Shown here: piece by piece, positions 1 to 64,000 of the stretch
How positions within the stretch are numbered: position 1 is the first letter of the stretch
Layout of the letters: the number at the start of each line of letters is the position of its first letter
Assembly (NCBI GenBank): GCA_020912385.1
Contig: CP087209.1
Location: forward strand, 1-64,000
DNA length: 64,000 nucleotides
Reading direction: 5' to 3'
DNA from: Neofusicoccum parvum
Taxonomy: Eukaryota; Ascomycota; Dothideomycetes; Botryosphaeriales; Botryosphaeriaceae
Translations under genes and position numbers: made by a program
The notes under the pieces: generated by a model
What the model was told of the DNA's origin: nothing
What the model saw: the letters and a program-made list of their open reading frames with translations, nothing else
Database searches by the model: none

Positions 1-117
1 AACCCTAACCCTAACCCTAACCCTAACCCTAACCCTAACCCTAACCCTAACCCCTAACCCTAACCCTAACCCTAACCCTAACCCTAACCCTAACCTAACC
101 TAACCTAACCTACCTAA
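1..117. repeat. Telomere repeat array, chromosome end
   Basis: Tandem CCCTAA units from base 1, with one 7-mer CCCCTAA near position 52, pass after about position 92 into shortened CCTAA units. The C-rich strand reads 5'-3', so this is the left physical end of a chromosome. TTAGGG is the usual telomere of filamentous fungi. Confidence 0.98.
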
Positions 118-1177
118 CTTTTAATTTATTCTATTATCTTTTATTCTTCTTCTATTATTTTTTTTCTACTTCTACTTCTAGTTCTACTTCTACTTCTTTT
201 TTTTCTTTTTCTTTTTTTTCTTCTTTTTCTTCTTCTTCTTCTAGCTTTACTTCTAGTTTTAACTCTTTTAATTCTAGTTCTAATTCTAGTCCTAGTTTTA
301 TTTTCCTACTACTATTATTATGTATATTACTCTTATTCTAGTTAAAATTACTAATCCTCACTCTACTTAAAATTACTAACCCTCACCCTAGTTTAAAATT
401 ACTATCCCTCACCCTCACCCTCACCCTCACCCTAGTCTAAAATTACTAACTCTTATCCTACTTTTACCAACTATAAAAACTTTTATATTAAATTATTATT
501 CTCTATTTCTATTATCTCTTACTTTTCCTTCTATTTAATTTCTTCTCTTTTATACTTTTAAATTATTTTTTATCAACTATACTATAGTAGTTTAATAATC
601 TATCTATTACTTCTTTTTACTTCTTCTAGTTCTAGTTCTAGTTCTACTTCTTCTAGTTCTACTTCTTCTAGTTCTAGTTCTACTTCTTCTAGTTCTACTT
701 CTTCTAGTTCTACTTCTACTTCTTCTAGTTCTACTTCTTCTAGTTCTACTTCTTCTAGTTCTACTTCTTTTAAACCCACCTACCTTCTACCTCTTTTATA
801 TTACTTAATATTTATTATTTAATTCTATAAAAATACCCCTCTATTAATATTTACTTGATTTATCTCACCCTTATTTTTACTTATTACTAGTTATTATAGT
901 ATTTAAAACTTCCTCTTTATTCTACTATCTTTTTTATTTTTATTTTAATTTTTATTTTTATTTTTTATTTTATTTTTCTCTACCCTTCCTATCAGCTATA
1001 AAAGCTTCTAAGCTAAGTTATTACTCTCGAGCTTATCCTTTCTCTATGTCTATTTAAGATATCTTAGTAACTTATCTTTATCTTTATTCTTATCCTCTAC
1101 TACTAGTTATTCTTACTTCTACTTCTCTCTCTTCTAGCCGCTATAACCTCTACTAACTCTAACTACCTCCTTCTACC
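118..1177. repeat. AT-rich subtelomeric low-complexity DNA
   Basis: Pyrimidine-rich DNA dominated by TTCTAG/TTCTAC hexamer variants, dense at 620-770. At 350-440 there are blocks of AAAATTACTAACCCTCACCC type that include a run of CCCTCA units (TGAGGG on the other strand), one base away from the telomere unit. No credible gene is present. Confidence 0.85.
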
Positions 1178-1776
1178 AACCCTAACTGCCTCCGGCGGCC
1201 GGCTGAGCCGGGCTCTTTACTGACGGGTTAGTGGGCCTAACCCCTCCAACTACCTCCCTCTACCAACTCTAACTACCTCTCTCCATCAACCCTAACTGCC
1301 TCCGGCGGCCGGCTGAGCCGGGCTCCTCTCGGACGGGTTAGTGGGCCTAACTCTCTACCTTTACTCCTTCCCTCCACCTCTACTCCACTCCATCAACCCT
1401 AACTGCCTCCGGCGGCCGGCTGAGCCGGGCTCTTTACTGACGGGTTAGTGGGCCCAACCCCTCCAACTACCTCCCTCTACCAACCCTAACTGCCTCCGGC
1501 GGCCGGCTGAGCCGGGCTCCTCTCGGACGGGTTAGTGGGCCTAACCCTCCACCTTCACTCCTTCCCTCCACTCCTTCCCTCCACTTCACTCCACTCCATC
1601 AACCCTAACTGCCTCCGGCGGCCGGCTGAGCCGGGCTCTTTACTGACGGGTTAGTGGGCCCAACCCCTCCAACTACCTCCCTCTACCAACCCTAACTACC
1701 TCTCTCTATCAACCCTAACTGCCTCTAGCGGCCGGCTGAGCCGGGCTCTTTACTAACGGGTTAGTGGTGGGTCTAA
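1178..1776. repeat. GC-rich subtelomeric minisatellite, six copies
   Basis: Six units of about 62-66 bp start near 1178, 1288, 1395, 1482, 1601 and 1711, separated by CT-rich spacers. Each begins with AACCCTAACT, carries the palindrome CCGGCTGAGCCGG (first copy 1199-1211), and ends with ACGGGTTAGTGGG. Telomere-like motifs of opposite strand therefore face each other across the palindrome. Copies 1-4 alternate between TTTACTGACGG and CCTCTCGGACGG variants, suggesting a two-unit higher-order repeat. The array stays GC-rich inside AT-rich DNA. Confidence 0.9.
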
Positions 1777-3054
1777 TCTCTCTCTATTTTATTACTCTCT
1801 ATTCTTCTAATAACCCTAACCCTAACTCCAACCCTCGACGTCGATATCTCCTGCTGTGCAGGAGTTTGTTAGTTCTAGTTATAATTCTACTTCTACTTCT
1901 ACTATTACTTCTACTATTACTTCCTAGTTCTACTTCTAGTTCTTAGTTCTAGTTCTACTTTTAATTCTACTTCTAGTCCTACTTTTAATTCTATTTCTAG
2001 TTCTACTTTTAATTTTCTATTTCTAGTTCTACTTCTAGTTTTACTTCTACTTCTTTTTTTTTCTAGCTTTACTTCTAGTTTCAACTCTTCTAATTCTAAT
2101 TCTAGTTCTAGTTCTAGTTCTAGTTCTAGTCCCTAGTTCTAGTTCTAGTTCTAGTTCTAGTCCCTAGTTCTAGTCCCTAGTTCTAGTTCTAGTTCTAGTT
2201 CTAGTCCCTAGTTCTAGTCCCTAGTTCTAGTTCTAGTTCCTATTTAAAATTACTAACCCTCACCCTAATCTAAAATTACTAACCCTCACCCTAGTCTAAA
2301 ATTACTAACCCTCACCCTAGTCTAAAATTATCAACTCTTATTCTACTTTTACTACCTCTATTTCTATTATATCTTTTACTTTCTTTCTATTTAATTTCTT
2401 CTCTTTTATACTCTTCTTCTTCTTCTTCTACCTTCCTTTATTTAGTTCTAGTTCTTCTAGTTCTTCTAAAATTCTACTTCTATTTCTAGTTCTAACTTTT
2501 AATTCTAGTTACTTCTACTTCTTTCTAGTTCTTCTAGTTCTTCTAGTTCTTCTAGTTCTTCTAGTTCTTCTAGTTCTTCTAGTTCTTCTAGTTCTTCTAA
2601 TTTTATTTCTACTTCTACTTCTACTTCTACTTCTACTTCTACTTCTACTTCTGGTTTTAACTCTAGTTTTAACTCTAGTTTTAATTCTAGTTCTAGCTTT
2701 AATTCTAGTTCTAGTTCTAGTTCTAGTTCTAGTTTTTTTTTAAAATCCATCTTTTACCTCTTCTATATATATTACTTAATATTCGTATTTAATTCCACTC
2801 AATTCTATTTATATAGTAATACTTATCCAGCTATTATTATTTCTAAAATAAACTGGTACTTACTATTTATTTATTTGTTTATTTATTTATTCATTTATTC
2901 TTTTTAAATCCATCTTTCTTATTTATTTCTACCTACTCTTTTTCAACTATTACTTCTTTCTCTATTAGTTCTAAAATTTTACTAGCTCTCTCTACCTACT
3001 AGCTAGTCCTATCCATCTATTTCCATTAGCTCTATTACTTCCCTACCCCTCTTC
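1777..3054. repeat. AT-rich subtelomeric low-complexity DNA
   Basis: More TTCTAG/TTCTAC-type repeats, including (CTAGTT)n at 2090-2240, an AACCCTCACCCTAGT block at 2240-2340 like the one near 350-440, and (CTAGTTCTT)n at 2520-2600. Long open frames here encode only Leu- or Glu-Leu-rich repeats and are not genes. Confidence 0.8.
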
Positions 3055-4121
3055 CTACTCCTCTATTAAGCTCTCCACCCTTCCTGTCAGCCATAAAAAC
3101 TCTCGAGCCAAGTTATTGCTCTCGAGCTCGTCCTTCCTCCATGCCTGTCCAAGATATCCTAGTAGTCTATCTTTATCTTCATCTCCATCTCCATCTCCAT
3201 CTCCATCTCCATCCTCTACCGCTGCCGCCACTGCCGCCGCTACCACTCCTCCTACTACTTCCTTCTCTCCTAGCCGTAACAACCACCTCTTCCACACCCT
3301 TTGATACCCGTGCTTGATCCCGTACAACGTACCAATCATCACCCCGAAGAACTGGCACTCGCTGCCCTGAACCTGCCGCCACCCCTGCCTACCATTACTC
3401 TCCCACCTGTTGCAGATTGCCTGTGGTACCCCGCAGCGAAAGCAGCCCGAGTACCTCTCAAACCTGATTCTTCCCTGCATCTCGCGCCTCTCCTCATCCG
3501 CCTGCCTACCCCGCTCTGTTGGACAGTGGCTGACGCTGTGCTGGTCTTCCCTGCCTGCTGCCTTGCATACCAAACATACCCCCTTCCACCTCTGCAGCTT
3601 TCTCTGAAGTAGTTCTGCATCTGCATACACCTGTTGTGTCTGCCTGGCCTGCCTTGCCCTTATTCCTACTTGCTGCTGCTGCTGCCTTTGAAACTCCTGC
3701 CTGTCTAATTCTCTTTGTTGCGTACTTTGCTCTTCATCCTGCTGTCTTTCCTGCTGTCTTTCCTGCTGTCTTTCCTGCTGTCTTTCCTGCTGTCTTTCCT
3801 GCCGGCTTTCCTGCTGTCTTCCCTGCTGTCTTCCCTGCTGTCTTTCCTGCTGTCTTTCCTGCTGTCTTTCCTGCTGATTTTCCTGCTGCTTCTCTCTTTG
3901 CTGCTGCATCCTCTGCTGCTTCTCTCTTTGCTGCTGATTTTCCTGCTGCTGCCTTCTCTGCTGCTCTCTTTGCTGCTGCTCCCTTTGTTGCTGTAACTGT
4001 TGCTGCTGGTGCTCTTGCTGCTGATGCTTCCTCTGCTGCCACTGCTGCTCTTGCTGCTCTTGCTGCTCTTGCTGCTCTTGCTGCTCTTGCTGCTCTTGCT
4101 GCTCTTGCTGCTGCTGGTGCC

Positions 4122-4189
<68 letters not shown>

Positions 4190-7100
4190 CTCTGCTCCCT
4201 CTGCTCCCTCTGCTCCCTCCACTGCTGCTGCTGCTCCCTCCACTGCTGCTCCTCCCTCCACTGCTGCTGCTGCTGCTGCTGCTCCTCCCTCTGCTGCTGC
4301 TGCTCCTCCTCCCTCTGCTGCCACCACTGCTGCTGCCCCTCCTCCCTCCTCCACTGCTGCTGCTGCTCCCCCCTCCACTGCTGCTGCCCCTGCTGCTGCC
4401 GCTGCTGCTGGTACTGGTCCACACTCTGTTCTTCCTCCACCTTCCTGTCTACCTCCTCCCCCTCCTCCTCCTCCTCCTCCTCCTCCTCCTCCTCCCCCCT
4501 CTCCCTCCTCCTCCTCATCCACCATCTCAATCTCTTGCCCAGACTCCCCCCCTCCCCTTCCCCCCCCTTCCCCTTCTACTTCTACAAAAATCGCACCCTT
4601 CTTCCCCCTCCTCCTCCCCCTCCCCCTGCTGCTCCACCTGCCGGCATTCCACCCGCCCAAATCTACCATCTAAAAACTCGTCCATCACTGTCCTCCTGCA
4701 CGGCCCCCCGTCCAGATACCGCCTCACCAGCCGGTCATCACTCTTCTCTCCCCCCTGAACCATCACTGCTCTGCTGGCCAGCCCGTCCCTTCCCGCCCTG
4801 CCGCTCTCCTGCGCGTAGTCCAGTAGATCCCGCGGCTCATCCGTGTGGATGATGAGCCTGATGTCCGGGATGTCAATCCCCATACCCAGCGCGCTGGTGG
4901 CCACTACTACACGCACCACTCCTGCCCTGAAGTCCTCTAGCACCTCCTTCTTCCTAGCTTCTGACATCTTGCTGTAAAACGCCTCGCACTGGAACAGCCC
5001 TGCGTCCACCAAGCTCTTCACCCTGGTCACTGTGTTGCAGTAGATGACCACCTTTCCTTCCACCGTTGCCTGCAGTTCCTCTTCCACCATCTCTTCTATT
5101 TTCCTATTCTGCGCCTCCTTCTTCCCTCCTTGTCTTCCTCGCCATCCCCCCTCTCCTCCTCCCCCTCTCCCTCTTCCTCTTCTCCCTCTCCCTCTCCCTC
5201 TCCCTCCCCCTCTCTCCTCTCCCTCCTCTCCCTCCTCCTCCTCCCCCTCCCCCCTCCTCCTTCCTTCTCCACCTCCACCTCCACCTCCAACTCCACCCCC
5301 ACCACCTGGTAGCTGATGTTTCTGCGGGTGGTGACCGCCCTGAACACCACCACCTCGGCCGCAGTCCAGCCCATCCTGCGCCACAGCTCCGCCTCTTTGC
5401 TGGGTGGCAGCGTCGCTGTGAGCAGAACCATCTGCGTTTCTGCCGCCATGAGCTTCCCCAGCTGCTGCAGCTGCTTGCGGAAGTCCACCTGGTCGTTCAG
5501 CACCACGTGGCACTCGTCGATGATGATCCTGTCCAGCTGCCTCATCGCCCTGAGCCGGTTCAAAAACGTCATGAACTCGTCGCTCAGTGCTGCCTCTGGC
5601 GTGACCAGCACGATGGACTCTGCGTCTGGTGGCCGCCTCGCCTCCCATTCTGCACAGCTGATGCCCAGCTTACTGCAGCGCTCTTTCATGTCCGCTCGCA
5701 GCGCGATGAGCGGTACCACCACCACCGTTGTTCCTCCTGGCTCCGTCCAAGCCGGCAGCATGAACAAGATGCTTTTCCCAGCCCCAGTCGGCATCACTGC
5801 CACCACCGGGCTCACTCCAGCCTGGATGGCGGTCACCGCCTCTTCCTGGATGCTGCGGAACTCGGCTTCCTTTCCCATCAATCTTTGCAGCTGCTCCTTC
5901 ACGTTGGCCCTCTTCAGCCTTACCCAGCGGTCCAGCCGCTCCTCGTCCGCGTCATCCTCAAACGGGCAGCGCTTCCTCTTCCTGGAAGCCGCCACCTCCC
6001 GCTCCTGGCTTTTAAAAGCCGACTGGAAGCCTAAGAAGCGGTGCCAGTCGGTGCTGGAAGCGCGGAATAGCAGCCTCTTCTCCGCCACCACACCCGCCTG
6101 CTCCATCATCCCACGCGCGTAGATCAAGCCTGCGGTGTGGGAAGTGTGTCCTGCCTGGGCGTCTGCGATGGCTGCTGCTGCCCGGTCTTCTTCTACCTCC
6201 ATCTGCTGCTGCTGCTCCTGCTTATTCCCATTCTCTCCTCCCCCCTCCTCGTCCACCCTGAACGCGCTGGAGCCGCGCATGAACCGCCTGCTGATGCCGA
6301 TAGCGACGTCCCTGTACGCCCTGACCGTCAGCTCCTGGCCCAAGCCGATCCTACTCTCCTTCTTCATCGCCTCCCTCATACGCTCCGTCGTCCACCTCTT
6401 CTCCCCCGCCTCCGCCGGCCACATGTGGGCCGAGATCTGCTCGCTTCCTCGCACCACTGCCAGCATGCGCTGGTGGAATGGCAAGACCAGCCATAGATAC
6501 CACACCACCAGCTCCCCCACCTCCCTGGGCAGATACCTGTGGATCACCTTGACATCCCCGGACATGGCGTACCCCTTGTGGTAGCGCGTGACGAACACAA
6601 CCAGCCCATCCTCCACGAAGATGTTGCGGTGCCCTCCCTTGGCCGTATTGCTATGCCTGATGCTGAGAATCTCCGGCCCTCTTGCCGGCTGTCCACCGGT
6701 AATGTGCATCAGCAGTAGCAGCTTCTCCCTAAACTCGGCCACCTGCGCTGCATATGCATCTACCGCCTGCCTGCTGATGCCTGAGCTCGCGTTTTCCCTG
6801 GTGAACCTCTTCCTCGCAGCAGTGATTCCCATGATCCTGTTGAACAACCAAGTGTTCCCGTCTGCTGGCAGCCTGGTGCGCTGGTCCTGCAGAAAGCTCC
6901 ACCCTCTGCGCTCCTCAGCTGGGTTGTCCCTGATGGAATGCCACGGCACTGCTGGCACGTCCATTTCCCTATGCTCTTTCTTGTGGCTGCTGTAGCCGCC
7001 AAACAGCAGCTCCTGGAGCAGCAGCTGGCGAGTGTCGTTCAGCAAGCCGTGCACCATGCCCCTGAACTTGGCCATGGTGAACTGGATGCCCTGGTACAGC

Positions 7101-9038
7101 AGCTGCTCCCGCCCATTCCATCCCACATGGCCCTTGGTGGTGGTGTTGTAGTGGATCTTCATCCCGTAAGTGCGCAGATCCAGTATCCACTGCATGGGAC
7201 TGTGGCTGCCTCGGATCATGAAGCTGTCCATCATCTTGGTCACCAGCTCTAAGCAGCTCATCTTCATCTGGCTGCGCTGGCTGCGCTGGCTGCGCTGGCT
7301 GCGCTGGCTGCGCTGGCTGCGCCCACTGCTGTCCCTGGCGCTGCCCTGGCCGCTGTTCCTGCTGCTGCCCTGGCCGCTGCTGGTCCTGCTGCTGGCGCTA
7401 TCCTGGCCACTGCTGTCCTGGCCACTGCTGCTCTGGCCGGCGCTGCCCTGGCTGCTACTGCTCCTGCCGCCCTGGCTGCGCCCGCTGCGCCCACTGCTGT
7501 CCCTGGCGCTGCCCTGGCCGCTGTTCCTGCTGCTGTCCTGGCCACTGCTGCTCTGGCCGGCGCTGCCCTGGCCGGCGCTGCCCTGGCCGGCGCTGCTCCT
7601 GCCGCCCTGGCTGCTGCTGCTCCTGCCGCCCTGGCTGCTACTGCTGCTGCTACTGCTGCTGCCGCCAGCATCGCCTCCACCATAACCGCCAGCGCCGTCC
7701 TCCTCCTCCTCCTCCTCCTCCTCCTCCTCCTCCTCCTCCTCCTCCTCCTTCTCAAAGTCCCATGCGCTGCCCCCACTGCTAAACTCCTCCCTACCATCCT
7801 CCTCCCCTTCTGCTGCTGCTGCTGCTGCTGCTGCTGGACCCGCCATCTCCAGCGCCTTCTGCACCACCATGAAGCGCCCCACCTTGATGATGGCCGACAG
7901 AATCGCCGTGTACAGACCCGGCTCCCTCCAGCCGGTGGGCGTGACCCCCTGCACCGCCAGAGCGCAGACCAGAGCGCTGTCGTACTCGCGCTGCGTGATC
8001 CTCTGGTTCAGCAGTTCAATGCAAAAGTCCAAGCACGCCTTCTGGATCCCGGACAGCTTTGGTGGCAGCTGCTGCTGCTGCTGCTCTTCTAAACCAGCTC
8101 CTTCTTCTTCTTCATTATCATCATCATCATCACCATCACTTCTTCCTCCCTCTTCTTCCTCGCTTTCTTCTTTATCTCTTCCTCCCCCTTTCCCTTCTTC
8201 TTGCTTCTTTACAGCTTGCTCTGCCTCCTCCATCAGCCTGGTGAATGCCCTGGACTGCCTGCGGGTGAACCTGTACTCTGGGCTTCTCCAGTCATGCTCC
8301 TGCTGCGTCCTGACGAAGAACATCAGCACCTGCTTCCACGCCCTCGACCTGTCCGCGACCGCGTTTTCCTCCATGTACGGCTGCAGCGGGTGGTACCGGT
8401 TCTGGTGCTTCTCCGTCCTCATCAGCTCCATGCGGATGAATATGCCGACCTGCTGGGTCACCGCCTGCTGGCCGATGCGCGCAACCTCGTCCATGGCTTT
8501 CCAGATGGCCGCTGCCGCCGGCTCCTCCTCCTCCTCTGGCCTGTCCGGGTTGGCGTTGGGCTCCTCAACCGACGCTAGCAGATCGTCGCGGTCCAGCCGC
8601 GCCAGATACGGCAGCCACTGCGTCCTGTCCAGCCACGGGCTGACCTCGTCCTTCTCTCCTTCCTCGATGGTGGCCCGGGCCCGCTTCTCCAGCTCCTCCC
8701 AGTTCTGGTTCGCCTTGTTCCACGCCTGCTGCCACAGCTGCTCCCCTCCTCCCTCCCCTCTCTCCCCTCCCTCCTGGGCGGGCTGCGCCTGGTCCTCCTG
8801 CTGCGCTTGCTCCTCTGGCTGGCACACTTCAAAGTACTGCGAGCCGTGGAAGGTGGGGAAGAAGCGCTGGCAGTAGACCTGCTTTACCGCCTCTTGGAAC
8901 CTCTTATTCAACCCCTCTTCCACCATCCTGCTCTGCCGGCCTTTGCCTCCTCCAATCGACCATCCGTGCTCGGTGCGCCAGTGCTCTTTCATCATCCTTT
9001 CATTCCTGCAGACGTACTGGCAGCTGCTACTATTACTG

Positions 9039-9084
<46 letters not shown>

Positions 9085-9355
9085 GGTCCTTCTGGCACAG
9101 CAGCCCGTCCTTGAACAGTGGCAGCTCTGTGACGGGCCGTTGCACCCGGGCTGGCACTTCCAGCTCGCTCGAGAATGCAATCAAGCCATGCCAGCTTCTA
9201 ACCTCACCACCGACCAGCTCCGCCTGCTTCCGGCCCATCCGGTGGTGTTTCCCCCGCAGATGGCCTTCCACCTGGTCCGGCCAGACGGCGTGCCGGCACT
9301 CCCTGCAGATCGCGAGCCGGTATTCCGCCTGGTGATAAAAGTACGCTGTCGCCAT
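3055..9355 (-). CDS. TLH: Telomere-linked RecQ-type helicase (TLH), frame-disrupted
   Basis: A subtelomeric superfamily 2 DNA helicase transcribed toward the telomere. It starts at 9355 with MATAYFYHQAEYRLAIC and carries a CxxC...H zinc-finger-like N terminus. Long Ser-, Gly-, Gln- and Glu-rich tracts precede the ATPase core: motif I PTGAGKS, DECH box, and TATLPP near 5400-5800. The first frame stops at 5096. The C-terminal helicase lobe (VVIYCNTV, VVATSALGMGIDIPD, QESGRAGRDG) lies in a second frame (4527-5648). A poly-Gln region and the Cys-rich TLH tail (CFRCGVPQAICNRWE) lie in a third (3055-4530). Both frame changes fall in low-complexity E/G-rich tracts (about 5100-5300 and 4460-4640), so they may be assembly indels, unrecognised introns or real frameshifts. 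The order zinc finger, helicase, Cys-rich tail is that of fungal TLH genes. Open frames on the plus strand here are shadows. Confidence 0.85.
4123..4187. repeat. CTG/CAG microsatellite, about 21 units
   Basis: An uninterrupted CTG run on the plus strand that encodes about 21 glutamines in the TLH C-terminal part on the minus strand. It lies inside a longer imperfect CTG-rich tract (about 3670-4420). This is a site prone to length change and assembly error. Confidence 0.95.
7261..7670. repeat. Coding minisatellite within TLH
   Basis: Tandem GCTGCGCTG units at 7265-7320, then longer imperfect repeats built from CTGCCCTGGCCG-like blocks. On the minus strand they encode repeated Arg-Ser-Gln triplets and Gly-Gln-Ser/Ala blocks. 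A CTC run at about 7700-7750 adds poly-Glu. None of this interrupts the TLH frame. Confidence 0.85.
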
Positions 9356-9510
9356 TTGGTGCGCTAGCTAGTATTGTCTTGCTAATACTGAAAGTTGCTA
9401 GAGAGAATGATGCTGGTGTGAGAAAGCTCGTAAATGCTGCTGCTACTACTACTGCTACCGCCGCTGCTGCCGCCGCCGCCGCACGGATCACCCTTACCCC
9501 ATCAAAAAAC

Positions 9511-9536
9511 CTCAACCCTAACCCTACTCTTACCCC
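9511..9536. repeat. Interstitial telomere-like motif, copy 1
   Basis: AACCCTAACCCTACTCTTAC upstream of TLH: two telomere units followed by degenerate ones. The same block recurs at 10192-10216 in the second copy of the duplication. Confidence 0.7.
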
Positions 9537-9768
9537 AAGTGGCTGGTTTTCTCACGACGCAGCGGTCGGATTTTAAGGTGGCTCATATAAAAAGTGGTCG
9601 CAGAGCCACGCTTGGAAATCTGACCGAGTGTAGACTCAATCCGAGCACCTCGCTCCAAATCCAGTGCGGTAAATCCAGTGCGGTGCGCGTCCAGCCCACC
9701 TGACGATTCTTTCCCACACAATCTAAATCCAGCGCGGTCGCGCTGGATTTGCGTCTTTCGGTTAGGGT

Positions 9769-10036
9769 CCTTCTAGTACAGCAGCCCGTCCTTGAACAGT
9801 AGTAGCCCTATGACGGGCCGTTACACCTGGGCTGGCACTTCCAGCTCGCTCGAGAATATAACTAAGCCATGCTAGCTTCTCACCTCACCACCGACCAGCT
9901 CCGCCTGCTTCCGGCCCATCTGGTGGTGTTTCCCCTGCAAGTGGCCTTCTACCTGGTCCGGCCATACCGTGTACTAGCACTCCCTGTAGATCGCGAGCCG
10001 GTATTCTGCCTGGTGATAAAAGTACGCTGTCGCCAT
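9769..10036 (-). pseudogene. Truncated, RIP-mutated TLH 5' fragment
   Basis: The minus strand keeps the start codon (10036-10034) and MATAYFYHQAEYRLAI, but then shows G-to-A/C-to-T changes, including loss of the first zinc-finger Cys (TGC to TAC). It ends after about 90 codons at the duplication junction 9768/9769. It is a dead copy of the neighbouring helicase's N-terminal end. Confidence 0.85.
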
Positions 10037-10447
10037 TTAGTACGCTAGCTAGTATTGGCTGGCTAATGCTGAAAGTTGCTAGAGAGAATAGTGCTAGTAT
10101 ATAAGAAAAGCTAGTAAATACCACTACTACTACTACTATCGCCGCCGCCGCCGCTACTAGCGCACGGATCACCCTTACCCTATTAAAATCTCCAACCCTA
10201 ACCCTACTCTTACCCTAAGTGGCTGGTTTCTCACGACGCAGCGGTCGGATTTTATAGTGGCTTATATAAAAAGTGGTCGCGGGGACGCGCTCTATAACTT
10301 AATCAAGTTTAGGCCCGATCCAAGCACCTCGCTTTAATAGCTATGCAGTAATTGCTATACGGTGCGCGTACAGCCCACCTAATAATTTTTCCCTATATAA
10401 TCTAGGTGCTGTACGATCGTATAGCGCTTAGGCCTTTCAGTTAGAGT

Positions 10448-13400
10448 TACCCGGTACGGTGAGATTCTTTAGACCGCGTTCTATCTATATTATAATACTC
10501 TAGCCAGGTGTTATTGAGTAACCCCTATATTAGTTATAGAAGGCTAAAGAGTTAATACCTAGCTAGACTTAACCTTGCTCTTTAGGGTAGGGCTAAACTA
10601 CTTGCTTTTTTATCTACTACTATCTCTTCTTACTACTTCTTTTCTTTTTCGTCTTCTATAATCGCTTAATTAGACCTATACGCCTCTATAAAGTAGACAT
10701 CTATGAAACCTGATTAGGAAAAAGAAAAATAATATAATCCTAAAAGAAAATAGTTTACTATCCTAAGTAGGCTCTCTTTAATACTCTATCTTCTAGGCTT
10801 TAATCTTCTATTAGCGGGCGCTTTCGAACCCTAAGGTACACCTAAAACCTAAGAAAACTATACCACTCCTAACTAGTAGCCTAGTATTCTATTCTTTATG
10901 CCTCTATATATCTAGGCGCCTCCTAGAGACCTCTTACGTACACTATACCTGTAATCTAAGAGCTATAAGTTACCTGCTCATCCGCTAGCTTCTTATCCAT
11001 TCTATAGTCCCGTTTAAAATCCCTATATTTCAGATGCTGGCGTAAGATTATAATAGTAATATGCCTGTATGTTATAATATTAAGCGTTGTGCCTAGATAT
11101 ATACTTATTTTCCTTACTAGAATAGCTCCTAGTCTACTACTATCCCAGCCGCCAGCTCCCTTCGGCTATAGAAAGGATGACGATTATTCTAGCTATTAAA
11201 AAGCCAAGGTCTCGAGTTTCTACTAGAATAGTAGGACTAGCTAGAGGTAATACACTAGTAACTCGCTAACCTCCCTTAGAAGATATCGGTGGATAATCTT
11301 CATTGAGCCGGTAACGTTGTATCCCTTATAGTAGGACGTAACTATGCCGATGAGGCCGTTCTTAATGAAAATACTCCGGTAGTGGCCCTGCCGGGTATTA
11401 TAATACTGTAGGCTCACCAGTTCGGTACTATATACGGGTTATCTAGACGTTAAGTGGACTAGAAGTAGTAGGCGCTTAAGAAAGTAGTTAATCTTAGTAA
11501 GATACTGGCTTACAGCCGGTTTCTTCTAACGTAGCTCCCTTTTTTTTCTAAGAGATACGAGCTTATCCTGGAGCTAGTTATTATCGAGTATATAGTTAAT
11601 TAGCTAGTTTCTACTTCCACTAGGTAGTTTAAACTAGGCCGCATTTCTAGCGTCCTTGAGGAAACTCTAACTATTTTGACTATTACTATAGTCGTCCTGT
11701 AGACGGTGAAGGACGAAAGTAGGTATAACCTCTTTATACTTCTCCTCTAGATGGATTAGAAGTAGATCTCGTAGCTCCTATTAGGCTAGATCTATCTTAA
11801 GGCTGATAAAGGACTTAAGCTGCTCTATGCTAACGGTTACCTACTTATAGGTCACTGTACTGATATCGTCTAACTAGATGATATAGCTAGTAACCGTAGT
11901 ATTACTCACTATCTTCTTTACGTAGGCGCGGAGCCTGTATACCTAGTTAAAAGCTAAGCGAGACCCTCTAACTATAAAGTACTGTCTTATCTCGTCGAGT
12001 AAGTTGGAGGGGTATTTAATAGCCCCTTCCTCTATAGTAAGTATGGCCCGCTCGATAACGAGCATCTGTGCGATCTTAATGAATTTAGACAGCTGGGGCG
12101 AGTATATAAGCGGCCTATAGAAGCCGTAATCTTTTTTCTCGTTAATACCGAGGACGGTAAGGAAGCTGAGTATAGGGCTTATAAAGTAGCTACCCCTAAT
12201 ATTATAGTCTAGGAGGGAGATATAGAGTAAAAGATACGCTCTATCTAAAGAGATTTCGGCTTACTTTTATACGCGAGTTACTTCGTTAGTCCTACTACCG
12301 CTACTATTATTATCTAAGATAAGCGCGCGGAGCTCACTTAATAGTGATAGTATAGACTCGATATGGGAGAGTTAGGGTGGAGTAAAGCGGTGTATAAGTT
12401 GAATTAGCTGGTCGACCCGGCTCGTATAGTAGGTAAAATAGAGGAGGTACTTCTAGAGATACTTATAGTTACGGAAGGTACTTTTTTACAGTTTAACTAT
12501 AAGTAGCCGCTCCGTGCCTAAGGGCTCGCCGGCTATGAAGCTGTTGATACGGGCCTGGTTAAATACGCTAATCTTATCCTCGTAGATAGACTCGTATGCG
12601 CGCTTAACGAGGCGGTCTAGGCTCTGGGATAGTAGGACTAGTAGGGGCTCTATTGCCGGGTCTACCGCGTGGGTAAGTGGAGAGATATTGGAAAGATTGA
12701 GGCCGTTAAAGAGGGATGGCTAGCGAGTTATTTCTAGCTAGGGAGAGACTTCGGTCTTGGTGGTTTAGTCGCGGTAGATGTATTATGCTTGGGAGAGCTT
12801 ACGGTCGTGTTCTATAAGGTCTTTCTTTACTAGCTCCCTAATAAGGTCGCTTTCCTAGCTAACGCTTAACGGGCTAGTGCTTTTATTCTTAGTTTCGTCG
12901 TCCTAGCGAACCTGGCCAACCTGAAAGAACTACGAGCTATGGCTATATGTGAAAAATCTTTAGTAGTATACTTCTTTCCTTTTAATCTATAGATGGGTCT
13001 AGACCTGTTCTTTCTTTTACTTTCTAGATCCCCCTAAGGTACTAAGAGACTAATAGTATATCTTACGCTAATGCTTCTTTAGCGCCGCTAGATTTTAATA
13101 GATATAAGAGCACTGCTATAGCTTAAGCGTATATTATAGACCGTTCTTATATAGCGGTAACTGGGCGATAGGACGATTTACGTACGTTGGAATTACTAAC
13201 TTATATACGTTCTTGATTAGATCTCTTTATTTTTATTATATATTAGCTAAGGCTGTAGTCGTCTCTTTTAGGCCTAACTTATAGTACTTGCCCCGTAGGT
13301 AAGTCCAGACCTGGTTGAGGTAAACGGCATGCTTATAGCTCTTATAAGTAAGCAAGCGGTATTCGGAGATAAAGAAGAAATATCTATTCGATTCTACTAT

Positions 13401-13700
13401 ATTACTATTGGATAGATAGTTGAGAGTAAAGAATACAGGTTATTTTATATCTGCTGTAAGAAGGTATAATGGAAAAGTAGAAGAAAGAGTCTTACTTAAT
13501 ACGTCTAGATTATTATTTTCTTACCCCTACTAAAGCGCGTACGCGTCGCGTTAAAACTAGGTTTAACTATAGGATATTATCTATCTCTTCTTATTGATGA
13601 AGATACGGTAGAATTTTGATAAGGCGGAAAGGCGGCGAGAGTAGGAAAGCTTGTATAAAATAGAAAACACCTATATAGAGTTAACTTAGAAAGTAGAGTC
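10448..13700. other. RIP-decayed, gene-free AT-rich DNA
   Basis: About 3.2 kb rich in TA dinucleotides with dense stop codons in all frames. The texture (ctat, tagta, agcta everywhere) is that of old RIP-mutated transposon DNA. I could not recognise a specific element or any intact coding region. The left edge abuts the TLH duplication. Confidence 0.75.
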
Positions 13701-15248
13701 AACTCGAGTATATATCTTAGAATCTAGAAACTAGGAGCCTAGGTAATTACTAGAGCGTTTAAGACAGTGGCGCTACTAGTACTAGAAGTAGAAGCTGGTT
13801 TATACTCAGTAGAATCTAGACTAAAGAGGAAGGTAGGTAAGTACCTTATTAGACTTCTTAGTCTCCTAGAGGCGAATCCAGCAGCCAGGTGTATAAAGGC
13901 ACTTAGGTTATAAGGTGGAAGGTGGTAGAGTCCCTTATAGTATATATAGAACGAATTTATAGAACTAGCCAGACTAGAGAAGGCCCCCTAGATAGAGATA
14001 ATCCTATCTTAGAGCCGTCCCCTATAGGTAGTACTAGCTAGAACGCGGATTTAGATCGAAGAGAAGGAATAGGTAAAGAGAAAAATATAGTAGTTACCGT
14101 AGTTAAGCACAGTCTATGTTAACGGCGTAGTAAGAGAAGGAATATATAGTATTAAGGTGGTCTATATAGTAAATATACACTAGCTAGTAACAATCCTCTA
14201 AGAGATAGTAGTAAGAGCTAAGTCCTTTTCAGTCCTTACTACCGAGCTTCTTATAATACTAGCAGGGCTGGAAAACCTAGTTATAGAGAGAAAAGAGAGA
14301 AGAAATGTTTTTCTAATTATAGATAGCTAGAAGGCACTGAAGATAATCCAAACTAAGACTTAAATAGAGGGGTAGTACATCCTATAAGACATCTATAAGG
14401 TGATGGATAAGATTATAGCCTGAGGTATTACCCCCTAGCTCATCTAGATACCAGCCCACTCAGGGGTAAAGGGGAATAAGGCAGTAGATAGAGCAGTAAA
14501 GAGGATAGTTAAACTAGGCTAGAGACTAGACCGAGACTCCTAGAACCGTTAGAGACTGGTTAAAACAGTTACGTAGGCAGTACTTATAAGGGTATAAGAG
14601 GAAGAGAAGAAAAACGTAAAGTAGAGAAAGAGGTATAGAAGATATACATAGGAGCTAGATAGTGCTATACTAGGTAAACACACTATTAACCTCTATAACA
14701 GACTAGACTCGAAGTAGGTAGTAGTCCTAATTCAGTACCGCTTAAACTACTACCGACTTAAGCCTTACCTTTATAGAATAGGGCGAGAGGAGTCAGATGA
14801 GTACTAGTATAGTATAAGCTAGAAGATAATTAAACATATACTACTAGAGTGCCCGCAGTAGCAGGACCTTAGACGAGAACTCGTGGTCGTAGTAGGAAAG
14901 AGATAGGGGGATGTTTCCTTTTTATTAGGTGGATAGAGCGGATGGAAGGACCGGTATACTAGGAAACCAGTAGACGGTCTAAAGGAGAAGTAGAAGCCTA
15001 ACTATATAGTAGTTAAAGCAGCCATTCAGTTCCTATAAAGAACCGGGCGGTTCTAAGATGAAAATAGGAAGGCTTACACATTAAACCCACTATAAGAGAT
15101 GTAAGGGTAGCGAAGAGAGTAAATAGATTAGACTAAGAAGTGAGAAGAGGCTAAAGAACAGGATAATATAAGGCTAAAGAGAGGGACGGCTCTTATACTA
15201 CCTAGAATGTATCGTAGCCTAACAGAATCAATCAATCAATCAATCAAA
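13700..15248 (+). mobile_element. Heavily mutated non-LTR retrotransposon (LINE) 3' relic
   Basis: Despite many stops, the plus strand still shows the RNase H end of a LINE: AHSGVKGNKAVDRAVK near 14455-14505, then IKHILLECPQ near 14825-14860, where LINE tails carry a Cys-rich ECP-type motif. The relic ends in an (AATC)n tail at about 15225-15245, as does the next element. The left limit is approximate. Confidence 0.7.
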
Positions 15249-18200
15249 GGAACATCCCAAACCAGCTAGTCAAGTGTGAGCTTCTAGACCAGAACTACGG
15301 CTCTGACCATAGAGCTATCTACTCTGAGTGGAACATGGAGGTCGAACTAGCCAACACACGACCACCACGCAAGCTCTACGAACGGACAGACTGGACAAGG
15401 GCTGGGCAAGCTATCCAATGCGCCCTTGATCAGACAAGAAGAATTACCATAAAAGAGCAACTTGACAAGGCAGTCGAGCAGCTCATTAGTATAACCACAG
15501 CTATTACAAATGAGCTTACCCCAACTGCCAAGCCATGTCCATACTCGAAGCAGTGGTTTAACCCAGAGCTTAAAGAACACCAAGCCAAATACAACAAGCA
15601 CCGCCGGCTCTGGCAAACCTTTAGCGTAAGCCTTGGAAGAGATAACCCAAACACATTGGACCAATACAGTACAATGAAGATGGCCCGTAGAGAATGGGTA
15701 AAAGCAATAGCACATGCAAAGAGCAGCCACTGGAAGGACTTTCTAGATAATGCAGGGAAAGGCAACCAGCTATGGAAAGCAGCCAAATACGCTAGCCCAA
15801 GCGATAACTACAGCAACATTCCCCCACTCTCCACAGGCAACAACAAAGCCATAGAAAATGTAGAGAAGGCACAGCTTCTACTAGACACCTTCTTTCCAAA
15901 GCCAACCAGCCCACAACCCCCAGCTCAACCCACCACAGCAACCTCCATGGGGTGGGAACCAATCACAGAAGCTGAAATTCACCAGAGCCTAAGCGCGACC
16001 AAAGCCAACTCTGCCCCTGGAGAAGACGGTCTTCCCATGCTTGTCTGGCAGAAGCTTTGGCCATATATTGCTAAACACATCCACCACATCTTCTCTGCAT
16101 CCATCAACCTTGGCCACCACCCAAAGGCCTGGCGAATAGCAGCAATCATTGTCCTTCGGAAGAGTGGCAAGCCTGACTACACAATGCCTAAAGCATACCG
16201 CCCAATCTCACTACTTAACACTCTTGGAAAGCTGCTGGAAGCAGTAATAGCAAAGAGACTGTCCTTCTATGCTGAGAAGCACAACCTATTACCGGCCACC
16301 CAGTTCGGTGCAAGACCAGGTAGATCAACAGAACAAGCTCTCCTAATTCTAGTTGATGCCATTTGGAAGGCTTGGAAAGAGCATAAAGTGGTCACACTCA
16401 TGACATTCGATCTAAAAGGCGCCTTTAATGCAGTTGGTAAAGAGGTACTAGACCACTGCCTGGCTAAGAGAGGGATTCCAACCGAAGCAAGGTGCTGGAT
16501 CAAGAGCTTTATGGAGAACAGAACAGCCTCAATATCGTTTGATAACTACACCAAACCAGCTGCAGCCCTTAACCACCCAGGTCTCCCTCAAGGCTCACCT
16601 CTCTCACCAATTCTCTTTGCCTTCTACAACGCCGACCTAGTTGACCAGCCAGTTGACTTCACTGGAGGATCATCTGCCTACATTGATGATTACTGCCGGT
16701 GGCGAACAAGCCTATCTGCAAGCAAAAACCGTGCGGCCTTGCAAAGGGAGGACATACCAAGAATACAGCGCTGGGCAGAGCAAACTGGATCAAGCTTTGA
16801 AGCAGACAAGACAGAGCTCATACACTTTATAAGAAGTCCAGACCAGAACTGCTCAGGAGCAATAGTCATGGACAACCATGTAATTGAGCCTAAGCAAGAA
16901 GTGAAGCTGTTGGGAGTTATCTTTGACCAGCAACTCCGGTGGAGAGCCCACGTTCAGAGAGCTGCCACACGAGCAACCAAGACCTGCCTGGCCATAGGTA
17001 GACTGAGGCACCTCCGACCAAAGCAGATGCGCCAGCTCTATCAAGCGTGCGTGATTCCTCAACTGGACTACGCCTCAACCGTCTGGCACTCCCCAAAGAG
17101 ATGCAAATGGCAAGTGGCAGTGCTCTCCAGGATTCAGCGGCTGGCAACAACCAAGGCCATTTCAGCCTTCTAAACCGTTTCAACTGAAGCACTAGACTAC
17201 GAGAACTTTCTCCTACCAACAAAGCTACGCCTACAGGCTAGGGCAGAGAGGGTCATCACTAACCTCAAAACACTCCCCACCTCTCATCCATGCAAGACGC
17301 TTGTCAACAAAACAACATCAACACTCAATCTGGCAGTCAGCTTCCTGAGCCCACTGAATGCAACCCTCAAATTACAAAGCCCAGGCCAGGCTGAGGAGAC
17401 TGAAGTAATTGATACATGCCCCCTTCCACCATGGAAACCCCTGCTACTAGACAACATCCAACTGCAGCTACCCAAATCTCAGACCCTAGAGGTTTTCAAG
17501 GAAGAGCTTAAACGAGACGGGGCTAAGAGGATCTTCACGGACGCATCTCAAGTAAAAGGACAACTTGGAGCAGCTGTAGTGATCCTCAACTAGGAGCAGA
17601 GAATCCATAGACAAGCCCAGAAAGGGGTTGGCTCCAGCAAGTTTTACAGTATCACGGCCGCTGAGCTTATCGCTATTAACACCGGCATGGAGCTAGCAGT
17701 GGAGCAGAACCTCGAAGAAGGCAACTCAAATCCAGTAATATATACAATCTACAGCGACTCAAAGGCAGCCCTACAAGCACTAGCAGACCCACACAAGCGA
17801 CGATCAGGTCAAGGCATAGTACGGTCAATTACAGAAACAGCCAAGCATATCAAGGATAGCTATCAAATCAGCTTCTCTCTCCAATGGGTGCCAAGCCACA
17901 GTGGGATCAGAGGGAATGATGAAGCGGACAGGCTCGCTAAAGCTGCAACCACACGCCTCAGAGAACACAGCTTTGGACCACTAGCATCACTTCAGGCCCA
18001 GGCAGCCAAGGAAACAGCACACGCAACCTGGGCAGCACAATGGGAAATCTCAGACAAAGGCCAGCACCTCCGAGGCATCGACACAGCCCCACCAGGCCCT
18101 CATACCCGGCACCTATACGATAAGCTCCCACGGAGCCTGGCTGGTCTCCTTGCTCAGCTTCGGACAGGCCACTGCTGGCTCAACCAACACCGTAAGCGGA

Positions 18201-18673
18201 TAGGCCGCATCAACAATGAGCAGTGTGAATGTGGAGAAGTTGAATCAGTATTATATGTCCTTCTTAACTGTTACCTGCTTCAGCAAGGCCGTCAGAAGAT
18301 GCTCCAAGAAAGTAGCTTATAAAAGAACAGCCTATCAGCCTTGCTAGGTGGAAAGCCACCAAGTAACACAGCAGCCACGCAGAGCAAAGAAAATAAGTGG
18401 AGGATAACAATGTCACAGCTACAGGCTGTTCTCAGCTTTGCGCAAGGCACACAGCGGTTTATAAACAGAGATGAACCCATAGCGTAGAACACTCTTTACA
18501 CTACACACCTAACACCTCACTCTCCGCCTCCCTTTACCATCTCCTTCTCTCAAATTGACACACAACATGTATACTAGCATTGAAATTCTTTGAATAGTCG
18601 TAGCCTGCATATCACTCAGGGCGATGGGTCAGGTAAATGAATTCAACTCAACTCAACTCAATCAATCAATCAA
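15245..18673 (+). mobile_element. 5'-truncated LINE with (ATCA)n tail
   Basis: The sequence starts inside the endonuclease domain (NYGSDHRAIYSEW near 15293). It continues through reverse transcriptase, RNase H and a 3' untranslated region, and ends in CAACT and ATCA repeats at about 18638-18673. It is far less decayed than the relic to its left, with only a few stops. It abuts an LTR fragment on the right, at TCAAGG, a sequence also present in the intact copies of that LTR, so it probably inserted into that LTR. Confidence 0.88.
15335..18322 (+). pseudogene. LINE ORF2: reverse transcriptase and RNase H, interrupted
   Basis: One reading frame with internal stops. The reverse transcriptase part (to 17170) has FDLKGAFNAV, GLPQGSPLSPILF and the catalytic AYIDDY block. 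A TAA at 17171-17173 interrupts the frame, and TAG at 17591-17593 interrupts the start of the RNase H part (IFTDAS, ITAAELIAI, YSDSKAAL, WVPSHSGIRGNDEADR). A third stop (TAA at 18320-18322) comes after a CECG motif, and homologous-looking sequence continues to about 18487. The stops are compatible with C-to-T and G-to-A changes at former sense codons. The element cannot make a full protein from this copy. Confidence 0.88.
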
Positions 18674-18744
18674 GGTAAACCCCCACACGGTCTACCGACC
18701 CTCTTTGGTTTTTGATCCTTAGAGGAAGAAGCACGCCCGTTACA
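18671..18744 (+). mobile_element. 3' end fragment of an LTR (family A)
   Basis: GGTAAACCCCCACACGGTC to CCGTTACA matches the 3' end of the solo LTRs at 28323-29046 (reverse complement) and 42193-42645. The 5' part is not visible; the LINE ends exactly at its left edge. It lies 10 bp beyond the mevalonate kinase stop codon. Confidence 0.85.
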
Positions 18745-18753
18745 CCTTCCTGC

Positions 18754-20342
18754 TCATCGCTTCCAGAATCTCCAGCCATCCGTACAACCCACCATCGCCT
18801 CGCCATTGGATAACGTCATGTACATGCCAATCAAGCTCTCGATGGCATCATTTCCCTCCAACCGCATGAATCTGTCATGGCCAGTCTCTGTGCTGCTTTC
18901 CCCGCTAGAGGCATCACGCAGAACAGCGGGCCACAACATCCCCACACCATCGCCAGCAAGCGTCGTTGTAAACGCTTCCATCCCTTCCTCCGCCAGCATC
19001 TGGTGCAAATCCGCCACCTTCTGCACTGAAGACGCCCTCGGCAGCTTCTTCGAAGTCTCCAACAACTCATCAGTGACAGCGCTAGTAGCAACCGAGACAC
19101 CCGGGCCTCGTTTGTTTGACTGGTGGTGGTTGTGGATCTCGACCCCAGGTTGGGGCAGGACGATGGCGCAGCCTCCGCCGCCCGCGCCCGTGAGCTTCAT
19201 CCAGCCGATGTCGAGCTGCTCGACCAGTTCGCGGACGCGCTCCAGCTTGGGGTGCGACACGCCAAGCGACGCCAGCAGCGCGTGGTTGATGGCGAGCAGA
19301 TTACCCAAATCCTGTTGCGCTAACACATGCTTGGGGTCAAAGTCGTGGGCGGAGATGAGCCCGTACGCGGATTCGGCCGTAGATCCGATGGCGTTTAGCA
19401 CGCGGTCGACGATGAGAGGGTACTTGTCCCTGAGGTTTCTTACTTTGGCAATTTCCTTGCTCGCGTTGCGTGGCTCGCGTGTGTTTACGAGTAGTAGAGG
19501 AAGCTCGGGGAAGCGTTGTAGTGGAATGACTACCGGAGGGTGCAGGGGATCCTTCTTTTGGTACAAGACGGCCTTTCCGCCGCTGGAGACGGTGTTGTCG
19601 ACTCCAGACGGGTTGCCGTGGATGCACATTTCCACCACGAAAGCCCATTTATTTATCAGGTTGATTTGCGTTTCGGTTTCACGTGTAGGCTGGTTTGAGC
19701 GTGGTGGCTTCTTCAGCGCTCCCGCCTGTAGTAACAGCGCAGTGCTTATGCAGACAGCCAAGCTTGCACTGCTGCCCAGACCTGCACCAACGGGTATGGT
19801 CGAGCGGACGGCGTAAACACAAGGATCTGAGCCTCGCTGAGAGCCAAGTAAAAGGAAAAGATAGAGGAACGCGAAAGCTGCGGACTGGTGGATCTTGCGC
19901 GTACGGTCGGGCAGGTTCGGAGAAATAGCTTTGATGTGTGGTTGAAGGTCCTCCACGAGATTCAGGTCCAGGGTCGTAATAAACTCGCAGTCTTGGCCCC
20001 ACCTGTTATGAACGACAGTGTCCCAGGGCAAGCCGTCAATATTCCATGTGTAGTCGAGGTCAATGTCGGGAGAGCATAGGGAGATAATGCGGTTTGACTT
20101 GGGGAGGAAGGTCACACGAAGGTAGGAACGCAGAGATATTGCGGCAGCTATGGCGGCCTGATTTTGTCAGTCAATTGCAACAGTTGGAGATGTGTTCCCA
20201 CCTTTCCATACACGACCGCATGTTCTCCATAGACAATAACCTTGCCAGGTGCCGAGACCATGAAAGCAGGCCTGAGCGAGGAGGAATCCATAGCCTGGGG
20301 CATTTGCTCCGACTCCTGACTTCTGTCGAGCGAGAATTCCAT
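18754..20342 (-). CDS. erg12: Mevalonate kinase
   Basis: Phosphorylates mevalonate with ATP in the cytosolic isoprenoid pathway. Two exons, 20342-20202 and 20157-18754, with a 44-bp GT-AG intron that restores a continuous frame of 514 residues. GHMP-kinase motifs are in place: PGKVIVYGEH at about residues 32-41, PVGAGLGSSASLAV at about 169-182 (ATP loop), GNPSGVDN near 229-236 with the catalytic Asp, and LTGAGGGGCA near 369-378. An alternative start is Met18. It is the leftmost cluster gene, with its 3' end hard against the LTR/LINE insertion. Housekeeping fungi carry one such gene elsewhere, so this is probably an extra pathway-dedicated copy (inference). No damaging change was seen. Confidence 0.95.
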
Positions 20343-21335
20343 TTGATTCTCCTGAGTAATTCTCCTGATTGTGTTGTAGCCGGTGTTCGGAACACAATAG
20401 ATTCTTGGGGGTTCACGGACCCTTCATGTGGCGACAGGTCCAAGCGACAGGCAATGGTCAAGGTCAACGGATACAGGCCTATGGGGAACAGTAAGTTATA
20501 CGGTTGGTTGACCTACAATCCCGTACGACCTATAGCCCAGTCTAGAATGTTGAGCACAGGTAAATCAACAGCGGCCACTAGTATATTATTCTAAAGACTC
20601 GTTGATCAATAGCGAACCGTGTTTAATCTAGCCTAAGAAGAGGTTCGTAGGCTTGAAAGGCGTCTCTCTATCCATTTCGAAGTAGTATGCTCGGTACTTT
20701 TTATTGCTCGGGTTTCCATCTTCGGCGCTGTTGGTTGTGACTCGGAGCTTCGGCGAGCAGAATTACTTAAAGAGGTAACGACGAGGGCCGAGCCTACTCG
20801 GCGACACCTAAAAGATCTTCTTACTGTACCATCATCGGATTCGGACATAAGGTCAGGAATCATGTAGTTTTCAATCACTCATTCCGGCACAGACGTGTGT
20901 TGATTGGTTTCTCATGTACTCCTTCTCTTCAAGTAAGAATTGACCTACATTCCCCTAATTCTCGCCACGTGTTACATCTCAGTGTAGAGGTTTGCCGCAT
21001 CTCCACATTAACTATAGGTGCTGGTGAGCGATGGATTGTAGAGCGGAGCGGGGTGAGCGTGAACGGCTGCATGCAATATTTCCATCTTGTCGAACGGCGC
21101 GAGAAAGAATACACCGCTGGTTTTCTCATTGTTGCTAGTGAGGCCTGCTATATACGTGTAATAATCTGATTTACGGAAATACGCATAAACGGGGTAAATG
21201 AGGTGTGTAGGGGTAAGTGTATGGTGCGGCAAAAAGTAAAGAAAGAACGCGTGTATAAGCAAAAGCAAACAAAACACGTGATTACGGGCCAATGTGGTTG
21301 ACACATCTGCTATCATCTACTGTTCCCTTCCTCAT
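20343..21335. other. Intergenic region between mevalonate kinase and IPP isomerase
   Basis: AT-richer than the genes on either side. It contains a small solo LTR (21088-21303) and no convincing reading frame. The mevalonate kinase promoter must lie in its left part. A CGGACCC at 20416-20422 only partly matches the shared promoter motif. Confidence 0.7.
21088..21303 (+). mobile_element. Small solo LTR or LTR-like element (family B), 216 bp
   Basis: Begins TGTCGAACGGCGCGAGAAAG and ends CCAATGTGGTTGACA. It is flanked by a perfect 5-bp duplication CATCT (21083-21087 and 21304-21308). The same element, in the opposite orientation, is nested in the LTR at 28323-29046. Terminal TG...CA and a 5-bp duplication fit a solo LTR or a tiny non-autonomous LTR element; a MITE is the alternative. 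Confidence 0.85.
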
Positions 21336-22211
<876 letters not shown>

Positions 22212-22469
22212 GGAGGAATGACAAATAATTCTGTGAAAGAGGTTAAAAGTAATAGGTTCAATAGTACAAGGCGTGCAGGTGTTAGATTAAGAGGATATTC
22301 TTACGGGCGGATGTTCCTCACAAGACGAACCTTGGCTCTGACAAATACCGAACCGCTGATTCACTCTCCATTAGGATCAGCACTGATTCTACCACTAACC
22401 TGACTGTCCACCTTCCACTTTTCTCCCTTTGTTATCGCACAATTTCACTCTGCGCTCGGCGTCGGTATT

Positions 22470-22480
22470 TTCGGACCGAA
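22470..22480. promoter_or_regulatory. Candidate regulator site TTCGGACCGAA
   Basis: A perfect inverted repeat (CGG-A-CCG core at 22472-22478) in the 434-bp divergent promoter between IPP isomerase and HMG-CoA synthase. The CGG-N-CCG core recurs upstream of five other cluster units. Zn(II)2Cys6 proteins commonly bind paired CGG half-sites. Confidence 0.45.
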
Positions 22481-22645
22481 CGATGTTACCAAATTGGGGA
22501 TCTGGATCGAGCTTCCGACCCACATCCTGGTCAACACATTGCTAAGAGATGAGTTGCCGGCGCCGGTGATTCATATGCATATATATACTTGAACCTACAG
22601 AGATACTCCAAGGTATCGGAGAAGCAAAATCTGTCACTTTGCAAG

Positions 22646-24199
22646 ATGCAATTACGCGCGCAAAACGTTGGTATCAAGGCCATTGAAATATACTTCCCGA
22701 ATCAAGTAAGTCTTTCTCTACCCACACCACTAACGCAACAGAAAATTACTAAGCCGTCAATAGTGCGTCGACCAGGCCGAGCTCGAGACGCACATGGGGG
22801 TACCTTCTGGCAAGTTCACCATCGGGTTGGGTCAGATGCAGATGGCGTTTTGCGATGATCGCGAGGGTAGTATTTCACTTGCCTCTCTATGGGTACACCC
22901 AGCTGATTTCTGCTTTGTGGAGTAAAGACACGTATTCGTTAGCCCTTACCGCAGTTTCGTCATTGCTCCGAAAGTACAGTGTAGATCCGAGATCCATTGG
23001 CCGGCTGGAGGTCGGCACCGAATCACCGCTTGACAAATCCAAATCCTGCAAAACCGTACTCATGCAACTCTTCGAGCCGCATGGCAACACGAACATTGAA
23101 GGATGTGACACCTTCAATGCTTGCTACGGCGGTACGAACGCCTTGTTCAACACCATCAACTGGCTGGAGTCGTCGTCCTGGGATGGACGAGATGCGATCG
23201 TTGTAGCCGGAGATATTGCGCTGTACGACCAGCCAGCTGCAAAGCCCACAGGAGGAGCCGGATGCGTAGCCATGTTGGTCGGCCCCAATGCACCCCTCAT
23301 TTTCGACACCGGGCTGCGCGGTTCCCATTTCAAGCACACGTACGACTTCTACAAGGCGGACTTCAAGTCCGAGTACCCATTGATCGACGGACAATACTCG
23401 ATCCAGTGCTACACGCAAGCCATCGATGCCTGCTACAAGCACTACCACAGCCGGAAAGACGCCATGAAGACGATGCTGAACGGCTCGTGGAAAGACCTCG
23501 GGCTGGCCGAGGGCGAAGTGGAGTTGCCGTTGGACTACTTCGACTACATGGTCTTCCACGCGCCGACTTGCAAGCTTGTCGAAAAGTCCTTTGCCCGCCT
23601 CATGTACAATGACTTCGTTGAGAACCCCGACCACCCATTCTTCGCCTCCGTGCCCGCCGAGCTGAGAGGGTTGCTTCCGAAGGAAACCTTGACCAACAAG
23701 ACTGTGGAAAAGACTTTCGTTGCTCTAGCGAAAAAGCGGTTCGCCGCGCGCGTCAGCTCCGGACTCACAGTACCAGCCATGTGCGGAAACACTTACACTG
23801 CGAGCGTCTACGGTAGCCTCATCAGCTTGATGACCAATGTAGGCAGTGATGACTTGCAGGGTAAGCGTATTGGACTTTTCAGCTACGGCAGCGGACTGGC
23901 CAGCTCTCTGTTCAGCCTGACTGTCCGTGGCAACGTCTCCAACATGATAGGCAAGCTTGACCTGCTATCGAGGTTGAAGCAGAGGCACATTGTTTCTCCA
24001 GAGGGTTATGATGAGGTAAGACTTGCCGTGTGTCAAGAGTTTCGTGTTACTGATTGTTCGACAGGCGTGTAAAATTCGGGAGAGTGCGTACCAACGAAAG
24101 GATTACGCTCCGGTTTCGGGAACTGCGAGGTTGCTTCCAGGGACGTATCATCTCGTCGGTGTTGATAGTATGTTTCAACGCACATATGAGGTTGTATGA
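22646..24199 (+). CDS. erg13: Hydroxymethylglutaryl-CoA synthase
   Basis: Condenses acetyl-CoA with acetoacetyl-CoA to HMG-CoA. Four exons, 22646-22705, 22764-22866, 22928-24015 and 24065-24199, give 461 residues. All introns are GT-AG and keep the frame; exon 2 restores [18 protein letters not shown]. Active-site residues are visible: Glu86 in [11 protein letters not shown], Cys120 in NACYGGT and His265 in VFHAPTCK. The length is normal for the fungal enzyme. It is transcribed away from the isomerase gene across a shared promoter. Together with the reductase and mevalonate kinase in the same cluster it would raise mevalonate supply locally. No stop or frameshift was seen. Confidence 0.95.
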
Positions 24200-24379
24200 G
24201 GGAGCGTTCGGGGTGTACCGTGGCCATTGGGCCTTGTCTGTGGCCGGAGATTACTTCTGCAGATTTCATTTTGTAGTAGAGAGATCATGAGAACTAGATT
24301 AATAACGACAGACATGGCAAACGTGCTGCATAGCACTCGGCAGGGACGATACGACCAGAATCTGAGATTTGTGATAGTG

Positions 24380-24411
24380 CTCGGAGGTAGCCTCGGAGGT
24401 GGTCTCGGAGG
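24380..24411. promoter_or_regulatory. Three CTCGGAGG direct repeats, 12-bp period
   Basis: CTCGGAGG at 24380, 24392 and 24404, about 85 bp before the alpha/beta hydrolase start. The CGGAG core recurs in TCGGAGACCGAG (30429-30440) and, on the other strand, CTCGGTCTCCG (26074-26084), both upstream of cluster genes. Function unknown. Confidence 0.35.
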
Positions 24412-24494
24412 GCGCTGGGATATAAGATGTAGAGAGGAAGCCTTCCAATTAACCCAGATTGAGAACACATGCCACAAGCGAGAAGAACAAGAGG

Positions 24495-25628
24495 ATGGCT
24501 TCCACCAAGGCCTCGCACCGTCCTCGATTCGATCCAGACTATGAGAAGATCATGGCAGTAATACCTCCCTTTCTCGAAGTCCCCACGAAAGACGCAATTC
24601 CCAAGATGCGACAGCTGGTGGAAGCTCGCCAGGCGCCCGTCCTGGCCAAACTCACGTCGGACACGAGCCTGCATTACCAGGAGCGCACGATTACCGGCCC
24701 GCGCGGCGAGATAACCCTTTCCATCCTTTCACCTGCCACCACCACCAGGGCGGCCGGGGCCCAGCGGACCGATCTGCCGTGTGTACTATTTCTCCGTGAG
24801 CCAGCCCATGCATTGCGCCGCAGTAGTACTGCTTCTTGCCATTTTCACTGCTAACTCACGCTCCTAACGGCAGATGGCGGCGGTATGATCTCGGGCTCGC
24901 GCCTCGCCGGCCTCGATATGTTCGCGCCATGGGTCGCAGCCGCGAACTCCGACGAATGCGCCCCCGTGGTCGTTAGCGTCGAGTACCGGCTGGCGCCCGA
25001 ACACCCGCACCCGACGCCCGTCGACGATTGCTACGCGGCCCTGCGCTGGGTGACGTCGACGGCAGGCGGCGCCGGCGAGATCGGCATCGACCCGTCGCGA
25101 GTGGTGCTGGCGGGGGCGTCGGCGGGCGGCGGGCTCGCGACGGCGGCCGCCCTCATGGCGCGGGACCAACAAGCCGCACCCGGTCCACGTCCGCGCGGCC
25201 TGCTGCTGGTGTACCCGATGCTGGACGACCGCAGCAGCAGGATCACAGCGACGGCGTCCGCCCGGCAGTTCGCGACGGGCGGGGTGTGGAGCGGCGCGAG
25301 CAACGAGCTGGGCTGGGCGAGCTTGCTGGGCGACGAACACGCCGAAAACGTCTCAATCTACGCGGCTCCGGGGCGAGCGACCGCCGCCGACCTTGCAGGT
25401 CTACCGCCCGTGTACATGGACGTCGGGTCCGCGGACGTTTTTAGGGACGAGGACGTCGCGTTCGCGGCGCGCCTGTGGGAGAGCGGCGCGCGCGCGGAGC
25501 TGCACGTGTGGCCGGGCGCGCCGCACGCCTTTGACGGGCTGGTGCCAGGCGCAACGGCGTCCAGAGCGGCATTTGCGGCGCGTTGGGCTTGGTTCAGCCG
25601 CCTGGTTGCGGAGGAGGCGCGGGACTGA
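24495..25628 (+). CDS. Alpha/beta hydrolase, hormone-sensitive-lipase family
   Basis: Probable carboxylesterase or deacylase acting on a cluster intermediate. Two exons, 24495-24795 and 24874-25628, give 351 residues; splicing creates the oxyanion-hole motif HGGG at 101-104. The nucleophile elbow GASAGG puts Ser at 183; SADVFRDE near 287-294 and GAPHAFD (His318) supply the likely Asp and His. No signal peptide is apparent. GC-rich, like the rest of the cluster. The substrate cannot be read from the sequence; removing an acyl group or opening a lactone are both plausible. It lies between HMG-CoA synthase and a P450 on the same strand. Confidence 0.88.
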
Positions 25629-26245
25629 TGTGCAGCTGCAGCCTGGCCGTTCATCATCATGCTCCACAACGCCCCTCCTCGGGCCGAGCCGGGCATTTCC
25701 GAATCAGGCCTGCCATGTCTTGGTTCCCGCTCTCCATCTCTTTCAAATTCGACATCTTTCCATTGCACATTCGTATATGTACTGGGGACTTAGTGACGCA
25801 TTATTAGCGCCTACTCTGTAAATCGATTTTCGTTCTACCGCCAAAGTGATTATTCACTAGCAGAGAGTCCTTTTCCGTTGAAGCAGAAATTCTCTCCCAG
25901 CCATTGCTGATCCCAGCGCTTTGCCCAGCGTCGTTTTACGAGTCGCAGCAGCGGATTGTGTAGCTAAAGATCTGACCTGCAGCATGTTCCACAGCTCCGA
26001 GAAGCAGGCGCGCGGGCGCTGACGGCCCTGACGCAGTCAGCCGTATTTACGTGCATGCTGACGGTCGCCAAATCTCGGTCTCCGCCGAAATGGGAAGGCC
26101 GAAAGCAGCCCCGGATCATGATAACACATGTCACAGCCTGCTACCCATCTGACCCCAGCTCTGACCCCAGCCTCTTCTCCGCATTGCCTTTTGCAACGCG
26201 CCCATTTCACCACGTTTTCCTGGTGTCGAATAGCTGCCCTAAGTG
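25629..26245. other. Intergenic region upstream of the first P450
   Basis: No gene seen. CTCGGTCTCCG at 26074-26084 is the reverse complement of the first eleven bases of a motif in the cyclase/phosphatase promoter (CGGAGACCGAG, 30430-30440). It sits about 160 bp before the P450 start. Confidence 0.6.
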
Positions 26246-28258
26246 ATGGAGCTGAAAATTCCTGCGGGGTCGCTATACGCTATCTGCCTTTTCGCTGCGA
26301 TTTTCGTCTTCACGGTAGCAGCGTCAAGGCTGATGAAGCCAAGAGTGCCTCCGAATGTCCCAATCCTCCAGTTCTCCACTTCGCATGCCAAAGATGTCCA
26401 AAGGTATCTCAAAAACGGCGCGGACGTGATGAAGGAGGGATACAACAGGGTAAGCGCCGTGCTCCAGCTCCATCCGCCAGAGCCTTACTGATTGATTCTC
26501 TTCAGTTCTCCAAAAAGGGCCAAAACTACCTCATGCGCGCGCCCGAGGGGCTTGTCTTCGTGGCCGCACCACGCTTCATCGAGGAAATCAGGTCCGCGTC
26601 CGACGACGCGCTCTCTGCCATGGCTATCAACAACTCAACACTGCAGGTCAAATACACGCTGCACCCGGCCCTTCTTGAGGATTGGTACGAGTTTGATGTT
26701 GTCCGGAAGCAGCTCACACAGACCCTGGGTAAGCGGAGAGCGGTGAGCCCACCCATGAATCGAGAGGCAGTCCTGACGATAGTATGATCCAGGAGCCAGC
26801 CTACCCGAGATCGTGGACGAGTGTCGGATGGCCTTCTCGAAGGAGCTAGGCAGCCCTGCAGGTACGTTTGCGCGTCGCTCGCTGAAATGCAAGCAAGCAA
26901 CCCGAGCTGACGGAAAATTGCAAAAGACTTCGCCCCCAGCTTGATGTGGCCGATCGCGTGCCATATCGTGACCCGCACGACAAACCGGCTGCTGTTTGGC
27001 TCACGACTCGCCGCAGACGAAGACTTCCTACGCCTGTCCGTCGACTACACGTACACCGTCTTCGGTGGCGCCCATGTCATCCGCGCGTGGCCCGCATTCT
27101 TGCGGCCGCTGGTACTGCGGTTGCGCACCGGCGTCGTCGAGCAGTCCGCCATCGCGAAGAAATTCCTGGCACCCGAGCTGCGCGCGCGCATCCAGCGCAT
27201 GCGCGACGCAGCGGCAGCGGGTCGGACGGCTGAGTTTGAGAAGGAGAAGCCGAATGATGCGAGTAAGTGGAGATGATGCTTTCCTTCGATATCGAACCTT
27301 TATCGATGATGCAGCCTTCTGACTGCCGTGGCTCAGTACAATGGGTCCTCGATATTACCCCTGCCAACAAACTGGACGATGTCGACATCCTCGTGTACCG
27401 CATGCTACACCTCAGCATTTCTGCCATCCACACCAGCAGCAGCTCCTTCGCCGACGCCATCTACGACCTGGCCCTTCATCCCGATATTCATGACGAGCTG
27501 TGCGAAGAGATCAAAACCGTGCTTACAGAAGAGGGCGGCTGGAATAAACAAGCGCTCACCAGGATGATCAAGATGGACAGTTTCATGAAAGAGAGCGCGC
27601 GCTGGCACCCGTTCCTAGCAGGTACGTTTGCAGCCCTCATCCTAGGCACAAACGGTTGTTTGAAAGGGATGCAGAAGAGCGGGAGGGGAAGACTTGGCCC
27701 GACGACAGCATCACTTACACTGCCACGTAGGTTCGATCGAACGCCTTGCCATGCGCGACTTCCCCCTCAGCGATGGTACCGTCATCACTAAGGGCACCAA
27801 GGTCACTGTCCCGCATTACGCCATGTACTTCGACGAGGCGGTGTACGGCCCTACCGCCGCCGACTTCGACGCCTTCCGCTTCTCCAAGCGGCGCACGCAG
27901 CCGGGCCAGGAAACGAAACACTCATTTGTGCAGTGCACGCCCGATTTCACGCATTTCGGGTACGTTATCTTCCTATGCATTAGCGAGCACACGCACGAAG
28001 CAAGCAATGATGTACTAAACTCCTTCTACCAGATACGGAAAACACGCCTGCCCCGGCCGCTTCTTCGCCGCCAACGAGATCAAGGTCCTCCTGGTGTACG
28101 CACTAGCTGTGTACGACATTCGGTACGCGAAGGCTAAGCCGCAGCCGACCCCGTTCTGGATAGGCGGTTTCAGGACGCTGGACCAGTCGGTCAGCATCGA
28201 GTGGAAGCGGCGGGAGACGCCGCTGGTCTCTCTGGAGCAGCTCGAGTGCAGGGTGTGA
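26246..28258 (+). CDS. Cytochrome P450, ent-kaurene-oxidase-like (CYP503 type)
   Basis: Membrane-anchored monooxygenase. Seven exons: 26246-26449, 26506-26728, 26793-26861, 26927-27262, 27337-27621, 27731-27959 and 28033-28258; all splice in frame to 523 residues. A hydrophobic anchor lies at about residues 8-27; the ExxR region is near ESARWHP; the heme loop [13 protein letters not shown] has Cys455. The pattern HSFVQ...[11 protein letters not shown] and the [11 protein letters not shown] segment resemble gibberellin-pathway ent-kaurene oxidases, which oxidise a methyl of a diterpene. Stepwise oxidation of a labdane methyl would fit here (inference). The family call rests on motif memory. 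The stop is 65 bp from a solo LTR, so the 3' UTR is probably disrupted. Confidence 0.9.
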
Positions 28259-28322
28259 AGAAGCTCCTGGAGCCCGAGGAAGAAACTCGCTACGAAATGG
28301 TGGCGGACAGACGTGCCCTTGA

Positions 28323-29046
28323 TGTAACGGGCGTGCCTCTTCCTCTAAGGATCAAACACCAAAGAGGGTCGGTAGACCGTGTGGGGGTTTACCTTGAGTG
28401 GGTACAAGGGGAGGAAGTGAGAACATGTCAACCACATTGGCCTATAATCACGTGTCTTGTATTATATATCTTCTGATCACTACACCACCATCACTCCACC
28501 CCCGCTCTTTTTTGCGGCAATTCTTCGTCCCTCGCACAGCCCCATTTGCTTACGCGTCCTCTTTACCATCAGATATTTATATAGCACTTGACAGCAGTAA
28601 TCCAAGAGGACAGCGGTGTCTTACTTTCTCGCGCCGTTCGACAGAACAATAACGTGACACACGTGACTGAACGCTGTGCGCGAAGGCAGTGTTACCAATA
28701 GAGTCCAAATTCTATTGTTGAGGTTTGATTACGAAGTTGACCACGGAGGGTCAAGATACTGGCTAAGGAGTGAAGCTATATACTGTAGGGAAGCTATGAC
28801 AATCTGATTCTGATCTGTTTGATCTGTGATTCTTTGCTGGTGCTGTGTTGCGGATCATACAGATCAAAGTGGGGTTGATCTCATTGATCTGTCCGAAGCT
28901 GCCTGAGGCTCTCCAGATCTTACAGATCACGGTCTGGGCGTCACGTGTCCTACGTGACTTCGGCGGGTATTCCTGCGCCGCATAGGCGCTCCCCACTTTC
29001 TTCCTTATCCTGTTGTTTTCTCGTTTCTGAAGGCTGTGCCGTAACA
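28323..29046 (-). mobile_element. Solo LTR, family A, 724 bp with a nested insertion
   Basis: Reads TGTAACGGGCGTGCC to GCCGTAACA on the plus strand, so the LTR runs on the minus strand. It is flanked by a perfect 5-bp duplication CTTGA (28318-28322 and 29047-29051). The terminal sequence through GGATCAAACACCAAAGAGGG matches the LTRs at 42193-42645 and 18671-18744. A smaller element sits inside at 28426-28643. There is no internal retrotransposon sequence, so it arose by LTR-LTR recombination. Confidence 0.92.
28426..28643 (-). mobile_element. Nested solo LTR or LTR-like element, family B, 218 bp
   Basis: Reads TGTCAACCACATTGGCC to CGCCGTTCGACA on the plus strand, the reverse complement of the 21088-21303 element. 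It is flanked by a perfect 5-bp duplication GAACA (28421-28425 and 28644-28648). The LTR at 42193-42645 lacks it and has a single site there, so this insertion came after the family A LTR. Confidence 0.9.
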
Positions 29047-29376
29047 CTTGAGATTTATTGCCGCGAATAAAAGCAAGCAGAAAGGCGAACATCCTATAGA
29101 CTGACAATGATACTATGGATTCGTTCGCCTTAAAAACTGAATATACCTTTTATGTTATTGAGTGATCCCAAGATCAGACCCATTTTTTCAAATCCCCTTC
29201 TATAATAAAACGTGCTTTAACAGCTACCAACAATAACCTGGTATAGAAGACGTCGAACGGAACAAGTGCTTCAAAACGAGCGTCCGTTTCCAGTTCAGAC
29301 AGTACAAATCTGGCATCGGGCATTATACACTTCAAGCAGAGGCGCATAGAAAGGGAGCACGTAACGGATATTGACA

Positions 29377-30290
29377 TCATTCCAATAGAACCGACGGCGG
29401 TTCTTCAGAGGTAAGATTCTGCTCTATAACTACGATATCCTCCTCAGTCAGGCCGCAGCTCGCCTTGACATACTCTCTAGCTCCACCATAGCGCTCACGA
29501 AGAAACTGAAGCGTGTCTATCATACAATCGTACCTAATCGCCACACGTCAGCACAATCCCGTCACAAGCAGACGACATGAAGGAAAGGAGGGTGTGAAAA
29601 AAGTCTCACCTGGCGCCAGCGACCCTCTCCGCCTTGGTGCGATCACCGCCGATCTCCGGTTTGGCGAGCAAGTAATCAATAATGAACTGCCTGCGCCCCG
29701 CGAGGCCCAGCTCGGTCAGCTCGTACTCCCTCGCAACGACGCGATCGGAGCAGCCGGCCAGCTTCAGCAGCACGGCGACGACGACGCCGGTGCGGTCCTT
29801 GCCCGCGCTGCAGTGGCACAGCAGCGCGGTGCCGGGCCGGTGGTCGCGCACGTGCAGGAGCATCTCGCGCAGCGCGGTGCCCGCGTGCTCCAGGATGCGC
29901 GCGTACGCGCGCACGTAGCCCGCCGTCGTCGCCGACGTCGCGTAGTCGCCGTGTCGCGACGCGATCGCCTCCGGGCTCCAGTCCTCGTACGGGAATATCG
30001 GCGTGGCACGCAGCCGGGCGCCTGCAGCTGCTAACGCGTCGATGGCGGGAGGTTGCCGTGAGAGTTCGGGCTGCGAGCGCAGGTCGAAGACGGTGGCGAT
30101 GTCGAGGGAGCGCAGAGTCGCGCTGCCGGCTGGTGTGAGGCGGTAGGGGTCCGCACTGCGGAAGATGAGGCTGTGGCGCGTGGACCGCTTCGGGGCGGAG
30201 GGCGGGTGCTCGAGCGGGAGGCCGCCGATGGAGCGGAAGTTGCTGACACCGTCGACGGCGACGAAGGGAGGAGATGGCGGTGACGACATG
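29377..30290 (-). CDS. Tyrosine-phosphatase-family protein, candidate terpenyl diphosphate phosphatase
   Basis: Two exons, 30290-29611 and 29533-29377, give 278 residues. The phosphatase loop HCSAGKDRTG has Cys160 and Arg166 (CX5R). NFRSIGGLP near the N terminus and IFRSADPYRLT mark the Tyr/Ser phosphatase family typified by fungal and bacterial Tyr_phosphatase_3 proteins. The last exon, reached through a 76-bp intron, restores the conserved tail LQFLRERYGG...SCGLTEEDI. It is divergent from the diterpene cyclase across only 215 bp, so the two are probably co-regulated. Because that cyclase lacks a class I site, a phosphatase that removes the diphosphate from a cyclised product would make sense. 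That role is inference; an ordinary regulatory phosphatase is the alternative. Confidence 0.88.
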
Positions 30291-30428
30291 GCTTGAGGTA
30301 TCAGCAACGGAAGGGGGCGCAAGCACGCCGTTAAAGTACTGGCTCCGAGGCGTCGCAGCGAGGCGTCGGACACAAGCTGCTTTGGGACAGGCCGAGCCGG
30401 CGCGGGCTGACGGGCCATCTTGAGTCTT

Positions 30429-30440
30429 TCGGAGACCGAG
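30429..30440. promoter_or_regulatory. Candidate site TCGGAGACCGAG in cyclase/phosphatase promoter
   Basis: Contains the inverted repeat TCGG-AGA-CCGA and fits the AflR consensus TCGSWNNSCGR. It lies midway in the 215-bp divergent promoter. CCGGACC at 30486-30492 is also present. The cluster encodes an AflR-type regulator. Confidence 0.45.
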
Positions 30441-30505
30441 CCGGCTACAAAGGCACGGGTCGGGACGGGGACGGTCGGCCGGTAGCCGGACCATCGCCCG
30501 CAAAC

Positions 30506-33500
30506 ATGTCGCTGCAGTCCAGAGTCCGCGACCTCATCCGCCTCATTCCAATCGAGAATGGCGACGTTGGCTTCATGTCCTGCGCCGTCTACGACACGGC
30601 GTGGGTGTCGCTGGTGGCCAAGCCGACGGCAGACGGGAGCAGGCAATGGCTGTTCCCCGAGTGCTTCCGGTACGTCGTCGGCACGCAGCAGCCCGACGGC
30701 GGGTGGCCTGCGTACGCCGCCGGCATCGACGGGATCCTCAACACTGCCGCGTCGCTGCTGGCGCTGAGGGCGCACCAGGCCGAGCCCCGTCAGATAACCA
30801 ACTACTCGGCCGAAGAGCTGGCGCGCCGGATCACTGCCGGCACCGAGTCGCTACGCGCGCAGCTGCAGGCCTGGGACGTGACCGGCTGCGACCACGTCGG
30901 CTTCGAGATCCTGGTGCCGACCTTGCTGCAGCTGCTGAAGGACCAGGGAATCACCTTTGACTTCACCGGCCGCGCGACGCTGATGGCGCTGAACGAGAAG
31001 AAGCTCGCCCGGTTTCGTCCCGAGTTCCTGTACGCCCCGGTCAAGACGACGGCGCTACATTCACTCGAGGCGTTCGTGGGCCGCATCGACTTCGACCGCG
31101 TGCAGCACCACAAGACATTCGGCTCGTACATGGCCTCGCCATCATCGACCGCAGCCGTATTGATCCACGCCTCCAACTGGGACGAGGAGTCGGAGGAGTA
31201 TCTGCGCTGGACGCTGGCCTCCGGCGCCGGCCAGGGTGGCGGAGGCATGCCCAGCGCCTTTCCCTCGACCTATTTTGAAATCACCTGGGTAAGTACGCCC
31301 CGTGCCGACGAGAACGGTCACAATCCTTTACTGACCTGCATGAAGACCCTCAGCACTCTGCTCGAAGCGGGCTTCACGGCCGAAGACCTCGGCGGCGAGC
31401 GTGCGGAGACATTTGCGAGATTCTTGCGGGAGGCGCTGGACAGGCAAAATGGCCGCCTGGGGTTTGGTGAGTGGCAAGCGTGCAAGCATGCGTGTACTGC
31501 GGAGCTGATACAAATAAGCCCCTTCGGTTGGTGTCGACGCCGATGATACGGCCAAAGGGCTACTCACGCTGAGCCTGCTCGGCCACCCGGGCCCGCACCA
31601 GGGCATGCTGGACGAGTTCGAGGGCCCCACGCACTTCCGCACGTACTCGGGCGAGCGCAACCCCAGCTTTACCGCCAACTGCAACGTGCTGGACGCCATG
31701 CTGTCGCAGCCCAATGCCACCGCGCTCGAGCTGCAGATCACCAAGACAGCCAGCTTCCTCAGTGACATCTGGTGGGACAGCAGCAATGGCGCAATCGAAG
31801 ATAAGTGGGTGAGTGATACTGCCTTCTTCTGCGGCACCAGGAACCCTAGCTGACGTTTCCAGAATCTGTCGCCTTATTACCCATCGCTGCTCATGGCCGG
31901 CGCCTTCTCGAGGCTGGCCGAGACGTGGCAGCGCGGCGCGCTGCCCGGGGTCCCGGCCTCGGTCGTCGTCCACGCCGTGCTGCCGGCGCTGCACCAGGTG
32001 CTGGTCCACACCCTCTCAACTCAGAACGCCGACGGCTCGTGGGGGTCTGCCGCCATGCACCAGCCCACACGCGAGGTGACGGCATACGCGACGCTGACGG
32101 TGTGCAAGGCGGCGTGCCTGCCACTCGGCGGCGCGGTGCGGGCCCGGGTGGACGAGTGTGTCGCTGCGGCGCGCCATTGGCTGGCCGCGCACCCGGCCGG
32201 TCCGGAGCCCGAGCATCTTTGGGTCGAAAAGGTATCGTACGGTTCCGCCGTATTGGCCGAGAGCTACGTGCTCGCCGCCTTCAACGCGCCGCACTCGGCC
32301 CGTCCGGGGCTTGCGCGCGTCGTCGCCGCCTCCTCGCCGCTGGCGGCCGAGCTGGATGTTGCCCGTGTAGCGGCCGAGGTCGATGCCATGCGTTTGCCTG
32401 CCGCTGTGCTTGCCGCATTCGACGGGACCCGCTGGAAGCTGGAGGCGGCTTTCGTGGAGAGCGGCCTGCTCCGGCCCGCGGTACGGCAATGGGTGGAAGA
32501 GGCTGCGCCGGGGCTCCAGGTGGGCGAGGATGTCATCGCCCCCGCGACGTTCCGCGAGACGGCGGCTTGGTATGCCGAAGGAAGGTCGTTGTCGACGAGA
32601 AAGCTGTGCGCGAAGATGGGGACGGTGGTGTTGCAGCAGTGTACCATGAGTCACGCCAGCGGTGCTAACGGCCTCGCTAACGGCCTCGCCAACGGACACA
32701 GCAATGGACACAGCAATGGCGGACACAGCAATGGCCACACTAATGGCACGGCAAATGGACACAGTAATGGCACGGCGAACGGCACATCGAACGGCGCAGC
32801 GAACGGCACATCAACAGAGAACCGGCTCTCCAAAGCAGTAGTCGATGCCGGGCCTGGGCTCACCCTCCTGCCGCAGCATCTCACGTATCTACTGCCCGAT
32901 GGCTCAACAAGCAGCCTCGCAGACACTTTCGTGCACGGAACATCGACGTGCGATGCTGCCCTGGACGCGCAACTCGCGGCGGCAGCGCGCTCGACCGTCG
33001 TCGCATACAGCGAATCCTTCGCTCGGGTCGTAGGACCCAATCCAAGGGCCAAGCTCATTTCAGACAGACCGGGAAGCGGCGCCTACTACGAGTGCGGCGC
33101 GTACGTGCCTTCACACCGCGAGGTGTGGTTCACCAGCAGCTTCGCCAGGTAAGTAAGCCCGTCCACTATGCGCGAGGCATGACGGCTAACAAACACACAC
33201 AGCTACCCGAAACCGGGCTACATCACAGCCTGCAACATCGACACGGGCGCGCTGCGCCACGTCCCGCAAGTGCGCCACGGCGCCGGCGGGTACTACTTCG
33301 ACGGCAAAGTGTACATCGGCGGGCTGTCGCCCGAGGCCGGCGTCACCGCGGTGGACCCGACAACGCTCGAGACGTCCACGGTGCTGAACTCGTACTTCGG
33401 GCTGCCGATGCACCTGGCGGACGACGTGGCGTGGGTCGCACCGCAAGGCCCGTCCGGGCCGCGGTACCTCTTCTTCACCACCTTCTTCACCGCGCTCGAG

Positions 33501-34136
33501 CTCGCCCACGGCCTGCCCGCCCTCGACCGCCCCGTCTCCCTCCCCAACGGCGTCTGGCGCTGGGACCCGCAGGCCCACACTCTCTCGCTCGTCGTCTCCC
33601 GCCTCGACGTCGCCATCCCCAACGGCGTGCGCGCCTCGCCCGACCAGCGCACTCTCTACGTCACCGATAGCCTGAGCACCGAGACCGGCGGCGTCGGCAC
33701 AGGCTGCGGCCAGCATTGGGCCGCGTGCGCTGCCACAAGGAATGAGCAGGAACAGGCCGCGACGTCGTCGACGCCGCACTTCGCGCCAGGCGCGGGTCCG
33801 ACCATCTACGCGTACGACTTGCAGCACGACGCCACATCTTGCGCGCCCGTCAACCGGCGCGTCTTCGCGCACGTGCGTACAGGCTACGCCGACGGCATGC
33901 ACGTCGACGACGCGGGCCGCGTGTGGACGGCCGAGGGCGAGGGAGTCGTCGTGCGCTGCCCGCGCTCCGCAAAGGTTCTGGCCGTCTTCAACGCCGCCGC
34001 TTTCGGCATTCGTCCTGCCGCGGGCGACGCGCAGATTGCGAACTTTGCGCTGGCCGAGAACAAGCTGTTTGTCGGCGCGTATGACCGCTTGTATGTGGTT
34101 GAGTTGGCTGAGAGCTTGGCTGCTGGGCAGACGTGA
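30506..34136 (+). CDS. Class II diterpene cyclase fused to SMP-30/gluconolactonase-like domain
   Basis: Five exons (30506-31288, 31346-31466, 31519-31808, 31863-33148, 33203-34136) give 1137 residues. Residues 1 to about 560 are gamma/beta cyclase domains: VYDTAWV, PDGGWPAY, the class II acid D308-A-D-D311 in VDADDTAKG, and NADGSWG. This should protonate GGPP to a bicyclic, copalyl-type diphosphate. The following WKLEAAFVESGLL segment resembles the start of a class I alpha domain, but no DDxxD/DExxE or NSE motif follows. Instead an Asn-Gly-Ser-His-rich linker (about 660-715) leads into a beta-propeller: GGYYFDGKVYIGGL, IPNGVRASPDQRTLYVTDS (965-983) and YADGMHVDD (1055-1063), the metal-site blocks of lactonases. 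Intron 1 (57 bp) is in frame, so retention would not break the protein. Alternative: two genes, the second starting at Met 32646, with no intergenic space. Confidence 0.87.
32663..32812 (+). repeat. Coding minisatellite for the Asn-Gly-rich interdomain linker
   Basis: Imperfect tandem AACGGCCTCGCC, AATGGACACAGC and AACGGCACATCG units encode repeated Ala/His-x-Asn-Gly blocks between the cyclase and propeller parts. It marks the fusion joint and could have served as a recombination site or simply be an unstructured tether. Confidence 0.85.
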
Positions 34137-34758
34137 AAAAGAGATGGGGGAGAGGGTGGTGGTTGGGCTGTCCGGGAATACGTTGGTGTGTTCTGGACGG
34201 TTTTGATTGTAGGGTGGTAAGATTTTATAGCTCAGACTATTTTAGAAGTGGCCGACGTCGCTTGCGAACGATACACTCGACAACTATTTAATTTGAGTGG
34301 ATTGCGGTAGACTAAACTTTTAAAATTTTGTTTAAGATTTTTTTAAGAACTCATAGTTGCTCGGGGTTCACTACAATGGCTATTAAATATTAGCATTCGA
34401 AAGGCATCAATTGGGGCGCCGCAATGAGTTCTTTGAGCAATAACCCCGTGGACATGCGGATAACAACTGCTTACCGCTCTGCTACATCGTCGGCCGCGCC
34501 TCCGTCGGTTTCAATTCACGCGGACTCATGAACAATTGGCTCTGAGACAGTGAAACTTGAGACGATCACAGTTCTGGATTTCGTATAATTTCGTGCGTTT
34601 GAGTTCAATCATGCGAGAGAAACACCCCGATGGAGAGTTGTTCATTTGCTATAACTCAATCATCCACGGCCTCGTCACGGCGAGAATACAGCATCAGCTC
34701 GGCCGCGTCATCACTCCAATAGCACACGGGAACAACGACTTCGAAGACGGGGCACACA
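34137..34758. other. Convergent intergenic region
   Basis: AT-rich stretch between the ends of the cyclase fusion and the reductase gene. No coding sequence or element recognised. Confidence 0.65.
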
Positions 34759-36076
34759 TTAGGGAATGATGCCGGCAGCTCTGAATCTATCAAAGGCCGC
34801 GTGCCACGACTGGATGGGATCGCGTTCCTCGTCAAAGCCGGCAGCGCGGAGCTTGTCCAGGCTGAGCTGGCGATCGAAGCTCAGGTACTCGCCAACCGAG
34901 TCTAGAAACTCGCCCTTCCAGTTCTCGGCTTTGGCCGCCGCATCCTGCCCCTTCAGCTTCTCGGCGTGCTTCTTCACGTATGCGCCGGGCATGGTGCCTT
35001 TGGGGTCAGGGTCAGCGCCTATGAGGCCGAAGTAGGCGGCCAGCGCGGGCCAGCGCGCGCGCATTGTCATCGGCTTGGCCGAGTCGGCGATGTTGTACGT
35101 CTGGCCGCCGGTGCGGTCGGGGTGCAGGCTGGCCCAGATGGCGGCGCGCGCGATCATGGCCGACGACGCGTCCGTCGACTGCGCGTCATAGCAGGCCTCG
35201 GTTCCCGGGTAGGAGACGGCTGCGCCGGGCCCCTCGACGGTGGCGTAAGTCGATAAGTACGTCGCCCAGTGCGCCGTCAGGTTGAAAGTGCTGCCATTGG
35301 GAGCGAAGCCGACCTGCGGTGGGGTCCTGTCAGCGGGGACGGAGCGCAGGAGGATACATGGTCGGGGCTACTGCTCACGATGGCGTCGGGCCGCACCTCG
35401 GCCCAGGTCCAGCGCTTGCCGGCGCTGGCCTTGCGCAACAGGTCCTGCAGCGCGAAGTAGAAGATCTGGCTGCGGTGAGGCTCGGGGAGCGGATCCATCG
35501 ATTCGACCAGCGGCGCCTTGTGTAGGCCGCCGGGTAGGTAGATGCCGTAGCCCTGTGCTGTCAGAGCAGGGTGCCGGAGTGGGGCAATGGGGGCTTACCC
35601 TGGTGCCGCTCGGAAAGGCGATGAACTGTAGGCCCGGCGCGAGGAGTTCGAGCGCCCTGATGACGCGCTCAAGCATAGCGGTGTTTGCATGGACCTCAAC
35701 CTCCCACTTGTCCTCCTGCTTGTAAGCTGTTTACCCAAGTCAGCTATGGCGTGCAGGCGCAGCAGATGGCGGCACGGGCCACACCAAAGTAATAGACGTG
35801 CGTGACCGAGGCCACATCAAGAACACGGTCCTTCAGGAAACCGGCAAAGTCGTTTGCGGAACCCTCGAGCAGGTTGGCGCCTGAGACCAGGGACAACTTG
35901 GGCCGCTCGGGCGAGGGAGAGGGCCAGAAGGCGTCTTCGAGCTTGAGCGGGCGGTTGACAAGCGCCGTCACCCTCTTGAAGGTGCCGGCGGCGGGATAGT
36001 TGGACAGAAGCTCGTCGACGACGGCCCAGCCGGCAAGGCCAGAGGCACCGAGGACCAAGGCGTGGTTGTCGGACAT
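34759..36076 (-). CDS. PRISE-like short-chain reductase (progesterone 5-beta-reductase/iridoid synthase family)
   Basis: NADPH-dependent reductase of the extended SDR superfamily. Four exons, 36076-35785, 35726-35599, 35552-35379 and 35313-34759, give 382 residues. The N-terminal dinucleotide motif GASGLAGW is at 10-17; VTHVYYFAYKQE and HANTAMLERVI match the family's active-site region; FIAFPSGTRGYGIYL, WTWAEVRPDAIVG and GQTYNIAD follow the family layout. Related enzymes reduce an enone double bond or cyclise dialdehydes, so an alpha,beta-unsaturated aldehyde such as a copalal-type intermediate would suit (inference). Splice sites were chosen to keep the frame and conserved blocks. Divergent from the P450 at 36515. 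Confidence 0.85.
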
Positions 36077-36199
36077 GATGGAATGATGTGTGAAAGACGA
36101 GGCTCGATGACCGGGGTGTTCTGGTATTTCACGTCGACGCGAACCTGTCCCTCTTGGCAGTCTCGGAAAGACCGTGCGCGGGCATTCTCCTCGTTCTAT

Positions 36200-36360
36200 A
36201 CTAGACGAGGAACGCTTATAAATACTTATCTCATATGTAAAAGTAACTTTACTATTATTATTTTAAAATATTTTAACTAACTAGAAGAACTAGTTTAAGA
36301 AATGATCAGCTAATACTAGTTTTAAAGAATTTATTACTTATTAAACCGTCTACGTACAAT
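36200..36360. other. AT-rich island in divergent promoter
   Basis: A TA-rich stretch with the texture of RIP-decayed repeat, inside the promoter shared by the reductase and P450. No element could be identified. GC content recovers before the P450 start. Confidence 0.5.
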
Positions 36361-36432
36361 CTCTTCGGAACCACTAAGAGGGACTATCCGTAGCTTAGCT
36401 CGGACCTGCCTAGTCGGGCACGCCTCGCGGCT

Positions 36433-36439
36433 CGGTCCG
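36433..36439. promoter_or_regulatory. Candidate regulator site CGGTCCG
   Basis: In CTCGGTCCGAG, an inverted repeat about 75 bp before the P450 start in the divergent promoter. Same CGG-N-CCG core as at 22472, 45594, 47738, 50674 and 55483. Confidence 0.45.
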
Positions 36440-36514
36440 AGAGATGGCGCCTTTATATGCATGCACGTCTCTGCATGCTCGTCACCCTCTCCTCGCCATC
36501 TGCCAATAGCACTC

Positions 36515-38268
36515 ATGTCTGGCAATCTCGTCTTCGTCCCCGGTACTCTCAGGCAGCAGCCCTGGGTGGTGGGCTTGGGAGCCCTCGTGAGCTTGGTGAG
36601 AAGGGAACCCACTAGCCGGCATTGCGCCTCACTGACCCAAACAACAGCTGGCCGTGTATAGCGTGGGGTGGATGTTGTACAATCTGTACTTCCACCCACT
36701 GTCCTCGTTTCCCGGCCCGTTCGAGGCGTGCGCCACCCGCATCTGGTACTGCCGCAAGCTGCTGTCCGGCTCCGTATCGTTCGAGATCGGCAAGCTTCAC
36801 GAAAAGTACGGCGACGTTGTGCGCATCGCGCCCGACGAGTTGTCTTTCAACGACCCCAAGGCCTGGGATGACATCTACGGCTATCGTCCCGGCAAGGGAG
36901 AGATCATGAAGGACCCCGTCTTCTACGATGTCACCTCGTCCGGCAAGCTCAGCATCATCGGCTCCGATACCAAACGACACGGCGAGCTGCGCCGCCTCAT
37001 GGCCCACGGCTACTCCGACCGTGCCCTGCGCGACCAGCTCCCGGTCATCAAGAGCTACGCTGATCTCCTGTTCGCCAAGCTGCGCCATCTCAGCGAGACC
37101 GGCAAACCCGTCGATATGGTGAAGTGGTACAACGTGCGCCACTGTCGCTCTTCCCGCTCCCTGGTTGCACCACGCTGATGCCCGCAGTTCCTCACCTTCG
37201 ACGTCATCGGCGACCTGGCCTTCGGCGAATCCTTCGACTGCCTGAAGAACTCAGAATACCACAGCTGGATCAGCATCGTATTTGACAACATCAAGCTGAG
37301 CGCCTATCTACGCTGCACCCAATACTACCCCAGCATCGTCCGGCCGCTGCTCAAGCTCTTCATCCCGCGTCACTTGACTGCCCACCGCGCAGGCCACATG
37401 AAGTTGACGCGGGAGAAGGCCATGCGCCGGCTGGACATGAAGACGGACCGCGTCGATCTCATGTCGCGGTTGGCCGCGCCCGGCAGCGGCATAACACCAG
37501 CCGAATTCACGTCTAACTGCGGCACCGTCATCGTCGCCGGGAGCGACACAACCGCCAACCTGCTCGCCGGTGTCACCCACTTTCTATCGCAAAACCGCCG
37601 CTGCTACAACAAGCTGGCCAGCGAGGTCCGCTCCACCTTCAAATCCGAGGACGAAATCACGCTCGCTGCCGTAAATCAGCTCGAATACCTATCCGCCTGC
37701 CTGACCGAGGCCCTGCGCCGCTACCCGCCCACCCCCGCCCACCTGCCGCGTCGCACCAGCATGGACGATACCCTCGCTGGCAAGTTCGTGCCCAAGAACG
37801 TGCGTCACACCTCGCCTTCTCTTCTCTTCTCATCAATTTTTGTCGACTGAATGCTTGACCCAGACCACCGTCTCCATCTCCCACGTTGTCATGTACCACA
37901 CCGAAAAGTACTTCAAGCGGCCCCACGAATTCATCCCCGAGCGCTGGCTCGGCGACCCCGAATTCGACTCGGACCGCAGGGATGCGCACCAGCCTTTTAG
38001 CTTCGGGCCGCGCGCCTGCATCGGCCGGAAGTAAGCCTCCCCACCCCACCAACGAGCCCATCCTGATTTCTCGTCCTCTACCACGTATATTTGCTGATTC
38101 TCGACAACTTCCAACAGCTTGGCATACATTGAGATGCGCTTGACTATCGCCCGGCTGATGTGGAACTTTGATTTTGAGGCCGTGCCCGGTTACGAGATGT
38201 GGCACATGCAGAACATCTACCTTGGCTGGCAGAAGGTTCCTCTACCCATCAAGTTGACGGCCCGATAG
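36515..38268 (+). CDS. Cytochrome P450
   Basis: Five exons, 36515-36595, 36648-37133, 37188-37799, 37864-38030 and 38118-38268, join in frame to 498 residues. A hydrophobic N-terminal anchor precedes the FPGP hinge. The I-helix has AGSDTT, the K-helix EALRRYPP (ExxR), and the heme loop FGPRACIGRN has Cys445; the last intron falls inside that loop after Arg-Asn, as in many fungal P450s. It resembles the trichothecene/aflatoxin-type fungal oxygenases (CYP58/65-like); the exact family is uncertain. Substrate unknown; position argues for diterpenoid tailoring. Shares its promoter with the PRISE-like reductase. Confidence 0.9.
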
Positions 38269-39936
38269 ATATCTTAGAATATTATATTCCAATTTCTCTC
38301 AACCGTGCTCCTGGTTCTTGTGGCGCTTCGTCCTATGGGGGCTTTTCTGCCCTGTGGGGTTGTAAAGCCCTGGCGTTTCTGGGATCCAGGACACTACATA
38401 GGTAGGCCTGGGCAAAACAGGCAGGCGCACGGTGATCTGAAGGAATGGTATTGCTTCGGCCCACAGTAAGCAAGCCAGACAGGCGCAGGCAAACTGGGCA
38501 ACGCCTAGGCAAAGCGGGGAGGCGCAGATCTAATAAGTTGGCTTTCCAATCGGAAGCCCTTCCGTGTTTTTCGTGGCTGATCCTCCCGTGCAGGATGTGT
38601 TACTCCCGCGGGGGACCTCTCAGTTTCGTGGGGGACGTCTTACTTTTGTGCGGGACGTCTTACTCTCAAGCGGTTCTGTTAACCGCCTACGGAACAGTCG
38701 TTGCCGCTTTTCGCCAGGCTTTTTCTGCAGCTGGATTACGCTCTTCACTGTTATCTTCATTGGGGGATTCGAGATCTGCACGATCCTAGCACCCTGCAGG
38801 GGGGTGTGCTTCGACGAAATGCTAGATAGCGTCATTTTGTTTCTTTTTCCTTCCCTCCGGTCCTGGTCACCTTTCCAAGACAGCAACGGAACAGCCGTAG
38901 ATTCATAATCCTTCGCGCTAGCGGTTGGCTGCACGAAATACGCTGTACGCGGACACGGGCCGATCCTCTGCGCAGTCCGCAGGGTGAGGTGCATGGTGGC
39001 GCAGCTTACTACGTACTTATCAGCAACGCGATGCCTTAGGAATGGGGCTTGACGATTGGTTGTGCTGATTGTGCAGGCAACTAAGGGGCAGGGGCCAGAT
39101 CTGGGTTTGGTCCGGAGGCGCTATCGTACTACCGTACAGGTTGCAGCCATATGTATCTTTTCACAGTGGGGACGTCCAGAAAAAGAACCTTGCACGGGGA
39201 ATGTTAACGAAAACCGATTGGTTTAAAGGGCCCCGCGTAGGCTAGGAGTACTTGGCGTACTGCTTGCGGGGATCTCACCGAGAAAAGATGTGGCTGCAAC
39301 CGAAAAGTCTCGTATTAATGATGTAACGCGTAGTAACCGACGCGCTCAAGAATATCCACGACACACTACAAGATCATAACGAACTATGTATGTACTATAA
39401 TCGCAAGGGCTCAAAGAGTGAAAAGCGAAGTCGTAGCTAAATTACAGTAACTTTTCGTGGTAGAAATGCATGGCAATTATCTTAGATTTTAGTGGGCGTT
39501 CCATGACCAAATGCGAAGCCCTTTGTAGTAGAATGGTGCGATGCGCTTGAATCGGAAAACTCGCCAGAATGAGTGGAAAGGTCGGCGCCCTAACCTATCA
39601 GGTATTATCTAGTGCAGTTCCTTCAGCTAGCTCGTAGGGCTCTACTGCTTACTTCAGAGCTCGGTTTCATTCATTGATCATGCAAGATAAATGTTGCCTA
39701 GCTCCGCATTCCTGTTAAAGGATCATGTGGCTGACGAGATTATGCAGCTTACGGCAGGCATTGCTCTACGCGAGAAGGTGCCGGCCACCGCCCAGCACCT
39801 TAGTTGAGAGTTGATTGCGTATGGCTGCACGCCTTACGGAAGAGCTGAAGACATGTAATCAAGATCGATAATAAGAATGGATAAGCCCACTCCGCTGACC
39901 GGCAACCAAGTCATTTCTTCCTACTAATCCTGGAAT
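38269..39936. other. Intergenic region upstream of the regulator gene
   Basis: About 1.7 kb without a credible gene. At 38607-38668 three imperfect repeats of about 20 bp (CGTGGGGGACGTCTTACTTT type) are followed by the inverted repeat GCGGTT...AACCGC (38670-38685). GGTCCGG occurs at 39109-39115. Short open frames here have no recognisable product. Confidence 0.6.
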
Positions 39937-41474
39937 ATGTTTGCAACTCTGAAGTATCATCCCCAGACCAGCTTGTCCGAAGTAGGCAATAAGGCTTCTA
40001 CCCGCTCAACTGGGAGCATCTCGCGGCTAGCCTGCATCAACTGCAGGGAGAAAAAAGTGAGAAATCCTGCCGTTCCTCCTTCCATATCTATATTAATCAT
40101 AATAGCTTCGATGTAAATTTGGCGAGCGGGGGTGTGAGCGCTGTCTGCTAAAAGGGCTCGAATGCACGTATCCTCAGAGGGCGCCCCGGACGGGGCCGAA
40201 GAAGAACGCCACATTCTCGAATGAAAGCGTATCTGAAGATAAAGATATTTCAAGAAGCCCAGAGCTGGTCGCCAAGACGCCCGAAACATGGGATTCGCGC
40301 CACCAGCCGTCTGACAGTATTGAATGCCTTGACCATGATGTACCAGACGCCACCTCATCCAGGGCGGACTCCGCAGTTGCAACATATGGGGAAACACAGC
40401 CCCTCGGCAAGAAGGTTTCCGCCCATGGCGGAATTGCTCGCGACATCCAATTTCCAACGCTGGTCGAGTCACCTGTCAATTCAACAACGGGGAACAACCT
40501 TGCATCAAAGACCGCCGAGGAAGCGGCCGCAGACACAAATCATGTATTCGGTAAGCTGTTTTACTCCCTCGCCTGGTCTTGAATCCACCACCGCTCACCG
40601 CCACTCTACAGTGGACCTTTCGGCGTCCGAATACGATTTCTCGACCACTGACATCGACGCCCACAGCCTGGACGCAAGCCGCCTCTCACCCCTCGACTCC
40701 ACCATCTGGTGTAATGACTGGCTCGATCCATCCTGGCCGCAAGATTCGACGACGGCACTATCCCTGCAACAAAGCGGCACAGAGCCATCGCCCTCATCAG
40801 TCGACGCCGCCGACGTGGCGAAGAAGAAGACGGATCAAGGGCCCATGCCCACCCCCACGCCGACGATCCCGACTAAGTGCAACTGCGTGCAGCTAGCGAT
40901 CGAGGCGCTCGAGAAGGTCACGGCGTGGGCGGAGGTGGACGACTTCCAGCTCGCGCATTCTGCGCTCGCCGCGCACAAGGATTTGCTCACGCAGTGCGAG
41001 GCTTGGCTGGCTTGCACACGCTGCTCCTCACCATCGTCCGTCGTCATGCTGATCCTTGTCATCACCGACAAGCTCATCGCGTCTTTTCGCCACATCCACG
41101 CCTTCAGTCAGCAGTCCTCGGCCGCGGCGGCGGCGACGACGATGTCCTTGGACGATCGGGCTGGCTCTGGCCCATCATCGCTCGCGAGGAGTGGCGGCGG
41201 CGGCGGCGCTGGTGATGTGATGGTTCAGCAACAGCTGGATAGGCGCATCTCACTGGGCGACTATCAGATCGACTCCAGCGGGGAGTGGTCACTTGTGATG
41301 AATGTTCTGCTCTCATCCCAGCTGTCCAGGCTCGGCATTCTGTTTACGAAGCTGTGGACGAGGCTCAATTCGTCCAAGGAGGAGTCGCAGGTGCAGATCA
41401 TTCAGCAACAACAGGACCGCCTTCGGACCTTCATGACCCACTTGAAGCGCAGTACTCCGTGCTCCGGCTGCTAA
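39937..41474 (+). CDS. Zn(II)2Cys6 regulator, AflR type; likely cluster activator
   Basis: Three exons, 39937-40056, 40106-40550 and 40612-41474, encode 475 residues. The first intron splits the zinc cluster. After splicing the six cysteines fall at 33, 36, 43, 50, 53 and 60 (Cx2Cx6Cx6Cx2Cx6C), followed by a basic stretch PRTGPKKN. The C-terminal half begins at about 278 with CNCVQLAIEALEKV and continues ...CEAWLACTRCSSPSSVVMLI, the layout of the AflR domain in secondary-metabolite regulators. It probably controls the surrounding genes in the nucleus. The only regulator seen in the window. Starting further downstream would lose the zinc cluster. Confidence 0.92.
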
Positions 41475-42192
41475 AATTTAGACTTTTTTTTTTTGGAGGG
41501 AATATGAAGATATGTCAGACAATATAAAGCCTATTAGCACGCACTAGTAATAGTGCGGCGTCGTACTTTTGCAAGTTCGACAAGATATGGCGTTTGATTG
41601 GCAAGATAGTCTGGTTTTAGCGTTAGTGAGACTGGTTTCCGTATCTCGGACAAGATTTTTACAGGTGGAAAAAGAGGACACGTTATATACGGTGAATGAT
41701 GCGCTTCGCAAGAAGAAACTCTTCTAATAGTAAGAGGAATTGAAAGATTAAGCACCAGACTAGAATTGAAAGCTTTGTGCATGGTAACGATTCGGAGGTG
41801 GTCAAGCCTGATCTGACATAAAGTTAAGGACGTAAGAGGTTTGATTCAGCTAGCTTTGCTTTCTCTCGAGCAAACTTGCTTATATAATGACTGATCGATT
41901 CACCAAATGTCCAATTTTTGCGGCCGCTGCGAATCAGATCGGTGTGGGTGGAAGCTTTTCCCCGCCTACAAAAATCGTCGGGTTCTGTTCAAGCGATCAT
42001 CGACAGCGCTGCAGTCAAGCCATCCGGAACAGCTTCAATTTTAGTTAGTCGCGGTTCGGCCCGAGCCAGGGTAACCGGTTTTAGTAAGGATCGAGAGGTT
42101 CGCAACAACGTAGCTTCTTCACCTCGGGATAGCTTATCCGATACGTTAGTAAAGTAAATAGTATTATAATAAGAAAAAGATCTTAAGATAGT
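41475..42192. other. Intergenic, no gene seen
   Basis: Region after the regulator up to the solo LTR. Short open frames only; AT-richer than the genes. Confidence 0.6.
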
Positions 42193-42645
42193 TGTTACGG
42201 CGCAGCCTCCACAGGGTAGGAAAGGTAGAGAAGAAGGATAAGCGGGGCGTGAACAAACGCCACGGAAGATCCCTCCAGACAGGCGAAGATCACGTGATGC
42301 CCCACCAGTTCACCAGTTCATATGGGCTTGGCAGAATGAACCTCTGAACTCCAGTTCAGACGGTTCAGACGACCCTACAGCATGAACTCCATGAACCACA
42401 GATTGTATAGAACTCTTACACGTATATAAACCACGCTCCTTAGCATAGCTTTGACCTTCGTGGTCAACTTCGATAATCAATCTACACTATTGATTAGTAA
42501 CACGGCCTTCGCACGCAGTGCTCAGTCACGTGTATTCGTTCATACTTGTTCTCTCCCCCTACCTTGTACCCACTCAAGGTAAACCCTACACGGCTTACCA
42601 CCCTCTTTGGTGTTTGATCCTTAGAGGCAGAGGCCCGCCGTTACA
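42193..42645 (+). mobile_element. Solo LTR, family A, 453 bp
   Basis: Starts TGTTACGGCGCAGCC and ends GGCCCGCCGTTACA. It is flanked by a perfect 5-bp duplication ATAGT (42188-42192 and 42646-42650). A TATA-like CGTATATAAACC lies at about 42420. Both ends match the 28323-29046 LTR in reverse orientation; it lacks the nested family B insertion. Confidence 0.93.
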
Positions 42646-42650
42646 ATAGT

Positions 42651-43561
42651 ATTGAGAAGAAGCTAGAAGAGGTACCCAATATATCCGCCCTCTTGGCTAT
42701 CTATAAAGGGACCAGTAAACATACAGCTGACTTGCTATACCTAGTCTGCCATGACTCGCGCGGAGTAGCGCAAAACGGCATCTTCCTGGGTGGGGCGCAG
42801 GGACTGAACGACGTTTAAGACGGGAGTGTGCTTTGGGCGCCGGGATCTCCAGGTCGAGATCATCTTACGTGAGCTCGAACTTCATGACAAATCCCATTAA
42901 AGCCTAGAGGAGCATCTTCAATAAACCACTGATTCGCCCGGAAGCTCACCTTTGAGGATTTTTCGTATGATCGGCAGGAAAGAGTTGGGTTGGCTGCCTA
43001 CATATCAAGTCGATTCAACATTGCATGGAACTTCCTGATGCCTATCTGGTCTGGTAATAGCCAGGAGAAAATGGTGAATTATTCTGGTCATCCATATCTT
43101 CCCATGTCGCTTAAGTAATATGATAACATCGTGGAAGGAGCAATGCGCCGAACAGGTTGACACGCTATCGGCGCAGCCGGTATGAACACCTATAGCAGCA
43201 ACCCGCTCCACTGTGAGCCGGCGGAAAATCAGCAGGGACTTCCTAAATAGGAATTGGTCGACGCTACACACCGAGCGGGAGGCTCGGAGACCGTAGGTGA
43301 ACGAATTCGCCTTTTCTGTTGTTGCGAGATTTCCCTCCTTCATTTCCTTCGCAGGCCTTTCGGCACTAAAAGAGATCTAAAGTGGCGCGTGGCCGTAATC
43401 TGTCCAGCGTACCCCCCAAAATTCGTGTAGGATGATGACGATGTAGACGACCGCTTGGCTCATGGGAGAATGTTTCCATTGGTTGCGCACGTATACGCAC
43501 ATGTTGTTCGATAGCCACTGTGGGAGAGAAAATGTATCTTGTATCCGGTGTCTATCTCCTT
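42651..43561. other. Intergenic, no gene seen
   Basis: Between the solo LTR and the 3' end of HMG-CoA reductase. Minus-strand open frames here (about 80-110 codons) show no recognisable features. Confidence 0.6.
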
Positions 43562-45437
43562 TCATTTGCGATTCAGTGCCATGTGGCTCTGAATGAGGTC
43601 CTGCGTCACCAGGGCGCTGCACAGGCTCAGTTCCCCCGCGAGAACAGCAGCAGCGATTGTCTTTGCCAGCTGTGCTGCGTTACTCCCATCGGCCCGATCC
43701 GCACCACGCGCGCCAATCAGCTCCAGCATGGCGGACTGAGGGGCCAAGCCGGTTCCACCACCAACTGTGCCCACCTCGAGAGACGGCATAGTCACCGAGG
43801 CCTTGAGATCCCCAGAGGGCGTCCTGTCGAGAAGTCAGCGTATCGAGGGTTAGAAGGGGTGCCGGCATGACTCACTCCTCCATGAGCGTCAGACAGTTGC
43901 TGCTGGCCACGACCTGGGCGATATCCTGGCCGGTAGCCAGAAAGACGGCCGCCACGATGTTGGCGGCCTGCGCGTTGAAGCCGCCAACACTTGACCCAGC
44001 GACGGCCGAGCCGACGAGGTTCTTGTGGGTGCTGACGTGCACGAGGGCGGCGACTTCGCACTTCAGCACGCGCCGCACGGCGTCGGCGGGCACGACGGCC
44101 TCGGCGCAGACGCTCTTGCCACGACCGTGGATCCAGTTGACCGCGGCTGCCTTCTTGTCCGCGCACACGTTTCCGGACAACGAGAGGACGTGCATCTCGG
44201 CCAGGGCAGGGCACTGCTGCGCCGCCGCGGCGCCGCGGAGCCGGTCCAGCGCCAGCGCCACGCCCTTGCCGACCATGTTCATGCCCATGGCCTCGCCCGT
44301 GCGCGCCTTGAAGCGTACGTACAGCCGCGAGCCGACGATGGTCGACGTCGCGTGGACGAGGCGGCCGAAGCGCGACGACGCGTCGAAGGCGTCGGCCAGC
44401 AGCGCCTGGCCGGGCGGCGAGTCGAGGAAGCGCTTGGCCTGGGCGGCGGTGCGGAGCGACGGGAAGCCCAAGACGGGCGCCCGCGTCATGCCGTCGTCGG
44501 CCAGCTCCGTCTGCACGCCCAGCCCGCCGCGGGCGTGGTTGAGGGCTTTCGCGCCGCGCGACGTGCTGGCCACGAGCGCGCCCTCGGTCGTCGCCATGGG
44601 CACCATCACCCGCCGCCCGTCGACCGCCAGCGGGCCCGCGACCCCCACCGGCACGGGCACATAGCCGATGACGTTCTCGGCGCACCTCCCTGCCACGGCG
44701 TCGAAGTCGTAGTTGCGGTGCGGCAGCCCCGACAACGCGCGGTGACTGCGGTAGTACCCGTCATCCTGCTGCTGCTCCAGCAGAATCAGCGAGAGCACCG
44801 CCCGTCGGATGCGCACCGCGCGCGCCGCGTCCCCTACTACCCTCTCGAGCGCGTGCAGCGGCAGCTTGCCCGCGCTGACCAGCTGCACGATGTTCCCGTT
44901 GCGCAGTTCCGACGCGCGGCCTTCAGAGAGCAGCTTGAGGCTTGTCTCCAGCGAGTGCGGCTCGCGCTGCTGCTCCGCCGCGCTCGGGCTCGCGTGGCCA
45001 GAATCGTGGAACGAGGAGATTTCGCTGCTAATGGTGGAATTTCCCTCCTCCTCGTCCGAGGACGGCTCGTCCGGCGTGGGCGCGGGCATGCCGTCGCACT
45101 TGCAGTCGCAGTCACAAGGGATGACGCGCTCGAATATCGAGTCCTCCTCAAGCGCCTCGGCCGGCGTTGATGGCAAGATTGTGTCTGCGAGGTGTTGTTA
45201 GCGTGGCCGCGGTTCAGTGTTATCGTTTCTGTGGAGGAGAAACGCACAGCGGACAAACAGCCCAGCGGTGATGCTCACACCGACTGCCACCCCCATGAGC
45301 ACTAGGTAGTCCGCGCGGAGGGGAGCGATAAACAAGGCCATGGTAGCAATCAGCTCGGTTGCGGTTTCGGTGCGGTTACGCCCGACAGGCGTGTCGGTCT
45401 GGAGCAAGCCAATCCAAGTGCTTGTTATCCGAGGCAT
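43562..45437 (-). CDS. hmgR: HMG-CoA reductase, short form without sterol-sensing domain
   Basis: Reduces HMG-CoA to mevalonate, the main control step of the pathway. Three exons, 45437-45248, 45184-43876 and 43823-43562, give 586 residues. One hydrophobic segment (about 43-62) replaces the usual multi-span membrane region, so the enzyme would be a single-span protein with an acidic linker (SSDEEEGNS) before the catalytic domain. Catalytic blocks are complete: TTEGALVAS (Glu264), [15 protein letters not shown] and the C-terminal QSHMALNRK with the catalytic His. Fungal housekeeping forms are about 1000-1200 residues. Loss of the sterol-sensing segments should free it from sterol feedback (inference). 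The first intron has donor GTGCGT and a CTAAC branch-like sequence. Confidence 0.93.
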
Positions 45438-46293
45438 TGCACGAGGACGGAACGAAGGATGGGAAAGGTATTGTTCTTAGGTGATATAGCAGAGGCCGTA
45501 CGGCTAGAGATACGGACATCTAAAAGTGGATAAGTGCAGCAGGGATGTTTATCGGCGGTACTGATGGAAATCGAAGACGACGGAACAGGCATACGGTCCG
45601 CAATGACAGGAATTAATCGAGGCAATTTCACCCCAAGTGATGGATCCTTGGCCCACCATCCTCGGATAGCATGTCTTTCTGGAAGGTAGGACTCCATTAT
45701 TAACTACTTCTCCATGCATACAGACTCCTTAACATCAGCCCGAAACCAAGAGTATACGTTCTAAGCATAGGCTACTATTCGGTATTACGGATGGCTTTAT
45801 TAGGTAATGCCGGTATAAAACCGCAGTCCGAGCCTCTTAGGATGCTTCGGCGATGTATTGAAGTTGACTAGGAGTTACTAAATAAGGCTAGACGGGGTAA
45901 ACGCCAACCTTAAGCGTCGATGACTACGGTTGCGACGATGAAATCTATGTAGAATCATCTAATTAATTTTCGGTTTTTGCAACAGGATGTCAATGAGTCG
46001 GGAAAGCCGCACTATCACTGAAAGACCGTAAGCCCTGTTAACTACATCCCGCTTCCATTTGTCAGTGCATGGCTTCCAGTCAACCTGAAAACTAATCAAT
46101 TTCACAATCGAGGAGACATCCAATTCAAGCAGAATAAACTGCCACTAAACTACTTGTAATTCACGCTTCAACGGCTTGAATTTTTCAAATCATCCGATTG
46201 AAAGCCCTAGATCAGTGTCCTATGTTGGAAGATTCTATGATATTCTCCAACATCTCAGCCAGCGCTATGTCATAGCGTTCGCCATATCCACCA
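45438..46293. promoter_or_regulatory. HMG-CoA reductase promoter region with CGGTCCG
   Basis: An 856-bp stretch without a gene. CGGTCCG at 45594-45600 lies about 160 bp before the reductase start and matches the motif in other cluster promoters. The left part is AT-rich and unrecognised. Confidence 0.45.
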
Positions 46294-47657
46294 TCACCAC
46301 ATCTTGTACACCAACCGACCCGCCACCTTGCCCTGCATCAGCTCCTGAAAGCCTTCATTGATCTGCTCCAGCCTCCGTGTCTCATGAACCCCTGCAATGC
46401 CGTGCTCCGCCGCCTGGGCGAGCGCCTCGACCAGGTCCTGCTTATTGCCCTGGTTAGTCGCGATGAGGGAGATGTCGCGCTTGACCATGTCCAGCACGCG
46501 CACGGCGATGGGCTCTTTCGGTACGCCGACGGCGACGATGCGGCCGTGATTCCCTGTCACGCGGAACGCGAGCTCGTACGCCGCGGCCGCGCCCGTCGTC
46601 ACGATAGTCGCGCCCAGCTGGGCGAGTGATTCCGCCGCGGCAGCATCGGTCGTTGTTGCGGTGGCCGTGTTGAATGTGGCGTCCGCGCCCGAGACACGGG
46701 CCAAGCGCAGCTTGTCCTCGTCGACATCGTCTACGATGGCGGATATCAGAAACTGACGACGATCTGGTGGTTGGGTGGAGGAAAGGGGGAAGGGGGCTTA
46801 CACGCATGTACTCGGTAGCCCATCGCCTTTGCGTACATAATGGTCAGGTGGCCTGTTTGGAAAGTAAGCAGGCTGGAAGGTCAAGAGTGCAGAGAAAATG
46901 TGCGTTCAAAGCTTACCGACGCCACCGCAGCCGATGATGTTGATGAAAGTACCGCCGGGCTGCACGGCCGAGATCTTGCGTAGGGCGCCGTAGGCCGTAA
47001 CGCCGGCGCAGAGGAGCGGAGCAGCACTGTTTCGAAGTGAGCATTGCCTGTCACCAATAGCATCGGCCTCGTCGCTCACGTCTCATACGACAGAGCGTCT
47101 GGGATCTTCACTGTCGACAGCGGGTCTGCAAGCGCGTACTGGCTGAAGCCGCCATACGGGCCGCGGAATCCAACGGGGGTCTTCTTGGCGCAGAAGCGGT
47201 GGTTGCCGCTATTGCATTCACTGCATTCGACTACATCGCTCAGCATGGAGTTGCGCGGAGGCGGGGGGTTGGACACGCACGGCAGGTCCACGAGGCGGGC
47301 ATGAAGCCGACGCGGTCGCCCTTGGAGAAGCCCTTCACACTGCTTCCCATTGCTACAACCACACCCGCGGCTGGTTACACATTAGTGCCGGAGGCCGAGT
47401 GAAAAAGGGCACCAACTCACGTTCGTGTCCGGCGCAGTAGGGCGTGGTGGCGCCGACCGCGCCCATCCAGCCGGCAAGATCGGAATTGCACAGCGATGAT
47501 GCCATCACCTTGACCAATATCTGATCTGCCGCGGGTTCGGGGATGGGCAGGGTCCGCAGCTCCAGCGGCTGCTTGAACTGTCGCACATGAGCACGCCGTA
47601 TCCGGGGCCGAATAAGGAACGTACCTCAACAACCGTGGCTGCAAGCATGGTGGCCAT
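46294..47657 (-). CDS. Zinc-dependent alcohol dehydrogenase
   Basis: Medium-chain dehydrogenase of about 342 residues in seven exons: 47657-47625, 47577-47421, 47370-47281, 47230-47080, 47026-46917, 46852-46802 and 46730-46294. Catalytic zinc ligands appear in SSLCNSDLAG and GHE. The structural zinc site CLECSECNSGNHRFC (Cx2Cx2Cx7C) appears only with the chosen 50-bp intron at 47280-47231. The nucleotide fold has IIGCGGVGHL and AYDVDEDKLRLA. Likely oxidises an allylic alcohol such as a dephosphorylated diterpenol, or reduces the aldehyde. Its divergent partner is an aldehyde dehydrogenase, so alcohol to aldehyde to acid is a natural reading (inference). The exon 6/7 junction is the least certain splice. 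Confidence 0.87.
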
Positions 47658-47737
47658 TTTCGCGTTTCCTGAGGGTATTCGGTATCTCTGCTTATGCTGC
47701 GGTCGGCGACACGACACGGAGATAGATATAGATGACG

Positions 47738-47749
47738 CGGTCCGGACCG
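47738..47749. promoter_or_regulatory. Candidate regulator site CGGTCCGGACCG
   Basis: A perfect 12-bp palindrome holding two overlapping CGG-N-CCG cores, in the 162-bp divergent promoter of the alcohol and aldehyde dehydrogenase genes. Confidence 0.5.
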
Positions 47750-47819
47750 AGCCCAGCTAGGACCGGCCCGGACACGGGAATCATAACCAGCCGCGTCTCC
47801 CCGGCTTCGAGCCACGACA

Positions 47820-49590
47820 ATGGCGCCCACCATGACCAGCCCCCTCCTCCCCTCCGGCGTCGCGCAGCACGGCTGCTTCATCGACAACGAGGTGCGAAGA
47901 AGACAACGCCGCTCGCCCGGTAGGCCTTGTTGCTGACCGGTCCCCACAGTACCACGGCGGGGGCGGTGCACCCTGGACACTGCACAACCCCAAGGACGGC
48001 ACGGCGCTGCAGGAGCTCGCAGGCGCCTCAGCCGCCGACGTCGACGCGGCGGTGACGGCTGCGGGCCGTGCCTTCTCCACAGGGCCATGGGCGGATGCGC
48101 CAGCCGCACAGCGCGCGCGGCTGCTCCACCGGCTGGCCGACCTCATCGACGAGCACGCCGAGGCACTGGCGCGGCTGGAAAGCCTCCCCTCAGGGCGGCC
48201 GATCTCCATGGTTCTCCACGGCGATCTCCCGCGCGTGGCCGACGTCTTCCGCTGTAAGCACCTACGCCTCCTTTCCTTTTTCGCGCCAAGCCGCGAGACC
48301 TAACGCCATGCGGCGCAGACTACGCCGGGTGGGCGGACAAGGTCAAGGGCGACTCGTACGCGCCTGAGGGCGGCTTCTACAAGATCGTCGAGCATGTGCC
48401 GCTCGGCGTGTGCGCCCTGGTGACGGCGTGGAACGCGTCGCTGCACTTCCTGGCGTGGAAGGCGGCGCCCGCGCTGGCGCTGGGCAACACTGTCGTCGTC
48501 AAGCCGAGCGAGAAGTCGCCGCTGGGCACGCTGGCATTCGGTCACCTCGCACGCGCCGCCGGCTTCCCGCCGGGCGTCTTCAACATCGTGGCCGGCGACG
48601 GGACCGCGGGCGCCGCGCTCGCGGCCCACGCCGGCGTGCACAAGATCTCCTTCACTGGCTCGCTCACCACGGGACGCCGCGTGCAGCTGGCCGCCGCCGC
48701 GTCCAACCTCAAGCGCGTCACGCTCGAGCTCGGCGGCAAGAGCCCCGCCATCGTCTTCGCCGATGCAGACCTCGACAACGCCGTCGCGTGGACCCTGCGC
48801 GGCATTACGACCAACAGCGGCCAGGTGTGCGCCGCCACCTCGCGTCTGATCGTGCACGAGGCCATCGCCGACGTCTTTGTCGCCCGCCTGAGGGCCGCGT
48901 TCGACGCCATCGCCGCCTCCCTGGGTGCCGACCCGCAGTCGCCGTCCACTACTTACGGCCCGTTGATTGACGCCGCCCAGTACGAGGCGGTGCTCGGACA
49001 CATCAGCGCCGCGAACGCGAAGGGTGCCGCTGCCGTTACCGGCGAGAAGGGCTGCTACGTCGCCCCTGTCCTGGTCGTGGATCCGGACCGCGAGTCGAGC
49101 GTCTACCGCGACGAGGTCTTCGGCCCCGTGCTCTGCGTCGAGACGTTCGCCGCCGAGAACGAGGCTCTCGAGAAGGCAAATGACACGCACTACGGCCTGT
49201 CTGGTGCGTCCCGTGTTCCTTTAGCGTTCCAAACGAGGAGGTTTACTGATAATGGTAGGCGCGATATACACCAAAGACATCAGCCGCGCCATCCGCATCT
49301 GGCGCCAGGTTCAGGCCGGCACTGTTTGCGTCAACTGCGCTCTCATGGCCGGGCCACAGATGCCCAACGGCGGCTTCAAGAGCAGCGGCACTGGTAGGGA
49401 GCTTGGCGAGTATGCGCTGCGCCACTACGCCGAGCCGCGCGCCGTGTGGATCAAGTGGGTGCTTTCCTTCGTCGTTCCCTCGGTTGCTTATGAGCAGAGG
49501 CTGACCACCCTCGCACAGCATGAGCACGTGAGAAGAGACATGTTTCACCGATGTCTGCCATGTCTTTGCACCAAGAGCCTTTCGAGATAG
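47820..49590 (+). CDS. Aldehyde dehydrogenase, NAD(P)-dependent
   Basis: Oxidises an aldehyde to an acid. Four exons, 47820-47891, 47950-48253, 48319-49203 and 49259-49590, give 530 residues. The fold is complete: VTAWNASLHF, VVKPSEKSPLG, SFTGSLTTGR, the general base Glu262 in LELGGKSP and the nucleophile Cys296 in NSGQVCAATSR, then EVFGPVL and MPNGGFKSSGTGRE. The predicted C terminus runs about 35 residues past the usual end (after AVWIK) with unrelated-looking sequence, so a missed intron or earlier end is possible near 49455. Divergent from the alcohol dehydrogenase; the pair could turn a diterpene alcohol into an acid. Confidence 0.92.
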
Positions 49591-49762
49591 AGGTGACTCG
49601 GGAATGTATTCTAAGTACCCAGGATCTAGTCTAGCTGAAAGCACACACCCGAGGAATTCCAATTCCAGCCACTCTATTTCGCCATCCCCAAGCCACGATG
49701 CGAGGTTCAACCATGCGTGACACACGTTGAATGTTGCGATCAAACCCAAACACCATTTCGAA

Positions 49763-50518
49763 TCAGCACCGGAGAGCACAACGACACCATGCTAATAGAA
49801 GATGGAAGTGTTGCCATAGAGAGAGCCGGGCTATTCGTACACAAGTCAGCGAGGGGCCGCTACACACACACACATGCACGGATGAAGGGGTGGTTGGCCC
49901 GACCGGGTAGTCGAGCGTGCGCTCGACAATCTTCCATTCGCCGGTGCTCGAGTTCCGCACCCAGTTGTCCTCGTACGTGCCCCAGGCCCACACAGACTGC
50001 CATGGCCGGTCAGCAAGACTCAAATGTTCCGCAGCGGATGAAGGGGGGAAGGGACTAACCTGCCCTGCATATGCGCCCGTGCCGAAGTGCATAGCGGAGA
50101 AGTAAGTGGCGGTCCTGGCAGTGGTGCCGCCCTTGGCGACCTCGATAAGCTGCGACGTGAGCCCGTGCTGGGTGTTGACCTTGGCGAGGATGTCTCTGAG
50201 GCCAGTCTTCAGCGCAGGCAGCGAGTCGAAGGCGCCCATGAGAGCCGAATAGTTGGACCAAGCGCTGGGAAAGAAGATTTCGTCCAGCAGATCATACTGC
50301 TTGCCGTCGATGGCGAACGGGTACAGGTTGAGCGTGCGCTGGATTTGCTGCACCGCGAGTAGGTCCTGCGGCTCGGTGATGGCTCCGTACGACCCCGGCA
50401 GGCTCGCCCGGTCGAGCGCGACCGTCGGCTGCCCGGTCGGCGCGTCGTCGCACTGTGTCGGTGCTGCTACCGCCAGCGCGATCGTAGTGGAGTAAACAAG
50501 TAGGCGCAGAGGGTTCAT
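49763..50518 (-). CDS. Secreted SnoaL-like (NTF2-fold) protein
   Basis: Exons 50518-50060 and 49996-49763; the 63-bp intron is in frame. Predicted 230 residues. A signal peptide is evident (MNPLRLLVYSTTIALAVAAP, cleavage likely before PTQ). The rest has the SnoaL-like pattern: QIQRTLNLYPFAIDGKQYDLLDEIFFPSAWSNYSA near the start, then WGTYEDNWVRNS...GEWKIVERTLDY. Proteins of this fold act as cyclases, isomerases or binding proteins in secondary metabolism. Its role here is unknown. The last about 30 residues are poorly conserved in appearance and the true stop could differ. Divergent from the GXWXG/DUF4334 gene. Confidence 0.78.
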   Translation of the reverse strand: MNPLRLLVYSTTIALAVAAPTQCDDAPTGQPTVALDRASLPGSYGAITEPQDLLAVQQIQRTLNLYPFAIDGKQYDLLDEIFFPSAWSNYSALMGAFDSLPALKTGLRDILAKVNTQHGLTSQLIEVAKGGTTARTATYFSAMHFGTGAYAGQVSPFPPSSAAEHLSLADRPWQSVWAWGTYEDNWVRNSSTGEWKIVERTLDYPVGPTTPSSVHVCVCSGPSLTCVRIARLSLWQHFHLLLAWCRCALRC

Positions 50519-50673
50519 GGTCAAGCCGAGACAAGTTGCGGAATAATGCTGGTCTCGACGAGGGAGCCGCGTTCGCGCTTTTGTATCCAACAGCAACACT
50601 CATACAGAAAAATCTAGACCAGGCAACAGAGGCTCTAGTCAGCTCAGCCCAAAGCTCCATGCGAATTCAGGGC

Positions 50674-50680
50674 CGGTCCG
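50674..50680. promoter_or_regulatory. Candidate regulator site CGGTCCG
   Basis: In GGCCGGTCCGGGCTC within the 419-bp divergent promoter of the SnoaL-like and GXWXG genes. A separate inverted repeat CTCGGGG...CCCCGAG lies at 50695-50719. Confidence 0.42.
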
Positions 50681-50937
50681 GGCTCACCAGGATGCTCGGG
50701 GCTCGCTTGAATCCCCGAGGCCGGCAGGGTCTGGAGCCACTGACGCGTATTTAAATCCTTCCAACCGCCACCTTGTCTGACCGCCCCATTACGAACTCTG
50801 ACGAACCACGTCTTCCAAGCCCAGAGTGAAGTGCCAAGTTCGACTCCGAGACACACGACAACTTTGCGATAATCATGGCTACGTACGCTACGAGCCCCTC
50901 CCAATCCGTCCGCCGGAAGGATTGCTGACACAATTCA

Positions 50938-51471
50938 ATGGGAAAAAGAAAGGGTCCGGAAGCTCGCTTCTTCGAGATGAGCAAGGCGCACGGCCAGGTT
51001 ACCGAAGCCGATGTCGAGGCCGTCTTCGACCAGCTGAAGCCGGTGAAGCCCGACTTCCTTCTGGGCGAGTGGGCTGGGGGTAGCCTCGACACGGGTCACC
51101 CGGGCCACAAGAACCTCGTGTCCATGAGGTGGGCCGGCAAGGCGATGCGTTCCGTCAACGACGTGGACCCGATCATTGTTCTGGACGACGAGGGCAAGCG
51201 GACAGTCAAGGAAGAATATGGGCACGCTTCGGTGAGACAGCCGCCTCGATAGCTCGGCTCTGGCTCCGGATCGAGATTGCTTACTTTAAAGCTTGGGTAG
51301 CTACGCGAGGTGGCCTTCCGCGGCGTCCTTTCGACCGCCATGATCTATGACGCCAAACCCATACTTGACCACTTCCGTTGCGTTGATGAGAACACTGTGC
51401 TCGGCGCCATGGATTGCCCCAAGCTCATGGGAGATGCCAGCACGTATTACTTCTTCCTGACCAGGCTCTGA
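50938..51471 (+). CDS. GXWXG / DUF4334 domain protein
   Basis: Small protein of 154 residues in two exons, 50938-51231 and 51301-51471. LLGEWAGGSLDTGHPGH carries the G-x-W-x-G motif near residue 42, and the second half (YGHASLREVAFRG...STAMIYDAKPILDHFR, ending GDASTYYFFLTRL) matches the DUF4334 half; the intron separates them. No signal peptide or membrane segment. The domain pair turns up in bacterial and fungal proteins of unknown activity, some next to secondary-metabolite genes. The start at 50938 is provisional; Met14 (MSKAHGQV) is an alternative. Clustered and divergent from a SnoaL-like gene, which suggests a pathway role that cannot be named. Confidence 0.75.
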
Positions 51472-51960
51472 GGAATTGATGGTGGATTGGTGGACGGGAG
51501 GAGTGTGGGGATGGTGGGGCAGCTACTGCTTGCTGGAACGATGACGGACGGTGCTGAACGAAATGGAGTCTATTCGAGTCGTAGTGAAATTGACAACGGA
51601 ACTCCTCCAACTGCAGTCACATTTCTCTTAGTGTCTCTTCCCCTCACACGTGCCCTTCGCTGAGGTCGAGGACTGCTCATGTCGCCTCGCCGCCCGCGTT
51701 GACGTGCTGACAGGGCAGGGCCAAGAAGGGACACCACCTTCGGTCATCAACTAACCGAAGTGGGAAAGATATTGCCGGGCCGAAGCCAATCTGGCCCATC
51801 ACCGAGCGAAGTTCCATATTTGTATTGTACAAACTCCCAAAGCTGTCCAAAGGGTCCATCCACAGATCCTTCCCGAGCACCATCTACGCAATAAACCACT
51901 TTGCCAGCTTCCTCCTGCCTGCCCAACACATCCATCCTCCCCTTCAACCACTGTTTCAGG
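51472..51960. promoter_or_regulatory. GGPP synthase promoter region
   Basis: No gene. It contains the inverted repeat CTTCGGT...ACCGAAG at 51738-51760, with 9 bp between arms, about 200 bp before the start. The CGG-N-CCG motif of other promoters is absent. Confidence 0.4.
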
Positions 51961-53157
51961 ATGTCTGTGGCGGAGACATACAAGCTTGGCACGGCCAAGG
52001 TTCCAATATGGCCCTTTGCAAGAGGCAAAGACATCACCCCGCCACAGAGCCTGTCCGACGTGGCCAGCGACGCGTCTGCGGCAACGCCGACGCTGCTGTC
52101 CCAGCTGGAAGCGGGTGAAATACCAATGCTGTGCGGCGGCTGGACGGCAGCGCAAGAGCGCAGCGTCGTGGAGCCGTACGAATATCTGTCCCAACAGAGC
52201 GGCAAAAACGTCCGGGGCAAGCTGATCTGGGCGTTCAACGAATGGACGCGGGTGCCCGCGGAGCGGCTCGAGATCATCGAGCGCGTGGTCAACACGCTGC
52301 ACACGGCGTCGCTGATGATCGACGACATCCAAGACGGCTCGACGCTGCGGCGCGGCGTCCCCGCCGCCCACGAGGTCTTCGGCGCCGCGCAGACCATCAA
52401 CAGCGCCAACTACGCCTACTTCCTCGCGCTGCGCGAGTTGCGCCAGCTGGCCAACCCCGGCGCTGTCGACGTCTTCGTCGAGGAGCTCATCGAGCTGCAC
52501 CGCGGCCAGGGTCTGGATCTGCTGTGGAGGGACAGCATGCAGTGCCCGGATGAGGACGAGTACGTCCACATGGTGGCCCGCAAGACCGGCGGTCTGTTCC
52601 GCCTCGCCATCAGGCTGATGCAGGCTGAGAGCGACTGCAAACTGTAAGCTCTCCCCACCCCGCCCCTCTCCCATGATCGTCTTCGCCTAACCAGGGGCTG
52701 ACCGCACGGCCTTCCTTCCCTCCCTCTCAGCGAACTGTGCGACCTTGCCGGCCTGATCGGCATCACTTTCCAAATACGCGACGACTACCTCAATCTCTGC
52801 AGTACGCAATACACAGACGCCAAAGGCTTCTGTGAAGACCTATCTGAGGGCAAGTTCTCCTTCCTCGTCATCCACGGCATCCACGCGGAGCAGGACCGCG
52901 GTGGCAACAACAACGAAGGCGGCCAGCTCTTCGACATCGTCCAGAGCCATCCCACCGACGTCGCCGCCAAAATGCGCGCCATCTCGCTACTCGAGCAGCT
53001 CGGCAGCTTCGAATACACACGCGCCGTCCTGGACGCGCTGGTGCGGCGCACGCGCCGGATGGTGGAGAGCTTCGATGCGCAGGCGGGCGGCGCTGGCGGC
53101 GGCAGGGGCATCACCGCCATCTTGGACGCCATGGGGTTGGACGGCGCGGCACGCTAG
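51961..53157 (+). CDS. Geranylgeranyl diphosphate synthase
   Basis: Head-to-tail prenyltransferase that makes the C20 precursor GGPP. Two exons, 51961-52643 and 52731-53157, give 369 residues. The first Asp-rich motif DDIQD is at 121-125 in SLMIDDIQDGSTLRRG, the second DDYLN at 245-249, with ELIELHRGQGLDLLWRD and KTGGLFRLA between them. A polar N-terminal extension of about 60 residues (start MSVAETYKLG) precedes the domain. The short side chains before DDIQD fit a C20 product. It is the only all-trans prenyltransferase in the window and the obvious substrate source for the class II cyclase. Convergent with the next P450. Confidence 0.95.
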
Positions 53158-53680
53158 CTCTAGCTAGCCCCGCGGCGTCTCGATTTTTTCCCGAATCGCT
53201 GCGAGGTGTGTGACGGTAGTAACGGCTTTGGCTGGAGTAGGGGTGTGCAACGGGGGTATATAGGTCGGATCGGGCGCACGTGCAAAGGCAAGGGGGTAAT
53301 CAATGCCAGCGTCCTTTTGAAGCAAACTGCCCAAGAGCGTGAGCTCCTATCCGCCATGTCCTTTGATGCAGTGCGCTTGGTGGGTGGTTGCCTCGGCATG
53401 CTCGGGCCGACGTGTATTGCCCGATAGGGAACGCGGCCCGAGAGTCTGCCATCATCGGGGCTACTGATTAGGAAAAGATGTACAGTAAAGAGGACATGGT
53501 TTGTATAATATTACTATAGGTAGACAAGAAAGAAAGAAGATAGCCGGGCCGTGGGTGTCGATGCGGGGGCAACGTCCATCCTTCCAGCGCGTTCCAAGAG
53601 AATTAGAGAAAAGCCGGCGGACCCAAAGTGGTAGAGGTAAATTTGATAAACTTGACTTGCGTAATGTACATAGTAGGGCT
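53158..53680. other. Convergent intergenic region
   Basis: Between GGPP synthase and P450 gene ends. Nothing recognised; open frames overlapping it are shadows. Confidence 0.6.
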
Positions 53681-55388
53681 TTACGCCTTGAACTCGCTAG
53701 ACAAAGCCGTCGTCGCCGTCGTCGACCTTGGCTTCAGCCTGCACATCAACGCCGGCTTCTCCCACACCACATAAGTCTTCTGGCCCTCGATCCAGGCCTC
53801 GCTCCGGGGGCAAATCTCGAGGTCGAAGCGCCACAGCAGCCGGGCGAGGATGGTGCGCATCTCGTTGTACGCGAGGTTGCGGCCGAGGCAGGCGCCGGGC
53901 CCGACGAGGAAGGACTGAAAGGCGCCGCGCGCGTCGCCGTAGAAGGGCGAGGCCGGGTCGCTGGCCGCCTCGGGCAGCCAGCGCTCCGGGTGGAAGCGAC
54001 CGCTCTCGAAGAAGCTCTCCGGGGCGCGCGCGGCCGCGAGGCGCGACACGCCGACGCCCATCTGCGGGGTCTGTTTAGCTGGGTCTGCGGGAGATGGCTA
54101 GGTACTCACCCCTCCGGGCACCAGGTAGCCGGCGATCTCGGTGATGCCGGGCGGTGTCAGGCGCTGGCTGAGGAACGGGGCCGGCGGGTAGAGGCGCAGC
54201 GCCTCGTCGAGGCAAGCGAGCATGTAGGGCAGGCTGTTGGCGGCGCTGGTGAAGGTGATGTCCTTCTCGCACTTGAACCTGCTGCGGACCTCGTCACTAG
54301 CCTGAGTCCCGTCAGTCAGTCAGTAAGCTTGCGGCAGCGAGCGGGGGGGATGCCACCGACCTTGCGCATGGCCTCGAGGTTCGTGCACAGGAAGTAGGTG
54401 ACGCCGGAGAGCAGAGTGGCGGTGGTCTCGGACCCGGCCATGATCAGCGTGCCCATGGTGCGGATGATCTCACCTTCGCTCATGCCGGCGTCGTGGTCGT
54501 CCTTGTGCTTCAGCGTGTAGGTGATGAAGTCCTTGCGCTCCTCCAGCGTGCCCTTGGCGAGCCGTGCCTGCACGGTTTGATTGCCGTACTCTTTGTGCGT
54601 TTTGCGCGACGCGCGCAGGTCTTTCGAGGCCATCAGGCCGATGAGCAGCTTGGCGAAGGGGTAGGTTGCGAAGCAGCGGATGATGTTGAAGGCGCGGATG
54701 TTCTTGAACACAGACGCCACCCACGGATGGTACTCGCCGCTCTGCAGCGCCGCAAACGACTGCCCGAAGGCAAGGTCGCTGATCACGTCGAAGGTCGTCA
54801 GGTTGTACCATTTGACCATGTCGACAGCTTCAGCAGAGCGAGCAGCGCCAGCCAGCCTATCAACCAGCAGGTCAATGTAGTGGGTGATCAGGTCCTCCTG
54901 CTCGCGCATCGCCTTCTCTGAAAAGGCGTGCGCCAGCTGGCGACGGATGCGGGCGTGATCTGGATGCGTCGAGTTGATGATGTCGGCGGGCTGACCGGGC
55001 TTCTGGCCGACGAAAGCGAAGCGCGGCCACTTCTGCAAGTAGTTTGGGTGCGCGTAGATGTCGCGCCACGCGCGCTCGTCGACGAAGGACAGCTCGTCGG
55101 GCGAGATGCGGACGACGGGGCCGTACTCCTGATGCATCTCACACAGCAGGTTGTCCAAGTCGCCGTTGGCGCACGCGAGGTCCTTGAAAATGTGGAACGC
55201 CGCCCACAGACGAGGACCGGGAAATTTGCGCGCCGCGTGGAGGTACACATTGTAAAGGCCTCGCAGCGCGGTCCCGAGAGCAACCTGCGTGGCCGCGTCA
55301 GAGTCAGAACATGGAGCAGTATGGAGAGAGTCCGTACGAAAACCGCGGCTGACACGGCGGCGCGGAGCAGCAGGCTTGCAAGTCCCAT
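53681..55388 (-). CDS. Cytochrome P450
   Basis: Four exons, 55388-55338, 55284-54361, 54301-54110 and 54061-53681, give 515 residues. The short first exon (MGLASLLLRAAVSAAVF) plus VALGTALRGLYNVYLH form the membrane anchor ahead of KFPGPR. The I-helix has AGSETT, the K-helix EALRLYPP, and the heme loop FLVGPGACLGRN has Cys447. Layout and sequence texture are like the P450 at 36515 (both have KFPGP or FPGP, VRISPDELSF or VRIAPDELSF, DMVKWYN), so the two are related trichothecene/aflatoxin-type oxygenases. Divergent from the flavin monooxygenase, so the two may act in sequence. Substrate unknown. Confidence 0.9.
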
Positions 55389-55482
55389 GGTCGGGTTTTC
55401 TTGCTACAGTGGGTATGGCAGGGGAGGGCGGTGCTCGAACAGAGCAATTGTAAGTCTTTTGACGGCTGGTCGTTTCGGTTGT

Positions 55483-55489
55483 CGGTCCG
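55483..55489. promoter_or_regulatory. Candidate regulator site CGGTCCG
   Basis: In TTGTCGGTCCGGTGC, in the 183-bp divergent promoter of the P450 and flavin monooxygenase genes. Confidence 0.45.
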
Positions 55490-55571
55490 GTGCGGCATTG
55501 CCGCTTCCGGTAATGCCATCTTCAGAACGATAAAGGCTGTGGCTCGGGCTCCACAACGTGGACCGCCAGCA

Positions 55572-57458
55572 ATGGCAGCAATGGAGACCGACCGTCCCAT
55601 ATTCCAGCCCCAGCGGACACTCAGCGTTGCCGTAATTGGCGCGGGCGCGTCCGGCCTTCTCCTGGCGTACAAACTACAGCGGCACTTTTCCGCCCTGGAC
55701 CTCACCGTGTACGAGAGGAATCCTGCCGTTTCAGGTACCTGGTTTGAGAATGTAAGCCCCTAGCACGCTCAGCACGCACTCCATCCGGCTCATCGGACCC
55801 CACAGACATACCCCGGCTGTGCCTGCGACGTGCCCGCACATTGTAAGTTGAGCCCCCTTTGCGAGCCGGAATGCAGACTCATCCTCCAAACCCACAGGCT
55901 ACACCTACTCGTTTGAGCCCAAGACAGACTGGTCTGCCAACTACGCCGGCTCCGACGAGATCCGCCAGTATTTCACCTGCTTCTGCGCCCGCCACGGGCT
56001 GGACAAGTACATCCGCCTGGAACACCAAGTCGTTGCCGCGAAGTGGGAGGATAAGGCTGCACAGTGGCTCGTGACAGTCAAGGACCTACGCACCGGCAGC
56101 GAAACGCAAACCAGAGCGCACGTCCTGATCAGCGCCACCGGAATCCTCAACAAGTGGAAGTGGCCGGCCATTGACGGCCTGCACTCGTTCAAGGGGAAAC
56201 TCCTTCACAGCGCAGCGTGGGATAGCAGCGTGGACCTGGAGGGCAAGACGGTTGGCCTGATTGGCAACGGGTGAGTTTGCAAGGACGTAGACAGAGGCGA
56301 ACTACACTGACGTAATCCGACAGATCGTCCGGCATCCAGGTCCTGCCGGCTATCACGCCAATGGCGAAAAGGGTGGTGCATTTTATCAGACAGCCGACTT
56401 GGATCGCACCGCCCGTGGGCGAGGAGTATCACCGGTACACTGATGGCGAGAAGGAGCGGTTTGCAACCGATCCCAAGCACCACCTCGAATTACGGCGCGC
56501 GACAGAGCAGCGCATGAATGGCAAGTTCGAGACCTTCCTCAGCGGATCGGCCGCGCAGAACCTGGCCCGTCAGTACGTGCAGGCCTCGATGCAGACCAAG
56601 CTCGCCGACCACGAGCTCGCGGACCGTCTCGTCCCCGATTTCCCTTTCGGCTGCCGGCGGCCCACGCCAGGCACGGGCTACCTCGAGGCCCTCCGCGAGC
56701 CGAATGTCCATACGGTCATCGGCGACATCGCCCGCGTGGACGAGCAGGGCGTGGTGACGGCGGACAACGTCACGCAAGCGGTAGATGTCCTGATCTGCGC
56801 CACCGGCTTCGACACGTCGTACCGGCCGAGCTTCCCCATCGTCGGCAGCACGGGGCAAAGCCTCTCGGACGCCTGGGCCACCGAGGTGCGCGGCTACCTG
56901 GGCCTCGCGGTGCCGGGCTACCCAAACTTCTTCACCGTGCTTGGCCCCGGCTGCCCCGTCGGCAACGGGCCGGTGCTGATCGCCATGGAGCACCAGGTCG
57001 GCTATGTGGTCCGCATGCTGGCCAAGTTCCAGAAGGAGGACGCCCGCGCGTTCGCAGTGCGCGAGGAAGCGGCCGCCAGCTTCAACGCCTGGGCCGACGA
57101 CTTCATGCGCCCGACCGTCTGGGCCCGTGACTGCCGCAGCTGGTACAAGGCCGGCTCGGCTTCCGGCCGCGTTGTGGCTCTCTGGCCCGGCTCCACCCTT
57201 CACTATATCGAGGCGGTACGCGAGCCGCGTTTCGAAGACTGGTCCTGGCTTCCCCAGCCCGACGCAAACCCCTGGGCCTTTCTTGGCAATGGCTACAGCT
57301 CCGCTGAGAAGCGGCCTGGAGGCGATCCCGCATGGTACATTCGCTCCCACGACGATTCTCCTCTAGATCCCTGTCTTGTCCGCCACACAGCCCCTTTTGA
57401 CCACAATCTACCTTCCCCTGTGTTAAACAATGACCGACCAACCAAACAGAATGGTTGA
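55572..57458 (+). CDS. Baeyer-Villiger-type flavin monooxygenase
   Basis: FAD- and NADPH-dependent oxygenase that inserts oxygen next to a ketone to give an ester or lactone. Four exons, 55572-55751, 55806-55842, 55898-56270 and 56324-57458, give 574 residues. The FAD motif VIGAGASG is at 21-28; TYPGCACDVPAH and YSFEP follow; the Baeyer-Villiger fingerprint FKGKLLHSAAW (FxGxxxHxxxW) is at 170-180; GLIGNGSSG forms the NADPH site, split by an intron; ICATGFDTSY is the late ATG-type motif. All key residues are present. It is the last cluster gene, 138 bp before the chromovirus LTR. Its lactone-forming chemistry fits a pathway that also encodes a lactonase-like domain. Confidence 0.93.
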
Positions 57459-57595
57459 TCGACCTTTAACAAACTTTGGAGCGGTAGGTGACGCGTCGTT
57501 GAGGCTTACGGAGTCGGTCCGCCACGGTGATGTGTTAGGTAATCCCGCCGCCCGCCTCCCCGTCCCGTTCTTTCCCCGCAGCAACAGAACATAAC

Positions 57596-57896
57596 TGTGA
57601 CGATTTAGACCGTCAACATCTCATTCTCCAGGTAACAGGGAGGTGAAGGAAGGAGAAGCTTCGACTTTGGACTAGGAACGCCGAACCGTGGCCTGTTTAC
57701 TGAGGGAAGACACTTGGCCAGAACGTACTAGAAAGGGAAGCCTAGGCCCGGCCGTTTAAACTTTTGACTAGCACCTGGACTATGTATATAAACTCCCCTC
57801 TTCCTCCCCTATTCCTTTCCTTTTCTTTTTCTTTTCTTTAGCTTAGAAACTTTAGTCAATTTCGAGAATCTGACTTGTTCTTCTTGAGTCGTGATA
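57596..57896 (+). repeat. 5' LTR of chromovirus
   Basis: TGTGACGATTTAGACCGTC to GAGTCGTGATA. A TATA-like TATGTATATAAAC lies near 57782. It aligns along its length with 63463-63757, with many transitions and a few small length differences. Confidence 0.9.
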
Positions 57897-58193
57897 CTTT
57901 TCTAAGCTCACCCAACCACTTCGGCTTACTCTTACTCAACCATCAGCTGGCTTGCCCTGATTTCTAAGAAGACGAAGCCACCCTTTCACTTATCCTACTC
58001 GCTCACCAATCAGATGACCCGCTCTCTGACCACCGAGTAAGTATTACCACTCTATCAAACACCCATCTGACCAGCCGGCTCGCCCTGGTCACTTCTCATC
58101 ACTTCTCATCACTTCTCATCACTTCTTACCAACCCCTCCTTCGTTTAGTTTCCAGCAGGCTTGCCCTGGTAAACGAACGTTGGACCTACCACT

Positions 58194-59605
58194 ATGTCGG
58201 CTCCCGGATCGAGCGCTCGCGGCGCCAGACGTACCAAGGAGCCTAAGGGAAAGGAAAAGGAAAAGGAGCAAGACGCTCCTAAGGCAATTGAACAGCTACT
58301 CCCTATAACCTCCGATGATGTGCTCTTCCAGTACACACCCCACAACCACCTGGGCGGAGGTGAGATTCAGGATTTCACTATGAACCCCTTCCAACACGAG
58401 AAGATCTCCTTGTTTAGCATCTTGAAGAACGAGGAAGAGATGGAAGTCCTCTTCTAGGACATAGGCAAGGTCAAGTATCTTATAGGAGACCTCCTCCAGT
58501 ACATTTAGGAAGAGCAAGGAAAGAAGACAGAGGCCACCGTTGAGTTTAACGAGCTTCTTAGGAACTTTAAGAACCTTGAAGAAGGAAGCGCGTAGATCCG
58601 CTAGGAGAATAAGGAGCTTACTGCAGAGCAAGGCATCCTCAAGGCTGAACTAGAGCGCGCCAGACGGTAGAACAAGGACCTCAGAGAGCCGAACGTCACT
58701 TTCAGCTACCGGCCCACCGCAGGACGTCAATCCCCTGGAAACCAGTCTGAGCTGAGCTCCGTTCCTGACAGTCAGCCAACTATGGAAACCCTAGTCCGCT
58801 CCCTAATATCTCAGCATCAGGGAGGACGTTCCGCGAAGCTATCTAATCCTCTACAGTTTACTGGAGAACCCGAGAAGGAGCCTTCCTTTAGGCATTAGAA
58901 GGCGGAGATACACAACAAGCTGGAGGTCAACGCAGACCACTACAAGACTAAACGGGCCAAGATCTCTTACATCTTCTCATACACCACTAGAACTGCCTCG
59001 GACACCATCCGGCCTAACGTTCATGATGGACCTGCCGTATTCCAGACGGCAGAGGAAGCCTTTACACTCCTTACATCCATATTTAATGACCCTCACTTCA
59101 TCCAGAACAAGCGTCAGGAGTTCCGCCGCTTCTACCAGAATACCACGCCCTTCAACTCCTTCTACGCCAAGTTCATTGCTCTCGCCACGGAATCTGAACT
59201 TCCCAGGGACTAGTGGTTCGAGGAGATATGGACTCGCCTCTCAGGAGGACTTCGTTATGGACTGGCGCCCGTCAAGGACTCCCTAAACTCCAGCTTCCAG
59301 GACCTTACGGCTCGTGCCCGTACGCTGGACAGGGAACTCCAGAACGATATCAAGGCGGTAGAGAAGAAGAAGGAGCGTGCTAATAAACTCCTAAAGAACA
59401 CTAAGCCAACGGTGGAGCGTACTACCTCTGGGCAGGAACAGAAGAAGTTACTGACGGTTGAGGAGCGGGATTCTCACCGTAAGGAAGGCCGTTACTTCCA
59501 CTACTATTAGAAAGGGCACATGGCTAACGCCTGCCCTACCAAGGCGGTTACCATCGCCAATGCTAAGCCGGACTCTGGATCAGCTAAAGACTCGGGAAAA
59601 GAGTA
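58194..59605 (+). pseudogene. Chromovirus gag remnant
   Basis: Starts MSAPGSSARGARRTKEP and keeps one frame to about 59605 through at least eight TAG codons. The capsid-like region includes LQFTGEP, TASDTIRPN and RQEFRRFYQNTTPFNSFYAKF. The zinc knuckle near 59495-59530 has lost Cys residues (reads YFHYY then KGHMANACP), consistent with G-to-A change at TGC codons. Confidence 0.85.
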
Positions 59606-59740
59606 ACTCCTGGTAAAGACGCGCCTAGGAGTGAGGAAAAGGTTTTGTTTACTAGGGTATAGATCACTTCCCTCTAGCATCCTAACCCAGAACCTATCAT
59701 TGCACACTGTACACTATCTAGTCGAGGAAAGAAAATACAG

Positions 59741-62700
59741 GTGGATGCAATGGTTAATACCGGAGCCCTTGTATATGCTACTGTGAGCAAGAACCTCGCG
59801 CACCACATGATAGAAGAGCTTGGAATTGTACCTACCCCCCTCTCCAAGCCAATCCCCTACACCGTTGCAGACGGACGAAGCGGAAAGCCCATCACCTATA
59901 AGATCTGCCCACACCTCCAAGTCAGGGATCACTGGGAGGCTACGTCTCCCCTCCTCATCATGGACCTGGGAAACCATGATATGCTGCTGGGAAAGGGCTG
60001 GCTGCAGGCTCACGGTGCACTGCCAGACGCAAACAGCAACTCAGTCACGTTCAAGCCAGACTTCTGCACGCACCCTGGTAAACCCAAGGTAGTAGAGCTG
60101 AGAAAGCTTAATTCAACAACGCCTCCCAAGGTAGAACCATGGCGACCCCAAAGAATCCTTACCAGGAACTCCTTCCAAGCTGACATGAAGGAATCCCTCA
60201 AGGAAATAAGGAAGGAACTAGCCAAGAGTGTGAAAGAAGGACCCCCACCAGCTAGGAAGAAAGTACTAAAGCAGGATATGCAGCTCGTGACTGTAGAAGG
60301 ATTCCTACGCTCACTGAAGTAAGAAGGCACTAAAGTGTACCACCTCCGCCTCTAGGAGTTACTCGAAGAGGAGGAGCAGGCTAGGATCAACGCCTTTTAA
60401 CAGTAGCTGCCTGAAGAGCTAAAGAAACTCACCCCTTAGTTACCGAAATGGCTGCAGGACCTGGCAGAAAACTTCTCCAAGCAGAGATCAGACGAGCTCC
60501 CCCTATCAAGGCCTTGTAACTATAAGATTGAGCTCAACCAGGACCCGGAGCTACGCACGCCGCCTCTATACCGCATGTCCACTGATGAGCTCGCGGCTAC
60601 AAAGGACTACATTGAGGAGAACCTGGGAAAGGGGTTTATTAAAGCGAGTAGAGCACCGTTTGGTTCACCCATCCTCATGGTAAGAAAGGCTAATAGGGGA
60701 TTCCGTTTCTATATGGACTACCGGCGCCTCAACGCCGCTATAAAGAAAAACAAATACCCGCTCCCACTGATTGACGAGACGCTAGCCCGGCTTACTAGGA
60801 CGCGTTACTTCTCCAAGATTGACGTTAGACAAGCATTCTATAGGATTCGGATACACGAAGACTCCAAGGACCTTACAACCTTCTAGACGCGCTACGGATT
60901 ATACCGCTACAACGTCCTACCCTTTAGATTGTGCAATGGACCTGCCACCTTCCAGCAGTATATGAACGAGGTTATAATGGCCGGATTGGACGACTTCTGC
61001 TCAGTGTTCATGGACGACATTCTGGTCTACAGTAAGACAAGAAAAGAGCATAGAGAACAGGTACGACTGGTCCTTAAGAAACTTAGAGAAGTAGGCCTTC
61101 AAGCGGACATTAAGAAATATAAATTTAAGGTCATCGAGACTCGCTTCCTTGGCCTCATTATCGGGCGAGACGGAATCCAGATGGACCCCTAGAAGGTTAC
61201 AGCCATCCTAGAATGGAAAGCCCCAATCTCTCTCCGAGGAGTGCGCTTATTCCTAGGCCTCTATAACTACTACCGCCGGTTTATCAAGAACTACTCGAGG
61301 ATTGCAAAACCACTTACCGACCTGACCAAGAACAAGGTGGCGTGGGCCTGGACGCCGAAGTATAAGGCCGCCTTCCAAGCACTAAAGGACGCCGTCCGCT
61401 CAGACCTAGTACTTCGACATTTCGACCCGGCGAAGCCCATCTTCCTCGAAGTGGACTCTTCTAACTACGTTAGTGGGGGAGTTCTCTCTCAGAAGGACGA
61501 GGAGGGAAAGCTACACCCAGTGGCCTACTTCTCCAAGAAGCTCTCTGATACGGAATGCAATTATACTATTTACGATAAGGAACTCTTTGCTATCATCCAC
61601 GCCTTTCAGGAATGGAGCCCCGAGTGTAGGAGTGCCTAGGAGCCTATCCAGGTATTCACTAATTACGAGACTCTTAAGACATTTATAACTAACAAGCAGC
61701 TCTCCCGTCGCTAGATCCGTTGGGTAGAGGAGCTCGCCGAGTACAACTTCAAGATCATTCCTATTACCGGAAAGAGGAACGAGAGGGCAGACGCTCTCTC
61801 TCGCCGCGAGCAGGATTTACCGGTGAATGACTCCGACTCGCGCCTAACCACTATGAACTGTACCGCTCTTCCACCTGGGAGCTTCACTCTATCTCCCCTT
61901 GAGCCGTTTAAGGACCCGGATCTCCCTATAGAGCTACGGGCAGCTAACAGGGCAGACGACGCCTTAACTATAATCCGCTAGGACGTCAGCAAGCATCCGG
62001 AGTACACGGTGCGTAATAGCCTACTCATCTTCTAGGAAAACCGCCTTGTAGTGTCTCAGGACGACCGGCTAAGGACGAAGCTTATTTCAGCCGCTCACCA
62101 ACCTCCCGCAACAGGACACCCTGGTATCCAGCATACCTGGGAGCTCCTGAAGGAAAGATACTACTGGAACGGTATAAAAAAGGCAGTAAAACGGTACGTG
62201 TAGAACTACCACTCCTATAAGAGAGCCAAGTACAAGATGGAGTCCTATAATAGCCTTCTCAAGCCGCTCCCCATCGGAGATCAACCGTAGAAGCACCTAT
62301 CTTGTGACTTTATTACAAAGCTACCTAACTGCCAGGGATTTACCGCCGTACTCGTGGTGGTGGACCGGTTTTCAAAAATGCGGCACTTTATTCTTTGCCA
62401 TAACACCACCACTGCGAACCAGATGGCACAGCTATTCAGGGACAATATCTAGAAGTACTATAGCTTACCAGACACCATCGTCTCGGACCGAGGACCTCAG
62501 TTCATTAGTGAGTTCTAGCAGGGACTCTACAAGCTCCTACAGATCGACCACCACCTCTCAACAGCCTACCACCCTAAGACAGATGGACAGATAGAAAACG
62601 CTAACAAGGAAATGGAAATCTACCTCCGCTATTACGTCAGCTACCATCAGGACGATTAGGTAGACTGGCTGGCTTCTACGGAGTACGCCGCTAATGGAAA

Positions 62701-63400
62701 CGTCTCCACCTCGTCCACAGTGAGTCCCTTCTTCGTAGTCTATAGATACGAGCCTCGCCTATCCTTTAACTGGACACCTACACCTCCGGCTCCCACCGCC
62801 GCGGCTACCTAGAGCAGGGAAAGAGCCAACGAGATGGTAGAAAAGATGTAGAAGGTCTGGAAGTTTATAAAATTCCACCTGTAGCAATCCCAGGAGAAAC
62901 AGGTGGAGTTCGCCAACCGCTATAGAAAGGATGTGTCCTACGAGGTGGGAGACAGGGTGTTCATTTCTACCAAAGACATGAACCTAGATCGGCCCTCGCG
63001 GAAGCTGGGATGGACACGGATTGGACTATATTCCATTATTGAAAAGGTAGGAACCGCTTACCGCCTTCAGCTACCGCCGGGCATCAACCGTACCAACGTT
63101 TTCCATCCAAACAAACTCACGAGAGACGACGGCAACCCCCTACCAGGCTAGATACCGGAGCCGCAGCCCGCGGTGCAAGTAGATAATAAAGAGGAGTACG
63201 TGGTAGAGTCTATTCTCGACTCCTGCCTTACTGGAAAAGGGAAAAAGCTCCAGTACAGAGTCTAGTAGGCAGACTGGCCACCAGATCTACAGTGGTATCT
63301 AGCAGGTAACTTCAACCACGCCGCAGGAAAACTCAAGGAATTCCACGACTCCTACCCGGAGAAGCCCGGTCCACCAAAGGAACTCACACGGTGGATTTAA
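59741..63400 (+). pseudogene. Chromovirus pol remnant with chromodomain
   Basis: Protease region with VNTGAL where the catalytic Asp should be (Asn instead). Reverse transcriptase has FMDDIL at about 61007-61024 and KYPLPLIDETL. RNase H has FLEVDSSNY and YTIYDKEL. Integrase has GHPGIQHTWELL, DFITKLP and IVSDRGPQF. A chromodomain-like tail (YVVESILDS...LQYRV, then ADWPPDLQWYL) ends near 63400. About twenty TAG and a few TAA codons interrupt it. No intact enzyme can be made from this copy. Confidence 0.88.
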
Positions 63401-63448
63401 GAAAACGATAAAGCTATCGAGTGAGGTCATCACCAGAAGCTCTCGCTT

Positions 63449-63459
63449 AAGAGGGGGGG
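63449..63459 (+). other. Polypurine tract
   Basis: AAGAGGGGGGG just before the 3' LTR: the expected plus-strand priming site of an LTR retrotransposon. Confidence 0.8.
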
Positions 63460-63462
63460 TAA

Positions 63463-63757
63463 TATAACAATTCAGACCGTCAACATCTCATTCTCCAGAA
63501 AACTAAGCCTAATTAGGCTAAAGCACTTATCTGAGACAAGATATCTAAGACACGGGGTTTACTAAGAGCAAACACTTAGCGGGAACGTACAGGAAAGGGA
63601 AGCCTAAGACCGGCTATTCAACTTCTAACTAGCACCTAGGCTGGATATATAAGTTACTCTCTTCCTCCTCTATTTTCTTTCTTTTCTCTTTCTTTTCTCT
63701 AGCTTAGAAACTTTAGTCAATTTTAAGAATCTAACTTGTTCTTCTTAAGTCGTAACA
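63463..63757 (+). repeat. 3' LTR of chromovirus
   Basis: TATAACAATTCAGACCGTC to TTAAGTCGTAACA. The expected TG start is now TA, fitting G-to-A mutation; the CA end is kept here but is TA in the 5' LTR. Confidence 0.88.
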
Positions 63758-64000
63758 CCGCTACTATAAACCCTCATTGTTCAATAACAAGCTTAATATT
63801 AGTTACAGGCTATAGTATATTTCTAAAACTATATAAAAGCCTATAAATATTAGAGTCTAAAGCCATAGGAGAAGCCTTAGAGGAGTAGATTATATAATAC
63901 TAAGTAATTCTTATATTTAAGTTATTCTCTTCTTCTACTTTCTTTTCTTCTCTCCTTAAGTCTTAGCTTAATATATATAGCGTAATAAACCTTTCAGCGA
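63758..64000. other. Degenerate AT-rich sequence
   Basis: RIP-like texture. TTCTTCTACTTTCTTTTCTT followed by CTTAAGTCTTAGCTT near 63930-63975 faintly resembles the chromovirus LTR, so another decayed copy may begin here. No gene. Confidence 0.5.

Follow-up and report, generated by a model that had tools for sequence, protein, structure and literature searches.

A class II diterpene cyclase fused to an SMP-30-type beta-propeller in a predicted subtelomeric diterpenoid cluster of Neofusicoccum parvum

A single gene in the window, the 64,000-nucleotide stretch of Neofusicoccum parvum DNA analyzed here, is predicted to join a class II diterpene cyclase, half of an alpha domain, a linker and an SMP-30 propeller in one reading frame, and we hold this anatomy with very high confidence. 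Judged from sequence, the fusion is a real domain architecture of a known enzyme kind, kept in two genera. Our preferred reading, to which we give a probability of about one half, is that the cyclase would start the pathway of the surrounding gene cluster and that the propeller would make or open an ester or lactone in that pathway. Terpene synthases are commonly described as built from alpha, beta and gamma domains in various combinations. The fusion, found in fungi of two classes, instead continues from a truncated alpha domain into another enzyme fold.

Results

The fusion gene (30506..34136, + strand) was modeled from its splice sites and open frame as five exons (30506-31288, 31346-31466, 31519-31808, 31863-33148 and 33203-34136) encoding 1137 amino acids. 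All introns are GT-AG and translation of the five exons gave no internal stops, which bore out the single spliced frame of 1137 codons read in the initial annotation. The boundary between cyclase and propeller falls wholly within exon 4 (31863-33148), so joining the two requires no splice choice; intron 4 (33149-33202) is required for entry into the last exon and splits the coding part of the propeller. The frame encodes, all on the + strand, the beta-gamma domains of a class II diterpene cyclase (residues 1-540; 30506..32288), the leftover N-terminal half of an alpha domain (residues 541-665; 32289..32663; alignment A2 and predicted helices at 549-665), an Asn-Gly-rich linker (residues 666-724; 32664..32840) and an SMP-30/gluconolactonase-like beta-propeller (residues 725-1137; 32841..34136). 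The repetitive Asn-Gly linker had likewise been recognized initially; we found it to be encoded by a 12-15-bp minisatellite (tandem repeats at 32690-32810) and predicted to be disordered (pLDDT below 50 at 666-724). Flagellar, serine-rich and RiPP matches to the linker in NCBIfam fell far below their cut-offs and were set aside as low complexity. Third-position GC ran at 0.78-0.92 through the end of the cyclase and the alpha stub but fell to 0.64-0.68 in the linker and at the propeller start, a drop that fits two origins and is the sole composition result leaning to two units.

The beta-gamma domains carry the DxDD motif of class II diterpene cyclases as D308-A-D-D311 (31536..31547, +; motif search and alignment), and a sequence search of the PDB matched residues 7-539 to two copalyl diphosphate synthases, 8v0f (E = 2.3e-146) and 9q3i (E = 2.8e-142). 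The class II cyclase named at the first reading was confirmed by this motif and match. Pfam named no cyclase domain in the fusion, and the NCBIfam squalene cyclase model scored 12.3 bits against a cut-off of 322.7. In the AlphaFold model of the fusion the class II part was poor (10-residue means of 31-60 between residues 171 and 260) and matched 9q3i with poor geometry (rmsd 13.5), so that the argument from fold rests on the model of an unfused relative, which matched 9q3i at 45% identity and 1.8 A; none of the best 50 structural matches of that model reached past residue 552. We infer that the N-terminal part would be a class II diterpene cyclase acting on GGPP by protonation.

Class I motifs are missing. 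We found no DDxxD or NSE-type pattern in the whole 1137-residue protein and no DExxE or NDYGS-type motif after residue 550, and neither the motif search nor Pfam turned up a class I site elsewhere in the fusion. Absent, then, are both the DDxxD/DExxE plus NSE/DTE combination that marks the alpha domain of bifunctional CPS/KS enzymes and the C-terminal PF00348 domain that marks CPS-prenyltransferases, SGL being the only Pfam family above cut-off. Residues 541-665 align with the first alpha-domain half of bifunctional fungal enzymes (alignment A2), and the stub ends on the helix that bears DEYME or DEFME in bifunctional relatives, where the fusion has no such motif. In the same alignment DExxE is missing likewise from P0002 of Helicocarpus griseus, P0003 of Aspergillus alliaceus and P0004 of Aspergillus wentii; NDYGS is absent from all three as well. 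AlphaFold predicted seven helices between residues 549 and 665, and the 10-residue means ran from 84 to 93 across 581-660. Compared with the three other clade members, this half domain is 23-32% identical and residues 1-540 are 56-66% identical, a divergence that would be expected if the half domain had been retained for folding and not for catalysis. The initial annotation had described a class I domain replaced by the propeller; its loss stands, but about half of the alpha domain was kept and then extended.

Pfam assigned one family above cut-off to the fusion, SGL (PF08450; E = 6.2e-12, 46.1 bits against 26.3), the only other row being Arylesterase at E = 0.1. The PDB sequence search also matched gluconolactonases weakly at the C-terminus (E = 0.0015 and 0.021). 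AlphaFold modeled the propeller mostly with confidence, with one weak loop at 988-1023, and the best structural matches of this SMP-30-type fold were the gluconolactonases 3dr2 and 3e5z. We take the divalent-metal ligands of SMP-30 proteins to be Glu, Asn/Asp, Asn and Asp, and all four putative ligands appear to be kept, in five of five clade rows in each case: E808 (33090..33092, +), Glu in 41 of 41 other propellers (alignment A1); D900 (33420..33422, +), Asp in 37 and Asn in four of the 41 others; N967 of the PNG block (33621..33623, +), kept in 38 of 41; and D1057 of the ADG block (33891..33893, +), kept in 40 of 41. Profile alignment to 3dr2 supports N967 and D1057, shows Asn at the D900 position and does not include the position of E808. 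The SMP-30-like domain with PNG and ADG blocks that had been noticed initially is upheld by PF08450 and these residues. N. parvum carries Tyr at one of the clade-specific propeller positions, which are defined on three readable rows at three sites and seven at the fourth, with the fused rows not included. A hydrolytic or lactonizing role for the propeller is slightly favored.

The same propeller fold also occurred among the structure matches in phosphotriesterases, strictosidine synthase and a hetero-Diels-Alderase, and we counted this against our best explanation.

A search of protein databases for other cyclase-SMP-30 fusions, one of the checks first suggested, returned one more. This is Helicocarpus griseus AJ79_09819 (P0002), of 1091 residues, which is 56% identical to the fusion over 100%; N. 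parvum belongs to the Dothideomycetes and H. griseus to the Eurotiomycetes, so the fusion occurs in two classes and two genera. The deposited N. parvum protein P0001 differs from the window protein at 5 of 1137 residues, but its record is named with the H. griseus locus tag and the model may therefore be a homology copy and not independent. Judged this way, the independent evidence for the fusion is the frame in the window plus one deposited protein. Among proteins 0.55-1.75 times the length of the fusion, the propeller-region search gave two matches (P0001 and P0002) in 7,989 scored candidates; in our protein searches scoring was limited to the candidates with the most words in common (7,987, 7,989 and 7,999), so fusions at a greater distance may have escaped. 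Each of the two fusions was on deposit already, under the name "hypothetical protein", and we found no paper describing a cyclase-propeller fusion in the open-access literature searched.

It could be argued that two neighboring genes were misjoined by the gene model or the assembly, given that unfused counterparts of both parts exist in Aspergillus, that Met 650 and Met 660 lie upstream of the linker in the window protein, and that third-position GC falls at the linker. We consider this very improbable. The boundary lies within a single exon, and the last Met of P0002 is residue 626 or earlier, so that, provided the deposited protein is correct, there is no ATG from which its propeller could be translated separately. 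Two separate genes, which the initial annotation had named as an outcome that would overturn it, are unlikely on these two grounds, and its other such outcome, an assembly join, is disfavored by the same fusion in a second species, which makes an assembly error very unlikely. Structure prediction, also proposed there, returned a half alpha domain, a disordered linker and a mostly confident propeller.

The closest other cyclases, A. alliaceus P0003 (698 aa) and A. wentii P0004 (690 aa), end shortly past the same truncation, and the propellers of these species are separate proteins (P0123 and P0122, respectively). The longest contig listed is 839,051 bases for P0003 and P0123 alike, which makes a common scaffold for the two genes very probable. 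In a cyclase tree of 33 hand-picked rows out of 120 listed cyclases, themselves the best of 351 matches, P0001-P0004 were united at 100/100 and nested within bifunctional enzymes. Class I motifs required at least three state changes on this tree, where three of the seven rows lacking them (P0013, P0017 and P0112) may be truncated gene models. Loss of the class I half is, on this alignment and tree, common to the fused proteins and the unfused Aspergillus cyclases, and the domain swap as first described does not hold, the class I half having already been lost in a lineage that includes unfused cyclases.

The propeller tree (34 hand-picked rows, comprising 32 of 107 propeller matches and the two fused domains) united the fused domains with the unfused A. 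wentii, A. alliaceus and Claussenomyces propellers and five fragments at 100/99; P0218, with its odd start, was among the rows omitted from the trees. In the tree submitted to an AU test, N. parvum was paired with H. griseus at 94/81 (unstarred). The alternative tree, with H. griseus beside Aspergillus, was not rejected by that test (p = 0.215), and we therefore claim neither horizontal transfer nor a single fusion event. The truncation may have been followed by one fusion with later fission in Aspergillus, or the fusion may have arisen from an unfused pair. Deletion between neighboring genes, as first proposed, fits the A. alliaceus pair, but the same AU result leaves unfused ancestry and a later split both standing. 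The two fused propellers are 62% identical and their cyclases 66%.

A hydrophobic N-terminus (crude hydropathy maximum of at least 1.39) was seen in 34 of the 36 outer propeller relatives P0129-P0164, the exceptions being P0132 and the partial P0155. By the same crude measure both Aspergillus clade propellers start with a hydrophobic stretch, a hint that they may work in another compartment. This weakens the case for an obligatory tether, and the unfused Aspergillus pairs likewise suggest a tether that can be dispensed with. The Claussenomyces propeller P0121 has a hydrophilic, linker-like N-terminus (hydropathy 0.42) and may represent the C-terminal part of a third fusion. A search of the N. 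parvum genome for another cyclase of this clade gave at least six matches, which came from the window gene and one gene on contig C12 (25039-27062, minus strand). The latter has DEFME and NDAGSVARD, looks like an ordinary bifunctional gene and was dismissed as a second cyclase of the fusion clade. For the propeller, the best match outside the window reached 38% over part of the query.

The contig starts with telomere repeats, and gene content indicates that the fusion is in a subtelomeric diterpenoid cluster, bounded by a helicase/reverse-transcriptase zone and by a second zone that is retroelement-like by eye and gave no domain match. Upstream of the fusion lie genes for a GHMP kinase, probably of the mevalonate pathway (18757..20166, -), an HMG-CoA synthase (22753..24072, +), an alpha/beta hydrolase (Abhydrolase_3; largest exon 24876..25625, +) and a cytochrome P450 (approximately 26926..28250, +; PF00067 at 27.3 bits on 27748-27963, no match on 26926-27261). 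A tyrosine-phosphatase-family gene encoding HCSAGKDR (29606..30289, -; PF13350, 6.1e-42) is divergent from the fusion, the two starts being about 216 bp apart, and its product is a candidate diphosphate-removing enzyme. Downstream are a PRISE-like reductase in several exons (approximately 34759..36262, -; PF22917 on two exons), a second P450 (approximately 36636..38220, +; PF00067 on 37182-37814, no match on 36636-37175), a putative AflR-type regulator below the Pfam cut-off (40152..41474, +; 20.0 bits against 24), HMG-CoA reductase (43872..45197, -), a zinc alcohol dehydrogenase (46321..47580, -; PF00107 on 46321-46740, the ADH_N part below cut-off), an aldehyde dehydrogenase (approximately 47947..49461, +; PF00171 on 48258-49394, outer exons by codon score), a SnoaL-like protein (49763..50599, -; PF13577) and a GXWXG-domain exon (50965..51207, +; PF14231).

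A polyprenyl synthetase resembling GGPP synthases, encoded apart from the cyclase, follows (52030..53148, +; PF00348, 1.2e-45 on 52030-52635, with no Pfam match on exon 52846-53148), then a third P450 (53708..55521, -; PF00067 on 53708-54073 and 54319-55521) and an FMO-like, probably Baeyer-Villiger-type, monooxygenase (55638..57458, +; PF00743 at 33.7 bits on 55891-56271, no match on 56316-57455). Read by eye, the FMO-like protein carries FKGKLLHSAAWD, in which we recognize what we take to be the Baeyer-Villiger fingerprint, FxGxxxHxxxW. A separate GGPP synthase and the mevalonate genes would fit a cyclase with class II activity only.

Discussion

One polypeptide would thus hold two enzymes on a flexible tether. 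The GGPP synthase of the cluster would supply GGPP, which the class II cyclase would protonate and release as a bicyclic labdane diphosphate, and with no class I site in the fusion the cyclase would take this no further. A phosphatase would strip the diphosphate, oxidation and C-C cleavage would yield the C13 methyl ketone, and a Baeyer-Villiger enzyme and a hydrolase would take off two more carbons; such a loss of four side-chain carbons, passing through a methyl ketone and a Baeyer-Villiger ester to hydrolysis, would call on enzyme types present in the cluster. The C12 acid could then close with the C17 or C6 alcohols into lactones, and it is there that the metal-dependent SMP-30 propeller would act, on a later intermediate of this pathway whose ester or lactone it would hydrolyze or close. 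The end product would most likely be a tetranorlabdane dilactone of the botryosphaerin, wentilactone or asperolide type. This order of steps is drawn from gene content and chemistry and from no paper. As the initial annotation had suggested, the fusion could couple early and late steps, conceivably by channeling.

The cluster product is probably a tetranorlabdane. Parts of the literature that we consulted record tetranorlabdanes including the 19,6:12,17-diolide from Botryosphaeria sp. P483, a strain named from ITS (PMC6331882), asperolide A from A. wentii CBS 141173 (PMC11600568), and wentilactones A and B and asperolides A, B, C and E under A. wentii in a review (PMC10780140). In the literature searched we met no tetranorlabdanes described from N. 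parvum or H. griseus and no recognized pathway for fungal tetranorlabdane dilactones; Helicocarpus goes unmentioned in the consulted parts of the review that lists tetranorlabdanes (PMC10780140), and the portions examined of the A. wentii genome paper assign no tetranorlabdane genes (PMC11600568). Those portions ascribe two pimaradiene-synthase-like genes to pimaranes (PMC11600568), an observation that we counted against the tetranorlabdane reading, since P0004 may be one of the two.

Other roles for the propeller were weighed. It might act right after cyclization, removing phosphate or diphosphate from the labdane in a cyclase-phosphatase assembly like drimenol synthase. We think this unlikely: an HCX5R phosphatase-family gene is already present next to the fusion, the best structural matches of the propeller are gluconolactonases, and we know of no SMP-30 enzyme that hydrolyzes prenyl diphosphates. 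Somewhat less likely still is a non-hydrolytic catalyst of ring closure, cycloaddition or isomerization on a borrowed SMP-30 fold, since all four ligand positions are retained and two gluconolactonases outscore strictosidine synthase and the hetero-Diels-Alderase well in structure comparison. By crude hydropathy the unfused relatives look secreted, which would put a fused copy in surroundings new to it and would suit a propeller carried as a passenger for stability or localization with no catalytic role. Fused and unfused clade members alike, however, preserve the ligand residues and core motifs, and the fused propellers are nearly as similar to each other as their cyclases are, which makes a mere passenger improbable.

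With the propeller acting on an ester or lactone, our preferred reading, the fusion may give a lead to the biosynthesis of a family of fungal lactones. From a natural gene fusion one would expect the cyclase and propeller that are separate in Aspergillus to serve one pathway, and this prediction is a direct handle on the genes for wentilactones, asperolides and botryosphaerins. A bolder and doubtful proposal is that the fusion marks the first recognized fungal tetranorlabdane dilactone pathway, in which a class II cyclase, deprived of its class I half, took over a once-secreted lactonase as a cytosolic terpenoid lactone synthase, placing the first and the ring-closing enzymes in one protein.

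The fusion can be set beside several known systems. The fungal bifunctional CPS/KS-type synthases (P0005-P0012) share its class II beta-gamma domains, DxDD motif and first alpha half, but all eight keep DEYME or DEFME and NDYGS, are 942-991 residues long and have no propeller. The copalyl diphosphate synthase of Penicillium verruculosum (9q3i, with 8v0f close by sequence) has a class II domain 40-42% identical to that of the fusion; its second domain, in an enzyme titled 'bifunctional' in the PDB, is presumably a prenyltransferase, and the propeller stands at that place in the fusion. A. alliaceus P0003 and A. wentii P0004 belong to the clade of the fusion and share its alpha truncation, but their propellers are separate (P0123 and P0122). 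The gluconolactonases XC5397 (3dr2) and 3e5z, of the SMP-30 family, have the propeller fold and the aligned ligand motifs, yet they are about 20% identical to the fused propeller, are stand-alone chains of about 300 residues and, we assume, use sugar substrates. Drimenol synthase (9mhs, 9m7d), to whose chain residues 232-526 and 242-536 the model of the unfused relative aligns, resembles the fusion in that a class II terpene cyclase carries a further domain; the partner fold differs, the remainder of that enzyme being, as we understand it, a HAD phosphatase.

Class I motifs and linker sequence in related proteins

Both class I motifs (DExxE type and NDYGS type) were absent from the fungal class II cyclases P0013, P0017 (Apiospora) and P0112 (Teratosphaeria), proteins of 662-730 aa that were placed on branches other than the fusion clade. 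Either class I was lost repeatedly or these gene models are truncated. P0121, a Claussenomyces protein from the same propeller clade as the fused domains, is annotated as a stand-alone propeller; its residues 1-40 are hydrophilic and linker-like, which may mean that its gene model was cut short and that the protein is a third fusion. In the fusion gene itself, the Asn-Gly linker is encoded by a minisatellite with a 12-15-bp unit (window 32690-32810), and linker length may therefore differ among strains.

Genomic setting of the cluster

Elsewhere in the same genome, on contig C12 (25039-27062, minus strand), lies another CPS-like gene, and this one has class I motifs. A P450-like ORF, judged by eye, adjoins it, and from these two genes the region C12:21000-30000 is a putative further diterpenoid locus.

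Because the window begins at a chromosome end, with about 18.7 copies of the telomere repeat (AACCCT)n at 1-110, the diterpenoid cluster is subtelomeric. Mobile-element-like sequence flanks it on both sides: a reverse-transcriptase ORF (PF00078; 15218-17173, plus strand) on the left, and on the right coding sequence judged by eye to be retroelement-like, with TAG stops in frame (about 58200-60000, plus strand). A long ORF adjoining the telomere (5096-9367, minus strand) encodes OrsD and DEAD-helicase domains; we take it to resemble a telomere-linked helicase.
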